The notes beneath the pieces are model-generated. The model saw only the letters and a program-made list of their open reading frames with translations. It did not search any database and was not told the origin of the DNA. The position numbers were made by a program, and so were the translations under genes. From Flavobacteriales bacterium (lineage in GTDB: Bacteria > Bacteroidota > Bacteroidia > Flavobacteriales_D > Sanyastnellaceae), in assembly GCA_018402085.1 (NCBI GenBank), contig JAGYJM010000002.1, positions 1,550,001-1,614,000 on the forward strand: a DNA stretch of 64,000 bases. Reading direction: 5' to 3'. Of this stretch, positions 1-64,000 are shown one piece after another (position 1 is the stretch's first letter; each line of letters starts with the position of its first letter).

Positions 1-993
1 GACGAATACCGCGAGCTGTGCCGCATCGAAGATGAACCCGTTGAGAGCGATCGAACCCGCTATATCGCTGTGCATCCGAAGACGATTGTCACGAAAGTGA
101 ACAGTCCGGATGTCAACTTCAGCTGGTCGATCAATCCCTACCAGGGCTGCGAGCACGGCTGCGTGTACTGCTATGCGCGCAACAGCCATGAATACTGGGG
201 GTACAGCGCAGGCAAAGACTTCGAGCGCACGATTTTGTACAAGCCGAGCGCGCCACAGCTCTTGCGCGAACACTTTGCGAAGAAAAGCTGGCAGCCCGAG
301 CTGGTCATGCTCAGTGGTAATACCGATTGCTATCAGCCGGCCGAGCGAAAGCTCGGGATTACCCGGCAGCTCCTGGAAACCTTTGCAGAGTGCAAGAACC
401 CGGTAGGGATCATCACCAAGAACGCCCTCATTTGTCGCGACCTGGATGTGCTGAAAGAGCTGAACGCCCAGAACCTCCTACGCGTGACCCTGTCTATCAC
501 TACCTTGAACGGAGACCTGCGCCGCACGATGGAGCCCCGCACCTCAAGTGTGAAGCAACGCCTGAAAGCACTCGAAGTACTGACCGAGGCGGGCATACCG
601 GTCCACGTGAACATGGCACCGATCGTGCCCGGACTCAACAGTCATGAGATCTTTGACCTCGTCAAAGCCGTGGGAGAAAGAGGTGCGATTGGCGTGTCGT
701 ACATCATGGTGCGTTTGAACGGACAAATCAGCGACATCTTCGAAGACTGGATTGCCGAGGCCTGGCCTGACCGGGCGCCGAAGGTGCTGAACCAGATCCG
801 TGAGTTGCATGACGGTACGTTGAATGACAGCGCATGGGGCCGACGCATGAAAGGCAGTGGTCACATTGCCGAGCAGATCAAGCAGATGTTTGATGTGGCA
901 CGCAAACGTCACATCCGGCCTTTTCAGGCCGAACCCATCAACACCCGTAGTTTCAAACGTCCGTCGAAGCATGGACAGACGACGCTGTTTTAG
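1..993 (+). CDS. Radical SAM protein, PA0069/SplB-like family (5' partial)
   Basis: The reading frame is open from base 1, so the first residues lie outside the window; the GTG at 70 is only an internal codon. The motif CEHGCVYC near the start is the CxxxCxxC cysteine triad that binds the 4Fe-4S cluster of radical SAM enzymes, preceded by the NPYQGC context typical of the PA0069 (Rv2578c) family. The rest (SGNTDCYQPAE, the RTMEPRTSS stretch) also fits that family. These proteins are distantly like spore photoproduct lyase, and their substrate is not known. The end at TAG near 993 is followed directly by a repeat array, with no terminator. Confidence 0.85.
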   Translation, partial: DEYRELCRIEDEPVESDRTRYIAVHPKTIVTKVNSPDVNFSWSINPYQGCEHGCVYCYARNSHEYWGYSAGKDFERTILYKPSAPQLLREHFAKKSWQPELVMLSGNTDCYQPAERKLGITRQLLETFAECKNPVGIITKNALICRDLDVLKELNAQNLLRVTLSITTLNGDLRRTMEPRTSSVKQRLKALEVLTEAGIPVHVNMAPIVPGLNSHEIFDLVKAVGERGAIGVSYIMVRLNGQISDIFEDWIAEAWPDRAPKVLNQIRELHDGTLNDSAWGRRMKGSGHIAEQIKQMFDVARKRHIRPFQAEPINTRSFKRPSKHGQTTLF

Positions 994-1870
994 AGTGAGA
1001 ATGAGAGTGAAAGTGAGAGGATGTTTGGTCGATGACGCCGCATCTTTGCGGCGTGTCACACCTTAGGTAAACCACAGAGAGGGACGGTCTTCCAGCCGTC
1101 CGAGAGTTTTTGAATCACGATGCGTATTGTGGAATGAGAGTGAGAATGAAAATGAAAATGAGAGTGAAAGGAGGTTTGGTCGATGACGCCGCATCTTTGC
1201 GGCGTGTCACACCTTAGGTAAACCACAGAGAGGGACGGTCTTCCAGCCGTCCGAGAATTTGTGAATTACGATGCGTATTGTGGAATGAGAGTGAGAATGA
1301 AAATGAAAATGAAAGTGAGAGGAGGGTTGGTCGATGACGCCGCATCTTTGCGGCGTGTCACACCTTAGGTAAACCACAGAGAGGGACGGTCTTCCAGCCG
1401 TCCGAGAATTTGTGAATTACGATGCGTTTGGTAGAATGAGAGTGAAAGTGAGAGGAGGGTTGGTCGATGACGCCGCATCTTTGAGGCGTGTCACACCTTA
1501 GGTAAACCACAGAGAGGGACGGTCTTCCAGCCGTCCGAGAATTTGTGAATTACGATGCGTTTGGTAGAATGAGAGTGAAAGTGAGAGGATGTTTGGTCGA
1601 TGACGCCGCATCTTTGCGGCGTGTCACACCTTAGGTAAACCACAGAGAGGGACGGTCTTCCAGCCGTCCGAGAATTTGTGAATTACGATGCGTTTGGTAG
1701 AATGAAAGTGAAAGGAGGTTTGGTCGATGACGCTGCGGCCTCGGGCCGTATGGACGAAGTTAGGAAATCGGTGAATAGGGAGGCTTGATTTGAATAAGCC
1801 GAGGCATCGAAGGCAACAAAATTTATTACCTCACGTTTCTATGCATAGATAAATGATGTATATTTGTCCT
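994..1870. repeat. Intergenic tandem array, about 130-150 bp unit, six copies
   Basis: Units begin with GGTCGATGACGCCGC at about 1027, 1178, 1329, 1462, 1595 and 1722, giving spacings of 151, 151, 133, 133 and 127 bp; the last copy decays after its first dozen bases. Each unit contains two hairpins (GACGCCGCA-TCTT-TGCGGCGTC and GGACGG-TCTTCCAG-CCGTCC) and a purine-rich GAGTGAGAATGAAAATG tract whose length varies and explains the changing period. No convincing gene is seen here. Confidence 0.85.
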
Positions 1871-1877
1871 ATGCATA
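1839..1877 (+). promoter_or_regulatory. Promoter and candidate PadR operator
   Basis: TATATTTG at 1859-1866 matches the Bacteroidota -7 consensus TAnnTTTG exactly. It is bracketed by CTATGCATA at 1839-1847 (part of the perfect palindrome CTATGCATAG, 1839-1848) and again at 1869-1877. The two copies are 30 bp apart, about three helical turns. The arrangement suggests autoregulation by the PadR protein that follows. Confidence 0.55.
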
Positions 1878-2215
1878 CGAAAGAACTCATTAAAGGCACC
1901 TTGTCTACCATTATCCTGACCCTGTTGCGAGAGAACGGTCGGATGTACGGCTACGAGATCTCACGGGAAGTGAAGGAGCGCACAGCCGGTAAGATCCTTA
2001 TCAAGGAGGGGTCGCTGTATCCGGCGCTTCATAAGCTGCTCGACGAAGGAATGATTTCCAAAGAGGAGGTGGCCTTAGGGAAACGAAAACGCATTTACTA
2101 TAAACTCACAAAGCCCGGAATGGAGACAACCGAAGCACAGGTGAACGACCTGGTGAGCTTTTTTGACACTGTTCAGGCTTTGATATTAAACGAACGCCCT
2201 CTATCGAATGCGTGA
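1871..2215 (+). CDS. PadR family transcriptional regulator
   Basis: A 114-residue winged-helix regulator. The sequence shows the PadR core: MYGYEISREV, then KEGSLYPALHKLLDEGMI and KRKRIYYKLT, covering recognition helix and wing, followed by a C-terminal helix for dimerisation. PadR proteins usually repress their own operon and often a membrane protein. An upstream in-frame ATG exists at 1853, but a perfect -7 box lies at 1859-1866 and the family normally starts MxxKELLKGTL, so the ATG at 1871 (MHTKELIKGTL) is preferred. Transcription would then start at or next to the start codon, making the mRNA nearly leaderless. It overlaps the next gene by 8 bp, so the two are one operon. Confidence 0.85.
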   Translation: MHTKELIKGTLSTIILTLLRENGRMYGYEISREVKERTAGKILIKEGSLYPALHKLLDEGMISKEEVALGKRKRIYYKLTKPGMETTEAQVNDLVSFFDTVQALILNERPLSNA

Positions 2216-2819
2216 ACTGACCGAAGAGGAAATCACTCGGGTCTGTCGCTTCATTGAGCAAGAGGTTTCAAATGAGCAATTGCAAGTGGAACTGATCGAC
2301 CACTGCTGTTGTTTGCTGGAGCACTCGCTAGGTGAAGAAGATGACTTTGATAACGCACTCATGCGATCGGTGGGTGTGCTGTCAGCGGACGGTTTGCCGT
2401 CAGTAGAGGCGGAACTCAACTATGTTTTACTTCCTAAAAATCAAAAAATCATGAAACACATGCTTTATATCTTTGGCTTTCTGGCGGCTTTCTTCCTGAT
2501 GGCCGGACAAACCATGAAGGTCATGCACTGGCCCTATGCTAACATCACGGTAATCATCGGTGCATCTGCCCTGGTGCTGGCTATGCTCACCTTGTTAGCA
2601 AATGTTATCGCGAATGCTGCAAACTGGTCTTCTGGCGCGCGATTGCGGGCGCTCACGGGTGGCTTTGGCGGACTCTTTTTTGGAGCAGGAATTCTTTTGA
2701 AGATGCTGCACCTGCCACCAGCAGGCGTGCTGTACATTTTAGGGATGTCGCTTATCACATTTGTGTTTGTACCCACCTTTTTCTGGCACCTCTACAAGCG
2801 CGAGATCGCGAGCGCATAG
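2208..2819 (+). CDS. Membrane protein with GldL-like repeats, PadR-linked
   Basis: A 203-residue protein with a soluble helical N-terminal part (about residues 1-75, two or three helices with a CCC cluster near residue 27) and four hydrophobic segments (about 83-100, 105-130, 145-165, 172-192). Two segments carry the same motif, GQTMKVMHWPY and GILLKMLHLPP, which resembles the K-hydrophobic-HWP motif seen in GldL-type proton-channel helices. It is translationally coupled to the PadR gene. In many Bacteroidota a PadR gene is followed by a membrane protein with a similar helical head, which may respond to envelope stress. The function is not known; the GldL likeness is a motif-level observation only. 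Confidence 0.7.
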   Translation: MRELTEEEITRVCRFIEQEVSNEQLQVELIDHCCCLLEHSLGEEDDFDNALMRSVGVLSADGLPSVEAELNYVLLPKNQKIMKHMLYIFGFLAAFFLMAGQTMKVMHWPYANITVIIGASALVLAMLTLLANVIANAANWSSGARLRALTGGFGGLFFGAGILLKMLHLPPAGVLYILGMSLITFVFVPTFFWHLYKREIASA

Positions 2820-2836
2820 GGCCGAACAAAGCTTCT

Positions 2837-2870
2837 GAAAAAGCGCCCTTTGCGGCGCTTTTTCTTTTTG
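2837..2870 (+). terminator. Rho-independent terminator
   Basis: Ten-bp stem AAAAAGCGCC / GGCGCTTTTT around a six-base loop, followed by CTTTTTG, 18 bp after the stop of the PadR-linked membrane gene. Confidence 0.85.
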
Positions 2871-2899
2871 TTCAAAAAGGCACGAATACCAGCTTGAGA

Positions 2900-3067
2900 T
2901 CAATTCTGATCAGGCGCCCATTCATAGATAAAACCAAGCGTCACCGTTCCGAAGTGCAGCCAGTTTTTGACGTAGCCATCGCCCGGTCCGGTTTCATCTT
3001 CAGAGGTGCCTACTGCGCCTCCGCCGAGATAACGGAGGTTGACAAAAGCCCTGACCGGAGCCCACAT
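2900..3067 (-). pseudogene. C-terminal remnant of an outer-membrane beta-barrel protein
   Basis: A 55-codon frame read on the minus strand from 3067 to a TGA at 2900-2902. It translates with alternating polar and hydrophobic residues (APVRAFVNLRYLGGGAVG ... WLHFGTVTLGFIYEW), which looks like the last strands of an outer-membrane barrel. Nothing upstream continues the frame: a stop precedes the ATG and the 3089-3540 repeat array begins about 20 bp away. This suggests that the array replaced or cut off the 5' part of the gene. Which barrel family it came from cannot be said. Confidence 0.5.
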
Positions 3068-3088
3068 TCAACATACGTGGTATGCTTG

Positions 3089-3540
3089 TCGATCTTTCAC
3101 TTTGTGAAAATCGACAGCTCCCCTTGCAGGTGAGCAGCTTGCGGAAAGGGAATCTCGGACTCAAACTCCAGCTCAAACTGTCGTCTCCACCACCCCTCAG
3201 TCGATCTTTCACTTTGTGAAAATCGACAGCTCCCCTTGCAGGGGAGCAGCTTGCGGAAAGGGAATCTCGGACTCAAACTCAAACTGTATTCTCCACCACC
3301 CCTCAGTCGATCTTTCACTTTGTGAAAATCGACAGCTCCCCTTGCAGGGGAGCAGCTTGCGGAAAGGGAATCTCGGACTCAAACTCAAACTGTATTCTCC
3401 ATAACCCCTCACCCGATCTTTCACTTCGTAAAAATCGACAGCTCCCCTTCCAGGTGAGCAGCTTGCGGAAAGGGAATCTCGGACTCAAACTCCAACTCAA
3501 ACTGTCTTCTCCATAACCCCTCACCCGAGCCCACTTCGTG
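3089..3540. repeat. Tandem array of about 106-112 bp, four copies plus a degenerate fifth
   Basis: Copies start at about 3089, 3201, 3307 and 3413; a decayed fifth starts near 3520. Each begins with an imperfect palindrome (TCGATCTTTCAC-TT-TGTGAAAATCGA) and continues with CAGCTCCCCTTGCAGG-GGAGCAG, GGAAAGGGAATCTCGGACT and a CAAACTC-rich tail. Several frames stay open through the array, but they are made only of repeat sequence and are not genes. The rest of 3541-3611 is unremarkable. Confidence 0.85.
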
Positions 3541-3611
3541 GCCTCGGGAGCTCCCCTGCACTAGGAGAGCATTTGAGTATTTACTCGTCCCGAAGGCGTC
3601 CCGAAAGAGAC

Positions 3612-3645
3612 AAAAAAAGCCGCTCTGGAAAGAGCGGCTTTCTTT
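3612..3645 (-). terminator. Terminator of the secreted FG-GAP gene
   Basis: Stem AAAGCCGCTCT / AGAGCGGCTTT with a four-base loop. Read on the minus strand it is followed by a seven-T run, 16 bp beyond the stop of the gene ending at 3661. The plus strand has a shorter T run, so it might work in both directions. Confidence 0.8.
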
Positions 3646-3660
3646 CAGCTATACTCATTA

Positions 3661-6495
3661 TCAGCGCACAATCAAATTAGTTGTAGCGCGCTTGCCATTG
3701 CGTGTCAGACTTAGATGGTAAACACCCGGAGCAAGATCGTTAACGTCAATCACCTCTTTGTGTTGACCCAACGAGGTGGTGATGTTTCTTTCTTGCAACT
3801 TACGCCCGGTAAGATCATGCATCTCAAATGTGAACACTGCAGCTTCCGTTGACTCGAGGTCAAGCGTGATCACGTCAACAGCAGGATTCGGATACACCGA
3901 CCAGCCGCTTAAGCCTTCAAGCTCGGCGATATCCACTACTGTTACAATCACTTCAACACGATCACTCTCACATTGAGTAAGCGGAGTAGATACATGCCAG
4001 TCGTAGAAGAAATAGTAGAAATCAAGCTGGGTATCACCGCTGATGGATGTTCCGGTAACTGTTGCAAGGTTACCTACGGCATAGGGGTACTGCGGATTTG
4101 AACCTTGCCCGTCTCGCCAGAGTGATGGATCATTATCAAAAGAGCGAAGACCATAGCCCTCTCCTTCGGGGATGAAAAAGTTGAGAGGAACGTAATGTTC
4201 GCCCTCCTCAATCATAAATTCGCCTTCGACAATCACATTATTGTTCGGGCCAATGACACCGATCGAACGCGTGCCTGATTCACCCGCGTAAACTTTCACA
4301 CTATCCAGCACAAAGTCAGCGTGCGCATCAAACACAACCCAGAAGTCAGAGTTCGGATGGTACTGGCCGTTATTGGTGTCGCGGTCCAGACGAGCTCCCG
4401 TTGACGGTTCACCGCCGTACTCGAATACATCTGAAACCCAAAAGCTGGTAGTCGTCTCTGCAAACGGGGTCTCGAAGGTATTCCCGCTGAAAACCGGCTC
4501 CATGTCCATCTCGTTTTCATACCACTGCAGCAGGTTCCCCGAGCCTTCAATAGTCGCTGTGCCGGGTGTCTCAATGCTCACGTCTTCAACAAGCGGAGTA
4601 TCCGGTGCTTCGTATACGACCACCTCCACTTCTTCTGAACTCAACATCCCGGCGCATTGCGCTTCTACTGATACCTGATAGGTGCCGCTTTCTGTCACCG
4701 TGATGGCTTGTGTCTCAGAATCGTCACTCCAGCTATAACTTCCTGCTTGCGAAGAAATCAGTTCCACTGAGCCCCCTTCACAAAACTCGAGTTCACCATT
4801 GACAGCGATAGTGGGCAATACAGCTTGTACTACCTCTACCGCAATCGTATTGGTGATGCCGCTGCACTCACCGTCAGTTGCTGTTGCGCTGTAATAACCG
4901 CTTTCTTCAACGGTAATCGACACACCCGTTTCACCGGTGCTCCACTCGTAAGCCAGTAAGTCGTTCATACCGCTAAGTGTGACAGACTCACCCGGACAAA
5001 TCTCAACCGGTCCTTCAGCCTCAATTTCAGCTCCGGCGAAGACGCATTCTGTTTCGAGAATGCCATGCACAGTGTTGATGTCAGGGTTTTCAATCTCAGT
5101 CACAATGCCACTCGGCCATTCGATTTCAACCAGATCGATATCCGCACTCTGCCCGAGGCCGAAGTGCACATTAAAGGTATTAACGATACCATAGCTCTCC
5201 CCTGCGCGCACTTCACGCACCTGCACGCCCCAATCACCGTAGAGTTTGATCTTCGCACCAACGGCATTGATATTTGACACCGTTCCTTCCAGGTCAAACA
5301 TCACCCAGTTGTTGTCGTTGGTATCGTTGAGGTAGAGAATGTCGGGGTTCGCGAAATCAGCGCCAACATAGATGTTGCCGTAGCTTGCGTACACATCAAG
5401 GAAACCATCAGAATTCAGATCGCCGATACCAAAGCTGTGCATCGTATCGCCGTATTCAAAGGTGTTCGCTACTTCGCTGAACGTACCGTCGCCATTATTG
5501 TGGAGGTAACGATGTGTACCTCCGGCCCAAATGATATCGTTGAAACCATCATTATCAAAGTCGGCCATTTTCGCCTGTAAAAAGAACCCTTCATAACCAC
5601 TGAGACCCGCTGCATCAGATACATCGGTGAAGTGACCTGTGCCATCGTTCTCAAGGAGCACAATATTGGTGCTGTGGTTGGTGATGAGGCAATCGAAATC
5701 ACCGTCATTGTCATAATCTGCAAAATCAGCGGTCCAGCTTTGCTCGTAAATTACGAGCCCACGGCTGAGTGCATCTTCGGTCCAGGTGCCATCGCCGTTG
5801 TTGATCCAGAGCTGGTTAATGCGACGCGGGTCATTGGGGTCTGAAACACCTTGACGGCATTTAGCAATATACAGGTCGGTATCGCCGTCATCATCGAAAT
5901 CACACCAGACGGCGCCATAATTTCCTGAGTGATCAGTATCCGGATAGTCGCTGAAATCATAATCCTCAAGGTCAATTGCACCTGATGGTTCGAGCATACC
6001 GTTACCGTCGTTTTGCCAGATGCGTGAGGTGGCGTGGTCATGGCACGCGAAGAAATCAAGGTAACCATCGTTGTCAATGTCATGCATATTGCAATCCTGC
6101 ATGAACATGCTGCCATTAGATAGCCCGATATCTTGAGAATCCCCCATTCCATCAATGCTGATCATGTGCACCCCATCGTATGAACCGCCGCTCACCACGT
6201 CATTGTGCCCGTCATTGTTAAGGTCACCCACCGTGAATCCCCATTGCTCTGCCGAACTCAGCACGCCATAGTCTTCTTCTGTAAAGGCTCCCGGAAGCTG
6301 ATAAAGCACTTTCAGGTGGTTTGATCCATCGAGCAGAATAATGTCGTCTGCTCCATCATTATTCATGTCTGTAACGCCCACACAGCCACCGCTGTTATAG
6401 CTTCCGGGCAAAAGCCCGCTTTGAGGCGTGAATGTCTGGGCAACGGATGCAGCCGAAATGATCATGCCGGCCGCGAATGCGTAAATGTGTTTCAT
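3661..6495 (-). CDS. Secreted FG-GAP/VCBS-ASPIC protein with T9SS type A sorting domain
   Basis: 944 residues from the ATG at 6495; an in-frame extension to 6594 is rejected because a signal peptide (MKHIYAFAAGMIISAASVAQ) begins here. Residues about 20-410 hold repeated FG-GAP/VCBS blades with calcium-binding loops (DMNNDGADD, DLNNDGHND, DIDNDGYLD, DFDDDGDTD, DYDNDGDFD) that probably form a beta-propeller. An ASPIC/UnbV domain (VGAKIKLYGDWGVQVREV ... WPSGIVTEI) follows, then two SprB-like Ig modules with YEWSTGETG and YSWSDDSETQ. The C-terminus (WSVYPNPAVDVITLDL ... LAPGVYHLSLTRNGKR) is a type A sorting domain for type IX secretion, which is cut off at the cell surface. It is a close paralogue of the next gene upstream. 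Confidence 0.88.
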   Translation of the reverse strand: MKHIYAFAAGMIISAASVAQTFTPQSGLLPGSYNSGGCVGVTDMNNDGADDIILLDGSNHLKVLYQLPGAFTEEDYGVLSSAEQWGFTVGDLNNDGHNDVVSGGSYDGVHMISIDGMGDSQDIGLSNGSMFMQDCNMHDIDNDGYLDFFACHDHATSRIWQNDGNGMLEPSGAIDLEDYDFSDYPDTDHSGNYGAVWCDFDDDGDTDLYIAKCRQGVSDPNDPRRINQLWINNGDGTWTEDALSRGLVIYEQSWTADFADYDNDGDFDCLITNHSTNIVLLENDGTGHFTDVSDAAGLSGYEGFFLQAKMADFDNDGFNDIIWAGGTHRYLHNNGDGTFSEVANTFEYGDTMHSFGIGDLNSDGFLDVYASYGNIYVGADFANPDILYLNDTNDNNWVMFDLEGTVSNINAVGAKIKLYGDWGVQVREVRAGESYGIVNTFNVHFGLGQSADIDLVEIEWPSGIVTEIENPDINTVHGILETECVFAGAEIEAEGPVEICPGESVTLSGMNDLLAYEWSTGETGVSITVEESGYYSATATDGECSGITNTIAVEVVQAVLPTIAVNGELEFCEGGSVELISSQAGSYSWSDDSETQAITVTESGTYQVSVEAQCAGMLSSEEVEVVVYEAPDTPLVEDVSIETPGTATIEGSGNLLQWYENEMDMEPVFSGNTFETPFAETTTSFWVSDVFEYGGEPSTGARLDRDTNNGQYHPNSDFWVVFDAHADFVLDSVKVYAGESGTRSIGVIGPNNNVIVEGEFMIEEGEHYVPLNFFIPEGEGYGLRSFDNDPSLWRDGQGSNPQYPYAVGNLATVTGTSISGDTQLDFYYFFYDWHVSTPLTQCESDRVEVIVTVVDIAELEGLSGWSVYPNPAVDVITLDLESTEAAVFTFEMHDLTGRKLQERNITTSLGQHKEVIDVNDLAPGVYHLSLTRNGKRATTNLIVR

Positions 6496-6646
6496 GTACT
6501 GATGAGTTTGCAGGGTTATGACGCGAACGCCAGGGTTTTTGTTACCGTAACGGCACAAGATACAAAGTTCAAGCCGCAGATTGCAGAATGGCATCTACGG
6601 CTTGAACATGATTCTGTGAATGCTAAGTTGTACGTGTTCTCCTCAT

Positions 6647-9600
6647 TTATTCAGGACAACTGCTTCCGACCAGTGGCAAAAAGAGAAGGATATCATTGGT
6701 TGCCACCGATCCATCACCACTTATATCTGTCGTACAGTCTTCAGTGCAGCCAAATTCACTTAGTAAGTTCAAAAGGTCTCCCACGCCGTATATGCCGTCG
6801 TTGTTGAAATCACCTATACAGTCGGCTGCTTCTTCTTCATCGGGGTCTATCGTGCCGCTGCAATTGTTGTCGATTCCCTCCGCAGTGCCTGCCGCTCCTG
6901 GGAATACAGCATTATTGCTGTCGTCGCAATCGCCTCCGTTGCTTACAAATCCTGCTTGAGGACTGCAGAGTTGTACAACCGGTCCGGCTCCGAACCCGTC
7001 TCCGTCGTTGTCAGCAAAGAATGGCTGCGCAAAAGCGCAGGATGCGTCGTCGCATTGCGCGCCCGGGTCGTAATTGCAGGCTTCCGGGTTGGTGCATCCG
7101 TCCGGCAGGATGCAGCTTCCGTCATCGAGCAGCGCAAGCGGATCATAGTTGCACGCCGTAGGATCGGTGCATCCGTCCGGCACAAACACGTTGACTTCAA
7201 CGCGCTCACCCACGCAGCTTATAGATTCGGTTGATACGTGCCAATCATAGAAAAAGTAGTAGTAATTCAAGGCATTCGCACCGTCGATAGAGCTTGAGAC
7301 GATGGTAGCAAGTCCACCGATATCATAAGGATAATTCAACGTGGCATTCAGGTCATCACGCCATAGCTGTGGGTCGTCATCGAGACAACGCAACCCGTAA
7401 CCGGTGCCTGCCGGCACGAAGAAATTCAAGGTCACGTATTGCTCCCCTGCAGGAATGAAGATGTCTGCCTGCTGCAACACACTTCCACCGGCATCTATGA
7501 GCGCCACCGTCCGTGTGCCGTTTTCGCCGGAGTACACTTTCACACTGTCAAGCGTAATGTCTTCATTGGCCTCAAATTCAAGCCAGTAATTCGAATTAAT
7601 ATGATGCTGACCGTTATCCGGATCGTTCTGCAAGGCTCCGCCGCTGCCTGTAGCACCTCCGTATGTGGTAACATCTTCTACCCAGTAAGAAGCACTGGTA
7701 TTCAGAAACGGGGTCTCATAAGAACTGCCGGTGGCCAGGGGCGCTGGGTCGTTTTCATTGGCATACCATTGTAGGTTATCGCTAGAACCGCTCAGGATAG
7801 CGGCACCGGGGCCCGCTAAGGTTACATCTTCCACATCCGGAATAGAAGGTGCATCGAGTACGTTCACAACAACCTCATCACTGCTCAATGCGTTGGCACA
7901 TACGCCTGTCACCGCAACCGAATAATTACCCGATTCGGATACCGTGATGCTCTGTGTATCTCCGCCATTAGACCAGGCATAACTTTGCCCTGACGAAGCT
8001 GTCAGCTCCACAGTGCCGCCTTCGCAGAATTCAAGTTCTCCACCGGCCTCGATGGTGGGCGCAACAGGTGTTACCTCTTCTACTGCGAAGGTGGCAACTC
8101 CAAGACAACCCGCTCCGTCTTCAGCAACCAGGCTGTAGGTGCCTCCTGCCGTAACCTCAATGCTTTGCGTTGCCTCTCCTGTGCTCCATTCGTAACTGAA
8201 TCCTGCCGGTGCTTCCAGGGTCAGGGCTTCACCCGGACAAAGCTGGTTGCCGCCTTGTGAGGTGATTTCTACTCCACTTAATTGACAGGGTGCTTCAATC
8301 ACCGTATGATAGGTGTTGATCACAGGATCTTCGATGACCGTTTCAAAACCACTTGGCCACTGCACCACAACACTGTCTACTGCAGCACTCTGTCCAATAC
8401 CGAAGTGTAGGTTAAAGGTGTTGACAATGCCATAACTCTCACCGGCGCGCACTTCACGCACTTGAACGCCCCAGTCACCATAGATCAGAGCCTTAGCCCC
8501 AACGCCATTCAGGTTTGACTCGATACCTTCCAGCTCAAAGGCAATCCAATTGTTGTTGTTGCCGTCGTTGATCCAGAGCTTATCCGGATTGCTGTAGTCA
8601 GGCGAGACATACACGTTGCCATAGCTTGCATAGAGGTCAAGAAAACCGTCTTTGTTAAGGTCTCCAATAGCAAAGCTATTCATAGTATTGCCGTACGGAA
8701 AGGTATTCGAGAACTCTGAGAATGTCCCGTCACCATTGTTGCGAAGATAATTGTGGGTTCCTCCGGCCCATACAATATCATTGAATCCGTCGTTGTCAAA
8801 ATCGACCATTTTAGCCTGCAGGAAAAATCCCTGGTAGCCATCAATTCCGGCAGCCGCAGAAACATCAGTGAAAAATCCGTTACCATCATTTTCGAGCAAC
8901 ATGATATTGTCAGAGTGGTTGGTAATGAGGCAATCAAAATCACCATCGTTATCGTAATCAGCAAAGTCTGCCGTCCAGCTCTGCTCAAAGACCACCAGGC
9001 CCCGGTTCAAGGCATCCTCAGTCCAGGTGCCATCTCCGTTGTTGATCCAGAGTTGGTTGATGCGGCGCGGATCATCAGGGTCTGAAACCCCCTGACGGCA
9101 TTTTGCGATGTACAGGTCAATGTCCCCATCTGAATCGAAGTCGCTCCATACAGAACCATAATTGCCCGAATGATCCGTATTCGGAAAGGAACCCGGATCG
9201 TAATCAGTCAGGTCTATCAGACCCGTCGTGAAATTCAGTCCGCCGTTACCGTCATTCTGCCAGATGCGGCTCAAGCCTACGTCATGGCAAGCGAAATAAT
9301 CGAGGTGACCGTCGTTATCGACATCGGCGAAGTTGCAACCTTGCATAAAGAGCTGCCCGTTCTCCAGATTTTCATCCGTCGCCACACCGGGAGAAGAAAT
9401 ACGGGTGAGATGAATCCCGTCAAAGCTACCACCACTGATGACATCAAGATGGCCGTCTCCTTCGAGATCGCCAACGGTAAAGCCCCACTGGTTCGATGAG
9501 CTTACTTGCCCGTAATCAACTTCATTCAAGCCGGCTCCACCCTGGTTATACAAGATCTTCAGATGATCCGCATCATCAAGCAGAATGATATCGTCAAAGC

Positions 9601-9748
9601 CATCCCCGTCCATATCTGTAACCCCTACACAGCCACCGCTGTTGTAGTTGTCTGGCAAGACGTTGCTTTGTTCTGTAAATGTTTGTCCGAAAAGTACACT
9701 TGACGCCAGCATGAATGCTGCGCACGCGAAAAAATCGAGCTTTCTCAT
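6647..9748 (-). CDS. Secreted FG-GAP/VCBS-ASPIC protein with Cys-rich and dockerin-like tail
   Basis: 1033 residues from the ATG at 9748, where MRKLDFFACAAFMLASSVLFG forms a signal peptide; the TTG-side extension to 9775 has none. The N-terminal two thirds match the neighbouring gene closely (propeller blades, ASPIC domain, Ig modules, a jelly-roll-like region). The end differs: two short repeats (GCTDPTACNYDP, GCTNPEACNYDP), a MopE-like DCDDSNNAVFPG ... GIDNNCSGTID segment, and a pair of dockerin-like EF loops (DFNNDGIYGVGDLLNLLSEF, DISGDGSVATNDILLFL) ending SSCPE. There is no ordinary type A sorting domain, so the EF tail may be another surface or sorting signal. A -7-like TATTTTAG lies at 9786-9793. 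A hairpin of the AAAA/GATG family sits inside at 7025-7044. Confidence 0.87.
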   Translation of the reverse strand: MRKLDFFACAAFMLASSVLFGQTFTEQSNVLPDNYNSGGCVGVTDMDGDGFDDIILLDDADHLKILYNQGGAGLNEVDYGQVSSSNQWGFTVGDLEGDGHLDVISGGSFDGIHLTRISSPGVATDENLENGQLFMQGCNFADVDNDGHLDYFACHDVGLSRIWQNDGNGGLNFTTGLIDLTDYDPGSFPNTDHSGNYGSVWSDFDSDGDIDLYIAKCRQGVSDPDDPRRINQLWINNGDGTWTEDALNRGLVVFEQSWTADFADYDNDGDFDCLITNHSDNIMLLENDGNGFFTDVSAAAGIDGYQGFFLQAKMVDFDNDGFNDIVWAGGTHNYLRNNGDGTFSEFSNTFPYGNTMNSFAIGDLNKDGFLDLYASYGNVYVSPDYSNPDKLWINDGNNNNWIAFELEGIESNLNGVGAKALIYGDWGVQVREVRAGESYGIVNTFNLHFGIGQSAAVDSVVVQWPSGFETVIEDPVINTYHTVIEAPCQLSGVEITSQGGNQLCPGEALTLEAPAGFSYEWSTGEATQSIEVTAGGTYSLVAEDGAGCLGVATFAVEEVTPVAPTIEAGGELEFCEGGTVELTASSGQSYAWSNGGDTQSITVSESGNYSVAVTGVCANALSSDEVVVNVLDAPSIPDVEDVTLAGPGAAILSGSSDNLQWYANENDPAPLATGSSYETPFLNTSASYWVEDVTTYGGATGSGGALQNDPDNGQHHINSNYWLEFEANEDITLDSVKVYSGENGTRTVALIDAGGSVLQQADIFIPAGEQYVTLNFFVPAGTGYGLRCLDDDPQLWRDDLNATLNYPYDIGGLATIVSSSIDGANALNYYYFFYDWHVSTESISCVGERVEVNVFVPDGCTDPTACNYDPLALLDDGSCILPDGCTNPEACNYDPGAQCDDASCAFAQPFFADNDGDGFGAGPVVQLCSPQAGFVSNGGDCDDSNNAVFPGAAGTAEGIDNNCSGTIDPDEEEAADCIGDFNNDGIYGVGDLLNLLSEFGCTEDCTTDISGDGSVATNDILLFLPLVGSSCPE
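7025..7044 (+). repeat. AAAA-loop hairpin, GATG tag
   Basis: Stem CTGCGC/GCGCAG, loop AAAA, then GATG. It lies inside the secreted FG-GAP gene on the strand opposite to it. Confidence 0.6.
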
Positions 9749-9867
9749 TTTGGTCTGGATAAGGTCTCTACTCACTTAGGTTGCCCTAAAATACGATTTT
9801 TCATCGGAGTCTTCGTCTTTTGATCGATGACCGGCAGCGGATGATCTTCGCGCTGCGCAACCGACAT

Positions 9868-9947
9868 GCGCACACCGCAGTGTGCGCCTACGGCAACAAA
9901 CCGATAGAAGCGCGTACTTCCGAATAACGGATGCGCGTAGCGCATCC
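9868..9947. repeat. Two palindromes between genes
   Basis: GCGCACAC-CGCA-GTGTGCGC (9868-9887), followed by CTACGG, belongs to a palindrome family seen again near 19140, 20062 and 53868-54230. A second palindrome, GGATGCGC-GTA-GCGCATCC (9929-9947), stands just past the stop of the polyferredoxin gene and may act as a weak terminator or mRNA 3' end, though no U tract follows. Confidence 0.6.
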
Positions 9948-9958
9948 TCTCTGTTTTT

Positions 9959-11545
9959 CTAACCCCGGCGATCCCCCATCACCGATCCATTCAACCTCAC
10001 CCCTTCCCTGCCGATCAAAATCGGATCATCGCTGATGCGGCCTTCTTCAGGACCATTTTCGAGTTTCAGCACGCCTCGCGGACAAACTGCAGAGCAGATG
10101 CCGCAGCCCACACACGATGAACGAACAATGTTCTGCCCGCGCTGGGCATACCATCGCACATCGATGCCCATTTCACAATAAGTCGAGCAATTGCCGCACG
10201 AGATGCACTGGCCTCCATTCGTGGTGATGCGAAAACGCGACTTGAAACGCTGTACCAACCCGAGATAGGCGGCGAGCGGACATCCAAAGCGGCACCATAC
10301 GCGGCTGCCCATCACGGGATAGAAGCCGGTGCCGATCACCCCTGCGAATACCGAACCAATCAAGAAGCCATAGGTCTTCTGGATGTCATAGGTATCGGCG
10401 AACCATACCTGGCTTACGCCAGAGAAATAGGTGTAGAGTGTCAGTCCGGTCATCACCACGGCAAAGACGAGTACACCGTGAATGAGCCAGCGCTCGATTT
10501 TCCAGGCTTTGAGTGATTTGTCGCTCAACTGACGGTATGGGTCACCGAGCGTTTCAGCGAGCCCGCCGCAGCCGCACACCCAACTGCAGTACCAGCGTTT
10601 GCCGAAAAAGTACACAAACACAGGAACCGCCACAATGATGAGAAGCGTACCCCAAATCATCATGAACAGACCTAGCGTGCCTGCCTGTAGTTTCTGATCG
10701 ATGTTCCAGCTGAAGAAAAAGTCATAATCCAAGGGCCAGATGTTTTTAAAATCCATCGCCGGCATATTGAAACGCATCATCAACTCCGGAATCAAAAAGG
10801 CGAAACATACCTGAAAGAACACCACACTCGCTGTGCGAAGTGTCTGGTACTTGTTGCCGCGGTATTTCACGAACATCCGGATACCCATCACCACCATGAC
10901 GGTGCAGTACATCAGGCCATATAAGAACCAACGGTCACCGGGTTGCCCTTTGATCCATTGGCTCACAGGGTCAGCAATCAGTGCCCAGCTGATGGTGAGG
11001 TCAGGGTAGAAATACAGCAATATGTAAAAGCCTACCAGCCAGCCGAAGACAATCCAGCCTATCCAGCCTCTTGCCGTGGCTTTCGATTGAAAAACATGGT
11101 CATTCTTGATGCCGGGGTGGGGTTTTAAAACCACATTCGGCAGGATAAACATTAACCCGCCTGCAATGGCGAGTCCAAAGGTCAGAAACAGCCATAAGCC
11201 ACGGTTTTCGGCCACCGTGCCTGTCACGGATGCCCGCGCTATGCGCGAGGCCAGTTCGCGGGGCTCGGCGTACATGACCTCATCCCATTTTTCAGATTTT
11301 CGCAAAGAATCGTTGACCGCAGTGTAGGTGCTTCTGATGGTTTTACTCAGCGCAAAAGCGCTGGATGCTTCGGTGCTCGTCAGTACATCAGTGAGTGGAT
11401 CAAGTAAATGCTGCTGCTCTTTTTCATTCAGGACACTTTCGATGGCAGAGCGATCTGCACGAAAGTCGCTGAGGAACAAACTCGCTGTGAACAGGACGAT
11501 GCCAGCGATCAAAAGAAGAAGGCCAATTTTCCGGATCGTATTCAT
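9959..11545 (-). CDS. NapH/NosR-type membrane polyferredoxin
   Basis: 528 residues. An N-terminal signal-anchor helix (about 7-27) precedes a periplasmic-type segment to about residue 110; five or six further membrane helices follow. Two cysteine motifs between helices, CSWVCGCGG and WCRFGCPLAA, are the paired CxxxC(P/G) elements of NapH/CcoG proteins. Two 4Fe-4S ferredoxin motifs follow (CISCGNCSTYC and CVGCGICSAVCP). Proteins of this kind pass electrons between the quinone pool and a periplasmic or cytoplasmic partner. The start overlaps the stop of the FAD oxidoreductase by 4 bp (ATGA), so that protein is the likely electron partner. The true terminal acceptor is unknown. Confidence 0.85.
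   Translation of the reverse strand: MNTIRKIGLLLLIAGIVLFTASLFLSDFRADRSAIESVLNEKEQQHLLDPLTDVLTSTEASSAFALSKTIRSTYTAVNDSLRKSEKWDEVMYAEPRELASRIARASVTGTVAENRGLWLFLTFGLAIAGGLMFILPNVVLKPHPGIKNDHVFQSKATARGWIGWIVFGWLVGFYILLYFYPDLTISWALIADPVSQWIKGQPGDRWFLYGLMYCTVMVVMGIRMFVKYRGNKYQTLRTASVVFFQVCFAFLIPELMMRFNMPAMDFKNIWPLDYDFFFSWNIDQKLQAGTLGLFMMIWGTLLIIVAVPVFVYFFGKRWYCSWVCGCGGLAETLGDPYRQLSDKSLKAWKIERWLIHGVLVFAVVMTGLTLYTYFSGVSQVWFADTYDIQKTYGFLIGSVFAGVIGTGFYPVMGSRVWCRFGCPLAAYLGLVQRFKSRFRITTNGGQCISCGNCSTYCEMGIDVRWYAQRGQNIVRSSCVGCGICSAVCPRGVLKLENGPEEGRISDDPILIGREGVRLNGSVMGDRRG
11348..11367 (+). repeat. AAAA-loop hairpin, GATG tag
   Basis: Stem CAGCGC/GCGCTG, loop AAAA, then GATG. It is inside the polyferredoxin gene, on the opposite strand; the stem is identical to the copy at 31430. 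Confidence 0.6.
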
Positions 11546-12910
11546 TTTGCAAATGGTTTTGCCGCCAGAATGCGTTTCCAGCTTTTTCGTTTCGGACGGA
11601 TGTTCGCTCCGAATGCAGCGTTGAATTGGTTCACGATCGCTTTTTCATGCCGCTGGTAGAATTCTGCATCGAAGTTGGCGTCAGCAAGGTGCTCGAGCAC
11701 ATATTCGACGCTTCGTTCATCCGTGAGCCATTTATCAAAGACCTCATGCCGAAGCCGCATCCCGAAGCTGTTCACCCCAATGAGTGTGTGCGTGTCTTTG
11801 GCGAAAACGATCTTCAACCCGATTTGTCCGTTATCATACTCCCAGTAAAAATCTGCTTCATGGTTGGAAAGCTCCGCATCTACCTTCCCATAGGTCTGGT
11901 ACTCGATATCGAAAAACTTGGCGCTGTTGAACCAGTGCCCGGGCGCATACGCCGTGCGCTCACCGGTTAGGGTCTGTGCGACGGTCTCGCCCATCATGCG
12001 TCCGGTGTACCACACCTGTTCAACCGGACGTCTGCCCGGCGGTGGGGTGCGAAACTGCGCGCAGTCACCGATGGCATAGACACCTTCCTGAGAGGTTTCG
12101 AGGTACTCATTGATGAGGATGCCTTTATCGGTTTCAATGGGCATATCGCGCAACCAGTCGATGTTCGGACGAACGCCCGCGGTGAGTCCGACCAGTTGGC
12201 ATTCGATCTCTTCACCGTCTTTTGTTCGGACAGCTCCGGCTCTGCCGTTCTTATCCGGAATGATTTCGTCAAGCTCCGTATTGAAGCGGAGGTCTACTCC
12301 ATGATCCCTCATGTGACGTGCGACAAGTTCTCCTTCTTCTTTGGGCAGTACGTTGCCCCAGAAGCGGTCTTCACGCACTAAAAACGTGACGTCAATGTCG
12401 CGTGTCATCAGCATTTCGGCAAGCTCCACGCCGATCAGACCTCCCCCAACGATCACGGCACGTGTAACCATCCGCCGCTTTTGCGGCGTAAAAGCCTCAT
12501 GCGTATTCTTCTCAAGGAGTTGCAGATCCTGATAACTGTATAGTCCCTGCACCCCCTCGAGGTCCTGGCCATTTCCATCCGAACCGGTTGGGTACCGAAC
12601 CCACGGCAAGGATGAGCTTGTCATACCGGATGTGCTTGCCGCTGCGGCAGTGCAGTATGTGCTCGCTGAAGGCGATGTCATCAACGTGATCGAATACGAG
12701 GTTGATGCGGTTTTTCACCCAGAAAAAGTCTTCATACGGCTTGGTGTGCGCGTATTTCATGTGCCCCATGTAGATGTACATGAGGGCGGTACGCGAGAAG
12801 AAATGCTCCGTTTCACTCGAAATGACGGTTACTTCCGCATCACTCCGTTTCCGAATGTGTCGCGCAGCCGTTATTCCGGATATCCCGTTCCCAATGATCG
12901 CAATGTGCAT
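11542..12910 (-). pseudogene. NAD(P)/FAD-dependent oxidoreductase, one-base frameshift
   Basis: Two frames together make one pyridine-nucleotide-disulphide oxidoreductase of about 455 residues. The first (12910 to about 12573) has the FAD Rossmann motif IAIIGNGISGITAA and ends its good sequence at AVGSVPNRFGW. The second continues NGQDLEGVQGLYSYQDL, then the NAD-binding motif AVIVGGGLIGVELAEML and the second FAD motif GVYAIGDCAQF. Dropping one A of the AAA run (TTT on plus, 12572-12574) joins them exactly; the whole span is 3n+1 bases. It overlaps the polyferredoxin gene by 4 bp, so it should supply NAD(P)H electrons to it. Either the gene is broken or the base is a sequencing error; the intact downstream operon favours the latter slightly. 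Confidence 0.8.
12469..12488 (-). repeat. AAAA-loop hairpin, GATG tag
   Basis: On the minus strand: stem CGCCGC/GCGGCG, loop AAAA, then GATG. It is in frame within the FAD oxidoreductase, encoding PQKRRM. Confidence 0.6.
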
Positions 12911-12974
12911 GGTTCTCCCGTTGTTGTGGCTAATGTATTGCAGATGGGCTTGAGAGGTATCACGGAAGTGTAAC

Positions 12975-13117
12975 GGATCGGGGATCTAGGATCGGGGATC
13001 GGGGGCAGGATCGGGGATCGGGGATCGGGGATCGGGGATCTAGGATCGGGGATCAGGGGGCAGGATTGGGGATCGGGGGCCAGGATCGGGGATCGGGGGC
13101 AGGATCGGGGATGGGGA
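12975..13117. repeat. GATCGGGG low-complexity array
   Basis: Some 140 bp built from GGATCGGGGATC, GGGGGCA and GGGGATCTA words without a fixed period. It lies between the start of the FAD oxidoreductase and the four-helix-bundle gene. A shorter array of the complementary word stands on the other side of that gene (13598-13643). Apart from the array, 12911-13208 shows nothing more. Confidence 0.85.
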
Positions 13118-13208
13118 AGAGCACTGATGGTTGGTGCATCCGTGAAGTAAATCCGAGCATCTGTAAAACGCATGTTTGATGCAGCAATAGTTTCCTCATT
13201 ATTGCTGC

Positions 13209-13574
13209 ATGAGATACAAACTCACCAAACTCGACGTTTATGCCGAGTCGATTACATTTGCGAAGGATTGTTTCAAGGTTGCGGAAGTCTTGAAGGAGCT
13301 CAGAGCATTTGCACTCGCAAATCAGCTGGAGCGCTCAGCGATTTCGATACCCTCAAATATTGCTGAAGGCAACGCGGTTCAGTCAACTAAAGTCTATCGC
13401 AAACACATTGATATTGCACTCGGATCAGCACATGAATTGATGGCACAATTAGACTTGGCTCAAGAATATGTTGACCAATCGATCATTGAGGATAAAATGA
13501 ATCGCCTTGAAATCATCATTCGTAGACTCTTCGGGCTGAGAAGATATTTACTCAGTAAAACGACTGAAAGTTGA
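13209..13574 (+). CDS. Four-helix bundle protein (23S rRNA intervening-sequence family)
   Basis: 121 residues, the usual length for the S23/IVP family. The diagnostic stretch is visible: AISIPSNIAEGNA around residue 45, then ALGSAHELMAQLDLA, and the whole sequence is helical. Family members are found inside 23S rRNA intervening sequences or as free genes, and are structurally related to the Avd protein of diversity-generating retroelements; their function is unclear. Here there is no rRNA or retroelement next to it. It stands alone between two inverted GATCGGGG arrays, which hints that gene and arrays may have moved as one cassette. Confidence 0.85.
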   Translation: MRYKLTKLDVYAESITFAKDCFKVAEVLKELRAFALANQLERSAISIPSNIAEGNAVQSTKVYRKHIDIALGSAHELMAQLDLAQEYVDQSIIEDKMNRLEIIIRRLFGLRRYLLSKTTES

Positions 13575-13597
13575 AGCGTGCACTAAGCCTAAAAGTC

Positions 13598-13643
13598 ATC
13601 CCCCATCCCCGATCCCCCATCCCCGATCCCCCATCCCCTCCCA
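13598..13643. repeat. CCCCGATC low-complexity array
   Basis: CCCCCATCCCCGATC words repeated for about 45 bp, the complement of the array at 12975-13117, so the two flank the four-helix-bundle gene as inverted copies. Confidence 0.8.
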
Positions 13644-13739
13644 GGAGCTAAAAGTTCTCACCATTTTTACACGAACGGCGGTAGTGTATTAAACGTATGC
13701 TATCTTGAAATCGAATACCGCCAAAATGCAGTTGCCTCT

Positions 13740-16088
13740 ATGCGTTCTTGCTCACGCCTCCTTCTTCTTGCATACCTGAATCTGTTCCTGATCGTAGCGA
13801 TAAACAAAGATGGCGCTGCTCAGTCGATTCAAACAGCCGAGGAGGCCTATTGCGCAGGGTATCCGGATTCAACGCTGGCTATTCTTCAGAATGTAGTTGA
13901 AGACAACCTATCGCGCAGTGAGAAGGCAAAAAAGTTACGGCTGCAAGGCGAAACGTATATGCTCAAGGGCCAATGGGACCTCGCAAAAGAGAGCTTTTAC
14001 AAATGTATTCACGAGACCGCACCCGAGAAGATTGAATACCCTTGGCAGGCATGGAAACACGGCATGCTTGCAAGGATTGCTTATTGGGAGATCCGTCCGT
14101 TCGAAGCTCACCATCACGCTGACTCTGCCTTGTACTACCTCGATCTATGCAAAGAGAAACAGATTACAGAACACCGGCTCTTTAAGTTGTGGTCTATCGC
14201 TGTGCAGGCCTACAAGCAATACATCACGGAAATCGAGCGCAATGGATTGAAACGCGACTATACCCTGGTAGACAGCCTAAGTTCGGTCGCAATAAGCTAC
14301 CTGAGTGATCGTCCTGAATTCGCCTGCTACCTCGCAAAAGCATGGCATGTTCGCGGCAATTCGTTTACGGACCGCATCGGACCACACCGTCACACTCCGC
14401 TGAAATCAGCATTGCTCACGGCAGCTACGGAAGCCTATCAGCAAGAGCGGCAAATTCTGGCTGAAGCCTACGGTGAACAGCACGTGAATATCCCGATGGC
14501 GTGGCTGACCACGATTTTCGCCAACCAATATGCAGAGCAACCTACTGAAATTCTTGACAGCTTGTGGCGGCGAGGTTATGCAGCATACTATCCGGATGAA
14601 AAAACAATAGTGAGCAGGAGCCGCGAGTCTGAAATCATGTTTTTACTCCATTACAATGAATTTCTGTTCGATAACTACGACACACTCGACTCAGCTTATG
14701 TCTTCAGCCTGCATGAAGAACTAGACAAACGCGCCTGGTCTTCGTGGTATGCTATGATACGTGAATCAGGTGCGAAGACCACACCTGAAACCATGGCTAT
14801 GTATTTTTTGCAACCGGCAACCTTGAGGTTTTACGCTGAAGAATGGAAACTGAAGCAAGGACTGCCCATAAACATTCCTTTGTGTTTCGAATATTCCCAA
14901 TACCTGAAGTATTATGACGTGCTTGCAGAGCAAACCGGCACTCCACTGCCTAAAGTGAAGAAATTGAGTGATTATCAAGCTGAATTACAGCAGGGAGAGC
15001 TAGTACTTGATTTCATTTATTCGCACGGTGATATAGCAGGTGTCTTTGCCATCACCAGAGAAAATTACCGCTTTGTGAGCTTGCCCGATACCCTGACGGA
15101 TGCTTTCCGTGAAAATCGCGAGCTGCTCTTAACAAGAGATCAAGCCTTCGCGGCCTCCGGTTACAAATTGTATCAGACGCTTCTTCAGTTGCTACCCGAA
15201 ATCGATACCGCTGAGTTACTGACCATCTCGCTCCCTCACAACATGCCCCTTTTTCCGTTCGAAGCGTTGGTAACCTCGCCACCACCATCACCCGTTGATT
15301 ACCGCACACTCGACTACCTCAACAACCAATGCCGCATTCGGTATACCTTATCAGCGGCGTTTTCAACATCACCCATCAAAAGCAATTTTAAAGTATCTGC
15401 CTTTCGTCCGGACTACCAATCAGATGCTGAACTCCCCTTTGCGAAGAAATTCCAGGAAGACATGCAAGGCGAATTCTCCGGATGGCAAACTGAAAACCAG
15501 ACCGATTTGGATTCTTGTCTTGCAGGAGATGCCGAGATTCTCCACTTGTCTTTGCACGGACGAAAAACAGCACTGCGCCCGAAAGAAACCGCATTGGATG
15601 TTTCGGGGGATTTATTCACCCTTGATGACATTGCCGGCATTCCGGTCAGCGCTCATCTTGTCGTCGTCAATGCATGTAATTCAGGCGAAGGACGAATCAT
15701 GGGTATGAATGGTTTAGAAGCGCCCGCCCGCCGGCTGATGGAGTCAGGCGCAAGGGCCGTCATTTCCAACGCATGGGAAGTCGATGACCAGAGCAGCCAT
15801 GCGGTACTTGCTGCATTTTATCGCGAACTGGCCGATGGGGCCCCCTCTGACATGGCTCTGGTAAATGCACGGAGGCACTATCTGCAAAAGGCAAGCTCCA
15901 GTGAGGCGGCACATCCCTTCTACTGGGCTGCATCGACACACCTCGGACAGCCTATAATTGTATCTGCCCAGAATAAATCTTTATTAAGCATCATCGTGAT
16001 CTTCTCCGTGGGTATTCTATTGCTTTATCTTTACCAGTCAAGGTTATCTGAAAGCAAAAGAAGTGACAACAAACAAGCGGTTAAGTGA
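13740..16088 (+). CDS. CHAT-domain protease-like protein with TPR region and C-terminal anchor
   Basis: 782 residues. A signal peptide (LLLLAYLNLFLIVAI) is followed by a long helical, TPR-like region (about 30-420). The CHAT domain is at about 480-745, with LHLSLHG (His606) and VVVNACNSG (Cys646) as the expected caspase-like His/Cys pair. A single membrane helix (SIIVIFSVGILLLYLY) near the C-terminus would place the CHAT domain outside the cytoplasm. It overlaps the ECF sigma gene by 26 bp and is followed by an anti-sigma-like gene, so the three form a translationally coupled operon. TATCTTGA at 13701-13708 may be the -7 box. The substrate is unknown. A regulated proteolysis role with the sigma/anti-sigma pair is inference. 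Confidence 0.85.
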   Translation: MRSCSRLLLLAYLNLFLIVAINKDGAAQSIQTAEEAYCAGYPDSTLAILQNVVEDNLSRSEKAKKLRLQGETYMLKGQWDLAKESFYKCIHETAPEKIEYPWQAWKHGMLARIAYWEIRPFEAHHHADSALYYLDLCKEKQITEHRLFKLWSIAVQAYKQYITEIERNGLKRDYTLVDSLSSVAISYLSDRPEFACYLAKAWHVRGNSFTDRIGPHRHTPLKSALLTAATEAYQQERQILAEAYGEQHVNIPMAWLTTIFANQYAEQPTEILDSLWRRGYAAYYPDEKTIVSRSRESEIMFLLHYNEFLFDNYDTLDSAYVFSLHEELDKRAWSSWYAMIRESGAKTTPETMAMYFLQPATLRFYAEEWKLKQGLPINIPLCFEYSQYLKYYDVLAEQTGTPLPKVKKLSDYQAELQQGELVLDFIYSHGDIAGVFAITRENYRFVSLPDTLTDAFRENRELLLTRDQAFAASGYKLYQTLLQLLPEIDTAELLTISLPHNMPLFPFEALVTSPPPSPVDYRTLDYLNNQCRIRYTLSAAFSTSPIKSNFKVSAFRPDYQSDAELPFAKKFQEDMQGEFSGWQTENQTDLDSCLAGDAEILHLSLHGRKTALRPKETALDVSGDLFTLDDIAGIPVSAHLVVVNACNSGEGRIMGMNGLEAPARRLMESGARAVISNAWEVDDQSSHAVLAAFYRELADGAPSDMALVNARRHYLQKASSSEAAHPFYWAASTHLGQPIIVSAQNKSLLSIIVIFSVGILLLYLYQSRLSESKRSDNKQAVK

Positions 16089-16632
16089 ATGGGCGGAGTT
16101 GATCCGGGAGAATCCGGATGAATCACTCAGCTATTTATACCGTTTTTATCGCGATGAGTTTATCTTCCGCAGTTTCAAAACCTTTGGTTGCGACGAGGAT
16201 GTCGCTAAAGACGCCTTCCAGGAAGCCATCATCGCGGTCTACAATAATTTCAGCCGCGGTACCCCGGTGTATGATGGCGCAAGCATCAAAACTTATCTCT
16301 TCGATATCGGAGACAAGAAGATCCTGGACGTTAAAAAACGAAAGGAACACATTTACCTTTCGGATGCTCAGGCGATAAAGAAAGCAGATAAGAAGCTTTC
16401 TGAAATGACCAATGAACCCGATATCGATAAGGAGAAGCTGAACCGAGCTCTTGATCAGATGCCTAAAGACTGCAGCAAGCTGCTGCGGTTGTTCTTCTTT
16501 CATCGTTATGACATGGAAAGCATTGCGCGCGAGCTCGGGCTGAAGAATGCCAACACGGCTAAATCAAAGAAAGTGACCTGCATGAAAAAGCTCACTGAAA
16601 TTCTGAATCAAATGTCTACTATCCTTCTGTGA
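16063..16632 (+). CDS. ECF-type RNA polymerase sigma factor
   Basis: 189 residues with a GTG start at 16063, inside the 3' end of the CHAT gene. Region 2 is seen as SYLYRFYRDEFIFRSFK ... DAFQEAIIAVYNNF, and region 4 as LDQMPKDCSKLLRLFF with the helix-turn-helix YDMESIARELGL ... AKSKK. Spacing and length match ECF sigma factors, which recruit RNA polymerase to a small regulon. The stop overlaps the GTG start of the following anti-sigma-like gene. The promoters it controls were not identified here. Confidence 0.85.
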   Translation: MTTNKRLSEWAELIRENPDESLSYLYRFYRDEFIFRSFKTFGCDEDVAKDAFQEAIIAVYNNFSRGTPVYDGASIKTYLFDIGDKKILDVKKRKEHIYLSDAQAIKKADKKLSEMTNEPDIDKEKLNRALDQMPKDCSKLLRLFFFHRYDMESIARELGLKNANTAKSKKVTCMKKLTEILNQMSTILL

Positions 16633-17348
16633 ACCACATCGATCCGGAACATATCGAATCATTTGAGGCTTATCTGGAGGGTGATCTTACTACAGAAGAA
16701 CGCCTGATATTTGAGCACCGCCTTGATGCTGAGCCGGATTTAAAGGCTTCATTTTCTTCTTATAAGCAGCTTAATAAAGCGCTACCGGATGCCTTTGAAA
16801 GAAAGCTTCGAGAGCAATTGCAGCAAACAGATGCCGCCATGCCGCCGGTGGCTCGCACCCCGGTTAAAAATATCCGACCAAAGAGGCTTTATTGGGCTGT
16901 TGGTATCGCCGCAGTGTTTATCGGACTGATTATCGGTGTCTACCAGCTGCGTTCTGAAAACCGGATCTTCGACACGTATTGGCAACCCGAACCAGGATTA
17001 CCCGTGACGATGAGCGAAGAGCGAAGCTGGAATCCGGCTATGAACGCTTTTAAGCAGAGGAATTGGGATGAGGCAGAAACGCACTTAATGGAGTTGACGT
17101 CGGATACGGCATCTTATTTTCTGGGTGTCGTCGCTTACGAGCAAGGAGAGATCCTTCAAGCCATACAATGGTTTGACTCCGTTCCTGAAAACTCCGTTTG
17201 GTACTCCAAATCGCAATACCGGAAAGCCCTGCTCTTTCTCAAGAGAAACGAGCGCGAGCGTGCGGCAATGATCCTCGAGCAAATCCCCGAAATCCGCGCA
17301 TCGTCTTCGCTTCCTGTGAGTGCCCTTCTCAAGGAAATAAAAAAGTAA
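16629..17348 (+). CDS. Probable anti-sigma factor with TPR-like C-terminal domain
   Basis: 239 residues, GTG start overlapping the sigma stop by 4 bp. The N-terminal part (DPEHIESFEAYLEGDLTTEE ... RLDAEPDLK) resembles the cytoplasmic zinc-less anti-sigma head, with its FEAYLEGDLTxxE pattern. One membrane helix follows at about residues 80-98 (WAVGIAAVFIGLIIGVY). The external part has at least two TPR-like hairpins (NAFKQRNWDEAETHL, YFLGVVAYEQGEILQAIQWF). The topology fits a membrane anti-sigma factor sensing something outside the cytoplasmic membrane, perhaps through the CHAT protein encoded just upstream. The assignment rests on position and topology as much as on sequence. Confidence 0.72.
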   Translation: MNHIDPEHIESFEAYLEGDLTTEERLIFEHRLDAEPDLKASFSSYKQLNKALPDAFERKLREQLQQTDAAMPPVARTPVKNIRPKRLYWAVGIAAVFIGLIIGVYQLRSENRIFDTYWQPEPGLPVTMSEERSWNPAMNAFKQRNWDEAETHLMELTSDTASYFLGVVAYEQGEILQAIQWFDSVPENSVWYSKSQYRKALLFLKRNERERAAMILEQIPEIRASSSLPVSALLKEIKK

Positions 17349-17544
17349 CCCCCGACTTACCTTCTTCATTTCCGGTCGATCAAGGCATACCAACCGCTGA
17401 AAAATCGACGTCTCCTTTTGCTGCATTTGGTTTGGAAGCTGCTTTCCTCTCTTCTGCCCCGTTGATCGTTCAGCATAACATCTCTCTGCTCGATCCCTTT
17501 CTGCGCATCGGGTAAATGCCGGTAATTGGTCCTGCCGACAAGCT

Positions 17545-17573
17545 AAAATCCCACGAATCCTGTGGGATTTTTG
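17545..17573 (+). terminator. Rho-independent terminator
   Basis: AAAATCCCAC / GTGGGATTTTT with a seven-base loop and a T run, about 200 bp after the anti-sigma gene. It may end the CHAT operon. Confidence 0.7.
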
Positions 17574-17611
17574 TTGCACCAGTTTTCTCTTCCGCGTGAA
17601 AACGCGGGATG
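17561..17611 (+). repeat. Direct repeat flanking the LamG gene, copy 1
   Basis: Begins in the 3' arm of the terminator (TGTGGGATTTTTGTTGCACC) and ends in a hairpin CCGCGT-GAAA-ACGCGG-GATG (17592-17611). It is nearly identical to 18589-18640. Confidence 0.8.
17592..17611 (+). repeat. AAAA-type hairpin (GAAA loop), GATG tag
   Basis: Stem CCGCGT/ACGCGG, loop GAAA, then GATG; the only copy of the family with a G in the loop. Confidence 0.55.
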
Positions 17612-17679
17612 GGGACTTACCTTTTCTCAGCAGGTTCGATTAACAGGCAGAATACTTATTAATAACCAGACGAATTGCT

Positions 17680-18549
17680 ATGAAAAACCTTGTCCTATCT
17701 TCCACTTTCATGCTAATTTTTGTTGCCTTAGCGCTTCACACCTTCAGTCAGGTACCCGACTACGTACCAACTGAAGGCCTCGTTGCATGGTACCCCTTCA
17801 ATGGTAATGCTGATGACGAGAGTGGGAATGGAAATCATGGACAACTCAACGGACCTGCACTAACCGAGGATCGCAACGGAGTGATTAACCAGGCCTATAG
17901 TTTTGATGGTGAAGACGATTACATCTTGGTGCCTCATGTCCCTATGCTCGATTTCAGTGCTGACCAAACATTGACGCTATCCTATTGGTATGCCACAGAA
18001 GCTCAACCAACTTCGAATCAAGAATTTCAGCTATTTATGAAAGTACAAGGAGGTGGTTCATCGACTATGGGATTTCAAGTAGTCAATTTCAACAATGGAA
18101 ACGTAAGCCTTCGAGCTAAAAACGGAACCGGTACAGATTGGATAGTTTCCAGCTGCGGACCAATTAGTCCCAACAATGAATTCGTGCACGTAGTGCATGT
18201 TCTCCAACCGGATACCGCAAAGTGCTACTTAAATGGTGAGCTAGTATTTAACACAACACATGACGACGTCTTTGGCTATAATGAAGAAGACCTAATCATA
18301 GGCTGGAATAATTATTTCACCAATTTTAATTCAATTGCATTGAATGGCAAACTTGATGATATCGGCTTGTGGAACAGAGCGCTAACAAACTTTGAGGTTA
18401 TGGCACTTTACAATGCCTCGCCGATTCCACCAAGTTGTTTCGACCCGTGTATCAATAACCACGCCCAGGGAGATCTCGACTGCGACGGAAGTGTCGGAAC
18501 AAACGACCTACTGCTATTGCTCTCAAACTTCGGTCTTTCATTTGAATGA
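17680..18549 (+). CDS. Secreted LamG-domain protein with dockerin-like end
   Basis: 289 residues. A signal peptide (MKNLVLSSTFMLIFVALALH) is followed by a LamG/concanavalin-A-like domain at about 35-245: LVAWYPFNGNADDESGNGNH at its start, YSFDGEDDYI, the TLSYWY core strand, and LDDIGLWNRALTNFEVMALY at its end, which is the standard finish of this fold. The tail, CINNHAQGDLDCDGSVGTND then LLLLLSNFG, is one EF/dockerin-like loop like those of the 6647-9748 protein, but it stops short of the second loop. It is probably a surface or secreted carbohydrate- or protein-binding protein. It is flanked by two direct repeats of about 50 bp, each with a terminator. Confidence 0.85.
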   Translation: MKNLVLSSTFMLIFVALALHTFSQVPDYVPTEGLVAWYPFNGNADDESGNGNHGQLNGPALTEDRNGVINQAYSFDGEDDYILVPHVPMLDFSADQTLTLSYWYATEAQPTSNQEFQLFMKVQGGGSSTMGFQVVNFNNGNVSLRAKNGTGTDWIVSSCGPISPNNEFVHVVHVLQPDTAKCYLNGELVFNTTHDDVFGYNEEDLIIGWNNYFTNFNSIALNGKLDDIGLWNRALTNFEVMALYNASPIPPSCFDPCINNHAQGDLDCDGSVGTNDLLLLLSNFGLSFE

Positions 18550-18571
18550 GCCCGTTACACTGAAATTCGAT

Positions 18572-18601
18572 AAATCCCACAGCCCGTCTGTGGGATTTTT
18601 G
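18572..18601 (+). terminator. Rho-independent terminator of the LamG gene
   Basis: AAATCCCACA and TGTGGGATTT arms with a seven-base loop and a following T run, about 20 bp after the stop codon. Confidence 0.82.
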
Positions 18602-18640
18602 TTGCACCAGTTTTTCTCTTCCGCGTAAAAACGCGGGATG
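18589..18640 (+). repeat. Direct repeat flanking the LamG gene, copy 2
   Basis: Same 50-bp unit as 17561-17611 with one extra T and one A/G change in the hairpin loop. Confidence 0.8.
18621..18640 (+). repeat. AAAA-loop hairpin, GATG tag
   Basis: Stem CCGCGT/ACGCGG, loop AAAA, then GATG, at the end of the direct repeat. Confidence 0.6.
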
Positions 18641-18828
18641 CGATGAGCTGTCGTAAACCCGGTTATTATTCCCTGCCAACCATCACTCCGTAAATACATT
18701 ACGTACCACCACCTGACCTTTGTTATATAGACACAGCACGAACAACCATCAACCAGCCATAAACTGCGAACAGCGGACAACCAACAACGTTAGCTCTGCG
18801 ATACCACCGTCTGCAACGGCAGCGGCAA

Positions 18829-18908
18829 AGCCTCCCGATCACCCCGATAGCCTGACTGATCTCTCTCAACCAGGTTGTCTATTTGGTCCTGGGGTGTGAG
18901 GGAGGCTT
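18829..18908. other. Long imperfect hairpin, possible structured RNA
   Basis: Arms AAAGCCTCCC and GGGAGGCTTT enclose ACCCC ... GGGGT and an inner CAAC-CAG-GTTG; on the plus strand the outer arm runs into TTTTTT. It could be an attenuator-like RNA. It matches no RNA family that I know. Confidence 0.3.
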
Positions 18909-18913
18909 TTTTA

Positions 18914-19039
18914 GAGTGAGAGTGAGAATGAAAATGAGAGTGAGAGTGAGAGTGAGAGTGAGAATGGGAATGGGAATGAGAGTGAGAATGGGAATGAGAG
19001 TGAGAGTGAGAGTGAGAGTGAGAATGGGAATGGGAATGG
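18914..19039. repeat. GAGTGA / GGGAAT purine tract
   Basis: About 125 bp of six-base words (GAGTGA, GAATGG, GAATGA) on the plus strand. The same words occur inside the 1-1.7 kb array. Confidence 0.85.
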
Positions 19040-19179
19040 TCGGCGCCGCATACTTGCGGCGATACAAACTCCATGAGAAGGTAGCAGTGTGGCGGCGGCT
19101 ATTGCCGCCGGACTTTCGGGCGCAGCGCACCTGTCGTAAGCGCGCACTGCAGTGCGCGCATCGAAATAGTCGGCCCCGT

Positions 19180-19390
19180 ATCCGAGAGGGACGGCCTTCC
19201 AGCCGTCCGTGAATTTTCGGATTTCTAGAATTGTCGTATCCACCGAGAGGGACGCCTCCCAAGCGTCCGAGAATTTTCGGTTGACGAGCGTTGTTGTTAC
19301 CACGGATAGGGACGCCTCCCAGGCGTCCGAGAATTTTCGGTTGACGAGCGTTGTTGTTACCACGGATAGGGACGCCTCCCAGCCGTCCAC
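19180..19390. repeat. 60-bp tandem array, four units
   Basis: An exact 60-bp period. Each unit has a hairpin GGACG(C/G)-N-(G/C)CGTCC followed by GAGAATTTTCGG or GTGAATTTTCGG, and TTGACGAGCGTTGTTGTTAC. The hairpin stem changes between units while staying paired. The array abuts the stop of the LOG-like gene. Confidence 0.85.
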
Positions 19391-19404
19391 CTACTACAGG
19401 CAAA

Positions 19405-19911
19405 TCAGTGAACCAACCCCAACTGCTCAATCAGCAACTTCTTCAGGTCATCAAGCGAACCCGCCTCCAGTACCGGTTGCTCCCAGCGGTGATCGATATG
19501 CTTACCGGCGAGCTGTTCTGCCCAACCGCCGCTGGTGGTCAGCGCGATGATGGGTCTGCGGTAACTCCAGGCGAAGGCCATCTCAGAGAGAGTGCCTGCC
19601 GCTCCTCCGACGGCAATAACAACGTCTGCTGCCAATACATTCATAGAGTTTCGCGCATAACCAATACCTGACGGAATGACCAGCGTGTTATAAGGATTCG
19701 AGTCGGCAAACTGCTCACCGGGCAGGATCCCCACACTAATACCTCCGGCGTCATGGCAGCCTTTGGCCACTGCCTCCATAAGTCCTGTACGTCCGCCCGT
19801 AATCGCCACCGCCCCGAGTTCTGCGATGATCTTACCAATGGCCTCCCCCATCGCATACTGTTCATCGGTCGCGTCATAGCGTCCGATCACCGTCACCTGT
19901 TTTTTGCGCAT
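19405..19911 (-). CDS. LOG/TIGR00725-like Rossmann-fold protein
   Basis: 168 residues. The N-terminal strand KQVTVIGRYDAT, the motif AITGGRTGLMEAVAKG and the later AVGGAAGTLSEMAFAW are the nucleotide-binding elements of the SLOG superfamily (TIGR00725 type; plant and bacterial LOG enzymes have GGxxGxM and PGGxGTxxE). LOG enzymes remove ribose phosphate from nucleoside monophosphates. The second motif here has AAGTLSE, so the catalytic Glu is kept but the PGG is altered. A role in nucleotide salvage or signalling is likely, not proven. It stands alone between repeat regions. Confidence 0.8.
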   Translation of the reverse strand: MRKKQVTVIGRYDATDEQYAMGEAIGKIIAELGAVAITGGRTGLMEAVAKGCHDAGGISVGILPGEQFADSNPYNTLVIPSGIGYARNSMNVLAADVVIAVGGAAGTLSEMAFAWSYRRPIIALTTSGGWAEQLAGKHIDHRWEQPVLEAGSLDDLKKLLIEQLGLVH

Positions 19912-19971
19912 AGGGCGAAAATAGTCATTTCAAAGCGCGTTGGTTCAATGGGAGCTTTTGCAGAATGATTC

Positions 19972-20081
19972 ACGCAACACGCAATCGAACAGCACGTGTT
20001 GCGGCAACATTTTGTTGCGGCAACACTTTTTCAGAATATTTTTTGTTGCGGAAATTTCGATGCGCACACTGCAGTGTGCGC
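19972..20081. repeat. Dispersed palindromic element, copy 1
   Basis: An 84-bp segment (ACGCAACACGCAATCGAACA ... TTGTTGCGGAAAT) with two TGTTGCGGCAACA near-palindromes, followed by TTTCGA and the perfect 20-bp palindrome GCGCACACTGCAGTGTGCGC (20062-20081). A copy over 90 percent identical by eye lies at 53744-53888. It looks like a REP or MITE-type repeat without coding capacity. Confidence 0.75.
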
Positions 20082-20151
20082 GGTGGAATATTCCCGTTTC
20101 CATTTCCATTCCCATTTCGATGCGCGAAAGGCGTTACGCGTCACTGAGATT

Positions 20152-20586
20152 TCATCCTTTTGACAACCCCGGCCAACGACCGTCGAGGGGTTCGATAGCG
20201 GGATAAGAACACATTTCGAGGTCCATTTCAGCGTGTTCGATATCTTCTCTTGTTTCTGCGAGCATATCCTCCAGCTCATCAGTGGTGTATTCTTGTCCGT
20301 CACGGAAATCTAAATACTTCCCGTCAACCTTCGCCTGCTGGACGCCTTTTTCGAAGAGTCTTTTTTGTTCTTTCAGGTATTGCAACTTCCACTCGAAGAA
20401 GCTCTGTGTCTGGATGATCTGCGACTCAGGAACCCCATAAAGTTCAGACAGCATTTTCTTTATTGTTCCTGATTCATGCAACGCCGAATCGGTGAATTCA
20501 AACATCACGGTGGCCCCGGGCTGCATACTTTGCAGGTCTTCGACTATGGTGTAACTAAATGATTCCAATTCTACTGGCAATTCCAT
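20152..20586 (-). CDS. Hypothetical protein, helical
   Basis: 144 residues, no family recognised. The N-terminal half reads as a mixed domain (LESFSYTIVEDLQSM, TVMFEFTDSAL), followed by charged helices (EWKLQYLKEQKRLFEKGVQQ, DELEDMLAETREDIEHAEMD) likely to form a coiled coil. A TACCTTTA (20618-20625 reversed) about 32 bp upstream on the minus strand resembles the -7 box, which supports it being expressed. The tail overlaps the end of the dispersed element region. No signal peptide or membrane segment. Confidence 0.65.
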   Translation of the reverse strand: MELPVELESFSYTIVEDLQSMQPGATVMFEFTDSALHESGTIKKMLSELYGVPESQIIQTQSFFEWKLQYLKEQKRLFEKGVQQAKVDGKYLDFRDGQEYTTDELEDMLAETREDIEHAEMDLEMCSYPAIEPLDGRWPGLSKG

Positions 20587-20699
20587 TTTTATCGTATTTG
20601 GTGACTTTCACTATCTGTAAAGGTAGGTGTTCAGTTTAGGAGAAGTTTAGGCATGAGATCAGAACATTTTGCGAAGTTTTGAGAACCCTGGACATGGGA

Positions 20700-20775
20700 A
20701 TAAGCCCGTCAGTCCATAAGACCGTTAGACCATCAGACGGTTAGTCTTTCACTCCGTAAATAGGTTACGGAGCTG
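20700..20775. repeat. Short-word low-complexity stretch
   Basis: Built from GACCGTTAGACCATCAGACG-like words and a TCCGTAAATAGGTTACGGA palindrome. It recalls the stretch at 63857-64000. Confidence 0.5.
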
Positions 20776-20810
20776 ATTCCGTGCTTCGCATACAACTTAA
20801 AACACTTTCT

Positions 20811-21182
20811 ATGAAGCTCTTCATTACCTTCCTTCTCTTCGTGTCTTGCACATTATGTTTTGGACAATACAATGGACAAGGCCGAGCCCTTCTTGAGCCG
20901 ATTCCAGTTCAAAGCGACTCGCTTAGCGCAATCTCAAGCCAGCGGCAACTGCTGTTAGATGCCGGTATACACTTTAAAAAAGCAGGCGGCAACCGAATCG
21001 CCGCCTACTCACTCATAGCCTTTGGTGCGATGCTTTCAGCAACTACCACTGTCGCTGACAACGAGCAAATGCTACTTATTGGAGGGGTGTTCAGTATCTC
21101 CGGCATCTTCCCACTCATCGGTAGTGCCTTTCATCAACACAAAGGCGGTAAGCTAATGGAGGAGGCATATAGACAAGAGTGA
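20811..21182 (+). CDS. Small secreted or membrane protein
   Basis: 123 residues from the ATG at 20811; the in-frame start at 20781 is rejected because the signal peptide MKLFITFLLFVSCTLCFG begins at 20811. After it comes a short polar stretch, a helix with AGIHFKKAGGNRIAAYSLIA, and two hydrophobic segments (AYSLIAFGAMLSATTTV, MLLIGGVFSISGIFPLIG) that could be membrane helices in the inner membrane, ending in a His/Lys-rich tail. The pattern recurs in small Bacteroidota proteins of unknown role. Function not recognised. Confidence 0.65.
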   Translation: MKLFITFLLFVSCTLCFGQYNGQGRALLEPIPVQSDSLSAISSQRQLLLDAGIHFKKAGGNRIAAYSLIAFGAMLSATTTVADNEQMLLIGGVFSISGIFPLIGSAFHQHKGGKLMEEAYRQE

Positions 21183-21647
21183 GTTCAAAAATCTGTACGG
21201 TTGAGGGGATAGCAACTAAACGCAAAACTTAACGGTAAGATAAAATATGCTTCTCAAAGACAGATTGAGTCTTCCTAATCGTTAAATCTTACTTTGGTAA
21301 AAAAACGCAACACTGCCACTCCTAACGACAATCCATAACCAAAGGTAATCATCCATACACTATGCATAAATAAACAACAATAATCAATTTCATTCGCAGC
21401 CATCGCATACAGATGAACAACAAGCTTGTGACTCCTATGAATGCCCTATATTTGTATCAGAATTATCAACTTGATGAAGTCTGACCCTAAAAGCATTGTC
21501 TTTTCAACTGCAACGATTGTAGTACGAGAGAGGCTATATAGTGCTGAGACCCGGCAGGGCGAAGCTATGACAGGCTTTTCTAATATTACGGATAGTGGTC
21601 AGTTGACGAAGCCATATTCGTAGACAACTGAAAACCTCAATATAGCT
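21183..21647. other. Intergenic region upstream of the giant adhesin
   Basis: 465 bp without a supported gene. TTAACGGTAAGAT (about 21230) and ATCGTTAAATCTTAC (about 21280) form crossing inverted repeats. A promoter lies at 21426-21454, leaving a leader of roughly 185 nt before the adhesin start. Small frames in the leader have no protein-like look. Confidence 0.5.
21426..21454 (+). promoter_or_regulatory. Promoter of the giant adhesin
   Basis: TATATTTG (21447-21454) is an exact TAnnTTTG box; TTG at 21426-21428 lies 18 bp before it and could be the -33 element. The downstream leader is about 185 nt. Confidence 0.5.
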
Positions 21648-24600
21648 ATGCTCTCTCCTATTTTATTCCTTTCTTCTAGAAAGAACGTATTCTGCACGTT
21701 TCTGCTGTTACTTGTTGGGCAGCTGAGCTCCGTAGCCCAGGACTGTGCTGTTTCGATTGACGAAGGAAACAACATAGACTTGAATTGCGGTGAACAAATC
21801 GAGATAACGGTATCACCGAACAATGGTGGGCCTTTCACCTATGAATGGACAGGTCCTAACGGTTTCACCAGTGCAGAAGCCCAAGCAACAGTTAGTGAGT
21901 CAGGGGAATACACACTGACAGTTTCTGGTGAGAACTGCGACGGAGAAGCGAACGCGGTAGTCGAAGTTGAAATCGATCAACTTCTGAACATGGCAAATGC
22001 CGGAAGTGATATCAGTAAATGTGAAGGTGAAACAGTCACATTCAACATTCCGAACGACGGTGTTTCCAGTAACCCTAATCAAAACGGAACCGGACCCTAT
22101 ACATATTCCTGGAGCCCCGTTGACGGACTTTCAAATCCTAATATTCTTAATCCGGAGTGTTCTGTTACCGAGTCAACAGTCTATACCTTGACCGTCACAG
22201 ACGCCAATGGTTGTTCAGATACTGACCAAATGAACGTCAGTATAACACCTTCAGCTGTCGCCAACCTGGAAGCGGGGCAAGGTGTAACTGAAACGGACTT
22301 CAACGGAGTTGCAACTTTTTACAAGTGTGGTACGAATGCAACTACAAATTTTAACTTCTTGGATCCTACAGGCGGCGACCCTGGAAGTACCTATACGATT
22401 TCTTGGGGGGATGGCACGCCCGATTATTCATCAAACACCCAACCCAACCCTATCGGTCACGTATATGAAATCGGTATTTACGACCTTACCTATACTATAG
22501 AAGAACCAGACGGCTGTGTTTCAACTGTCAATTATCAAGTTTTCTACGGATCAAACCCTGCTGTTGGACTTGGAAACCCAGGTAATACGAATGTTTGCAG
22601 TCCTTCAGAGCTGACATTTCCGATCACAGGTACAGAGGACAACGCTTCAGGAACCATATATACTGTCACATTTAATGACGGTTCACCTGCCGAGATTTTT
22701 AATCACCCGCCACCAAATTCAATTACCCATACTTTTCAAACAGGGTCTTGTGGAACTACAAGTAGTGACGGACAAAACGATTATGAAAATTCATATCAAG
22801 CCAATATTGTCGCAGAGAACCCATGTGGTACTTCCAGTGGAACGATTGTGCCAATCATTATCAACACCTCTCCAAGTGCTGGTTTTACAATTGATCCTTA
22901 TCCAATCTCTTGCACGAATACACCCGTTCAGGTCACAAGCACAGCAACAGCTGAGGAGATTCAAGGTGCTGTTTGCCTCAATGAGCCACCTACGGTTTGG
23001 GAGATTACTCCCGCCACTGGATGGAGTGTTACTAGCGGTAGCCTTGGCGCAACAAATGGATTTGATGATTTCGGTGTCAACTGGGACCCAACTTCGTGGA
23101 CTCCCGGATCTCAAAACTTGACTGTAGTTTTCAGTGAACCAGGAGCTTACACCATTGATCAGCTTGTTGGTATTTCATGTGGTTTCGAGACAAGCACGGA
23201 CACTATATGTATCGAAGCGCCACCGGTACCTGATATTGTTCTGGATCCAACAACTGGCTGTACACCCCTTGTCGTTAATACCTCGAATAACAGTCTGCTG
23301 GATGGATGTGATGTGACTTTCGAATGGACCGCTCAGCAATTAACAGAAGGGTGTCCACCCCAGCCCGGAAGTATCATTTACAATGGTCAACTCCTGGAAC
23401 CAGAATTCGAATTTATCGGACAAGGCACCTACGAAGTCACCTTTACAGCGACTAACTCCTGCGGTAGTTTCGATCAAACTATCTCACCAATCACCGTGAA
23501 CGGTCCACCAATCATTGACCAGGCACCTTTGGAAGATATTTGCGCTAGCGGCGGATGCGTTTCTCCATCCGCAACTACTGATGATTGTGGCCTCGCTGTG
23601 GAATATGCATGGTCGTTCCCCGGGGGAACTCCCTCTTCTTCTGACCAACAAAATCCCGGTCAGGTATGCTATGATAATCCCAGTACATATAGCCTTACAG
23701 CTTCCGCGACGAACAATTGTGGTACTGCCGAGTCAGTCGTGGAAATAAATGTGTTTCCAATACCCGAGGTTGACGCGGGAGATGATCTTGATCTTTGTGA
23801 AGGTGATGTAAGCACTCTGGATGGCAGTGCCTCAGGAGGTGCCGGGGGCTTCAATTATCAATGGTCACCGGGAACCGGCTTGAGTGATACGAACATCCCA
23901 CAGCCAGATGTAAATGCAAACAACAACACGACCTACACCCTTACAGTCACAGACGCGAGCGGTTGCGTGGGCAGTGATGATGTGGATGTAACCGTTTTTC
24001 CTCCAGCAACGGCAGATGCGAATGGCCCCTACAGTGCCTGTGAAGGATTATCTGTGGAATTAAACGCTAATGCTTCCGGAAATGGTTCTTGGTCCGCACC
24101 TCCTGGAACAGGATCTTTCAGTGACCCTTCTTCAACCAATACTACCTTCACACCGGCAGCCGGTCAGGCCGGGCAAAGTATTACAGTTACCTGGACAACC
24201 GACGATCCAGATGGAGCCGGGCCTTGTGGACCTGCAAGCAGCGACGCAGTGGTCACTGTTCTCCCTCCAGCCACCGCAGAAATTATGGGTCCTGACATCA
24301 TGTGCAGCGATACACCCGTAGAAATTGAAGTGGATTCAAGTGTTGACGGTACCTGGACAACTTCCGGAAGTGGAACCTTTAGCAATGATGGGGCAGCCTC
24401 TACAACGTATTCACCTTCTGCGGCAGATATCGGCAATACCATTGAAATTACCTGGAACACCATTGACCCTGATGGTGCATTAGGACCTTGCGTAGCTACT
24501 TCAGATGTAACTACAATTACAATCAATCAGGCTGCTACCGCCGACGCGGGAGGGCCCTATGCCGCGTGTGGCGATCAAGTCGTAAATATAGAAGCCGATG

Positions 24601-27600
24601 CTAATGGCGATGGCTCATGGACTATCGTCGGTGGTAATGGTTTCTTTAGTGATGCAACAAATCAAGTTACCGACTTTCAGGTAGTCTCTCCAATTCCGGG
24701 AACCGTCACCCTGGAATGGACAACTGACGACCCGGACGGCAATGGACCATGTCAGTCGGTAACAAGTCAAACGGATATAGTGGTTGATGCGCCTCCATTT
24801 GCCAACATAAATGGCCCTTTTGTGGTGTGCAGCAATGGCTCCGTTGAGGTATCGGTCGATACGAATTATGACGGTAGCTGGAGCACTTCAGGAAGCGGCA
24901 CCTTTGATGATGCCCAAAATTCTACAACATTTTATACACCGGGTGCCACAGACAATGGAACCATTGACTTGACATGGACGTCTATTGATCCGGATGGGCC
25001 ATGCGAACCTATTAGCGATGTAACCACCATAGAGATTAACACCGCAGCAAGCGCTTCACCTCTCGGGCCATTTGTGGCGTGTGGGGAGGAACCCGTGAGC
25101 ATTGATGTTGATTCTTCCATTTCAGGAAGCTGGTCTGTCATCAACGGTAGCGGCACATTTGATAATTCAAGTGAGCAGCAAACGCTCTTTACGCCGGGCT
25201 CTTCTGGTGTTATTGAACTACAGTGGACAACTGACGACCCCGATGGTGATGGCCCTTGCGAGCCTGTAGCCGTCATCGAGACTGTAACCATTAACGACCC
25301 TGCTGCTGCCACCATAGACGGTCCATTTACTGCGTGTAGCAATTTACCGATTGAGATTTCAGTTACATCCAATGCCACTGGAACCTGGTCTACATCAGGA
25401 GAAGGAGTCATAGCTGATATCAACGCAGAAACAACGGCCTACACTCCGGCGCCAAACGATTTTGGGTCCGTCGTGACAATAACCTGGACTACGGATGACC
25501 CTGATGGCAACGGGCCATGTATTCCTGCTGTGGCTGAATCTGAAATCACCTTTAATGAAGCGGCCTCTGCAGAAGTAGAAGGGCCATTCACGACGTGTGG
25601 TAGCGACGCCATTGAAGTCGTAGCCACAACAAGTGGCGAAGGAGAATGGTCTATTGTTTCCGGTGAGGGATCTTTCGATGATCTATCAAACAACACCACC
25701 ATCTTTGTTCCCGGAGATAATGCCCAGACACCTATTACCATCGCTTGGTCTACAAACGATCCTGACGGTGATGGCCCCTGCCCTGCTGTTAGTGACGAGT
25801 CTACCATTGATATCTTCCCACCCGCAACGGCAGAAGTGACTGTCGCTTCCACACTGTGTTCAAACGAACCAATTGAGGTGGAAGCTATAACCAATTCCTC
25901 TGGTAGTTGGTCATCAAGCGGGGCCGGAATTTTCGACGCTTCTACGGAGGCTGAAACGGCTTACATCCCGGTTGCTGATGACGCTTTGAACTCACCAATA
26001 ATACTGACCTGGACAACCGATGATCCTGATGGTGATGGACCCTGTGAAGCTGTTTCAGACTCAGAAGAAATTGAAATCAACTTGCCTCCTGTAGTCGATG
26101 CCGGTAATGATTTTGTACTCTGTCTCGGGAATGGAGATGAAGTCCTAAATGGCCAACCTGATGGAGGAACATGGAGCGGAGAACAAGTGACTGAGGATGG
26201 AGTATTTTCTCCTGTGAACCCGGAAGCATATGAACTCATCTACTTCTTCACTGACGCAGTAGGGTGCTCCGATGAGGATACCCTTATTATCAATGTGAAC
26301 CAATCAGCTATAGCAGAGGCAGGCGGCCCTTACCAAACATGCGATATTGAAGTTGTTCAGCTTGAGGCCACCACCAATGGCAACGGTCAATGGAGCGGCG
26401 GCACGGGATTATTCGATGATCCCACCAATCCCAATGCCACCTATACACCCGATCCTGCTGAAGTAGGAACTACGATTACTTTGACCTGGGACACTTTCGA
26501 CCCCGATGGTGATGGACCTTGTAACAGTGCTACCTCAGATACCGAACTCACCATCAGCACTCCCGCAACGGCAGAACCGGGCGGCCCTTATACCATCTGC
26601 AGCAGCGACATTGCCAATATTGAAGTGACTACCACACCAGGTGACGGATCCTGGTCGGGCGGTACAGGCGTTTTTGGAGACGCTGCAAGCGCTACTACCA
26701 CCTACGATCCTGATCCATCAGAAACCGGTAACACAGTTATACTCACATGGACAACAGTCGATCCCGATGATGACGGCCCTTGTCAACCTGTCACCACCCA
26801 AATCGAAATCAATGTCCTCGAAGAAGCTATTGCTGAAGCTGGCGGGCCCTACGCTGTGTGCGGTGCAGAGCCCATCGAGTTATCCGCCACAACCAATGGC
26901 AACGGTCAATGGAGCGGCGGCACCGGATTATTCGATGATCCCACCAATCCAAATGCCACCTATACACCCGCTCCTGCTGAAGAAGGAACTACCATTACTT
27001 TGACCTGGGACACTTTCGACCCCGATGGTGATGGACCTTGTAACAGTGCTACCTCAGATACCGAACTCACCATCAGCACTCCCGCAACGGCAGAACCGGG
27101 CGGTCCTTATACCATCTGTAGCAGTGACATTGCCAATATTGAAGTGACTACCACACCAGGTGACGGATCCTGGTCGGGCGGTGCAGGTGTTTTTGGTGAC
27201 GCTTCCAGTGCTTCCACCACCTACGATCCTGATCCATCAGAAACCGGTAACACAGTTATACTCACATGGACAACAGTCGATCCCGATGATGACGGCCCTT
27301 GTCAACCTGTCACCACCCAAATCGAAATCAATGTCCTCGAAGAAGCTATTGCTGAAGCTGGCGGGCCCTACGCTGTGTGCGGTGCAGAGCCCATCGAGTT
27401 ATCCGCCACAACCAATGGCAACGGTCAATGGAGCGGAGGCATCGGCACTTTCAATGATCCTAGCAGTCCAAATGCCACCTATACACCCGCTCCTGCTGAA
27501 GAAGGAACTACCATTACTTTGGTCTGGGACACTTTCGACCCCGATGGTGATGGTCCTTGTAACAGTGCTACCTCAGATACCGAACTCACCATCAGCACTC

Positions 27601-30600
27601 CCGCAACGGCAGAACCGGGCGGTCCTTATACCATCTGTAGCAGTGACATTGCCAATATTGAAGTGACTACCACACCAGGTGACGGATCCTGGTCGGGCGG
27701 TGCAGGTGTTTTTGGTGACGCTTCCAGTGCTTCCACCACCTACGATCCTGATCCATCAGAAACCGGTAACACAGTTATACTCACATGGACAACAGTCGAT
27801 CCCGATGATGACGGCCCTTGTCAACCTGTCACCACCCAAATCGAAATCAATGTCCTCGAAGAAGCTATTGCTGAAGCTGGCGGGCCCTACGCTGTGTGCG
27901 GTGCAGAGCCCATCGAGTTATCTGCCACCACCAATGGCAACGGTCAATGGAGCGGCGGCACCGGATTATTCGATGATCCCACCAATCCCAATGCCACCTA
28001 CACACCCGACCCCTCCGAAGTAGGCACATCCATTACACTTACGTGGGACACATTTGATCCCGATGGTGATGGCCCTTGTGACAGCGCTACCTCGGATACC
28101 GAACTCACGATCAGCACTCCCGCAACGGCAGAACCTGGCGGCCCTTATACCATCTGTAGCAGCGACGTTGCTAATATTGAAGTAACCACCACCCCCGGTG
28201 ACGGATTCTGGTCTGGCGGTTCAGGCATTTTTGGAGACGCTTCCAGCGCTTCCACAACCTATGACCCTCACCCATCTGAAACAGGTACCGGGATTCTTTT
28301 GAATTGGACTACCGTAGATCCTGATGGAGATGGACCATGCACAACCGTAAACGCCACCATTTCGGTCAACATCCTGGCGGAAGCAACAGCAGAGATCTTT
28401 GAGCCAAATTTCACTTGTAACGACACGCCCGTTGAAGTTCAGGTTACCGCCAATGGTGCCGGTGAATGGTCTGTTGCTCCGGCGTCTGCCGGTGAATTCG
28501 CCGATGTTTCAGATCCATCAACAGTTTTTACCCCTGCGGTCGACCTTTATACATCTTCAACCGTCACCCTTGAATGGATTACATTTGACCCTGATGATGA
28601 TGGTCCCTGCACGGCATTTACCACCAACGCGCCACTCGAGCTTAATGAATTGCCTCTTATTGATCTTAATCCTGCATTTGAAATCGATTGCGGTGATGAA
28701 ATTGAAGCTGCCATTTCTGGCGGCACCATTGGTGCTGACTACAGCTATGCGTGGTCACCTGTTGATGGAATCGTTTCCCCAAACTCAAATCCAACTCCGG
28801 TAAATGCAGCAGGTCAGTACACATTGACCGTAACCGATGACAACGGCTGCTCAAGCGAATCAGAAACGGTAGTCGAACTCAACGAACTCGACCAGATGGC
28901 CGCTGCCGAAGATGCAGAGCTTTGCTTCAATGAAGAAGTAACACTGATCGGATCCGCAACACTTGGTGCCGCACCCTTCAGCTATCAATGGTCACCTTCG
29001 GATCATCTGACCCCTGACGAAGCCGATGAAGCAGAGGTGACATTCGTGTACAACGAACCGGATTTTGCACAAGACAGTACATTCATCCTATCGCTCTTCG
29101 TAACAGATGCACTGGGTTGTACAGATGAAGAACTGGTCGAGGTGCTGGTTCACCCTCTGCCGGTTGTAGAAGCAGGTCCTGATACTGCCCTTTGCGCTTA
29201 TGAAGCTCCTTTCTTCCTCACAGATTACTCACCTTTAGAATTTGAAGGACTCTCAGGAACGTGGAGTCCATCTGGGTTGGTAGAGCCCGGCAATTTGCCT
29301 ATTGGCCCGAATACTTTCGAATACACCTTCACAGACTTCAACTCTTGTACAAATGTGGATCAACTAACCGTCACGATTCATGAAGTACCCGTGGCTTCAT
29401 TTGCCTATCCTGAACAAGCTTGCGAAAATGAACCTGTCGTATTCTCTAGCACATCTACTTGCACCACCTGTGGACCATTGCAATTAGACTGGGATTTCAA
29501 TGGCGAAGCTTCCAGCGACCTCTTTGCTCCTTCGCATACATTTAGTGATACAGGTTTTGTAGACATCCAATTGGGAGTGATTTCTACTTTCGGTTGCCAG
29601 GACTCTATAACAGAAACAATGCACATCCTGGCTCTGCCGGAAACGTCCTTCGAACTAAGCGATAATGGCCTTTGTGGGCCAGTCGACATCACTCTTGATA
29701 ACACGACCATTGGCTCAGGTGTGACTTTTGATTGGAGCATCGAACCTCTTGGCGTAAGTGCGGAACCAGAACCGGGCACGTTGACCTTCCCTGCCGCTCC
29801 TTGTGACTCCATTTTCTATCAGATCGATCTCACCGCTACCAATATTTGTGGAAGTACAAGTTTCAACGATTCACTACTCGTCTACGCCCTTGCACAACCA
29901 GACTTCGTTTTCAGCGCAGACACAGTCTGCTCGGAGCAGCTGGTAGAAATTTACAACTCAACGGAGTGCGCCTGGCAAACCATTTATCAGTGGGATCTTG
30001 GTGACGGTAACGTCTCAAACTCTCAAGATCTTGAAATTGCCAATGTTTACACCACCGGACTTGACTTTACCAGCTACCCTGTAACACTCACGGCTACGAA
30101 CCCTTGTGGCGTCTCCGAATACACAGATGAAATCATTATCGCACCTATTGAAATTGAAGCATTCTTCAATGCAGACCCGATCACAGGCTGCGAGCCCCTC
30201 GACGTGAATTTTGACCAGGAGATGTTTGGCGTAACATACTTCGGGTGGGACTTTGGAGATGGCTACACCTCTGCAACAGAAGACCCCGAACATACGTTCC
30301 TGAACGACGGCTCATACCTGGTAGAGTTCATTGCCGGAAACTTCTGCGGAGCTGAAGACACTGCATATCAAACCATCAACGTACTGCCGGCGCCTCAGAT
30401 CGATTTCATTAGTACAGAACAATTCTTGTGCGTAGGCGAAGCCACACAGTTTATTCCATCCGGCGACCCGATCACCGGGCATAACTGGTCGTTTGGTGAT
30501 GGTAATTCGAGTACGCAGGTTTCACCGGGTCATATCTACGATGAAGAAGGCTTCTACGAAGTCACACTTGACGCCTTTTCGTCTTTAAACGGTTGCCCGA

Positions 30601-31403
30601 ATAGCGTCACAGATACTATTCAAGTTATCACAACTCCCGTCGCCCAGATTTCAACCGAAGAGGCCGAGGGTTGCCCTCCGTTCACGGCAGTGCTAACAAA
30701 CGATTCCGAAAACGCTGTCAACTTCTTTTGGGACCTTGGAGATGGTAATTTCTTCGTAGGCGACACACTTACCCACACCTTCATGGAAACAGGTGACTAT
30801 GAAGTAGAAGTCATCGCTATAAACAGTAACTCTTGTGCTGACACTACAAGTATTGAAATCACCGTTTATCCGCAGCCCATTGCTGATTTTGAGTTTGAGA
30901 CTTTCGATAATGACTTCAATCTGGATGTCGACTTCGAGAACCTCTCACAAGATGCCGTGGCCTACGAGTGGACGTTCGGTGATGGCAACGATTCTTACTT
31001 CACACACCCTTATCATTCGTATGAAAAGACCGGCAGTTGCATTTACAATCCGCAACTCATCGCCTACAACTTCTTTAATTGTACCGATACAATGGCCAAA
31101 CCAATCGAGATTCCTCTTGAGATGCGCATATGGGCTCCGAATGCCTTCACCCCTGACAATGATGGTATCAACGATGTATTCAGCATAGTCACCAGTGATG
31201 TAGCTACAGAAGATTCACGACTGGCCATTTTCAACAGATGGGGAGTACTCATTCACGAAGACATTGGACTCTACCCTTCCTGGGATGGCTATATTGACGG
31301 AAAACTAGCCAAAAATGATCTCTACGTCTGGAAATACTTCGGGCGTGAAAAATGCGGTGAAGAAGAGGTGAACCTAACAGGGCATGTGGTCTTGATCAAG
31401 TAG
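21648..31403 (+). CDS. Giant SprB-like surface adhesin with gliding-motility C-terminal domain
   Basis: 3251 residues. A signal peptide (about 10-31, FCTFLLLLVGQLSSVAQ) is followed by Ig/PKD-like modules (about 32-785). A long run of about 85-residue repeats (785-2330) shares GPYxxC ... SGTGTFxD ... TxTPxxxxxG ... TWTTDDPDGDGPC. Further Ig modules follow, then PKD domains with DFGDGxxS motifs (2700-3120). The last 90 residues (WAPNAFTPDNDGINDVF ... IFNRWGVLIHE ... WDGYIDGKLAKNDLYVWK) are the CHU_C/TIGR04131 gliding-motility-associated domain, a type B sorting signal for type IX secretion. The protein should be exported and tethered to the cell surface for adhesion or gliding. The Asp-rich repeats probably bind calcium. 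Confidence 0.92.
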   Translation: MLSPILFLSSRKNVFCTFLLLLVGQLSSVAQDCAVSIDEGNNIDLNCGEQIEITVSPNNGGPFTYEWTGPNGFTSAEAQATVSESGEYTLTVSGENCDGEANAVVEVEIDQLLNMANAGSDISKCEGETVTFNIPNDGVSSNPNQNGTGPYTYSWSPVDGLSNPNILNPECSVTESTVYTLTVTDANGCSDTDQMNVSITPSAVANLEAGQGVTETDFNGVATFYKCGTNATTNFNFLDPTGGDPGSTYTISWGDGTPDYSSNTQPNPIGHVYEIGIYDLTYTIEEPDGCVSTVNYQVFYGSNPAVGLGNPGNTNVCSPSELTFPITGTEDNASGTIYTVTFNDGSPAEIFNHPPPNSITHTFQTGSCGTTSSDGQNDYENSYQANIVAENPCGTSSGTIVPIIINTSPSAGFTIDPYPISCTNTPVQVTSTATAEEIQGAVCLNEPPTVWEITPATGWSVTSGSLGATNGFDDFGVNWDPTSWTPGSQNLTVVFSEPGAYTIDQLVGISCGFETSTDTICIEAPPVPDIVLDPTTGCTPLVVNTSNNSLLDGCDVTFEWTAQQLTEGCPPQPGSIIYNGQLLEPEFEFIGQGTYEVTFTATNSCGSFDQTISPITVNGPPIIDQAPLEDICASGGCVSPSATTDDCGLAVEYAWSFPGGTPSSSDQQNPGQVCYDNPSTYSLTASATNNCGTAESVVEINVFPIPEVDAGDDLDLCEGDVSTLDGSASGGAGGFNYQWSPGTGLSDTNIPQPDVNANNNTTYTLTVTDASGCVGSDDVDVTVFPPATADANGPYSACEGLSVELNANASGNGSWSAPPGTGSFSDPSSTNTTFTPAAGQAGQSITVTWTTDDPDGAGPCGPASSDAVVTVLPPATAEIMGPDIMCSDTPVEIEVDSSVDGTWTTSGSGTFSNDGAASTTYSPSAADIGNTIEITWNTIDPDGALGPCVATSDVTTITINQAATADAGGPYAACGDQVVNIEADANGDGSWTIVGGNGFFSDATNQVTDFQVVSPIPGTVTLEWTTDDPDGNGPCQSVTSQTDIVVDAPPFANINGPFVVCSNGSVEVSVDTNYDGSWSTSGSGTFDDAQNSTTFYTPGATDNGTIDLTWTSIDPDGPCEPISDVTTIEINTAASASPLGPFVACGEEPVSIDVDSSISGSWSVINGSGTFDNSSEQQTLFTPGSSGVIELQWTTDDPDGDGPCEPVAVIETVTINDPAAATIDGPFTACSNLPIEISVTSNATGTWSTSGEGVIADINAETTAYTPAPNDFGSVVTITWTTDDPDGNGPCIPAVAESEITFNEAASAEVEGPFTTCGSDAIEVVATTSGEGEWSIVSGEGSFDDLSNNTTIFVPGDNAQTPITIAWSTNDPDGDGPCPAVSDESTIDIFPPATAEVTVASTLCSNEPIEVEAITNSSGSWSSSGAGIFDASTEAETAYIPVADDALNSPIILTWTTDDPDGDGPCEAVSDSEEIEINLPPVVDAGNDFVLCLGNGDEVLNGQPDGGTWSGEQVTEDGVFSPVNPEAYELIYFFTDAVGCSDEDTLIINVNQSAIAEAGGPYQTCDIEVVQLEATTNGNGQWSGGTGLFDDPTNPNATYTPDPAEVGTTITLTWDTFDPDGDGPCNSATSDTELTISTPATAEPGGPYTICSSDIANIEVTTTPGDGSWSGGTGVFGDAASATTTYDPDPSETGNTVILTWTTVDPDDDGPCQPVTTQIEINVLEEAIAEAGGPYAVCGAEPIELSATTNGNGQWSGGTGLFDDPTNPNATYTPAPAEEGTTITLTWDTFDPDGDGPCNSATSDTELTISTPATAEPGGPYTICSSDIANIEVTTTPGDGSWSGGAGVFGDASSASTTYDPDPSETGNTVILTWTTVDPDDDGPCQPVTTQIEINVLEEAIAEAGGPYAVCGAEPIELSATTNGNGQWSGGIGTFNDPSSPNATYTPAPAEEGTTITLVWDTFDPDGDGPCNSATSDTELTISTPATAEPGGPYTICSSDIANIEVTTTPGDGSWSGGAGVFGDASSASTTYDPDPSETGNTVILTWTTVDPDDDGPCQPVTTQIEINVLEEAIAEAGGPYAVCGAEPIELSATTNGNGQWSGGTGLFDDPTNPNATYTPDPSEVGTSITLTWDTFDPDGDGPCDSATSDTELTISTPATAEPGGPYTICSSDVANIEVTTTPGDGFWSGGSGIFGDASSASTTYDPHPSETGTGILLNWTTVDPDGDGPCTTVNATISVNILAEATAEIFEPNFTCNDTPVEVQVTANGAGEWSVAPASAGEFADVSDPSTVFTPAVDLYTSSTVTLEWITFDPDDDGPCTAFTTNAPLELNELPLIDLNPAFEIDCGDEIEAAISGGTIGADYSYAWSPVDGIVSPNSNPTPVNAAGQYTLTVTDDNGCSSESETVVELNELDQMAAAEDAELCFNEEVTLIGSATLGAAPFSYQWSPSDHLTPDEADEAEVTFVYNEPDFAQDSTFILSLFVTDALGCTDEELVEVLVHPLPVVEAGPDTALCAYEAPFFLTDYSPLEFEGLSGTWSPSGLVEPGNLPIGPNTFEYTFTDFNSCTNVDQLTVTIHEVPVASFAYPEQACENEPVVFSSTSTCTTCGPLQLDWDFNGEASSDLFAPSHTFSDTGFVDIQLGVISTFGCQDSITETMHILALPETSFELSDNGLCGPVDITLDNTTIGSGVTFDWSIEPLGVSAEPEPGTLTFPAAPCDSIFYQIDLTATNICGSTSFNDSLLVYALAQPDFVFSADTVCSEQLVEIYNSTECAWQTIYQWDLGDGNVSNSQDLEIANVYTTGLDFTSYPVTLTATNPCGVSEYTDEIIIAPIEIEAFFNADPITGCEPLDVNFDQEMFGVTYFGWDFGDGYTSATEDPEHTFLNDGSYLVEFIAGNFCGAEDTAYQTINVLPAPQIDFISTEQFLCVGEATQFIPSGDPITGHNWSFGDGNSSTQVSPGHIYDEEGFYEVTLDAFSSLNGCPNSVTDTIQVITTPVAQISTEEAEGCPPFTAVLTNDSENAVNFFWDLGDGNFFVGDTLTHTFMETGDYEVEVIAINSNSCADTTSIEITVYPQPIADFEFETFDNDFNLDVDFENLSQDAVAYEWTFGDGNDSYFTHPYHSYEKTGSCIYNPQLIAYNFFNCTDTMAKPIEIPLEMRIWAPNAFTPDNDGINDVFSIVTSDVATEDSRLAIFNRWGVLIHEDIGLYPSWDGYIDGKLAKNDLYVWKYFGREKCGEEEVNLTGHVVLIK
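26562..28330 (+). repeat. 519-bp near-identical intragenic tandem repeat
   Basis: Units start at 26562, 27081, 27600 and 28119 (the last diverging). Each encodes two 85-88 residue modules, one with CSSDIANIEVTTTPGDG and one with CGAEPIELSATTNGNG. Long stretches are identical at DNA level including third positions, so the duplications are recent or homogenised. Confidence 0.9.
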
Positions 31404-31429
31404 ATATGGCGCATTTCTTGGTTCTCTTT

Positions 31430-31449
31430 CAGCGCAAAAGCGCTGGATG
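31430..31449 (+). repeat. AAAA-loop hairpin, GATG tag
   Basis: Stem CAGCGC/GCGCTG, loop AAAA, then GATG, 26 bp after the adhesin stop. It shares 22 identical bases with the copy in the polyferredoxin gene. Confidence 0.6.
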
Positions 31450-31623
31450 CTAACAATTCCAGATGTTCCGAACTTACCTTTTAACCCATTGTCTGAAAAG
31501 CACATTGGGTTAATTATTCGACCCTAGTCAACATGAAACAATCTGCCTACGGAAAGCCGCTCATAATCGATGCTCAGAATCAAGTTATAGGCCTGGAACG
31601 CATCGAGGCGAATGATGAGCTGA

Positions 31624-31791
31624 AGACTATTACTCAGCGATAAGGCCAGCGCGCTATTCACCCACACCTTCTTCAGCGGTGACCTCACAACCTTTCAAGA
31701 AAAGCGCGATGAGTTGATTGCGTATTGTGGGTTGGATACGTTGGGGATGGTGGAGATTTTTGAGGTGTTGAACGGAGTTAAAATATGGTGA
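31624..31791 (+). pseudogene. C-terminal remnant, possibly of a DUF2779 protein
   Basis: A frame open from 31624 to the TGA at 31789-31791 reads FTHTFFSGDLTTFQEKRDEL then IAYCGLDTLGMVEIFEVL. The phrase YCxLDTLxMVxIxExL is typical of the end of DUF2779 (Cas4-like nuclease relative) proteins. No start codon or upstream domain remains, so this is at most a fragment left by recombination at the island border. Confidence 0.4.
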
Positions 31792-31868
31792 TAAGTGAAA
31801 TGGGGTAAAGCTACTCACAGACACTCTCTAGCCAGTATATAAATGAGTCAATACAGATAGTGCCTGCA

Positions 31869-32876
31869 TCAAGAATTCGACATCCTTTCGTAACGGAAAC
31901 ATTCCGACAATATTTGATTGCCATATGCTACGAATGATGCCGAATCCCAATCTCCCTCAAGAATCGCTTCATACATCTCTCGCTTGTCTGGTTCTAATTT
32001 TACAAAACCATGACTATGTACGTTTCGCAAAAGGCGAAGAACCTCCCAAAAAGTATAAATCTGCTCACCAATTTTCAACAGCCTGTTTATACTCTGATAT
32101 GTAACCAAGTATTTCTCATCTTTTCTCGCTTTTCCACCATAAACACACATCTCCCTGTTTTTAATATAAAATCTTCTAACCTCTATCCAGTCACCAGTGT
32201 CCGCTACATACTTCAATGGCTGACTAGGCTGAAAGCAAGCCCCGAGCGATTCGAGTTGATAATTGACATTGAATATATCTCTTTCTACTTCAACCTTCTC
32301 CATTCCTTTTACAAAATAGACTCCAATCGTAGGCGGAAAAACGAATAAGTGGTAATATGAACTTATAAGTTTCTCAAACCATGTATGCAACTGTTGATCA
32401 AGCTTCTCGCTATCTGCCTCATCATCATTTCTGCTCTTCAAGAAAATACTTTGACTGTCAGGATCTTTGTAAACATCAGCTATTCCAGTAAAATTAAACC
32501 ATTTATTTATTGATTCGATGCGTTCCCGTAAGGCATCTGCAGAAACCTTTTCAAAACGATGGTTTGCTAAACCTTCGAGGCACTTTGCTAGACTCACTGC
32601 ATACTCAATATAAGATGAAGACAACTCAGAAAGAAAAACACTAGAGAAATAGCCAAATAGTTCCTCCCTCCATCTTTCATCTTCTATCTGACCTACGGCA
32701 GTATCAAATCTTTTCCTGATACTATCATCCCAACTCCCAGTGCGATGAGACACAGTTATGAACTCAGACTCAATACTTGTGATTGTTTTCTTCTTCTCAA
32801 CATCCTGCTCAACATACTGAGCAAATACCTTAGCCATTTTACTGATTTCCGAACTAAGTTGCTTAATGTCATCCAT
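31869..32876 (-). CDS. Retron accessory protein, candidate HEPN-like effector
   Basis: 335 residues, unknown family. The N-terminal half is helical and charged (EQDVEKKKTITSIESEF, about 15-60). A middle part has mixed character with HTWFEKLISSYYHLFVFPP. The C-terminal part has helical FWEVLRLLRNVHSHGFVKL at about 276-294. RNVHSH (R284, H289) fits the Rx4-6H motif of HEPN ribonucleases and sits in a helix, as it should. The start overlaps the reverse transcriptase stop by 8 bp, so the two are co-translated; a protein in this place is normally the toxic effector that a retron RNA-DNA holds in check. No signal peptide or membrane segment. The HEPN assignment rests on one motif and context. Confidence 0.6.
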   Translation of the reverse strand: MDDIKQLSSEISKMAKVFAQYVEQDVEKKKTITSIESEFITVSHRTGSWDDSIRKRFDTAVGQIEDERWREELFGYFSSVFLSELSSSYIEYAVSLAKCLEGLANHRFEKVSADALRERIESINKWFNFTGIADVYKDPDSQSIFLKSRNDDEADSEKLDQQLHTWFEKLISSYYHLFVFPPTIGVYFVKGMEKVEVERDIFNVNYQLESLGACFQPSQPLKYVADTGDWIEVRRFYIKNREMCVYGGKARKDEKYLVTYQSINRLLKIGEQIYTFWEVLRLLRNVHSHGFVKLEPDKREMYEAILEGDWDSASFVAYGNQILSECFRYERMSNS

Positions 32877-33897
32877 TCTTTAAATGATTAAACTGTTCCG
32901 TTAAACGTATAACAAGCGTATCTTCATCCCCTCGCACCATTCTGAGAAACATCAGTTTACCTTCAAGGACTCGAGCAAAATCTGCAGTTTCGGCAGGATG
33001 CCCTTTGAGTACCTCAAGTTTGTCCTGACAAAAATCGAGGCCTTTCGTTTCCCAATTGTGCAGCATGGCCCGTATTTGGTTGACAAACTCTCTCGGTACG
33101 TTGACTTTTTCATTCACGACCAAACCCGTTACCTCTTGTCTAGTCGATTTATCAAGCAAACGCGTCTTCTTAATATTGAATCGAAAGCCCTCTTCGCTGA
33201 CAATCCTTTCGAGCTTTAAGAAGAACTTACCGTCAAATACCCTTTCATCTGACGACAAAGTCATATCATCTGCATAGCGAGTATAGACGCACCCCCTGGC
33301 TAAGGCAAAAAGATTCATCCTGCGATCCAATCGTTGACAAACGATATTGGTCAACACAGGTGATGCCGGTGAACCTTGAGGAAGAACACCAGCAAACGAG
33401 CACAATCCGGCAATGAGCTTCGCACCTTCTTCCGGGAAGTCAAATGGCGCGAGTTGAAGGACAGCTTTCACACGACCTTGTGTAATAGTAGGGAAAAAGT
33501 CCTTCAGGTCAACGTTAAGTACATACAGCGCACCTACATGTTCTTTTGCATTTGACACAATGCTACGCTCTCGAACAAAGCCGTGCACACTCTCATCCGG
33601 CTCAAACAGGGCCTGTAGGAGTTCACTGATCAGATGCTGAATTCTTTTTAGACCTCTCTTAGGAGCATGGATGCTTCGCGTTGAACCCGATTTTTTAGGA
33701 ATCTCGAAATACCGGTACTCCATGTCTGCATTGTGCAAGCAATAAACGAGCTGCTTCAAAGAAAGTTCAACATACTCAGACTCTGAATTTGCTGCATTCA
33801 ACCGCCCGATGGCATTGAGCAGTTTAACCAAATCTAGAGCCGAGCGGCATCGTTTAGCCGCTAGTGAGATTGCCTTATGTTCTGTAATCGTATACAT
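32869..33897 (-). CDS. Retron-type reverse transcriptase
   Basis: 342 residues from the ATG at 33897 (a TTG at 33903 is the alternative). It shows NAKEH (116-120), the retron-specific NAxxH motif, followed by YVLNVDLKDFFPTI with the first catalytic Asp130. LPQGSPASPVLTNIVC follows (172-187), then YTRYADDMTLSS with the catalytic YADD at 208-211, and VTGLVVN (256-262), the retron VTG motif in the thumb. There is no maturase domain, so it is not a group II intron enzyme. A structured RNA with matching a1/a2 arms lies directly upstream (33909-34118), and the accessory gene follows with an 8-bp overlap. The enzyme should make multicopy single-stranded DNA covalently joined to the msr RNA. Confidence 0.92.
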   Translation of the reverse strand: MYTITEHKAISLAAKRCRSALDLVKLLNAIGRLNAANSESEYVELSLKQLVYCLHNADMEYRYFEIPKKSGSTRSIHAPKRGLKRIQHLISELLQALFEPDESVHGFVRERSIVSNAKEHVGALYVLNVDLKDFFPTITQGRVKAVLQLAPFDFPEEGAKLIAGLCSFAGVLPQGSPASPVLTNIVCQRLDRRMNLFALARGCVYTRYADDMTLSSDERVFDGKFFLKLERIVSEEGFRFNIKKTRLLDKSTRQEVTGLVVNEKVNVPREFVNQIRAMLHNWETKGLDFCQDKLEVLKGHPAETADFARVLEGKLMFLRMVRGDEDTLVIRLTEQFNHLKNG

Positions 33898-33908
33898 AAT
33901 CAAAAAAG

Positions 33909-34118
33909 GTGAGAGACAGCCACGGCTTTCAAAACCTCAAGTAATCAATCTCAAAAAATGAGAATGAAATAAATGCCAGATGTCTGAATGTATCATGTAA
34001 CAGAAACTTCAGTTTCTGGTAAACAAGCCAAGATGTCATCAGTGCAAAGCAAATCAGAAACCTTGTTACATGCACTGTGTTACACAGCACGGATTAAACC
34101 TCTCTGGCTATCTCTCAC
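33909..34118 (-). ncRNA. Retron msr-msd RNA
   Basis: On the minus strand the transcript begins with a1 GTGAGAGATAGCCA (34118-34105) and ends with a2 TGGCTGTCTCTCAC (33922-33909), which pair over 14 bp with a single G-U. The a1 arm contains TAGC, so the G at 34108 is the likely priming guanosine, and AGAGAGGTTTAATC follows, resembling the start of known msr RNAs. A hairpin GTGC-TGTGTAACACA-GTGC (about 34090) is the msr stem-loop. In the msd part CATGTAACA (34071-34063) pairs with TGTTACATG (34002-33994), and CAGAAACT-GA-AGTTTCTG (34018-34001) is an inner hairpin. The RNA starts 4 bp after the helicase stop and ends 12 bp before the RT start. Its exact ends are inferred. Confidence 0.85.
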
Positions 34119-34122
34119 TATT

Positions 34123-35475
34123 TTATGCCGCCCAAGTTAGTAATTCAGTTCTTGCTCTCGTCACCGCAGTATAAGTCCAGCGGTTCGTATCGGTTTGTGG
34201 TCTGTAAGGATGTAGTATCACCCTGTCCCACTCACCACCTTGCGCCTTATGACAAGTCATCGCGTAACCATGCCTCAACCGAAAAGCACTGAGATATGGA
34301 TCGTCAACTCGATTAAGGCTATCACGGTATCTATGGTTCCTTTTCATGACCTCAGCTTTTAGCGCCTTTTCCTGCTCTTTTCTCAACAATCCGTTAGGTG
34401 AACTAAGAGTTTCCATCAAGCACTTCGATTGAAACGACGTCAATTGACCGGTGTGGTCCTCATACTTGAGCTTAACATCTTTGAAATGCAGACCTGCAAA
34501 TTCTTCCGTATGATCAGATACGCTTTCAATCACAGCTGAATCTCCTTTCATGATATGCGCTCCTGTCGCAATCCAGTTATTTTGAAATATTACTTGTTCA
34601 CCTGCGACGAGCAGCGCATCCGGACTACCGAAGATCTGATTGCGTAACTCTTCATTCCAGAAATTCACGTCTTTATTGGTATAGGCAATAACACATGTTT
34701 TATCAAGGTGGTCACTTGAATAGTTGGACGCATAGTAATCTCTGAGTTCCCACCAACGCGCACTCGGTTCGATCGAGAAGGGTGAAACGTCATTGTTTTC
34801 AATGCGCTCTCGCAGCTCGCTTGCCACAGCCAATATTTGTGATGATTCTTTTTGACGCACGACCTGGCGAATACTCAAGGCCTTAACACTAAGGTCAAAC
34901 TTCTTACACAAGTAGTTCTCATCCAGTGCGCCAGAGAACGGGTTGCTGTATTTCATCACTGGTGGCAGTTGGCAACGGTCACCAATAAAAAGCACCTTGC
35001 TCTTTGCATTTGTCATTTTCACAAATCGTATCAAGTCAGAGAGCAAAGCCCCCGGAGCAATAAAATCACCGGTTCGATCATGTTCATCACTGATCATTGA
35101 AGCCTCATCAATTATGAACAAGGTCGGTCTGTCTCCCACATCGTCACGCCGAATGAACTCCACGGTACCATCAGGTCTCTCGTGCGGAATATAAATCAGA
35201 TTGTGGATTGTTTTAGCACCAGTTCCAGTATGTTGGCGAAGTACCTTTGCAGCGCGACCTGTCGGTGCTGCCAACTGCACTTTACCTCCACTTTGAAAGA
35301 CGCAATTAACCAAGGCCTTCATTAACGAAGTTTTACCTGAACCCGCTGAACCATCCAAAATGAATACACCTTTCTGGTTTTCGTCGTTGATGAATTGATC
35401 AAGGGCCTGCATAGCTCTGATTTGGTCTTCACTCGGAGTGTGCTCGAAATAATCTTGAATCGTTTTCATTTTCAA
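34123..35475 (-). CDS. RecD-like SF1 helicase
   Basis: 450 residues. Walker A is GSAGSGKT (42-49), PTGRAAKVL (71-79) is motif Ia, IIDEASMIS (121-129) is Walker B, FIGDRCQLPPV motif III, and HGYAMTCHKAQGGEWDRVI with YTAVTRAR the motifs V-VI of the UvrD/RecD C-terminal domain. It is shorter than RecD2 and lacks its N-terminal region, so it is closer to single-domain RecD-like or Pif1-like helicases found in mobile islands. Its stop is 4 bp before the retron RNA, suggesting co-transcription. A palindromic operator (35541-35567) sits 66 bp upstream of the start. Whether it belongs to the retron function is inference. Confidence 0.88.
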   Translation of the reverse strand: MKMKTIQDYFEHTPSEDQIRAMQALDQFINDENQKGVFILDGSAGSGKTSLMKALVNCVFQSGGKVQLAAPTGRAAKVLRQHTGTGAKTIHNLIYIPHERPDGTVEFIRRDDVGDRPTLFIIDEASMISDEHDRTGDFIAPGALLSDLIRFVKMTNAKSKVLFIGDRCQLPPVMKYSNPFSGALDENYLCKKFDLSVKALSIRQVVRQKESSQILAVASELRERIENNDVSPFSIEPSARWWELRDYYASNYSSDHLDKTCVIAYTNKDVNFWNEELRNQIFGSPDALLVAGEQVIFQNNWIATGAHIMKGDSAVIESVSDHTEEFAGLHFKDVKLKYEDHTGQLTSFQSKCLMETLSSPNGLLRKEQEKALKAEVMKRNHRYRDSLNRVDDPYLSAFRLRHGYAMTCHKAQGGEWDRVILHPYRPQTDTNRWTYTAVTRARTELLTWAA

Positions 35476-35527
35476 TCAGTTTAAGGAGTTAGGTGTTGCT
35501 TTCGTGTCTTTGCGGCTTTTCTTGAGT

Positions 35528-35567
35528 CAAAGATGAATGCCAAGTCTGCAAATGCATTGCAGACTTG
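35528..35567 (-). promoter_or_regulatory. Island operator A with -7 box (helicase-retron promoter)
   Basis: Perfect palindrome CAAGTCTGCAA-N5-TTGCAGACTTG (35541-35567). Its -7 box CATCTTTG on the minus strand (35528-35535) lies 13 bp from the palindrome edge, as at the other three sites. It precedes the helicase gene by 66 bp. Confidence 0.75.
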
Positions 35568-35573
35568 ACCTTG

Positions 35574-36074
35574 TTAGTTCATTCCAAACTGCAAGTCTGC
35601 GGGAAACAAATGCTCATGCTCACAAAAGGTCTGCGGATCTACGAGCTCAACGATTTTACGCTCTTCAATGCGGATAGCAATACGAAAAAGGTGTTCATTG
35701 TCACTACTCTTGATTCCAAGCCTGGGCTGTGGCGCAGCAATCTGATCCTCAAGCGTGCGACCGATTACAAAACGAATTTCATACACAACTTCACCAGGCA
35801 AATCACTCAAGGCAAGACCAGTGTTCAAGTTAATGAGGGGCTCATCTTTTCGAAGGGCATTCAACCAACTCATGTATTGAGCTAAAAACTGTGTCTTGCC
35901 CATACCTAAGAATTTACCACCTTCATGAAGACATTCGTTAATCATGTCAGAATCACCATGCATAAGGCCAAAAAGAAGATGCTGAATCACCCTGTGATTT
36001 ATTGCTCTCTCTTCTTGAACATCAATCAATTTCTGTAGAATACCTGTGCTATTCATTCGCGATTTTATTACCAT
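35574..36074 (-). CDS. Hypothetical protein, possibly NTF2-like
   Basis: 166 residues (or 160 from the ATG at 36056). The pattern QHLLFGLMHGDSDMINECLH then EGGKFLGMGKTQFLAQYMSW and later EHLFRIAIRIEERKIVEL resembles the SnoaL/NTF2 fold, where an N-terminal helix pair is followed by strands ending in the (D/E)GKIxE turn. This is a fold-level guess without catalytic residues to check. It follows the zinc-ribbon gene with a 59-bp gap and ends 7 bp before operator A. It has no signal peptide and is probably cytoplasmic. Role in the island unknown. Confidence 0.55.
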   Translation of the reverse strand: MVIKSRMNSTGILQKLIDVQEERAINHRVIQHLLFGLMHGDSDMINECLHEGGKFLGMGKTQFLAQYMSWLNALRKDEPLINLNTGLALSDLPGEVVYEIRFVIGRTLEDQIAAPQPRLGIKSSDNEHLFRIAIRIEERKIVELVDPQTFCEHEHLFPADLQFGMN

Positions 36075-36133
36075 TCATTGTTAAGTGTAGAACCATTGAG
36101 AGATCTTTGCCGTAGTTACACGACAGGCTCAAC

Positions 36134-36280
36134 CTATATATAGCGTGCTCCCCGGCATCTGAAACAAATCCCACCTTCTAAATGCCTGTATTGAGGCAAA
36201 CGGCCTCTCCCCCCACATCGGGGGCATACCTTTTTTCTTTCTTGTACTTCTTTTTTCCTGGTCTGTCGTGAGTTGTACAT
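36134..36280 (-). CDS. Small zinc-ribbon protein
   Basis: 48 residues from the ATG at 36280. The longer frame to 36322 starts with TTG and overlaps operator C, so it is rejected; from 36280 the operator is 40 bp upstream, as at the other sites. After a basic N-terminal tail (RQTRKKEVQERKK) the protein holds CPRCGGRGRLPQYRHLEGG then CFRCRGARYI, two CxxC(G) pairs that should bind one zinc ion, as in DnaJ-type ribbons. It is likely a nucleic-acid or protein adaptor. It is first in a minus-strand unit that runs on through the NTF2-like gene. Confidence 0.6.
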   Translation of the reverse strand: MYNSRQTRKKEVQERKKVCPRCGGRGRLPQYRHLEGGICFRCRGARYI

Positions 36281-36306
36281 CGCTGCTTCGATTTTTAGAT
36301 TCAGCA

Positions 36307-36346
36307 CAAAATTGACGACCAACTGTGCAAGTAAATTGCAGAGCTG
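36307..36346 (-). promoter_or_regulatory. Island operator C with -7 box (zinc-ribbon promoter)
   Basis: Palindrome CAACTGTGCAA-N5-TTGCAGAGCTG (36320-36346) with CAATTTTG on the minus strand (36307-36314) as -7-like box, 13 bp from the palindrome. It stands 40 bp from the zinc-ribbon ATG and 77 bp before the WYL gene in the other direction. Confidence 0.65.
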
Positions 36347-36422
36347 AATTTCAACCGACTACTTCTCACCTTTGCTATGATGACTCACCGGATTCACCGA
36401 TTATTGTAATCCAATTAGACGC

Positions 36423-37460
36423 ATGACTAAGAAAGAACTGTTCCGACTGCTGAAAGTCGAATCGTTACTGAAACGCCCAGTGCAAGATGCCTTGACTAAA
36501 TCAGAATTGCTGAATGAGCTCAATGAGCAACTGCACAGAGAGAGCCTGCCGACTATTAAGGATCGTACACTCGACACGCTGTTCCGGCAAGTTGAAGAGA
36601 TATTAGGTTGTGAAGTCAGAAGTGAGCGGATCTATTCTTCCGGAAACGATCGACCACGATACATACGTTACATAGAGACGCGTAAGAGTATTACAGACGA
36701 GGTCATTACCGAAGAGCAAGAAGTCACCATCCGTGAAATCATTCAGCAATTAGACAGAATGTCCGGGAACCCCATGCTTGACGAACTGAGAGTTGTTCTT
36801 GGCCAACAAATAGAACAACGCACCACTCAAGGAAGCGATAAACTAATCGTACATTTTGACGACGAAGACACGTATCACGGGCGCAAGCACATTGCAGCAT
36901 TCTATGATGCTATTCAGAACGAATATGCTATCAGTTTCGATTATCAGCCCTTCGGTAAGGAAGCATCTACGGTTACTCTGTCGCCATATTTGCTCAAACA
37001 GTATAACAGACGATGGTTTTGTATAGGACATGTCAATGAGAGTCCGTACAAACTAACCCATTTCGCCCTTGACAGGGTGATGAGTTCACCTGTAAAAGAA
37101 GAAGAATTTAAGCACTCTTCATTCACTCGTGCAGACTGGAACCAGTACTTCCAAGACATCATCGGAGTGACCTACCCTGCGAACGCTGAACCGAAAGACA
37201 TCGTTCTTCACTTCTATGGTAAAGCCCGTTCTTACGTTTATACGAAGCCGCTTTCGGTTGCCCAGCGTCAGATCAAAGCCGAACAACTCAACAATGAGCC
37301 GATGGAAGTAACTCTCGAAGAGATTATTCCGAATTTCGAACTCAAGCAAAAAATCCTGGCATTCGGTGATGAGGTTGAGGTAGTTTCTCCGAACGAGCTC
37401 AGAGAAGAGATGAAACAGATGACCTCCCGAATGGCTAATCGCTACAAGCCACAAGTCTAA
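36423..37460 (+). CDS. WYL-domain transcriptional regulator, paralogue 1
   Basis: 345 residues. An N-terminal winged helix (MTKKELFRLLKVESLL ... LDTLFRQVEEILG, about 1-65), a WYL domain (about 140-235; FDYQPFGKEA and LSPYLLKQYNRRWFCIG), and a WCX-type C-terminal domain (about 240-345; DIVLHFYGKARSYVYTKPL). This is the CapW/BrxR-like layout, in which a dimer binds inverted repeats and responds to a ligand, often controlling defence genes. The paralogue at 49942-50982 has the same length and motifs. It is divergent from the zinc-ribbon gene with operator C between, and 12 bp from the HEPN-like membrane gene downstream. Binding to the palindromes is inferred. Confidence 0.9.
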   Translation: MTKKELFRLLKVESLLKRPVQDALTKSELLNELNEQLHRESLPTIKDRTLDTLFRQVEEILGCEVRSERIYSSGNDRPRYIRYIETRKSITDEVITEEQEVTIREIIQQLDRMSGNPMLDELRVVLGQQIEQRTTQGSDKLIVHFDDEDTYHGRKHIAAFYDAIQNEYAISFDYQPFGKEASTVTLSPYLLKQYNRRWFCIGHVNESPYKLTHFALDRVMSSPVKEEEFKHSSFTRADWNQYFQDIIGVTYPANAEPKDIVLHFYGKARSYVYTKPLSVAQRQIKAEQLNNEPMEVTLEEIIPNFELKQKILAFGDEVEVVSPNELREEMKQMTSRMANRYKPQV

Positions 37461-37472
37461 ACCGTCACAAGA

Positions 37473-38288
37473 ATGAGTGACCTCTCTTTCGAAATAGCTG
37501 AGCAGAAGTTGCAACTGCTCGCCACAGTCCTACCTGAACACCACACGGAACTTGAACAGGCAAAAAATTACCTGCGCAACGACCCCAACGCTGTTATGAT
37601 GAAACTGCGACTTGTTTTAGAGGCACTTGTCTCAGAAGTCTGGGAGCACCACAATAAAAACGCTACTACTGGTTCGCTTGCTGAGATGATGAACAATGCT
37701 TCATTCAAACAGGTTGTTGAGCGGCGCGTACACAGCAGAATGAACAGTTTACGAATCACGGGAAACCTGGCGGTTCATTCAAAGGATGTCAATTCAAGTG
37801 ATGCTCTGAGCAGTGTTGACCACCTTTTCGAAATCGTCAACTGGTACCTCCCCCGCTTCAAAAACAAGCCGCAACTGCCTGAACCCAGCGACCAGCCACA
37901 TCCATTGACTCGGTTCTTAAAAGACAGTCTTAAAGACGTTGTTTTCCTGTTCGTGATGGCAGCTAATTGGCTTTTTACATTGTTGATATGTCGATTTGCG
38001 GAGATTTTCCCGGTTTTCAAAGGTACCCCCATCAGTAAAGTATATGAAGGCCTTTTTAAAGCCGGCATGACGGTTAGAGGAGTCCGTGTTTCCGGCACTC
38101 TTTTTTCATTCAGTTATAGTCTTACTATCGTGCTCCTTTCGTTTATAGCTGCATGGTTGATCTTCAAGCGATTCAGAAGACAAAACCTCACATCCCGGAT
38201 CGTGGCCTTTCAGCTAATGTTCACCTTCTTCTTCGCTCTACAACTGCTCTTTCTGATCTTCACTGATCCCTTCGTAAATATTTTCTAG
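37473..38288 (+). CDS. DUF4145-like (HEPN-fold) membrane protein
   Basis: 271 residues. The N-terminal part (about 1-125) has the DUF4145 pattern: VMMKLRLVLEALVSEVW, then SRMNSLRITGNLAVHSKDVN with R94 and H102 bracketing GNxAVH, and DALSSVDHLFEIVNWYL. This domain also occurs at the N-terminus of type I restriction subunits and belongs to the HEPN-like helical proteins. About four membrane helices follow (DVVFLFVMAANWLFTLLI, LFSFSYSLTIVLLSFIAAW, RIVAFQLMFTFFFALQLLFL and a weaker one). A membrane effector or sensor is likely. It is in one unit with the WYL gene, 12 bp after it. Whether the R/H pair is catalytic is unclear. Confidence 0.7.
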   Translation: MSDLSFEIAEQKLQLLATVLPEHHTELEQAKNYLRNDPNAVMMKLRLVLEALVSEVWEHHNKNATTGSLAEMMNNASFKQVVERRVHSRMNSLRITGNLAVHSKDVNSSDALSSVDHLFEIVNWYLPRFKNKPQLPEPSDQPHPLTRFLKDSLKDVVFLFVMAANWLFTLLICRFAEIFPVFKGTPISKVYEGLFKAGMTVRGVRVSGTLFSFSYSLTIVLLSFIAAWLIFKRFRRQNLTSRIVAFQLMFTFFFALQLLFLIFTDPFVNIF

Positions 38289-38345
38289 CTCCGCAGACCA
38301 TTTGCAGAACAGCACTGAATTATTGCAGCATCAAACTTTACAACG

Positions 38346-39119
38346 ATGCTCAAAGCAATATTCCTCAGTCTGTTCGCTGTAACCGGATTAACTGTCCTCA
38401 TTATAGCGACTGTTTCATCAAGAAGTTTCCGCCGTATAATTTTCACGCTGGGATTGTTCGGATGCCTGGCGGCTGCAGCAGTGGTTCTCTTTGCTCCTCA
38501 CCTTCCTCGTCATGCATTGAAGGCAGCCAGGAGGTATTTCAGAAGTTCAATTCAACATAAACCTTCTCTCGAATCAGGATCGCAATGTTCATGCAACTTT
38601 CACGCTGCCAAACTTCCACGAGATCGCTACTCACTGCATCGAAGCGCTGCACAGGAGCTCACCAACAATGCATTTCTGGCAAGCGAGAGTCACAAGAAAA
38701 AGCTGAAAACCAGTGGCGAACTCAAAAGCATTCCGTCTTTCATGGGGCTACATATCCGACACTTGACACACAGTTCAGCAGACCTTCACAGGGCCGCTAT
38801 GCCCGGTTTTAAAGAACTCGTTGATCGCTTCAACAAAACATGCGCCGCAAGGGGAATCAAGAATGCCGAGTTCGTCGTCTCGTCGGTGACAAGAACAGAA
38901 GCACAGCAAAAACAAATCAGAAAACGTTACAGTCAATCGGCTACCAAGGGCACCTCTGCCCACAGCTTTGGTGCTGCCATTGACATTGTTCAGGTTAAAA
39001 GCACATCGAATTGTAGGGCTGCTCGAAAGGCCTTATTTGATGTGCTTAAAAACATGCGCGCAGAGAGAAAACTCCTTCTATGCCCTGAAAGCCGATGCAT
39101 ACACGTAACCTTTCGGTAG
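38346..39119 (+). CDS. DUF5715-like M15 metallopeptidase, membrane-anchored
   Basis: 257 residues. Two N-terminal membrane helices (about 3-22 and 31-50), a CSC-containing linker, and an M15/VanY-like peptidase domain. Motifs: SSVTRTEAQQKQIRKR (substrate-side Arg), SAHSFGAAIDIV (zinc His and Asp), and RCIHVTF (second zinc His) near the end. M15 and DUF5715 proteins cut D-amino-acid peptides of the cell wall. It follows the DUF4145-like gene by 57 bp in the same direction. A cell-wall role inside a defence island is unusual; it may be an ordinary passenger gene. Confidence 0.75.
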   Translation: MLKAIFLSLFAVTGLTVLIIATVSSRSFRRIIFTLGLFGCLAAAAVVLFAPHLPRHALKAARRYFRSSIQHKPSLESGSQCSCNFHAAKLPRDRYSLHRSAAQELTNNAFLASESHKKKLKTSGELKSIPSFMGLHIRHLTHSSADLHRAAMPGFKELVDRFNKTCAARGIKNAEFVVSSVTRTEAQQKQIRKRYSQSATKGTSAHSFGAAIDIVQVKSTSNCRAARKALFDVLKNMRAERKLLLCPESRCIHVTFR

Positions 39120-39130
39120 CAAAATGACTT

Positions 39131-39694
39131 CTAGCGTTCGCCATCAACGTTGAAAACCGGACGACCTAATCCGATGGCCAGCGTCTCCAGATAAAAACGA
39201 TCGAAAAGATGTTCGTCACCATCAAGCTCAACGTAGTTGAAATAGGTCATTTGCAGGCCTTCTGAACGAAAGTCAACGTCTTTCCTGTAGAACAAATGAT
39301 CAAAGCCGGCACGATACTGACAGGAGGTAGTTGGCTTCACTATTTTGCCCTGACCTCCGAAAGGTTCTCGACCAAGACATAAGTGCAACCTCAATCGATT
39401 ATTCAAATTCGTAGTCTTGCCAACATAGGCAAGATTCATAGATTTCTTGAGGAATGGCTCCCAAGTCTGATCTATGTCCCTTCCCCCGGGCCCTATAAGC
39501 GTGAAATCGGTTTGTAATTCAGACTTATCTACTTGTGATAAATCAATGTAAAATACATAAACGCCACCTTTGGCAGGCACGGCTGAGTAGTCAGCTCGAC
39601 CGTTATTGAACTCAAGAAGATGCGACAACTGTTGGGCCTTGGATTCATCCAGCAGAACATCAATTAAGTCTTGATTTGGAACTTTAACCTTCAT
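39131..39694 (-). CDS. GIY-YIG nuclease-like protein
   Basis: 187 residues. The GIY-YIG elements are GGVYVFYIDLSQ (first strand, near residue 43) and MNLAYVGKTTNLNNRLRLHL (second strand, catalytic Tyr and Arg), with a YLETLAIGLGRPVFN segment giving the conserved Glu and Asn. It is last in the restriction-modification unit, 18 bp downstream of hsdR. Such proteins are homing or repair nucleases, or accessory nucleases of restriction loci. The first motif has VYVFY instead of GIYxI and a long insertion before YVG, so activity is uncertain. Confidence 0.7.
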   Translation of the reverse strand: MKVKVPNQDLIDVLLDESKAQQLSHLLEFNNGRADYSAVPAKGGVYVFYIDLSQVDKSELQTDFTLIGPGGRDIDQTWEPFLKKSMNLAYVGKTTNLNNRLRLHLCLGREPFGGQGKIVKPTTSCQYRAGFDHLFYRKDVDFRSEGLQMTYFNYVELDGDEHLFDRFYLETLAIGLGRPVFNVDGER

Positions 39695-39712
39695 TTTTCA
39701 TTTTGCATTTTG

Positions 39713-42670
39713 TCACCCCCTCATCTCACGCACCATCTGCCGATACATATGATCAACTAGCATCGGAAAGACTTTTGGGTCCATTACAGCTTTGTAAAAG
39801 TCAATGCGGTCGCCGTGAAAATCAATGACGGTGTCTTTGAACACTTGCCTGAAGTGCTCTTGCTTCACGTCTTCGGTGTTTTTGCCTTTCATGACCTTGA
39901 TCACGTCATCATTCGTTGTGATGCGTTCTTGAATCATATCAAGCGTCACACGGTCTTCTTCACCGAGGTTGATGCCGAACAGCTCATTTACCTTCTCAAT
40001 AATATCTGAAAGCAGCACTTTTTCTTCTTCGCCCGCGCTCTTGCCCGCCTCTGCCGACATACCGTACACTTCACCTTGTTCATCTTCAAGGGTGAGCTTT
40101 GATTCGCCCATCATCTGAATGCGCAATGAATCAAGGTCAATCGCATCAAGGATCGATACTTTCTCATTGTCGCGCTTCGGCAGCTTTTTATTCAGAAAAC
40201 GCAATAAAATATAGGCCTTCTCCCACTTTACTTCTGCGAATGATGATATCTGTGAGATGTACGAATACAGACGGATAAACGACTGAATCTTCCCTTTGAA
40301 TTCATCCTGCTGCTCTTCATTTAGTTTCTCCTTGTAGGCATCTACAACCACATCAATCATGGCGTGAAAGCGGCTGTCTGCATCTGTGCTGCGGTAGAAC
40401 TCTTTGCAGAATTCATCAAGCTGCATTTGGGTGTAAAGGTTGTACTGCTCAATCTCGTAGAGCAAATCATACAACTTATCCGGATCCGTCTCCTCACGAA
40501 GAATCGTTGAGGTGTAATAGGGCTCAAATGACTTGATGATGTCTTCCGGCTCATTGACGAAGTCAAGAATGAAGGTGTCTGTTTTACCTGATTTTGTTCG
40601 GTTCAGACGCGAAAGCGTCTGGACGCATTGCACCCCACTCAACTTTTTGTCGATATACATCGACTGTAAGAGGGGCTCATCAAAGCCGGTCTGGAATTTG
40701 CTCGATACAATCAGGATGCGGAACCGCGGATCTTTCAAACCGTTCGGAATGCTCATACCGTCCAAACCATTCTCGCGGTTCAATGATGTTTCGGTATTCT
40801 CCCGACCGTTGTGGTCAATAGAGCCACTGAAGGCCACCAGACAGCTGTATGATAACCCACGCTCGCGCATCTGACGCACCATTTCTTCATGAAACAGCAC
40901 ACAGTGCTTGCGCGAGCGAACTACAACCATAGCCCTGGCTTTACCGTCAATTTTCCTGGAGGCATTTTTCACAAAATGATCAAGCATGATGCCCACCTTC
41001 TGACGGATGGTTTCTTCATGCGAATCAACAAAGCTGACCAGCTCGCGCTTCACTTTGCTCTCCGGCACTTCTTCATCTTCTTCTGACGTTTGAAGCACTT
41101 TGAAATACCGCTTGTAGGTGGTGTAGTTTTGAAGGACATCCAAGGTGAAGCCCTCTGCAATGGATTGCTTCATACTGTATGAATGAAAGGGTTTGAAGTG
41201 CCCGTCTTCATTCTTGCGCCCGAAGAGCTCAAGGGTCTTATTCTTGGGTGTACCTGTAAAGCCAAAAAACGAAATGTGCTCTTGTCGCCCACGTGCCTCA
41301 ATCTCCTTACGGATCATTTCTTCGAGGTCGTCTTCGTCGTCGTCGTTCTCGTTCACCGAGAGTGACTTCTTCAGGTGTTTTGAGGTTTCGCCTGATTGCG
41401 ACGAGTGTACTTCATCAATGATCACCCCAAAGGTCTGCCCTTTCAGTTCTGAAATCACCTCAGAGACAAAAGGGAACTTCTGGATGGTCGTGATAATGAT
41501 GTCTTTTCCTTTCTCCAGATACTCGCGCAGTTGCGCTGAGTTGAGGTCAACCGGATTCACCACCCCTTTGGTCTGCTCCAGCTTGGTGACGGTTTTCTGA
41601 AGCTGTTTGTCAAGCACTTTACGGTCGGTGATGACCAGTATAGTGTCGAACATGCGCTTTTTGTCTTCTTCACGCTGGTACAAAGAGGTCAGGAGGTGCG
41701 ACAACCAGCCGATTGAATACGATTTACCCGCACCGGTGGTGTGCTGAATGAGGTAGTTGTGGCCGACGCCTTCATCGCGGACGGCCGATTTAAGCTTGCG
41801 GATAACATCAAGTTGATGGTAACGCGGAAAGATCTGTACCTCATAGGGCTTCGTCTCTACCTTTTTCTTTTGTGGATTCCACTGCCGGTCTTCTTCTTCA
41901 GAGATCAGTACGAAGTTCTCAATGATGTCTAAGAGTGAATCCGGCGCAAGCACTTCGTTCCAGAGGTACTCGGTGCGGTAATCGCCTTCAACCACCGGAT
42001 TGTCTATGCCTTTGTTATAGGGTAAGAACCTGGTTTTCTGACCGCTGAGCCGGGTCGCCATGCTTACCCGGTCATTGTCAACACAAAAATGCACCAGACA
42101 ACGCTTGAAACTGAGCAACGGCTCTTTCGGGTCACGATCGCGCTTGTACTGGTTCTCTGAGTGCTTGTAGTTCTGGCCGGTGAGCTGGTTTTTCAACTCC
42201 ATCGTGACCAATGGGATGCCGTTCAGAAACAGCACCATGTCAATCGAGTTCTGGTTGCGACGCGAATAGTGCAACTGGCGGACCACCGTAAACCGGTTCT
42301 GGGCGTACAGTGCCTGGTGGTCTTGATTCATGCTCGACTTGGGCTTGAAATACAAGACGTCAAACGAGCAACCCCGCGTCTCAATACCGCCACGCAATGT
42401 ATCGATGATACCGCGCTGCTGAATGTGTTTATCAAGGGTTTTGACCAATTGGTCATCGGTGCCGGCACCAAACTGCGTCTCTAAGCGTTCGTATTCTTCA
42501 GGTTGAGTGGCTTTGATAAACCCTACAAAACTGTCGCGCAGTAAACATAAATCTTTGTCGTAGCGCGACTCGTGCTCGCGGGCATGCACAAGGGCGTCGC
42601 TATACCCGCGTGCGAGCAGTGACTGCTCAATCCATTCTTCAAAACGCAGTTCAGTGAATCGTTTAGTCAT
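39713..42670 (-). CDS. hsdR: Type I restriction enzyme, HsdR subunit
   Basis: 985 residues, usual length. N-terminal PD-(D/E)xK nuclease: SIDMVLFLNG (Asp144) and TMELKN (Glu158, Lys160). Superfamily 2 motor: Walker A TTGAGKS (311-317), IIDEVHSSQSG (DEVH 419-422, the DEAH box), FFGFTGTP (motif III), and TLSRLNR (motif VI). A helical C-terminal domain binds the methyltransferase. HsdR cuts DNA far from unmethylated sites after ATP-driven translocation. It overlaps hsdS by 8 bp in the hsdM-hsdS-hsdR order. All key residues are present, so the motor subunit itself looks intact. Confidence 0.95.
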   Translation of the reverse strand: MTKRFTELRFEEWIEQSLLARGYSDALVHAREHESRYDKDLCLLRDSFVGFIKATQPEEYERLETQFGAGTDDQLVKTLDKHIQQRGIIDTLRGGIETRGCSFDVLYFKPKSSMNQDHQALYAQNRFTVVRQLHYSRRNQNSIDMVLFLNGIPLVTMELKNQLTGQNYKHSENQYKRDRDPKEPLLSFKRCLVHFCVDNDRVSMATRLSGQKTRFLPYNKGIDNPVVEGDYRTEYLWNEVLAPDSLLDIIENFVLISEEEDRQWNPQKKKVETKPYEVQIFPRYHQLDVIRKLKSAVRDEGVGHNYLIQHTTGAGKSYSIGWLSHLLTSLYQREEDKKRMFDTILVITDRKVLDKQLQKTVTKLEQTKGVVNPVDLNSAQLREYLEKGKDIIITTIQKFPFVSEVISELKGQTFGVIIDEVHSSQSGETSKHLKKSLSVNENDDDEDDLEEMIRKEIEARGRQEHISFFGFTGTPKNKTLELFGRKNEDGHFKPFHSYSMKQSIAEGFTLDVLQNYTTYKRYFKVLQTSEEDEEVPESKVKRELVSFVDSHEETIRQKVGIMLDHFVKNASRKIDGKARAMVVVRSRKHCVLFHEEMVRQMRERGLSYSCLVAFSGSIDHNGRENTETSLNRENGLDGMSIPNGLKDPRFRILIVSSKFQTGFDEPLLQSMYIDKKLSGVQCVQTLSRLNRTKSGKTDTFILDFVNEPEDIIKSFEPYYTSTILREETDPDKLYDLLYEIEQYNLYTQMQLDEFCKEFYRSTDADSRFHAMIDVVVDAYKEKLNEEQQDEFKGKIQSFIRLYSYISQISSFAEVKWEKAYILLRFLNKKLPKRDNEKVSILDAIDLDSLRIQMMGESKLTLEDEQGEVYGMSAEAGKSAGEEEKVLLSDIIEKVNELFGINLGEEDRVTLDMIQERITTNDDVIKVMKGKNTEDVKQEHFRQVFKDTVIDFHGDRIDFYKAVMDPKVFPMLVDHMYRQMVREMRG

Positions 42671-44033
42671 CGCTGGCCACTTTTACTTTACCGGTTACCA
42701 CTTCAGAAATTAACGCCTGACGGTACTCTTTCAACAGTTCAATGCGCTTCTCTTCTGTGGCAATGGTGGTATCGATGATGGAGGTTTGCTCGTCGAGATA
42801 TTCTACAATCTGCTCCTGTTCTGCGCACTCTGGAAATGCCACAATCATTGTCAACAAATCATCCTTTGAAATATTTTTCATACTCGGACTCGTACCCGTA
42901 GAACGAGAGGAAAGTTCACTTCTAAACCTTCTCGAAATGGTCACATAGCTCAACCATTTCACACATAGATCAATGTTCTCAAAAAATTGTGTAATCCATA
43001 GTCTATCAGGCAAGTAGAGATTATCTAAATCTTCCTCCACAAAGCCATTTGAACCAACCAATTCATGTGTATTCATTCTACTAAAAATTATTGCATTTCC
43101 GACAACAGGGCATTTTACTCTGTTATACTCATTGGGAAGTATCCTCTTATTCAATTCAGGTCTGAAAAGATCTCCTAAAACACAACTTGTTTTCAAAACC
43201 CCTAATTCATGAGGTTCATTTACAGGGATATCTTCTGAATTAACAGAAGTACCAGAATCCAAGTTTTTTATTATGTGCTTGAGCTGTTTCATCACCCAAT
43301 GCCTCGGAATCTCCCCAATCCACTCAATGCCGCTGTCTTTCATTTCAACGTTGGGGTCAAGGCCTTTGGTGACGGCTTGGTTGATCAGGGCGGTGCGCTT
43401 TTCTTTGAGCAGCGCAATCTTGCGCTCGGTCTTGGCGATCAGGTCGTCAATGAGGGTGGTCTTCTCATCCAGATACGCCACAATCTGCTCCTGTTCGTGG
43501 AGGGGTGGGATAGGGAACTCTGACTTTACATATTCATCAACCTTCAGATTTGGATAGGTCGTCGCAGATACCATTCGCTCTATCCTTTGCCTAGTGAGAT
43601 TGGATTTCAGCAAGTAATATGTCAGACGTGAGAGGAAATCGTTAGTAGTTCTCACCCTTAAAAGGAAATTACTAAAACCAAATTTGCCATCATCAGTCTC
43701 ATTTATGTAGCCGCATTTGCCAGTAATGATATTTGTTGCCGAACCAGATGATTTAACCACCACGACATCTCCGACTTTGCATAGATATCTATCTTTCTCT
43801 TCTTCTGACAAGTAACGAATTGTCATCCCATCATAGTTCCATCTACCTTCGGGTGATAATTGTGCCGTAGTTGGTATCGGTATACCAAAAGCTCCTTCGA
43901 AGGGTTCATCTTCACCCCAAACTCCGCTATTCTCTATTTCAGAGATGTATTGTAATCGCTTGACAGACCAATGCCTCGGAATCTCCCCAATCCACTCAAC
44001 CCCTGAATCTTTATAATCCTCGTACCGCTCCAT
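42663..44033 (-). CDS. hsdS: Type I restriction enzyme, HsdS specificity subunit
   Basis: 456 residues with two target-recognition domains (about 10-150 and 235-390), each opened by the same phrase (DSGVEWIGEIPRHW and DSGIEWIGEIPRHW), and each followed by a conserved helical spacer (IVAYLDEKTTLIDDLIAKTE; IVEYLDEQTSIIDTTIATEE). This two-fold symmetry is the hallmark of HsdS, which reads a bipartite DNA site for HsdM and HsdR. Its start touches the hsdM stop at base 44033. The recognised sequence cannot be read from the protein. No inverted partial hsdS copies were found nearby, so there is no sign of a phase-variable shuffle. Confidence 0.95.
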   Translation of the reverse strand: MERYEDYKDSGVEWIGEIPRHWSVKRLQYISEIENSGVWGEDEPFEGAFGIPIPTTAQLSPEGRWNYDGMTIRYLSEEEKDRYLCKVGDVVVVKSSGSATNIITGKCGYINETDDGKFGFSNFLLRVRTTNDFLSRLTYYLLKSNLTRQRIERMVSATTYPNLKVDEYVKSEFPIPPLHEQEQIVAYLDEKTTLIDDLIAKTERKIALLKEKRTALINQAVTKGLDPNVEMKDSGIEWIGEIPRHWVMKQLKHIIKNLDSGTSVNSEDIPVNEPHELGVLKTSCVLGDLFRPELNKRILPNEYNRVKCPVVGNAIIFSRMNTHELVGSNGFVEEDLDNLYLPDRLWITQFFENIDLCVKWLSYVTISRRFRSELSSRSTGTSPSMKNISKDDLLTMIVAFPECAEQEQIVEYLDEQTSIIDTTIATEEKRIELLKEYRQALISEVVTGKVKVASDD

Positions 44034-45740
44034 TACTTCACAATCTGGTTTAAGAGGTCTTGCGATTCTTGTTCGAGCTGCAAGAGGTCTTGAGTAATGT
44101 CTTCAAGCGGGCGCAGCGGTTTGTACTTGTAGAAGTACTTCGTGAAGTTGATCTCATAGCCCACCTTGTTTTTCTCCCATTCAATCCACGAGTCTGGCAA
44201 GTGAGGTTCCACTTCACGGTGGTAGTAGGTCTCAATATCTTCACTCAGCGGCACGCGCTCGTAATCGCGCTTTGAGCTGTCGGCTTTCGGCTCGCCGCTA
44301 CGGTTGCGTACGACTTCACCATTCTCTTTCAGCGGCTGCTCAATCTGCACCTTGGTGTAGCCAAAGAACGCATTGGGGTAGATCTTTGAAATCTCAGATT
44401 CCTTGAACAGGGTGTAGGTATCAAAAATGAGCTGGCGCTGTTCATCGTCAATCCATTTACGCTTGCTGCCCAAGCTCTTTTTCATGCTGCGGTAAAGCTG
44501 CGTGGCATCAATCAACTGCACTTTTCCTTCTCGCTCTTTCGACTTCTTGTTCGTCACAATCCAGATGTAAGTGGTGATACCTGTATTGAAGAACAACTGA
44601 TCCGGCAGCGCCACAATGCACTCCAGTCGGTCGTTCTCAATGATCCAGCGTCTGATCTCAGATTCACCACTGCCGGCATCCCCCGTGAAAAGGGGTGAAC
44701 CATTGAACACCACACCTATGCGTGAACCCTCGTTCTTCATCTTTGACATCATGTGCTGCAAAAAGAGCAGCGAACCATCTGATGTTCGGGGTGTCCCCGC
44801 ACTGAAGCGGCCCATCGGGTTCTTTTCTTCTTCGTGGATGAAGGCCTTTTCAGACTTCCATGACACCCCAAACGGTGGGTTGGTGATCATATAGTCAAAC
44901 TTTCGGTCTTCAAAGCGGTCTTCAGACAACGATGATCCCAGCTGAATCCGCTCTGGGTCTTCTCCGGTGATCAAAAAGTCAGATTTGCAGATGGAGAACG
45001 TAAACGGGTTGAGCTCCTGACCATACAACTGAAACATCACGTCTTCAGAGATGTGCTCGCTCACCCACTCTTTGCCTATGGTGAGCATACCACCCGTACC
45101 GCAACACGGGTCAAAGATGGAGCGAATGATGCCCTCACCCTTGAGGTTCTCTTCATCGCCCGTGAAAACGAGACCTACCAGCAGATTGACCACATCGCGC
45201 GGTGTATAGTGCTCTCCGCTGGTTTCATTACTCATTTCAGAGAAGCGGCGCAGCAACTCTTCAAAGATTGACCCCATGGTATGGTTGTCAACCACATTCG
45301 GGTGCAAGTCAATCTCGGTAAACTTGTCGATCAGCGAATAGAGCTTATTGTTCTTCAACAGCTTCTCTACCGGCTTGTCGAAGCTGAAAGTTATCGAGAA
45401 TCTGCAGCACATTGTCTGAATACCCCCTGATGTAATTGGGGAAATTGATCTTGAGGTTGGTTGAATCTGACTTCAATCGGCTCAGATCATACTCCGAGTG
45501 GTTGTAGAAATTAAGACCGGTCTTCTTCTTAATGATCGGCGAAGGGTCTTCAATCTGCGTCTTGAGTTCGTGGTAGAGTTCAACCACTTCATCCTTCTGC
45601 GGTTCGAGCAAGCAGTCAAGACGTCTGAGCACCACAAACGGCAGAATGATTTCGCCATATTCATGGGCCTTGAAGAGCCCACGCAATTCATCGTCACACA
45701 CCCTCCAGATGAACGAAGAGATTTCCTGATAATTAGCCAT
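44033..45740 (-). pseudogene. hsdM: Type I restriction enzyme, HsdM subunit, one-base frameshift
   Basis: Two frames cover one methyltransferase. Bases 45740 to about 45390 encode the N-terminal helical domain (MANYQEISSFIWRVCDDELR ... VLQILDNFQ). The rest runs from FDKPVEKLLKNNKLY and has FDPCCGTGGM (SAM-binding motif I) and MITNPPFGVSW (NPPF catalytic motif for adenine methylation). One base too many near 45380-45390 (in TTTCAGCTTCGAC read on the minus strand) breaks the frame; the span is 3n+1. If real, methylation would be lost while HsdR stays intact, which is usually harmful, so a sequencing error or a programmed or phase-variable shift should be considered. It is the first hsd gene and starts 72 bp after the dual-OB gene. 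Confidence 0.85.
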
Positions 45741-45771
45741 AACAGTAGTAAACGTTTAAGTTACGGGTCGC

Positions 45772-45791
45772 CATCCGGCGCTTTTGCGCCG
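45772..45791 (-). repeat. AAAA-loop hairpin, GATG tag
   Basis: On the minus strand: stem CGGCGC/GCGCCG, loop AAAA, then GATG, between the dual-OB gene and hsdM. Confidence 0.6.
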
Positions 45792-45812
45792 AAGGTACAA
45801 CAGTAAGCTCAA

Positions 45813-46475
45813 TTAAAAAGGAAGGTCATCATCTTCATCAACCTTATTGTCTGATAAGTCTGCATACCAACCTGATAATTGTAAATAACAACGTTCTTCT
45901 GTTTCATCATCAGGCGACCACCATCTTGCAAGAGAAACCCGAAGCAAGGTTCCGGCAGGTATGATCCGCACCGGGTCTTGAAAACCAACGAAAGTTATAT
46001 TTCTTCTGCCGAAACCTGGATATGCATACCGTACCTTGCTCTTGAAGTCGTTTCGTTTCAAATCACGATCGGTCTGCCAAAATCCCACACTATGCTCCGG
46101 CAAACCCTTTTCTTCGCAGATGTAACCACTACCACTGGGTGTCCATTGAAGCTTTCTATCAAACAAAACATCTGTACCCCCCTGCCATATTTTCACCCTG
46201 ATTTTTTCTTTAAGATAATGGCTTATCTTTTGTTGATTATCCACAGTGAATTTCCGCTTTGACCAAAGCAATTTTACATCTTCAACATGTGGAGCACGAA
46301 GATGAGATTTATTCGCGACGCTCACAGTCAATACATCTCCCACGTTGATCGGCACCTCCGAATTATGTGGGTATCCGGATTCATTGAGCAATCGAAGAAA
46401 CTGTCCGCTTCCGGACACAGCACCGATGCACACGCCTGATGACATGTGCGTCTTAGAGACAATAATTACATCCAT
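45813..46475 (-). CDS. Dual OB-containing protein, DUF488-linked
   Basis: 220 residues. It begins MDVIIVSKTHMSSGVCIGAV and has two OB-like halves: a first with VPINVGDVLTVSVANKSHL, a second with RIIPAGTLLRVSLARWWSPD, ending ERCYLQLSGWYAD. This layout (conserved K-T-x-M near the start, RWW(S/x)P near the end) is that of the dual-OB proteins usually encoded next to DUF488. OB folds bind nucleic acid. Its start overlaps the stop of the preceding DUF488 gene by one base. Together with the two DUF488 genes it makes a compact cassette of unknown function. Confidence 0.75.
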   Translation of the reverse strand: MDVIIVSKTHMSSGVCIGAVSGSGQFLRLLNESGYPHNSEVPINVGDVLTVSVANKSHLRAPHVEDVKLLWSKRKFTVDNQQKISHYLKEKIRVKIWQGGTDVLFDRKLQWTPSGSGYICEEKGLPEHSVGFWQTDRDLKRNDFKSKVRYAYPGFGRRNITFVGFQDPVRIIPAGTLLRVSLARWWSPDDETEERCYLQLSGWYADLSDNKVDEDDDLPF

Positions 46476-46951
46476 TACAAATGAGAGATAGGGTAACCGA
46501 GTTTTTCAAGTTTATCTGAAACAATAGATCTATGGCAGGCCTCCGGTTTTTCTTCCACACAAAACAACACGATACGGTCTGCACCTGCTCGGTCGAGCGC
46601 TTCTACAAACTCATCAAAATCAAAGTCACTGAGCACCCGATCTTTATAAGCAATGGTGAATACCTTGCCTAACTGAGTCCGTGTGCGTTTCTGATCACCG
46701 GAAGCAAGATCGGCAGCTTTTTGGAGATCCCTGATTTCGGTGGTGGGAGCCAATTGCTGCACATGCGCGTAGTTAATGTCGAGTTCGGCTAATTTTGCCT
46801 GCAGTCGTTGACTGTTCACAAAGGCATACTTCGCACCTCTGACACCTCTCCTTTGTCGAATATCAACAAAAGTGTCTATTTGATTCTCGTTCAACTTACC
46901 GAAGAAATCTTCTTCAGTTGAGTTGTATACTCCAATGGTGTAGAATTTCAT
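46475..46951 (-). CDS. DUF488 protein, second copy
   Basis: 158 residues. Starts MKFYTIGVYNSTEEDFFGKL and has VDIRQRRG near residue 30 and CVEEKPEACHRSIV near residue 135, the conserved C-x-E-x-x-P-x-x-CHR of DUF488. The family is suspected to act in DNA or RNA metabolism, but no reaction is established. It follows the first DUF488 with no gap (46952/46951). It is shorter than the other copy and differs from it in sequence, so the two are old paralogues with perhaps different roles. Confidence 0.85.
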   Translation of the reverse strand: MKFYTIGVYNSTEEDFFGKLNENQIDTFVDIRQRRGVRGAKYAFVNSQRLQAKLAELDINYAHVQQLAPTTEIRDLQKAADLASGDQKRTRTQLGKVFTIAYKDRVLSDFDFDEFVEALDRAGADRIVLFCVEEKPEACHRSIVSDKLEKLGYPISHL

Positions 46952-47506
46952 TTAGTAAGATTTTCGAGAGGTAAAATCTACTTCATTTCCAAAAAGATCC
47001 TGAGGGTTTCGTCCTTTGTTTAGCTCGAGCAAGACGGTCTCTTGCGACTTCGTGCGATCTTTCCCTACAATGTGATTAATCGAGACATCGTTCTTGAGCA
47101 ATTCGCGTCCGATCAGTTTACTCCGATGACATTCCTCGGGCTTCGACTCACTGCACATCACAGCGAGTGACACCTTATTCTCATTGGCTTTGAGCAAACG
47201 ATCAAGTCCTTCTTTGAAGAAGGCCTTCTCCTTTACCCAATCGTAAACAACCTTACCGTCACGATCGTAGCAACTCCTGTCTTCAGGCAACCCACCAAGG
47301 TTATCGCCACCGAAAACATAAGTGATCCCAGACTTTTTCAGTGCATCAACTAAGGCCTCCTTATTGAAGTGGGGATTCCATTTGGAGTATGGCTTTGAGC
47401 GAACATCCATCAGATACTCAATTCCGAATGCTTTCAGTTCTGCAATGAAGTCTTCGATCGACTTATTGCCGTGACCAATGGAGTAAATAGAGGATTTCTG
47501 ATCCAT
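46952..47506 (-). CDS. DUF488 protein, first copy
   Basis: 184 residues from the ATG at 47506, where MDQKSSIYSIGHGNKSIEDF gives the standard DUF488 beginning (YSIGHGNxSxExF); the frame is open to 47551, but the extra 15 residues are not family-like. VRSKPYSKWNPHFN and CSESKPEECHRSKLIG carry the conserved Arg, Pro and CHR residues. It lies 45 bp after the DUF4407 gene and runs directly into the second DUF488 gene. No biochemical role is known for the family. Confidence 0.87.
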   Translation of the reverse strand: MDQKSSIYSIGHGNKSIEDFIAELKAFGIEYLMDVRSKPYSKWNPHFNKEALVDALKKSGITYVFGGDNLGGLPEDRSCYDRDGKVVYDWVKEKAFFKEGLDRLLKANENKVSLAVMCSESKPEECHRSKLIGRELLKNDVSINHIVGKDRTKSQETVLLELNKGRNPQDLFGNEVDFTSRKSY

Positions 47507-47551
47507 AACCCTAAGGTAACTTTTTCTTCGATTCACTTCAATGATGCACAA

Positions 47552-48520
47552 TCACACCCGCTTCAGCATCTGCATCGCCTCGTGGTCTTCGTCGGTGTAG
47601 CTTTGGTTGCGGCGCAGCAGGCGATCGGTTTGCATGCGATGGAGTTCAACCTGTGTCATACGCATGCGCTCCTCCTGCTCTTTCCAACGATCGTAGTCTG
47701 TCTCGTCGTATTTCGTTTTCACATAAAGTGGCGCATACTCCAATAGCATAACGAAGATAAAGATGGCAAACCAAATACCCGCTATGTACCTGTCAGAGCC
47801 TATTGCGGCAAACATCCCTCGAACGTGCAACAGAAAGCCACCATCTCCCATCGTGCCATTCTCAAGATCGGTCGCAATCTTGTCAGTTAACGCCTTCTCA
47901 GCAGTTAAGACTTGTTGGTCGAGCTCAGCAAGTTCTGCTTTGGCCTTCTCCCATTTCGCCTCGCGCATCTTCGCTACTTTGCCATAGCCCGCATTGCCTG
48001 TGCCCTGCTCTCCATTCACTTCTTTGGTGAAGCTGGCGTAGAGTTCAGCAACTTCGGCTTGTTTATCACCGCGTTGCACTTTGAGATCATCAATAACAGA
48101 CTGCTCTTCTCCGTAACGTTCAGCGGTATTCTCCTTCACCTCTGCAAGTTGGATCTTCTCGATCTGCTGGTGTACATCTTCTTTGAAGAGCACAGCATCA
48201 ATAGATAGAGAGCCGATTCCGCATGACAAGATGACGATACCAAGCCGAAAGACCTTCAACCAGAAACTTGCACTGTGTGCGTTCAGAAACGCCCGGTCAA
48301 TCAAAAAGATCACGCTTGCTGCGATGCTGGCAGCAATGATGCCGGACAGTGTACTCGCTTCAAAGATCACCGTAGATGCCGTGAAGGCTGTAAGCGCCCA
48401 AAGCCCCATCGGAAGCAATAGCAAGCTAAAGATGGTAAGCACTTTTTGTCGCGCCTTCACACTCGACTGTTTGAGAATGTTGTAGTCCTCTCCTAAAATG
48501 GTTGCTGCTAACTTCAACAT
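47552..48520 (-). CDS. DUF4407 membrane protein
   Basis: 322 residues. Four membrane helices: three near the start (KVLTIFSLLLLPMGLWALTA; IAASIAASVIFLID; FRLGIVILSCGIGSLSI) and one after residue 240 (YIAGIWFAIFIFVMLLEYAP). Between them lies a long coiled coil (EVKENTAERYGEEQSV ... AELDQQVLTAEKALTDK, about 130-215). That is the DUF4407 architecture, a family of unknown function often found in mobile islands. The gene before it (48532) ends 11 bp upstream, so both are in one operon. A membrane sensor or anchor for the downstream cassette is possible. Confidence 0.82.
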   Translation of the reverse strand: MLKLAATILGEDYNILKQSSVKARQKVLTIFSLLLLPMGLWALTAFTASTVIFEASTLSGIIAASIAASVIFLIDRAFLNAHSASFWLKVFRLGIVILSCGIGSLSIDAVLFKEDVHQQIEKIQLAEVKENTAERYGEEQSVIDDLKVQRGDKQAEVAELYASFTKEVNGEQGTGNAGYGKVAKMREAKWEKAKAELAELDQQVLTAEKALTDKIATDLENGTMGDGGFLLHVRGMFAAIGSDRYIAGIWFAIFIFVMLLEYAPLYVKTKYDETDYDRWKEQEERMRMTQVELHRMQTDRLLRRNQSYTDEDHEAMQMLKRV

Positions 48521-48531
48521 GGCAATTCAGA

Positions 48532-49116
48532 TTAGTAGTTAAACACTTTGCTGAGTGACTGCGTCTGGCGGCGGTCGAGGAAGCCGCGAGTGAAACCGTC
48601 TTCATAGGCCTTGAGCGCGCGCACAATCGGACCACGTCCTTCTGTGGTCGCCTCAAGGCGATCGAGCAAATCGTTGCGCTTCAGTTCAAGCTCGGCACGT
48701 TCACGATGGATCTCGAATTGCACACTGCGAGTAAGATTGTCCGAACCTTCCCAACGCTTGAACTCAGTCATGCGCATATCAATCTCACGCAGCGCATCTT
48801 TCAGATAGGCCTCAGCTTCATTGATCAATGTTGCTTTGTAATTGGCCATAAGGTCAGGATCCTGGTAGTCATACCCGTCAGTGTAACCCTTTGAGTGGTG
48901 ATCGCGCACCAACAATGCGTCAAAATCGTTCTTGGGCTTTCTGGGCTGAACCGGTTCGCTTTGAGCATTGAGCGGGACTTCGAGTGTCGTAAAGATTTCT
49001 TCAGGAACATCTACTTCGTGGTTATCTACGTTCACGTCTTGGGCGTCTACATCTGCTGTGGTTTCAGATGTGTTTTCAGTGTTCTTGCCAAACAGGCGGT
49101 TGATGAATTTTTTCAT
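48532..49116 (-). CDS. Hypothetical protein, DUF4407-linked
   Basis: 194 residues, no family recognised. The N-terminus (MKKFINRLFGKNTENTSE) is an amphipathic basic helix that could touch the membrane. An acidic, disordered linker to about residue 65 follows, then a helical domain (NDFDALLVRDHHSKGYTDGY; EAEAYLKDALREIDMRMTEF; HRERAELELKRNDLLDRLE), ending SKVFNY. There are no catalytic motifs. It is followed after 11 bp by the DUF4407 gene and probably works with it. Confidence 0.65.
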   Translation of the reverse strand: MKKFINRLFGKNTENTSETTADVDAQDVNVDNHEVDVPEEIFTTLEVPLNAQSEPVQPRKPKNDFDALLVRDHHSKGYTDGYDYQDPDLMANYKATLINEAEAYLKDALREIDMRMTEFKRWEGSDNLTRSVQFEIHRERAELELKRNDLLDRLEATTEGRGPIVRALKAYEDGFTRGFLDRRQTQSLSKVFNY

Positions 49117-49164
49117 GGCTGAAATGAATTGATGATTTAACAGATTTGGTTTATGATTCTGTGA

Positions 49165-49431
49165 TTAAAGCGTTCGGTGTGGAATGATGTATTTCTTATG
49201 TCCGGCCTCGTGACAGCGATGGCAAAGTGTGATTAGATAGACTCCTTCATACTCCCATGGATTTCGGATGCGACCATTCTTGAAGAAGTGGTATTGCTTG
49301 TGGTGAACCTGGAGGTTCTCGGTTGAACCGCAGTTCTTGCAAACGTGATTATCACGATCAAGAATTTCGAGTCGCTTCGCCTTCCATTCCGGGCGCTGAA
49401 GGAGTTGATGGTAATCGGTCAGGTTATACAT
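49165..49431 (-). CDS. HNH endonuclease
   Basis: 88 residues from the ATG at 49431. The frame to 49473 begins with TTG inside operator B, so it is rejected; with 49431 the operator is 40 bp upstream. The HNH motif is clear: DRDNHVCKNCGSTENLQVHH (first Cys pair and the DH-like HH), and YLITLCHRCHEAGHKK (second Cys pair and the last His). Such small proteins are nickases or nucleases. It is the first gene of the unit that leads to DUF4407, DUF488, dual-OB and the hsd genes. Confidence 0.82.
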   Translation of the reverse strand: MYNLTDYHQLLQRPEWKAKRLEILDRDNHVCKNCGSTENLQVHHKQYHFFKNGRIRNPWEYEGVYLITLCHRCHEAGHKKYIIPHRTL

Positions 49432-49457
49432 GCGTTTTCTTTTTCGTTTGCTTGAGA

Positions 49458-49497
49458 CAAAGGTTGGTATCAAGTGTGCAAATGGGTTGCAGACTAG
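49458..49497 (-). promoter_or_regulatory. Island operator B with -7 box (HNH promoter)
   Basis: Palindrome CAAGTGTGCAA-N5-TTGCAGACTAG (49471-49497) with AACCTTTG on the minus strand (49458-49465) 13 bp away. It overlaps the stop of the DUF4258 gene and stands 40 bp from the HNH ATG. Outside the palindrome CTTGAG-N-CAAAG is also shared with site A. Confidence 0.75.
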
Positions 49498-49820
49498 GCA
49501 GCGTTTCGGCGGTTCCCTTTCTTGTATCGGGCTATACGCTTTGGTTTCCGCTTGATGTGCTTAAGTGCATCTTCATTCTTGTAGACGGTCATGACAGCAT
49601 TGTCAGAAGTCAAAATCACTACCGTGTTTTTCACACGTTCTTGGTATTGCGCCGGCATATCTTCTGGGATGCATTTTTCGGCCATAACGTAATAGCGAAG
49701 ACCCTGCCTTCTAATCATTTCACCGAATTCGATGGTGTCTTGAATCATTTGCTTATTAATAGCGCGGTGGGCGCTGCGCTCACGGGCGTGGTGTGTGAGT
49801 GAGATCATAGGGTTATTCAT
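49494..49820 (-). CDS. DUF4258-like small protein
   Basis: 108 residues. HHARERSAHRAINKQMIQDT starts the fold, followed by EFGEMIRRQGLRYYVMAEK and VVILTSDNAVMTVYKNED near the end. This ER...R...I..TI...G pattern, then a strand with V(I/V)T(V)Y, is DUF4258 (a small RelE/BECR-like domain seen in toxins and mobile islands). The basic tail KRKPKRIARYKKGNRRNAA suggests nucleic-acid binding. The start is 39 bp from operator D; its end overlaps operator B. It could be a toxin-like or regulatory protein. Confidence 0.7.
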   Translation of the reverse strand: MNNPMISLTHHARERSAHRAINKQMIQDTIEFGEMIRRQGLRYYVMAEKCIPEDMPAQYQERVKNTVVILTSDNAVMTVYKNEDALKHIKRKPKRIARYKKGNRRNAA

Positions 49821-49845
49821 GACGGTTTAAGTGTTTTCGTTTGCA

Positions 49846-49885
49846 CAAACCTCACTCTGAACTCTGCAATTAGACTGCATACTTG
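49846..49885 (-). promoter_or_regulatory. Island operator D with -7 box (DUF4258 promoter; WYL upstream region)
   Basis: Palindrome GAACTCTGCAA-N5-CTGCATACTTG (49859-49885), two mismatches to the second arm of site A, with GAGGTTTG on the minus strand (49846-49853) 13 bp away. It is 39 bp from the DUF4258 ATG and 57 bp from the WYL ATG. Confidence 0.65.
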
Positions 49886-49941
49886 AGTATCCTTTCTTAT
49901 CTTTAGGGCGAAGCTCTTTCAAACACTTGCTATCTTGATCA

Positions 49942-50982
49942 ATGACTAACGAACATTACTTTCGCCTCCGTTGTGTAGAACAACTGCTACGACGATCTCC
50001 TGAAGTGGCGTACCCCAAGAATGAAATCTTGAGATTGGTTAACGAACAGTTGAACCATGAGGGCTACGGTCAGATTTCAGAGCGCACGCTAGCGAATGAC
50101 TTTAAAGAACTCACAGAACTCGGTGCTGAAATCGGCAAGACCCGAATAGAAGCACCTACCGGCTCCGGGAAGAAATACCACACAGTTCGCCACTACACCT
50201 CTATCAATACCTCAGTGCTCGATGAGTCCTTGAATGAACATCAGCTCAATGTTTTGAAAGATGTCTACGATGAATTGGAAAAAGTAAGTGGTAATCCCTT
50301 CATTGATGAGTTTAGAGTTCTGATTGCACAGCGTTTAGATGAATACGATGACGATGGTGTAGGAAGTGAAATGCTTGTGCACTTTGACAGTCGTGAAGGG
50401 TATGCAGGTAAGCGCTACATCAAAGATTTTTTTGAAGCTGTTAAGAAGAAGGTCGCTGTCAAGTTTCAGTATGCCAAATCCTTCGAAGAGCCGCGGGAGG
50501 TAGTTCTATCTCCATATTTACTTAAGCAATACAACCACAGGTGGTACTGCATTGGCCGCTCTGTCGCAGAACCGCAAGTATTATCCAATATCGCCCTCGA
50601 CCGAGTGTCAGGAGATTTGACAGAGTGTAGAGGTTTCGTACCATCTAATATGACACCTCAAGATTGGAACGACCGCTTCCAGGAAATCGTCGGCGTCACT
50701 TACAATGAGGAATCACCGCTCGTTAACGTTCATCTTCGGTTTCACGGCAAAAGCCGTGGATATGTTTTTTCGAAACCCATGTCGATTTGCCAGCGAGCCT
50801 TGAGCCCTGACGATCTTGACAATGACCCCATGGATGTTTACCTTGAAGACATCAGGGTGAATTTTGAACTGAAACAGCAAATAATGTTCTATGCTGACCA
50901 GGTGGAAGTTGTCGAGCCCGTTGAATTACGAAAAGAACTTGAGGCGATGTTCCTCAGAGGTGCAGAACTAAATAAAACCTAG
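49942..50982 (+). CDS. WYL-domain transcriptional regulator, paralogue 2
   Basis: 346 residues, same three-part layout as the 36423 paralogue: winged helix (about 1-75; LRRSPEVAYPKNEILRLVNE), WYL domain (about 140-235; LSPYLLKQYNHRWYCIGRSV, with the real W-Y-C), and a WCX-type end (VHLRFHGKSRGYVFSKPM). Both proteins share long blocks (for example GNPxxDExRVxxxQ, VHFDxxExYxGxxxI) yet differ clearly, so they may have split specificities. TATCTTGA at 49931-49938 is a likely -7 box, putting the start codon almost at the transcript start. The next gene begins 1 bp after the stop. It is divergent from DUF4258 with operator D between. Confidence 0.9.
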   Translation: MTNEHYFRLRCVEQLLRRSPEVAYPKNEILRLVNEQLNHEGYGQISERTLANDFKELTELGAEIGKTRIEAPTGSGKKYHTVRHYTSINTSVLDESLNEHQLNVLKDVYDELEKVSGNPFIDEFRVLIAQRLDEYDDDGVGSEMLVHFDSREGYAGKRYIKDFFEAVKKKVAVKFQYAKSFEEPREVVLSPYLLKQYNHRWYCIGRSVAEPQVLSNIALDRVSGDLTECRGFVPSNMTPQDWNDRFQEIVGVTYNEESPLVNVHLRFHGKSRGYVFSKPMSICQRALSPDDLDNDPMDVYLEDIRVNFELKQQIMFYADQVEVVEPVELRKELEAMFLRGAELNKT

Positions 50983-50983
50983 C

Positions 50984-51946
50984 ATGGACTATCTCAAAGC
51001 GTTTCGCCACGCAGAAAGCAAGTTGCAAACCTCAGACTATGTCGGATGTATCCGCGACTGTGGAACCATTGCAGAGCTTGGGCTAAAAGAACTGTACGTA
51101 CGACAGAGAGATTGGGAAGAGAGCGAAGGGCGACCGTTCAACGTCCTTGAAGTTTTCCGGACAAACTATCCTGAGTTTGCAGAATTCGACCCAGAAAACA
51201 GCAGTCTATTTCCACTACTCAAGTTTTTCAGCTTTACTCACCTTTGGGAACGTATTCAAATTCGGGTAGAGAGTAATCTTCATTTCACTCGTCGAATACC
51301 CTGGCATGACTTGCGTTATGTGAGAAATATAGCTACCCACAGTTTCAAATCTTTCACCCGCGAACAAGCAGTAGAGTTCTTGCACCACATCAAGCTCTTT
51401 CTTCATGAGACAGAACTGGCAGCTACAAACCCGTCAGTTTTATTCGAGAACAAAACAGAGTGTCACGGCTGTAAAATGAGCCTTCGATCAGACTGGAATT
51501 ATTGCCCGAGCTGCGGGATGGAACAACGTGTTAAATGCTTCAACTGCGGTCGCGCAATGGAAGTCACATGGAAAACTTGTCCGCATTGTGAGGCGTCCCG
51601 AACAGCAGATCTATTCATTGAAGAGACGAACCGACTTTACAAAGCTTACTGCGAGGCGGTATGGACCGACGACGTCGTAAACGCTGAAGAACGAGAATTA
51701 CTTCGCCGCAAACGACTTGAACTCGGTATTTCAGAAGAGACCGCAGAGCAAATCGAAGCCGAGGTTATCGACAAAGAAGTCTTTCAGTTCATGGATCTTA
51801 TCAATGCGGTCTTGATTGACGGTGTAATAGACGACATTGAAATGGAGTTTCTCATGAACAAGGCCGAAAAGCTGAAGATTGATACCAAACGTGCCAAGCG
51901 CCTCATCAACTCGATGTATTCAGAGCGAAGGACCCCGGTGGTTTGA
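50984..51946 (+). CDS. HEPN-like, zinc-ribbon and TerB-like protein
   Basis: 320 residues. An N-terminal helical domain (about 1-150) ends in LRYVRNIATHSF: R114-x4-H119 is the Rx4-6H motif of HEPN nucleases and the context resembles the Swt1/DUF4145 HEPN group. Two zinc ribbons follow (CHGC ... CPSC near 160-180; CFNC ... CPHC near 187-207). The C-terminal 110 residues are helical with acidic repeats (DDVVNAEERELLRRKRLEL and DGVIDDIEMEFLMNKAEKL), like TerB domains. It begins 1 bp after the WYL stop. It is the counterpart of the DUF4145-like gene after the other WYL gene, and a probable effector. Confidence 0.75.
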   Translation: MDYLKAFRHAESKLQTSDYVGCIRDCGTIAELGLKELYVRQRDWEESEGRPFNVLEVFRTNYPEFAEFDPENSSLFPLLKFFSFTHLWERIQIRVESNLHFTRRIPWHDLRYVRNIATHSFKSFTREQAVEFLHHIKLFLHETELAATNPSVLFENKTECHGCKMSLRSDWNYCPSCGMEQRVKCFNCGRAMEVTWKTCPHCEASRTADLFIEETNRLYKAYCEAVWTDDVVNAEERELLRRKRLELGISEETAEQIEAEVIDKEVFQFMDLINAVLIDGVIDDIEMEFLMNKAEKLKIDTKRAKRLINSMYSERRTPVV

Positions 51947-51954
51947 GTATTGAG

Positions 51955-52674
51955 CTATAGTGCTTCACGAGCACTGCTCGGCTTGGTGGAGAAGTTTCCA
52001 TTCTCTTGTAGAATCAGCTCGTAGCTCAATATTTGGCCACGTAATTCTTGCGGATAGTCTTTATCGAAGTTCTCTCCTTCAATGAATCCTCCTTTTAGGC
52101 TCGAACAGGTCGATGATGGCATTTCCTTATTTGGATTCCACCCACGGCCATAATAGAAGAAAGGTTGATATGTCCCATCTGGTAAGTTAAAGGTGTACAT
52201 ATCACCTTTTCGGATGTAGCCATGTCTGAATACCTTACTATTCCGTTTGATTGTGACGATGACATCAGAGCTGTAACTCGCTTTCACTTGAATTTTACTA
52301 CAGCTATAGCCTGAACAACTGTTTGAGCTGCCAAAACAAGCTTTCCAAGGTTTAGTGCCCGTAGTGAGGTAGTTATTAATATAACGCGCTCTTTCGGCTG
52401 CTTCTTTCTCTCTCTTTATCCTTTCTCGTTCTCTTTCTGCGGCAAGTTGCTCCTGTCTGATGCGCTCTTCTTCAATTCTTCTGAGACGTTCCTGCTCCAC
52501 ACGAACTGCCTCAACAGAGTCTTCATACGCTATTTTACGGAGCCGTTCGAGTCGTTCTTGTTCAATTCGGGCTTCTCTTTCAATTCGTCGCGCTCTTTCC
52601 GCCTCCGTCTCGCAACTTGATAGAGTGGGCAACAACAAAATAACAATGGCTGAGAGAGAGAATATATTCTTCAT
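51955..52674 (-). CDS. Lipoprotein with coiled-coil region
   Basis: 239 residues from the ATG at 52674; the three-residue extension to 52683 is not needed. Signal peptide MKNIFSLSAIVILLLPTLSS is followed by the lipobox Cys. Residues about 24-95 are a continuous highly charged coiled coil (REARIEQERLERLRK, RIRQEQLAAERERERIKREK). The rest is a globular domain with two Cys pairs (CFGSSNSCSGYSC) and a strand-rich end (VIVTIKRNSKVFRHGYIRKG). It is probably an outer-membrane or periplasmic lipoprotein of unknown function. It converges on the TerB-like gene (8 bp between stops). Confidence 0.75.
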   Translation of the reverse strand: MKNIFSLSAIVILLLPTLSSCETEAERARRIEREARIEQERLERLRKIAYEDSVEAVRVEQERLRRIEEERIRQEQLAAERERERIKREKEAAERARYINNYLTTGTKPWKACFGSSNSCSGYSCSKIQVKASYSSDVIVTIKRNSKVFRHGYIRKGDMYTFNLPDGTYQPFFYYGRGWNPNKEMPSSTCSSLKGGFIEGENFDKDYPQELRGQILSYELILQENGNFSTKPSSAREAL

Positions 52675-52842
52675 GTTCAACAAATCTATAGTGTTGGTTT
52701 GAATTTAGTAAAACACGCTAATATTTCCCGCCTCATCTCCATCGTCCTCGCCGTACTGCTGCTCTTGTGTCTCTTCGACAAGTCCAGCGCCTCGTCTGGA
52801 CAATACAGAGTCAAAACTCACTAAAGAACGACAAGAGTTTAT

Positions 52843-53089
52843 TCAGGTTGATTCTGCCGATTTTAACTCTTTGTAAGCATCAACAACACCGTAGTAAAGC
52901 AGGTTATCGGATAATCGCGCTGCGGGATGGCTGTAGGATATGTAAACACCACCTTCATAGCGCTCGTACCAAACTCCTCTTTTAGTTTCGCCCTCTTCGT
53001 AAAATCCTTTCAAGTTCTGCGATATCCGCAATCCATTGTTTTCTCAGGTACGTCAGTTGGTCCTGAGTCAAATCAGTTAGTACTCTCAT
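52843..53089 (-). pseudogene. Possible small gene split by a frameshift
   Basis: From the ATG at 53089 a 35-residue frame (MRVLTDLTQDQLTYLRKQWI ... RRGRN) ends at 52982; an overlapping frame carries on with GFYEEGETKRGVWYERYEGG ... VVDAYKELKSAEST to 52843. Both look protein-like and would join near 53000 with a one-base change. Alternatively only the 35-residue frame or only the 62-residue frame (TTG start at 53031) is real. No family recognised. Confidence 0.3.
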
Positions 53090-53212
53090 GATTGAAAAAA
53101 TTAGGATTAAACTTCTCACAACCGCTCTCGTGCCTAGGATTTGTCGAGCAGCACCCAGTAGGGTCCGGACTTTCCGGTGCGGAATATGATAATGCTGGAT
53201 TTCGTAGCCCTC

Positions 53213-53422
53213 CTATCGCAATTCGCGGTAGAGGTCTGTCAGGGTTCGATTCATCAACAAGACCAATCGACCTTGTATGTTCTCTGATGGTTGCCGTTCA
53301 CCTTTCTCGATTCGCGATAAGTGTGAAGGCGACACCTTGAGCTTCTTTGCAAACGCCCTCAGCGACAAGCGCTTTTTGTTCCGGGCTTTTCTGAATATTA
53401 TCGCAAGTGCATTTGTTTTCAT
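53213..53422 (-). CDS. XRE-family HTH regulator
   Basis: 69 residues from the ATG at 53422; upstream sequence to 53485 in the same frame has no matching residues. KARNKKRLSLRAFAKKLKVS then PSHLSRIEKGERQPS is a complete Cro/C1-type helix-turn-helix. Single-domain XRE proteins act as controller proteins or antitoxins. ACTCTGCAA in its upstream region (53450-53458) matches half of the island palindrome, so it may share the operator code, although the second arm is weak. No toxin partner is seen next to it. Confidence 0.8.
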   Translation of the reverse strand: MKTNALAIIFRKARNKKRLSLRAFAKKLKVSPSHLSRIEKGERQPSENIQGRLVLLMNRTLTDLYRELR

Positions 53423-54234
53423 CTCTAAAAGTTTTGCGTTCTGCAGAATACTCTGCAAGTGGTGTGCCAAAATGATAGGCAACACCTTTTCTTACCAGCA
53501 GAAAAAGGCACCAACAAATGCATCAATCGCCGTTTAATTCGGCGATTCAGAAAAATCAAAATTTTTGCATTTTTCTTCTTTGAGCGGCCATTACGCAACA
53601 CTCATTTCCCCATGATTTTTCACTTTGGCATGGATTCTGTTTCCGTCTCACTGAAGATTTTTGCACACAATGTCCAAATCGTAAATGGTAAACGACTTCG
53701 AATAACAATCAGATTGTTGTGTCGTAATATCCGATACCAAAACACGCAACACGCAATCGAACAGAGCCTGTTGCGGCAACATTTTGTTGCGGCAACACGT
53801 TTTCAGAATATTTCTTTGTTGCGGAAATAAAATAGCGCCGCAAGCATGCGGCGCCGTCCCTTTCGATGCGCGCAATGCAGTGTGCGCCTACAGGTCCTTT
53901 TACCGGGAGAATCGTGATCCCCGATCCCCGATCCCCAATCCCATATCCATGCGCACACTCAGTGTGCGCCTACGGGGCCTTTTACCGGGAGAATCGTGAT
54001 CCCCGATCCCCAATCCCCGATCCCCGATCCCCGATCCCATATCCATGCGCACACTCAGTGTGCGCCTACAGGTCCTTTTACCGGGAGAATCGTGATCCCC
54101 GATCCCCGATCCCCAATCCCATATCCATGCGCACACTCAGTGTGCGCCTACAGGTCCTTTTACCGGGAGAATCGTGATCCCCGATCCCCGATCCCATATC
54201 CATGCGCACACTCAGTGTGCGCCTACAGGTCCTT
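53423..54234. other. Right border of the island, repeat-rich
   Basis: About 320 bp without a supported gene (53423-53743), followed by the dispersed element copy 2 and the CCCCGATC array that runs into glpD. Confidence 0.6.
53744..53888. repeat. Dispersed palindromic element, copy 2
   Basis: Over 90 percent identical by eye to 19972-20055 over its first 85 bp (53744-53828), then a 32-bp insertion containing the palindrome GCGCCGCA-AGCA-TGCGGCGC, then the same TTTCGATGCGC start of the second palindrome (53868-53887, degenerate). The inserted hairpin inside an otherwise conserved element shows nested hairpin gain. Confidence 0.75.
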
Positions 54235-54290
54235 TTACCGGGAGAATCGTGATCCCCGATCCCCGATCCAAGATCCCCGGTCCAGTGCAT
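53881..54290. repeat. Hairpin and GATCCCC tandem array, about 75-96 bp unit, five copies
   Basis: Units start at about 53881, 53963, 54059, 54141 and 54216. Each has TGTGCGCCTAC-(A/G)GG-TCCTTTTACC then GGGAGAATCGTGATCC, a run of CCCCGATC words of variable length, CCATATCCAT and a GCGCACAC-TCA-GTGTGCGC palindrome. The last copy reaches into the 3' end of glpD. Confidence 0.85.
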
Positions 54291-55881
54291 CCTCCACGAG
54301 AAGGGTTTCCTGAGCAAGACGCTCATCGCTCCAATTCAGTTTCTCTTTGAGAAGATCCAACACGATCATCCGGTGCTTTTGCACCGAAAGCACATCAAAA
54401 TAAATGCGCCCGGTGCGCCGCTCGAAAAAATCGAGTGCACTGACTACCATTTCGTGCTCCACGGTGTAGGCCGCCTCAGCCATGAGCAGGCTGCACTCAG
54501 AATTCTCGCAGCCTACCGCGCGAATCGCCACCTTTTTCGCCTTGCGTCCGTAGGTGTGCACAAGGTACTCAGCATCCGATCGCGTGCTGAATAGTCCCTG
54601 GTACTCAGCCATCAGCTCATCAATGAACTGCCCCACTTCGCTGTAATTGGCGAATTCGCCACCGATCAACTGCTCTTTATCTGTTGTGCAAGGCACAGCC
54701 GTACGCCTTAACTGCCGCAGCACACGGTCAACAGTGCGCTCGGCCATTTTGCGGTATCCGGTAAGTTTACCGCCTGCGATACTGATGAGGCCACGCTCAG
54801 AAACAAAGGTCTCATCGCGACGTGAAATCTCCGAAGCATCTTTTCCTTCTTCGTTGATGAGCGGACGTAACCCCGCCCAGGATGAACGAATATCGGCCAC
54901 CTTCAGGTTTACCGAAGGAAACATGTTATTCGTTGCCCGAAGGATGTAATCCACATCTTCGCGAGTGATTTCAGGTTCCACCTTGTCACCTTCATATGGA
55001 GTATCGGTAGTGCCAATGTACGTGCACGTGCCGCGGGGTATCGCGAAGATCATTCGACCATCATCATTGTCGAAATAGACGGTCTGCTTCACCGGAAGCC
55101 GATCATGGTCAACCACCAGGTGAACGCCCTTGGTCAGAAACAACCGCCTACCGCGCACCGGTGCGTCGAGTGAGCGCACATCATCCACCCACGGACCAGC
55201 AGCATTTACTACGCAGGAGGCGCGAATTATAAATTCTTCACCGCTTTCGAGGTCTTTGGCACGAACGCCACTGATGTGCTCCTCTACGGTCTCGCAAAGC
55301 AGTTCTTCTGCTTTTACATAGTTCAGTACCACCGCACCTTTGGAGGCGGCGGTGCGCGCAATACCGATGACCAATCGTGCATCATCGGTGCGGTACTCTG
55401 CATACAATCCGCCCCCCTCAAGAATATCAGTACGGAGCAGCGGTTCAACGCTTGCCGTTTCGTCTTTGCTGAGCATACGCCTCCGGTCTTTACCGTTCAC
55501 ACCGGCCAGCAAATCGTACACACTCAAGCCGATGTTGGTCAACCAATAACCGTACTTGCCCCCCTTGATCAGAGGCAAGAGCATCTTGTCAGGGTGCACC
55601 AGATGTGGCGCAATGCGGTGCACAATAGCACGTTCACGCCCCACCTCATTGACCAGTCCGAACTCAAATTGCTTCAGGTATCGAAGACCACCGTGAATCA
55701 GCTTTGTGCTACGCGAGCTCGTTCCGCCTGCAAAATCCTGCATATCGATGAGCGCCACAGACAAGCCCCGCGTAACGGCGTCAAGTGCGATGCCCACGCC
55801 GGTAATGCCTCCGCCGATCACCAACAGATCAAACGAATGCGCTTTGACGTATTTCAGGTATTCGTTACGATTCATCGTCAA
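54235..55881 (-). CDS. glpD: Glycerol-3-phosphate dehydrogenase (FAD, aerobic)
   Basis: 548 residues. FAD-binding LLVIGGGITGVGIALDA (about 17-33), the GlpD signature FAGGTSSRSTKLIHGG and RYLKQFEFGLV, substrate-side SWAGLRPL, and a C-terminal domain with CENSECSLLMAEAAYTVEHE. It oxidises glycerol 3-phosphate to dihydroxyacetone phosphate at the inner membrane, feeding the quinone pool. glpK is directly upstream, with the two genes overlapping by 17 bp. The last 13 residues (GSWIGDRGSRFSR) and the stop codon come from the GATC repeat array, so the natural C-terminus (near LVEDALDR) has been replaced. A hairpin of the AAAA/GATG family lies in frame near the 3' end. Confidence 0.93.
   Translation of the reverse strand: MTMNRNEYLKYVKAHSFDLLVIGGGITGVGIALDAVTRGLSVALIDMQDFAGGTSSRSTKLIHGGLRYLKQFEFGLVNEVGRERAIVHRIAPHLVHPDKMLLPLIKGGKYGYWLTNIGLSVYDLLAGVNGKDRRRMLSKDETASVEPLLRTDILEGGGLYAEYRTDDARLVIGIARTAASKGAVVLNYVKAEELLCETVEEHISGVRAKDLESGEEFIIRASCVVNAAGPWVDDVRSLDAPVRGRRLFLTKGVHLVVDHDRLPVKQTVYFDNDDGRMIFAIPRGTCTYIGTTDTPYEGDKVEPEITREDVDYILRATNNMFPSVNLKVADIRSSWAGLRPLINEEGKDASEISRRDETFVSERGLISIAGGKLTGYRKMAERTVDRVLRQLRRTAVPCTTDKEQLIGGEFANYSEVGQFIDELMAEYQGLFSTRSDAEYLVHTYGRKAKKVAIRAVGCENSECSLLMAEAAYTVEHEMVVSALDFFERRTGRIYFDVLSVQKHRMIVLDLLKEKLNWSDERLAQETLLVEDALDRGSWIGDRGSRFSR
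54367..54386 (-). repeat. AAAA-loop hairpin, GATG tag
   Basis: On the minus strand: stem CGGTGC/GCACCG, loop AAAA, then GATG, in frame in glpD (encodes VQKHRM). Confidence 0.6.
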
Positions 55882-57352
55882 GCCATTGCCTGCTTCTTTC
55901 TACGGCTTTTTGCCAGCCGCGATACAATTTCTCTACGCGTTTTCCTTCCATCTTGGGTTTAAAGACCCTTTCAGATCGACGGAAGTCGCGCACCTGTTTG
56001 CGGGTCCACATGCCCGAGCCCATGCCTGCCAGGTAAGCGGCACCGAGCGCAGTAGTCTCAATTTGCGTAGGACGATCCACCTCCGTTCCGAGCATATCGG
56101 CCTGAAACTGCATGAGCAGATCATTTGCACAGGCACCACCATCAACACGCAAGGATCGAATCTCCATTCCGGCATCGATCACCATGGCATCGAGTACGTC
56201 TTTCGTCTGGTAGGCCATCGACTCAAGGGTGGCGCGCACCAGCTCATTCTTTCCGGTATCGCGGGTGAGCCCGAAGATCGCCCCGCGAGCATACATATCC
56301 CAATACGGAGCACCAAGTCCGACAAAAGCCGGAACCACATACACCGGCTCCTTATTCACTGCCTGCCTTGCGAAATACTCAGAATCGGGGGCGCTGTCAA
56401 TGAGCTTAAGTCCGTCACGCAGCCATTGAACGGCGGCCCCTGCAATGAATACCGACCCCTCGAGGGCATAGTAAGTTTCATCACCATCAGACCAGGCGAT
56501 GGTGGTGATCATGCCGTGCCGGCTGCCTTTGCCGCGCTTGCCAATGTTCATGAGCATGAAGCAACCCGTGCCGTAAGTATTCTTGACCATACCCGGATCA
56601 AAGCAGGCTTGTCCGATCAACGCCGCCTGTTGGTCACCTGCGATACCGGTCACCGGAATTCGGTGTTCACCGATTTCGGCAGTACCAAACTCCCCTACAG
56701 AAGGCAACACTTCGGGCAGCGCGCTGCGGGGAATATCCATAGCCTCCAGCAACTCGCTGTCATAGTTGAGTTTGTGAATATCAAAGACCATCGTACGCGA
56801 TGCGTTGGTCATATCGGTTTTGAACTCTTTGCCACCGGTCAGCTTCCAGAGAATCCAGCTGTCAATGGTGCCGAGACAGAGCTTGTTCGCATCCGCCAGT
56901 TCTCTGGCGCCCTGAACATGCTGAAGCATCCACATCATTTTCGTAGCCGAGAAGTATGCATCCAGAACAAGTCCGGTCTTTTCACGCACCTTTTCACCAA
57001 GGCCTTTGCCACGAAGCTGCTCACAAATGGAAGCCGTTCGTTTATCTTGCCACACAATCGCATGGCAAAGCGGTTTACCGGTGCTGCGATCCCAGGCCAC
57101 AGTAGTCTCTCTCTGATTGGTGATTCCCAGCGCTGTGATCTCCCCGGGTTGTACCTTCTTTTCTTCGAGCACTTGGTGTAAGGTCTGGAGCTGAACCTGC
57201 CAGATTTCTTCGGCATCGTGTTCTACCCAACCTTGTTTCGGAAAGTGCTGCGTGAATTCTTCCTGAGCGCTGGCCACTACCCGGCCGTTTTTATCGAGCA
57301 ATAAACTACGGCAACTCGTAGTGCCCTGATCTAAAGCAAGGATATACATCAT
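55865..57352 (-). CDS. glpK: Glycerol kinase
   Basis: 495 residues, the usual length. N-terminal ATP-binding ILALDQGTTSCRSLLLD, then GWVEHDAEEIW, VTGIAGDQQAALIGQ, and GGACANDLLMQFQADML in the second FGGY domain. It phosphorylates glycerol to glycerol 3-phosphate, which the glpD product oxidises next; the two genes overlap. The minus strand has TATCTTCA (57367-57374), a likely -7 box, about 18 bp upstream of the start (a second ATG is at 57349). No glycerol facilitator gene is seen in the window. Confidence 0.96.
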   Translation of the reverse strand: MMYILALDQGTTSCRSLLLDKNGRVVASAQEEFTQHFPKQGWVEHDAEEIWQVQLQTLHQVLEEKKVQPGEITALGITNQRETTVAWDRSTGKPLCHAIVWQDKRTASICEQLRGKGLGEKVREKTGLVLDAYFSATKMMWMLQHVQGARELADANKLCLGTIDSWILWKLTGGKEFKTDMTNASRTMVFDIHKLNYDSELLEAMDIPRSALPEVLPSVGEFGTAEIGEHRIPVTGIAGDQQAALIGQACFDPGMVKNTYGTGCFMLMNIGKRGKGSRHGMITTIAWSDGDETYYALEGSVFIAGAAVQWLRDGLKLIDSAPDSEYFARQAVNKEPVYVVPAFVGLGAPYWDMYARGAIFGLTRDTGKNELVRATLESMAYQTKDVLDAMVIDAGMEIRSLRVDGGACANDLLMQFQADMLGTEVDRPTQIETTALGAAYLAGMGSGMWTRKQVRDFRRSERVFKPKMEGKRVEKLYRGWQKAVERSRQWLDDES

Positions 57353-57421
57353 TTAGGATTTGGCGTTGAAGATAGCACTATCACCGGCACACTTGATCGT
57401 AATGCTCAACTTTCAATGCCG

Positions 57422-57429
57422 TACCTTTG
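57422..57429 (+). promoter_or_regulatory. -7 box of the ccm operon
   Basis: TACCTTTG matches TAnnTTTG exactly. It ends 5 bp before the GTG start at 57434, so transcription may begin at the start codon. Confidence 0.5.
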
Positions 57430-57433
57430 AGGC

Positions 57434-58099
57434 GTGATTGCACGGATTCTCTTCCTGATTCGCCATGAAGCGAGGCTTGAACTGCGGCAGCAGCACACAC
57501 TGGTGGGCATTGCGCTCTTCGCTCTGTCAACCGTTTACCTCTGTTACCAGGCCTTTCGCACCCTCGAAGCCCCTGAAGTGTGGAATGCCCTCTTGTGGGT
57601 CATCATCCTCTTTACCGCATTCAGCGCAGTAGGAAAGAGCTTTCAGCAGCAGGCACGCGGACTCCGGCTTTATTTATACTGGACGGTCAGACCTCAGGAG
57701 TACATTATTGCGAAGGTGGTCTATAACATGCTTCTCATGACCTTGCTCTCGGTCATTGCCTTTGGCGCTTATGCGCTTTTTATCGGAACTACACCGCTGA
57801 AAGCGGGCATGGGTGGTGCGTATTTTATCGGACTCATTTTCGGAGGTTGCGGATTTGCGATTCTGTTGACCCTCATCGCAGCTATTGCGGCCCAGAGCGA
57901 TAGCGGACCCGGGCTGACGGCTGTGCTCGGTTTACCGATCGCCATCCCCCTGATTCTGCTTTTGAATGAATACAACACGAACGTTCTCAAGGGCGTTCCG
58001 TTTAGTGAAAATGATCAAAACTTACTGCTGCTGGCGGTACTGAATGCAGGTGTCTTCGCCCTCTCCTACCTGTTATTTCCGTACCTTTGGCGCGATTAA
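57434..58099 (+). CDS. ccmB: Heme exporter permease CcmB
   Basis: 221 residues with a GTG start. Six hydrophobic segments and the ccmB family pattern: RHEARLELRQQHTLVGIALF near the start, GKSFQQQARGLRLYLY in the middle, GLPIAIPLILLLNE near the end. CcmB is the permease of the CcmAB complex that helps release heme from holo-CcmE during cytochrome c maturation (system I). The next gene starts 1-13 bp after it. ccmA, its ATPase partner, is not in the window and must lie elsewhere. Confidence 0.92.
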   Translation: MIARILFLIRHEARLELRQQHTLVGIALFALSTVYLCYQAFRTLEAPEVWNALLWVIILFTAFSAVGKSFQQQARGLRLYLYWTVRPQEYIIAKVVYNMLLMTLLSVIAFGAYALFIGTTPLKAGMGGAYFIGLIFGGCGFAILLTLIAAIAAQSDSGPGLTAVLGLPIAIPLILLLNEYNTNVLKGVPFSENDQNLLLLAVLNAGVFALSYLLFPYLWRD

Positions 58100-58111
58100 T
58101 TGCTGCGGATA

Positions 58112-59152
58112 ATGCTAAAGCACTGGTGGAAGGTTCTCACCGCTGTCCTCCTCTTTTATGTTCTTGTGATGAGTTTCATGGTGAAACTCGATCCGGGCCT
58201 GATTGGGGTTGACCAAACTCGCCTTGAAGCAGGCGTGAATGAGCGCATCGTAGCCGGTGCCAATACGCACTTCGCAAAAGCGAAGGATAGCAACCAGATC
58301 TTCCTTGAACAAGATTCTGTGTACCTCTGCGCTGAGGTTGCCGAAGTACTGTCAGACGGACAGGTGATCGTTCGGATCACGCTTCCTGACAGCCTCAGAC
58401 TCTCGTTCTTTAATTTGTATGTCAATAATGACATCGACGGAACGATGTCGCTCGCCAACGCCTTCAACGCGCCTGAGGTGCCACGCTCACCCGGAGCTGA
58501 TTTACCCGCTTGCGTACCTCAGGTCAAGACTGCAGCCTATGCACCATTTGGCTTTCCTTTTCAGCCGGTGATCTTCGAGACCATCCGTAACCTCATGTTT
58601 CATGTACCGATGTGGTTCTCGATGTTCTTCATTATGCTGATCAGCTTTATCAGCTCACTGCGCTACCTGGCAAAGCCGAGCAGAGAAATGGACCTTCGGG
58701 CGCTGAACGCGGTTCGGGTCGGACTCGTTTTCGCTGTATTAGGATTGGTGACAGGAGCCGTCTGGGCGCGCTTCACCTGGGGCGACTGGTGGGTGAACGA
58801 TCCGCAACTGAACGGAGCACTCGTGACCTTCCTGATTTATGTGGGGTATATGGTATTGCGAGCGAGCATTGAAGACGATCAGAAACGGGCACGGGTAGCG
58901 GCCGTGGCGAATATCTTCGCTTACGTGATTCTTTTTATCCTGCTGATGATCCTGCCCCGCTTCACGGAAGGCTTGCACCCCGGAAAGGGCGGTAACCCGG
59001 GCTTTAACAGCTACGACCTCGACAGCAGCCTGAGAGCCGTGTTTTATCCGGCCGTCATCGGCTGGATCCTGCTGGGTTACTGGATGTACCGCTTGCGCCT
59101 GCGCATGAACAGGCTCGAACTGCAATTGTATTATGGAGAGAATGTCAAGTAA
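58112..59152 (+). CDS. ccmC: Heme lyase component CcmC/CcsA-like
   Basis: 346 residues from the ATG at 58112 (a TTG at 58100 is the alternative). Membrane helices flank a WWD-type segment TWGDWWVNDPQLNGALVTFL, and ...FHVPMWFSMFFIMLI carries the first conserved His. The first 160 residues include an external domain (GQVIVRITLPDSLRLSFFNL), longer than the usual short CcmC start. CcmC loads heme onto CcmE in the periplasm. The gene overlaps the CcmD-like gene by 20 bp. A hairpin of the AAAA family (58270-58289) lies in its 5' third. Confidence 0.88.
   Translation: MLKHWWKVLTAVLLFYVLVMSFMVKLDPGLIGVDQTRLEAGVNERIVAGANTHFAKAKDSNQIFLEQDSVYLCAEVAEVLSDGQVIVRITLPDSLRLSFFNLYVNNDIDGTMSLANAFNAPEVPRSPGADLPACVPQVKTAAYAPFGFPFQPVIFETIRNLMFHVPMWFSMFFIMLISFISSLRYLAKPSREMDLRALNAVRVGLVFAVLGLVTGAVWARFTWGDWWVNDPQLNGALVTFLIYVGYMVLRASIEDDQKRARVAAVANIFAYVILFILLMILPRFTEGLHPGKGGNPGFNSYDLDSSLRAVFYPAVIGWILLGYWMYRLRLRMNRLELQLYYGENVK
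58270..58289 (+). repeat. AAAA-loop hairpin, GATA tag
   Basis: Stem CTTCGC/GCGAAG, loop AAAA, then GATA instead of GATG, in frame in ccmC. The weakest member of the family. Confidence 0.45.
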
Positions 59153-59372
59153 AAAAATAGCGCTCATTTTGGCCCTCACCGTTGCCGGGGCTCGGGCCGG
59201 TGCCACCACCGTAAGCCCGCTTGAAGGCGCCTTCTTTGAAAGCGCCAAGATTTATGTGGTCGTGGCAGTGGCGGTCCTTATTTTGGGCGGTATCTTTGCA
59301 TACCTGATCGCACTTGAACGAAAGCTGAAGAAACTGGAAAACGAAGTGAACCAACGAAATACGGCGAAATGA
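59133..59372 (+). CDS. CcmD-like small membrane protein
   Basis: 79 residues (76 from the ATG at 59142). An N-terminal hydrophobic stretch (IALILALTVAGA), then one strong membrane helix (IYVVVAVAVLILGGIFAYLI) and a basic tail (ERKLKKLENEVNQRN). Position between ccmC and ccmE, size and topology match CcmD, which holds CcmC and CcmE together. Overlaps its neighbours on both sides (20 bp and 4 bp). Confidence 0.8.
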   Translation: MERMSSKKIALILALTVAGARAGATTVSPLEGAFFESAKIYVVVAVAVLILGGIFAYLIALERKLKKLENEVNQRNTAK

Positions 59373-59776
59373 AAAAGACACACATCGTACTGATCATCCT
59401 GATCGCAGTGGCGGTTGGTGCCCTCATCGGAACCTACACCAGCTCGAGCGAGTCAGTAGGCTTCACCGAAGCATTCGCCAACCCCGGAACGGAATACAAA
59501 GTGTCTGGCCAACTGGATCGCTCACAGCCTGTCATTTACGATCCGCAAACCAATGTTGAACTGACCACTTTTCACCTCGTTGATAAAAACAATACGATTC
59601 GTGAAGTAAAGCTGCGGAAGGCAAAACCCACCGGACTCGAACAGTCAGAGTCTATTGACCTCTACGGTCGCGTTGAGAACGGTGAATTTATTGCCACTGA
59701 AATGCTGATGAAATGTCCGTCGAAATACAACGAGAACAATCACAGCCTCGAAACAGCTGAAGCTATTGACCGCTGA
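59369..59776 (+). CDS. ccmE: Cytochrome c maturation heme chaperone CcmE, CxxxY type
   Basis: 135 residues. Membrane anchor (about 5-23, IVLIILIAVAVGALIGTY), then an OB-like domain with VKLRKAKPTGLEQSESIDLY. The heme-attachment site reads MLMKCPSKYNE, so the His of the classical HxxxY is a Cys: CPSKY is CxxxY, as in the variant CcmE of some bacteria and archaea. It carries heme in the periplasm between CcmC and CcmF. Overlaps ccmF by one base. Confidence 0.9.
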   Translation: MKKTHIVLIILIAVAVGALIGTYTSSSESVGFTEAFANPGTEYKVSGQLDRSQPVIYDPQTNVELTTFHLVDKNNTIREVKLRKAKPTGLEQSESIDLYGRVENGEFIATEMLMKCPSKYNENNHSLETAEAIDR

Positions 59777-62577
59777 TGGAGGAAATCACTTACAATGGGG
59801 AATGGATTTGGGCTGCACAGCTCGGACGCTTTCTCGTAACTGCAGGATTTGCAGCCGCCCTGATCGGGCTCTTTGGATACATTAAAGGAAGCCTCGGAAA
59901 GGGTGACGAAAACTGGAAGCGCTTCGGACGTGCAGGATTCATTATTCACGGAATTTCGTTCCTGCTCGTCATTGGGCTGATCTATTTCCTCATTTTCAAC
60001 TACCGCTACGAATTCCAATACGTCTGGAAACACCTCAATAACCAGATGGGTACGCCCCTCAAGATTTCCTGTTTTTGGGGCGGACAAGAAGGCGGATTCC
60101 TCCTTTGGATGTTCTGGCACATCATTTTATCGTTCCTGTTCATCCGATTCAAAAGCACCTGGGAAGCCCCGGTGATGGCTGTCATGTCGGGTATCCAGGC
60201 ATTTCTCGCATGCATGCTCCTCGGTGTCTACTTCGGTGACTATCAATTCGGACTCGATCCTTTCATCTTGCTCCGTGAAGTTCCTTCGAATATTGGTCTG
60301 CCATGGACGCGCAACCCGGATTACCTGGGGCTTGATCAGTTCACGAACGGACAAGGTCTCAACCCACTGCTGCAGAACTACTGGATGGTGATTCACCCTC
60401 CTACCCTCTTCCTCGGTTTTGCGAGCACGGCGCTACCGTTTGCCTTCGCCATCGCCGGCCTCTGGAAGAAACAATACATCGAGTGGATGCGTCCGGCCAC
60501 CCCCTGGGCCTTCTTCGGCGTGATGATCCTGGGTACCGGTATCCTCATGGGGGGTGCATGGGCTTACGAGGCGCTCAGCTTCGGCGGTTTCTGGGCGTGG
60601 GACCCGGTAGAGAACTCTTCGCTGGTACCATGGTTGCTGCTCGTTGGTGGTGCCCACTTGCTGATGGTCAACCGAAATAAGGTCACCTCGGTGTTCTCAA
60701 CGCTCTTTCTGATCATGTCGAGCTTCATCTTCGTGGTGTATTCGACCTTCCTGACAAAGAGTGGTATTCTCGGTGATACCTCGGTGCACTCGTTTGTAGA
60801 TAGTGGTATACTGCCGCAGTTGCTCGTGTACCTGCTGGCCTTTACGATGCTGGCTACCATCATGATGGTGGGTAGCTTGCGTGAGCGCTGGACTTACGCT
60901 CTGGTGAGCGTAGTGATGCTCGTCACCGGCATTTTCTGGAACCCCGTTTTGATGGTGGTACTTTTCGTACTGCTCATGGGTATCGTAATGATTCGAAGCT
61001 ACCGGAGGTACATCCCCAAACCGAAAGTGGAAGAAGAACTCTGGTCACGCGAATTCTGGATGTTCATCGGAAGCCTCATCTTGCTCGTTTCGTCTATTCA
61101 GATTACCCTTCAAACATCCATTCCGGCGTTTAACAAAATCCTTGAGCCGTTCTCAGGAACCTTCACCTCGATCTTTCAGGCGACCGATATTCAGTTGTTC
61201 CGCAAACTGGCAGACGCCAGCTTCGCGCCAACAACAGATATTGATACCGCTTATCACCTCTGGCAGGTACCCCTGGCCTTCTTGCTGATGATGCTGATTG
61301 CCGGCACACAGTGGCTCAAGTACAAGAAGACCGATTTTAGAAAATTCCTCAGTAAAATCGCACGTTCATTTGTTGCGGCAGCGGCCATTCTCCTCATCGT
61401 GCTGCTGGCCTTTGATTTTCGCGGTGATGATTTCCCGCTCATTGCCTTGATCTTCGCTACCATATTCGCCATCACATCGAACCTCGATTACTGGCTCGCT
61501 GCATTGAAAGGGAAATGGGACAACGCCGGAGCAAGCATCGCACACATCGGTTTCGGACTGCTGTTGTTTGGTGCGGTGATTTCAACAGGTCAAAAAGACG
61601 TCATTTCGAAAAACCAGATCGGTGACCTGGGCCAGCTCAATGACCAACTGAGCAACAATGAAGATATTCTGCTGCTGCAGGGCGATACCCTGCAGATGGG
61701 CGACTACTTTATCTCTTACCGCGACAGGTATGAAGAAGATATTCACGTGAAGTTCCAGATCGATTACTTCGATAAGGTGCCCAAAGCCTACAGCGAAGGC
61801 GACGTGATCTTCTTCAATAACATGTTCTTCGAAGCGAAAGAAGATCACATCGCGAGCCGCACCTTCGTGGAAGACATGGAAGAAAAATGGCGCTTCATTC
61901 CAATTCCAAACGAACGCCACGCTAATGAAGCGAAGCGCTGGATCAGCGGCACGGCAGGAGACTTCCGTTTTACCCTCGAACCGCGTATCCAGCTCAACGA
62001 ACAGATGGGCAACGCGCCAGAACCGGATACCAAGCACTTCCTCCATAAAGACCTCTATACCCACATCAAATGGGGACGTATCACGCCTCCGGAGGTAGAT
62101 GAAGAAGGCTATCTCGACGGACGTTCACACGATGTATGGGTTCGTGACAGCGTGCTGGTGAGCAACATTCTGGTATCGGTTGATTCGCTCAGCGCGGTCA
62201 CCATGCAAGAAAAAGCTGAATTCAGGCTCTTACCGAAAGACCTCGGCATCAAGGTACACATGACCTTGCGTGATCGCGGCCGCGAAGAATCGATTCAACC
62301 ACTCTACATCGTGCGCGACTCGATCATCGTGCCGGATATGGTCACGAAAGAAGACTGGGGCCTACGCTTCCTCGTCAACCGTTTCGATCCGGCTGAGAAG
62401 AAAATCAACCTCACCATCTGGGAGCACGAATCCATCCGCAAAGATTTCATTGTTATGCAAGCGGTTGTTTTTCCTCAAATCAACGTGCTGTGGATCGGCT
62501 GCATCGTCATGATCATCGGTACCACCCTGGCCGTTCGTCACCGCATTAAACTCGCACGCAAGGCCAGAAAACAATGA
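59776..62577 (+). CDS. ccmF: Cytochrome c heme lyase CcmF
   Basis: 933 residues, larger than typical (about 650) because of long loops near the C-terminus. About fifteen membrane helices. The WWD motif is present as GGFWAWDPVENSSLVPWL. Conserved NPLLQNYWMVIHPPTLFLGF gives a heme His. CcmF joins heme to apocytochrome CxxCH motifs, with reductant supply from CcmG/CcmH, which are not in this window. The region after about residue 610 (DVISKNQIGDLGQL ... EYL) is periplasmic. The stop of ccmF overlaps the DUF2520 gene by 4 bp. Confidence 0.95.
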   Translation: MEEITYNGEWIWAAQLGRFLVTAGFAAALIGLFGYIKGSLGKGDENWKRFGRAGFIIHGISFLLVIGLIYFLIFNYRYEFQYVWKHLNNQMGTPLKISCFWGGQEGGFLLWMFWHIILSFLFIRFKSTWEAPVMAVMSGIQAFLACMLLGVYFGDYQFGLDPFILLREVPSNIGLPWTRNPDYLGLDQFTNGQGLNPLLQNYWMVIHPPTLFLGFASTALPFAFAIAGLWKKQYIEWMRPATPWAFFGVMILGTGILMGGAWAYEALSFGGFWAWDPVENSSLVPWLLLVGGAHLLMVNRNKVTSVFSTLFLIMSSFIFVVYSTFLTKSGILGDTSVHSFVDSGILPQLLVYLLAFTMLATIMMVGSLRERWTYALVSVVMLVTGIFWNPVLMVVLFVLLMGIVMIRSYRRYIPKPKVEEELWSREFWMFIGSLILLVSSIQITLQTSIPAFNKILEPFSGTFTSIFQATDIQLFRKLADASFAPTTDIDTAYHLWQVPLAFLLMMLIAGTQWLKYKKTDFRKFLSKIARSFVAAAAILLIVLLAFDFRGDDFPLIALIFATIFAITSNLDYWLAALKGKWDNAGASIAHIGFGLLLFGAVISTGQKDVISKNQIGDLGQLNDQLSNNEDILLLQGDTLQMGDYFISYRDRYEEDIHVKFQIDYFDKVPKAYSEGDVIFFNNMFFEAKEDHIASRTFVEDMEEKWRFIPIPNERHANEAKRWISGTAGDFRFTLEPRIQLNEQMGNAPEPDTKHFLHKDLYTHIKWGRITPPEVDEEGYLDGRSHDVWVRDSVLVSNILVSVDSLSAVTMQEKAEFRLLPKDLGIKVHMTLRDRGREESIQPLYIVRDSIIVPDMVTKEDWGLRFLVNRFDPAEKKINLTIWEHESIRKDFIVMQAVVFPQINVLWIGCIVMIIGTTLAVRHRIKLARKARKQ

Positions 62578-63335
62578 CCTTTAAGGAGGTTGATATGGTT
62601 GGCTCGGGAAATGTCGCCGGTCATCTGATCAGGGCGTTTCACGAGGCAGGTATCCGTGTGAATCAGGTGTTTCACAAAGACGCCGCAAAAGCGGCGGATG
62701 CGGCCTCGCTTGCCAACGCCCAACACGGTCTTATTGCTGACGCTCCTCCGGAGGGTCCGCTCATCATCATTGCTGTCAGCGATGATGCCATTGCGGAGGT
62801 CTCCTCCCTCCTGCCGACAAGCCGAACGGTGGTGCATACCTCCGGAACGGTATCCATGGACGCGCTCATCCAGAAAGAGCGCGGCGTGTTTTACCCGCTG
62901 CAGACCTTTACCCGCGATGTCACTCCGGACTGGAAAAGCATCCCGTTCTGCATCGAATCCAGCGCTTCTGCGCTGACTAAAAACTTATGCGAACTCGCAG
63001 TCGTATTAAGCGAAGCCGTGTACACCCTCAATTCAGAGCAGCGAAAGTGGATACACGTGGCCGCGGTGATCGCCAACAATTTCACCAACCTCCTGTACAC
63101 CGAATCTGCGGCCTTACTCAAAAAGCACGAGCTCCCCTTCGACTTGCTTCGTCCGCTCATCGCTGAAACCGCGCGCAAGGCGCAGCAGCAGGATCCGGAG
63201 AGCTTGCAGACCGGACCGGCACGACGCGGCGACATCGAAACGATCAACAAACACCTCGACCAGCTCAGCGATAACCCGGAATTGCGCGACCTTTACCGCG
63301 CGCTGACTGAACGAATCATACAACGTTACCCATGA
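62574..63335 (+). CDS. Rossmann-like/DUF2520 domain protein
   Basis: 253 residues. N-terminal Rossmann start (EVDMVGSGNVAGHLIRAFHE), with IIIAVSDDAIAEVSSLLP, then a helical DUF2520 domain (KWIHVAAVIANNFTNLLYTE; ETARKAQQQDPESLQTGPAR) that ends the protein. The layout resembles ketopantoate reductase or prephenate dehydrogenase relatives and recurs next to ccm or KdsC-like genes in Bacteroidota, but the substrate is not known. It overlaps ccmF and the KdsC gene by 4 bp each. The hairpin at 62681 lies in frame near its start. Confidence 0.88.
   Translation: MTFKEVDMVGSGNVAGHLIRAFHEAGIRVNQVFHKDAAKAADAASLANAQHGLIADAPPEGPLIIIAVSDDAIAEVSSLLPTSRTVVHTSGTVSMDALIQKERGVFYPLQTFTRDVTPDWKSIPFCIESSASALTKNLCELAVVLSEAVYTLNSEQRKWIHVAAVIANNFTNLLYTESAALLKKHELPFDLLRPLIAETARKAQQQDPESLQTGPARRGDIETINKHLDQLSDNPELRDLYRALTERIIQRYP
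62681..62700 (+). repeat. AAAA-loop hairpin, GATG tag
   Basis: Stem CGCCGC/GCGGCG, loop AAAA, then GATG, in frame in the DUF2520 gene. Identical 20 bp to the copy at 12469-12488. Confidence 0.6.
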
Positions 63336-63856
63336 CCGAGAATTACAAGACCACGCTCAAGAACATTACCACCTTTTGCTTCGACGTTGACGGTGTTTTT
63401 ACCGATGGCATTGTAGTGCTGCACCCGAGCGGCGAGCAGATGCGGACGGCGAATGTGCGCGACGGTTATGCCGTGCAGCTCGCGGTGAAGAAGGGCTATC
63501 GTATCGCGATCATCACGGGCGGACGAAGTGAATCGGTGAAAACCCGCTTCGAAGGGCTCGGCGTGAAAGACGTCTTTCTCGGCAGCAGCAACAAGGTGCA
63601 GGTCTTCAATGATTTCTTACACCAAAACGGCATCAACAAATCGGAGGTGTGCTACATGGGCGATGACATCCCTGACCTCCGGGTGATGCAGGAAGCCGGC
63701 TTAGCCGTTTGTCCGAACGACGCTGCCTCTGAAATCAAAGACATCTGCGCCTATGTAAGTCCGTTCGCCGGCGGCCGCGGCTGTGTGAGAGACATCCTTG
63801 AGCAGACGATGAAGGTGCAGGGCAAGTGGCTCGATGACGATTCGCATGAGTGGTGA
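63332..63856 (+). CDS. HAD phosphatase, KdsC family
   Basis: 174 residues, the KdsC length. Motif I FDVDGVFTDG carries the nucleophile Asp and general acid Asp; GGRSESVKTRF is motif II; KVQVFNDFL supplies the motif III lysine; YMGDDIPDLRVM gives the last Asp residues. KdsC removes phosphate from KDO 8-phosphate in lipopolysaccharide synthesis; related HADs in Bacteroidota act on other sugar phosphates, so the symbol is withheld. Overlaps the DUF2520 gene by 4 bp. Confidence 0.85.
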   Translation: MTENYKTTLKNITTFCFDVDGVFTDGIVVLHPSGEQMRTANVRDGYAVQLAVKKGYRIAIITGGRSESVKTRFEGLGVKDVFLGSSNKVQVFNDFLHQNGINKSEVCYMGDDIPDLRVMQEAGLAVCPNDAASEIKDICAYVSPFAGGRGCVRDILEQTMKVQGKWLDDDSHEW

Positions 63857-64000
63857 TGGAAGTCTGATGGGCTGATGGTCTGATGGTCTTACGGGTAACC
63901 GGAAGACTAATAGACTTATCGACCTATCGACCTATCGACCTTTTCGGGCTATCGGGAACCCGGGAACCCGGGAAACTGGGAAACTGGGAAACTGGGATAC
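63857..64000. repeat. Short-word low-complexity tail
   Basis: GATGGTCTGATGGTCT, then GACCTATC (3x), then GGGAACCC (2x) and GGGAAACT (3x) to the window end. No gene is seen; the next feature lies outside. Confidence 0.7.

Follow-up and report, generated by a model that had tools for sequence, protein, structure and literature searches.

A predicted WYL-controlled retron locus with a probable HEPN-type effector, in which a RecD2/PIF1-like helicase adjoins the retron RNA

The window, the whole stretch of 64,000 nucleotides that was analysed, encodes on its minus strand a block comprising ORF166, a helicase, a retron non-coding RNA (ncRNA), a reverse transcriptase (RT) and ORF335, with the regulator gene WYL1 divergent from it, as delineated by ORF calls and Pfam. 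The features of this block and its surroundings are:

36423..37460, plus strand: WYL1, a WYL/WCX-domain regulator (Pfam WYL 1.7e-9, WCX 3.2e-10), divergent from the operon
36321..36345, no strand: operator-like palindrome in the WYL1/ORF166 divergent promoter region, with 3 mismatches to AAGTNTGCAA-N5-TTGCANACTT
35574..36074, minus strand: ORF166, first gene of the block, no family found, included by position only
35542..35566, no strand: operator candidate directly upstream of the helicase, a perfect 10-5-10 palindrome also scored as a terminator-like hairpin
34123..35475, minus strand: RecD2/PIF1-like SF1B helicase of the PDC-M16A family, start TTG 35475 or ATG 35469
33908..34118, minus strand: predicted retron ncRNA (msr-msd), a1 arm 34105-34118, a2 arm 33908-33921
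32869..33903, minus strand: retron RT, start TTG 33903 or ATG 33897, with NAKEH (= NAxxH), YADD and VTG
31869..32876, minus strand: ORF335, probable HEPN-type RNase effector, motif RNVHSH at residue 284, 8-nt overlap with the RT end
37473-38288: DUF4145 (HEPN-superfamily) protein right after WYL1
49942-50982: second WYL regulator (WYL2), 40% identical to WYL1, with upstream palindromes at 49472-49496 and 49860-49884

The region is a defence island. Type I restriction-modification genes, read from the sequence as an N6 methylase, a specificity subunit and a 985-aa HsdR-like ORF, occupy 39131-45412 with a weak GIY-YIG ORF beside them, while a 320-aa zinc-ribbon protein is encoded after WYL2. On the other side of the block, at 21648-31403, lies a gene for a 3251-aa repeat-rich (PKD-like) protein, the C-terminal part of which reads like those of gliding/secretion-sorted adhesins.

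The RT (342-344 aa, no fused domain by Pfam) contains NAKEH, YADD and VTG, corresponding to the NAxxH, YxDD and VTG motifs of retron-type RTs. It is matched by RVT_1 (8.8e-23, Pfam) and by PADLOC retron models down to 9e-108, the closest being those of types XI (9e-108), XII (2e-102) and I-C (3e-95), and its nearest solved relative in the PDB is the retron Ec86 RT (4.6e-45). Just upstream of the RT gene lies the a2 arm, which pairs with a1 in a 14-bp stem, the best one ending near the RT start; this stem scores 34, with no score above 25 among 60 dinucleotide shuffles, and the region 33890-34140 folds with a z of -3.5 (0/200 shuffles as good). No Rfam family reaches its gathering score within the window. 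The locus carries a retron-type RT and a predicted ncRNA with pairing arms, and msDNA production is predicted. Only four nucleotides (34119-34122) separate the stop of the helicase gene (34123) from the a1 arm, in agreement with the sequence-only reading, which had given the same spacing and taken both to lie in one transcript. There is no promoter space in this gap, the single weak site of a sigma-70 scan within the helicase gene (34529-34500) falls within chance numbers, and the Bacteroidetes -7/-33 pattern has no match in the block and one outside it, with 1.3 expected.

That earlier reading had also placed an operator before the helicase gene, and a perfect palindrome, AAGTCTGCAA-N5-TTGCAGACTT, is indeed found there at 35542-35566, an operator candidate by its sequence. 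In relaxed form the palindrome occurs four times in the window against an expectation of 0.02, one of its three relatives being located in the promoter region of WYL1/ORF166, one immediately before WYL2 and one 446 nt further upstream of WYL2. Across the whole genome the exact 17-nt core is present at six sites, three of them in the window, and with at most one mismatch it gives 45 strand matches versus eight for the reversed pattern. These palindromes are candidate WYL operators; if they function as such, the helicase would be the first gene of a regulated helicase-ncRNA-RT-ORF335 unit. As the hairpin at 35542-35566 is also terminator-like, ORF166 may be a separate unit.

The helicase of approximately 450 aa contains Walker A, DEAS, GDRCQLPPV, HKAQGGEWD and TAVTRAR motifs and is matched by the Pfam families AAA_30 (8.8e-28), UvrD_C_2 (1.4e-14) and PIF1 (7e-11), characterising it as an SF1B helicase. 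The RecD2 model TIGR01448 gives 125 bits against a cut-off of 500, with the match starting at position 301 of 713, while the PADLOC PDC-M16A models match residues 3-445 at 2.1e-102. The window protein covers positions 1-481 of 721 of this family and ends at the helicase core, without a fused domain; the long retron-linked helicase of locus L032 scores 1013 bits with PDC-M16A. The protein had been described as RecD-like, which is correct in so far as it is a RecD2/PIF1-like SF1B helicase. It is not the RecD subunit of RecBCD, which is ruled out by a score of 65 bits with the RecD model TIGR01447 (cut-off 310) and by the lack of a RecB match over the cut-off in the genome. The models for RecB and Gram-positive AddA find only sub-cut-off matches across the whole genome, the best in a 1069-aa frame; since these cut-offs are strict, being passed in one and two of 14 control genomes, an AddA-like enzyme may well be present.

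At E 1e-30, 221 of 395 genomes of the class contain relatives of the helicase, mostly at 33-38% identity, and most of these relatives (~475 aa) are taken as a housekeeping form. A further copy, carried elsewhere in the same genome, shares 33% identity with the window copy and 47-50% with the widespread form. A tree of 52 helicases, for which 30 rows were drawn at random from the remaining ones, places the window copy in a set of 24 rows (99, starred), where it is nearest to L031 and L065, and 25 widespread rows lie apart. The 24 rows represent 20 loci once identical or overlapping stretches are merged, nine of which are RT-linked. Given this separate tree set and the other genomic copy of the widespread kind, the chance presence here of a plain housekeeping helicase is unlikely. 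The window copy has a long end branch. Long branches also lead to the long helicases of L032, L034 and L183, whose position next to the housekeeping set is unsure. A smaller and more careful tree, in which an antisense frame of L280 was included in error (the identity comparison was redone with the right frame), gives the defence grouping at 83/93 only and leaves the window copy without a starred set.

Thirteen further loci encode relatives of the helicase next to related retron RTs, two with the helicase upstream of the RT and eleven with it downstream. In the window, L031 and L065 the helicase precedes the ncRNA, and in the remaining RT- and helicase-containing loci it follows the effector. 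Searches starting from the helicase recover an RT homologue in the fetched flanks of seven of 80 loci (L065, L068, L069, L072, L073, L077 and L081), most of the 80 resembling the widespread form. Searches starting from the RT covered a subset of all matches, namely 40 higher-scoring ones, four from another search and seven of at least 30 plasmid records. Besides the window, six of these 51 loci encode a same-strand helicase (L031, L032, L034, L183, L203 and L204), or five when the near copies L203 and L204 are counted once. An opposite-strand helicase is present in L185/L186 (one gene in two stretches) and a weak opposite-strand one in L197, and no helicase was found in the others of the 51. 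For the more distant RTs of 49 viral contigs, no helicase gene was found within 6 kb.

In an RT tree of 60 rows, from which L068 (RT split in two frames) and the near copy L204 were omitted, the RT-first positives all belong to one 14-row clade (96, starred). Nine rows of this clade derive from the RT-first search: five with a same-strand helicase, one with an opposite-strand helicase (L185), one ending at a contig end (L033) and two without a helicase (L163 and L176). The same-strand helicase is thus present in 5/9 of these rows and in 0/41 of the other genome and plasmid loci, a comparison for which the clade was chosen from the tree after the event and in which one flank is cut by a contig end both in several of the 41 loci (such as L167, the neighbour side of L176, L181, L182, L187, L193, L199 and L202) and in L033 within the clade. 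The RTs of the window and L065 branch outside this clade, and the RT nearest to that of L065 belongs to L180, which has no helicase. Mapped on the tree, the helicase label requires six changes versus a mean of 11.2 for shuffled labels, with 0/500 shuffles as low, and the starred branches force five. On these counts the helicase-retron partnership is clustered but has been gained or lost several times, with varying position; such repeated recruitment argues for a function, and likewise for modularity. Conservation of the gene neighbourhood in related retrons, which the sequence-only reading had named as a check, gives a mixed picture: it holds in the 13 further loci and fails in L163, L176 and L180, related retrons without a helicase.

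Homologues of the WYL regulator are encoded in ten of the 13 further loci, the exceptions being L065, L203 and L204, and the helicase starts 26-75 nt after the effector in L068, L069, L072, L073, L081 and L183 (the last from coordinates). The a1/a2 stem, compared across 15 loci, is reached by at most two of 60 shuffles in nine, by 4, 7 and 11 of 60 in L034, L180 and L073, respectively, and by 30 to 33 of 60 in L032, L068 and L077. RNAalifold returned no consensus pairs for the upstream regions of ten downstream-type loci.

Several peculiarities were observed among the loci collected. The RT of L068 at 5862-7189 is split into two frames and a second RT is located at 10539-11618. L077 derives from a record titled as a Rhizobium MAG, the helicase and second RT of which group closely with those of the Bacteroidota locus L068, pointing to a probable binning error or transfer. 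An 'AAA family ATPase' two genes past the cyanobacterial RT of L205, and its counterpart in L209, were first taken for the same helicase; the L205 protein instead consists of an AAA_33 kinase-like part and a WYL part (Pfam), the latter recognised in both L205 and L209 by PADLOC. These cyanobacterial plasmid retrons (5896-9936 in L205, 5929-10003 in L209) comprise an RT, an unknown protein and a long protein with a WYL end. For a 1599-aa protein adjoining the RT of L168, the helicase match was short and absent in a later comparison. In many RT loci among L164-L199 the gene directly preceding the RT encodes a protein of approximately 350 aa, and each such protein has relatives in 27 other loci; this appears to be another, separate retron arrangement.

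A small gene (232-335 aa) is located right after the RT in the window and in nine of the 13 further loci, with varying sequence but conserved place and motif. The gap between the RT and this gene ranges from -29 to +4 nt in eight loci and amounts to 2 nt in L183, compared with the 8-nt overlap in the window. The pattern R[ND]x2-4H, chosen after inspection of these proteins, occurs within the last 45% of all ten small effectors, compared with 29 matches among 929 background proteins between 200 and 400 aa long. The published active site of HEPN RNases is Rx4-6H with N, D or H following the R (PMC3710099). Eight of the ten proteins fit Rx4H, including ORF335 with RNVHSH at residues 284-289, a match to Rx4-6H, while those of L032 and L183 contain Rx3H, one residue short of it. 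Seven aligned effectors share invariant F, E, R, S and H columns, the R, S and H being situated inside the motif. ORF335 has no Pfam match, its profile match is weak (probability 7%) and its predicted model is poor (pLDDT 42.6). No homologue other than itself was found in plasmids, viral contigs and its own genome, and none among the loci compared initially. A search of solved structures with the HEPN profile gave no useful match. The predicted structure of the L069 effector (pLDDT 76) is a helical bundle, for which the three best VIA matches are Csm6 structures (Z 6.8, 6.5 and 6.4; rmsd 8.4, 5.7 and 5.8; 164, 182 and 185 aligned residues), followed by 2q00 (Z 6.3) and then Z 4.6. As helical folds can often reach Z values between 6 and 7, and Foldseek finds nothing under E 0.001 with this model, the Csm6 matches are only suggestive. 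Its motif, position and length make ORF335 a probable HEPN-type RNase effector.

In the remaining four loci (L034, L077, L203 and L204), a receiver-protein cassette, accompanied in L077 by a conflict-type histidine kinase, occupies the place of the small effector. Receiver-type proteins, identified by BLAST to the 575-aa protein of L077 in each case, are also encoded in the clade members L033, L163, L176 and L185. R[NDH]x3-5H is found at the protein end in L077, L033, L034, L203, L204, L163 and L176, while the match in L185 is situated in a charged stretch and counts little. This suggests that the receiver-type proteins may carry HEPN ends too, in which case HEPN-type effectors may be common to the whole clade, some bearing a phosphorelay-like front and others not. 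The long helicase following the receiver cassette of L203 has a TBP-TOTE tail.

The helicase family is not restricted to retrons. Seven relatives (L145, L146, L147, L066, L067, L071 and L085) have no RT homologue in the fetched stretch, a count that leaves out L070, L078 and L133 as lying near contig ends. Their neighbours, recognised by reading the sequences rather than by family matches, are WYL and ATPase-like genes (L145 and L067), an ATPase-like pair (L066), and CRISPR-like (L146), DarT/DarG-like (L147) and HipA-like genes (L071 and L085). Stand-alone homologues, which the sequence-only reading had counted against the link, thus exist, and several of them adjoin other defence-like genes. 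In the PADLOC model PDLC04472 (PDC-M16A), the N-terminal part resembles the window DUF4145 protein and the rest matches the helicase, and fusions of DUF4145 HEPN domains to a 'UvrD helicase (endoV alpha subunit)' have been catalogued (PMC3710099). Both are consistent with a helicase that repeatedly serves HEPN-type effectors, and the family appears to have spread in modular fashion across defence genes.

The favoured interpretation, to which a probability of roughly 60% is assigned, is that the locus encodes a retron defence system under WYL control, made up of four protein parts: the regulator, the SF1B helicase, the RT with its ncRNA and msDNA, and a HEPN-type RNase effector. Its elements taken directly from the sequences are the gene order, the RT and helicase motifs, the a1/a2 stem, the shared palindromes and the recurrence in other genomes; the sequence-only reading had included neither the WYL regulator nor the HEPN-like gene nor the shared palindromes. 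Since the helicase recurs with related RTs in two gene orders and is preceded by the type of palindrome found at the WYL promoter, it is quite probably a working part of the retron system, as had been proposed. Its modular spread among defence genes, the related RTs that lack it, the variable gene order and its absence near the viral RTs weigh against this membership. In the mechanism envisaged, the WYL regulator would keep the block down until infection, perhaps by sensing single-stranded nucleic acid, and the RT would make msDNA, with the RT-msDNA complex holding the HEPN RNase silent. The helicase would serve as the input motor, loading on the msDNA itself or on single strands or ends of DNA that arise during infection, and its ATP-driven remodelling would release the HEPN RNase, which would then cleave RNA and stop the cell. 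This role of the helicase, coupling infection DNA or msDNA to HEPN release as a trigger or remodelling factor, is put forward tentatively. A broader proposal is of similarly limited likelihood, namely a retron type with an obligate, ATP-driven SF1B helicase that detects single-stranded DNA or the ends of phage DNA and, via msDNA, activates the HEPN RNase, with WYL control over the whole block. In such a type the helicase would have been recruited more than once, before the ncRNA or after the effector, within a wider pairing of this helicase with HEPN-type and other effectors.

Alternatively, the helicase may be a general defence-island helper under WYL-type control, serving any neighbouring system and not needed by the retron. 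The occurrence of its clade beside ATPase-like, CRISPR-like, DarT/DarG-like and HipA-like genes where no RT is found would fit such a helper, as would the WYL homologue directly adjoining the RT-less helicase in L067 and L145. The concentration of same-strand linkage in one RT clade and the close spacing after the effector in six loci argue against it, and it is considered rather doubtful. A brake or recycler is somewhat less likely still. In that role the helicase would clear used msDNA or RNA off the RT and return the HEPN complex to its initial state, or assist in msDNA synthesis, instead of acting as a trigger. Among the ten small-effector loci the helicase lies before the ncRNA in three and after the effector in seven, as would fit a helper made together with the complex, but no result obtained here separates this function from that of a trigger. 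Retron Ec48 has been described as guarding RecBCD, and the sequence-only reading had invoked this pathway for the helicase, which as a RecD/AddAB look-alike would be a bait, the retron sensing attack on it by inhibitors of recombination from phages. The presence of the helicase as an extra paralogue beside another genomic copy would accord with a bait. It is, however, a stand-alone SF1B helicase rather than RecD, the genome lacks a RecB match over the cut-off, and the catalytic motifs, which a bait does not need, are retained. A RecBCD link is not supported by these results, and a bait is very improbable.

Among known systems, the type IX retron Kva2 comprises a HEPN RNase and a winged-helix DNA binder, the HEPN protein lacking the canonical motif (PMC13405049). 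Kva2 resembles the window locus in that a retron RT and ncRNA are found in one operon with a HEPN RNase effector, predicted in the case of the window, and the two RTs are detectably similar (2e-27). They differ in the partner protein, a winged-helix protein in Kva2 and a helicase in the window, and in the canonical HEPN motif, which is found in the window but not in Kva2. Pfam identifies no winged-helix family in the minus-strand block, and the PADLOC RT_IX model ranks below XI, XII, I-C, XIII, III-A and others for the window RT. Types XI, XII and I-C, in which the RT is fused to a protease, TIR or Toprim, provide the closest PADLOC RT models, whereas the window RT is unfused and accompanied by a separate probable HEPN-like effector gene, a helicase and a WYL regulator. 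PDC-M16A matches the window helicase along its length, but the window protein is without a fused domain, and the widespread RecD2/PIF1-like helicase shares its domains and about 33-38% identity, but forms a separate tree set and is represented by the copy elsewhere in the same genome. The WYL-domain regulator beside a defence operon recalls the BrxR family of regulators of defence loci (PMC9122601) in domain and position, and differs in being paired with a retron and the window palindromes. In the parts consulted of the literature searched, the main retron classification excepted, no retron with such a helicase was found (PMC12548924, PMC9122601, PMC13405049, PMC7159879, PMC12458937, PMC3710099). 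The locus represents a little-described retron type, HEPN retrons being already known from type IX Kva2 and the helicase partner not, as far as these sources extend. To our knowledge, the trigger of most retrons is unknown, and an operon-encoded motor protein would be a direct sensor candidate. The pattern would also account for PDC-M16A, an orphan helicase family, as a common input module borrowed by different defence systems, and adds retrons with a predicted canonical HEPN motif and predicted WYL control to those already described.
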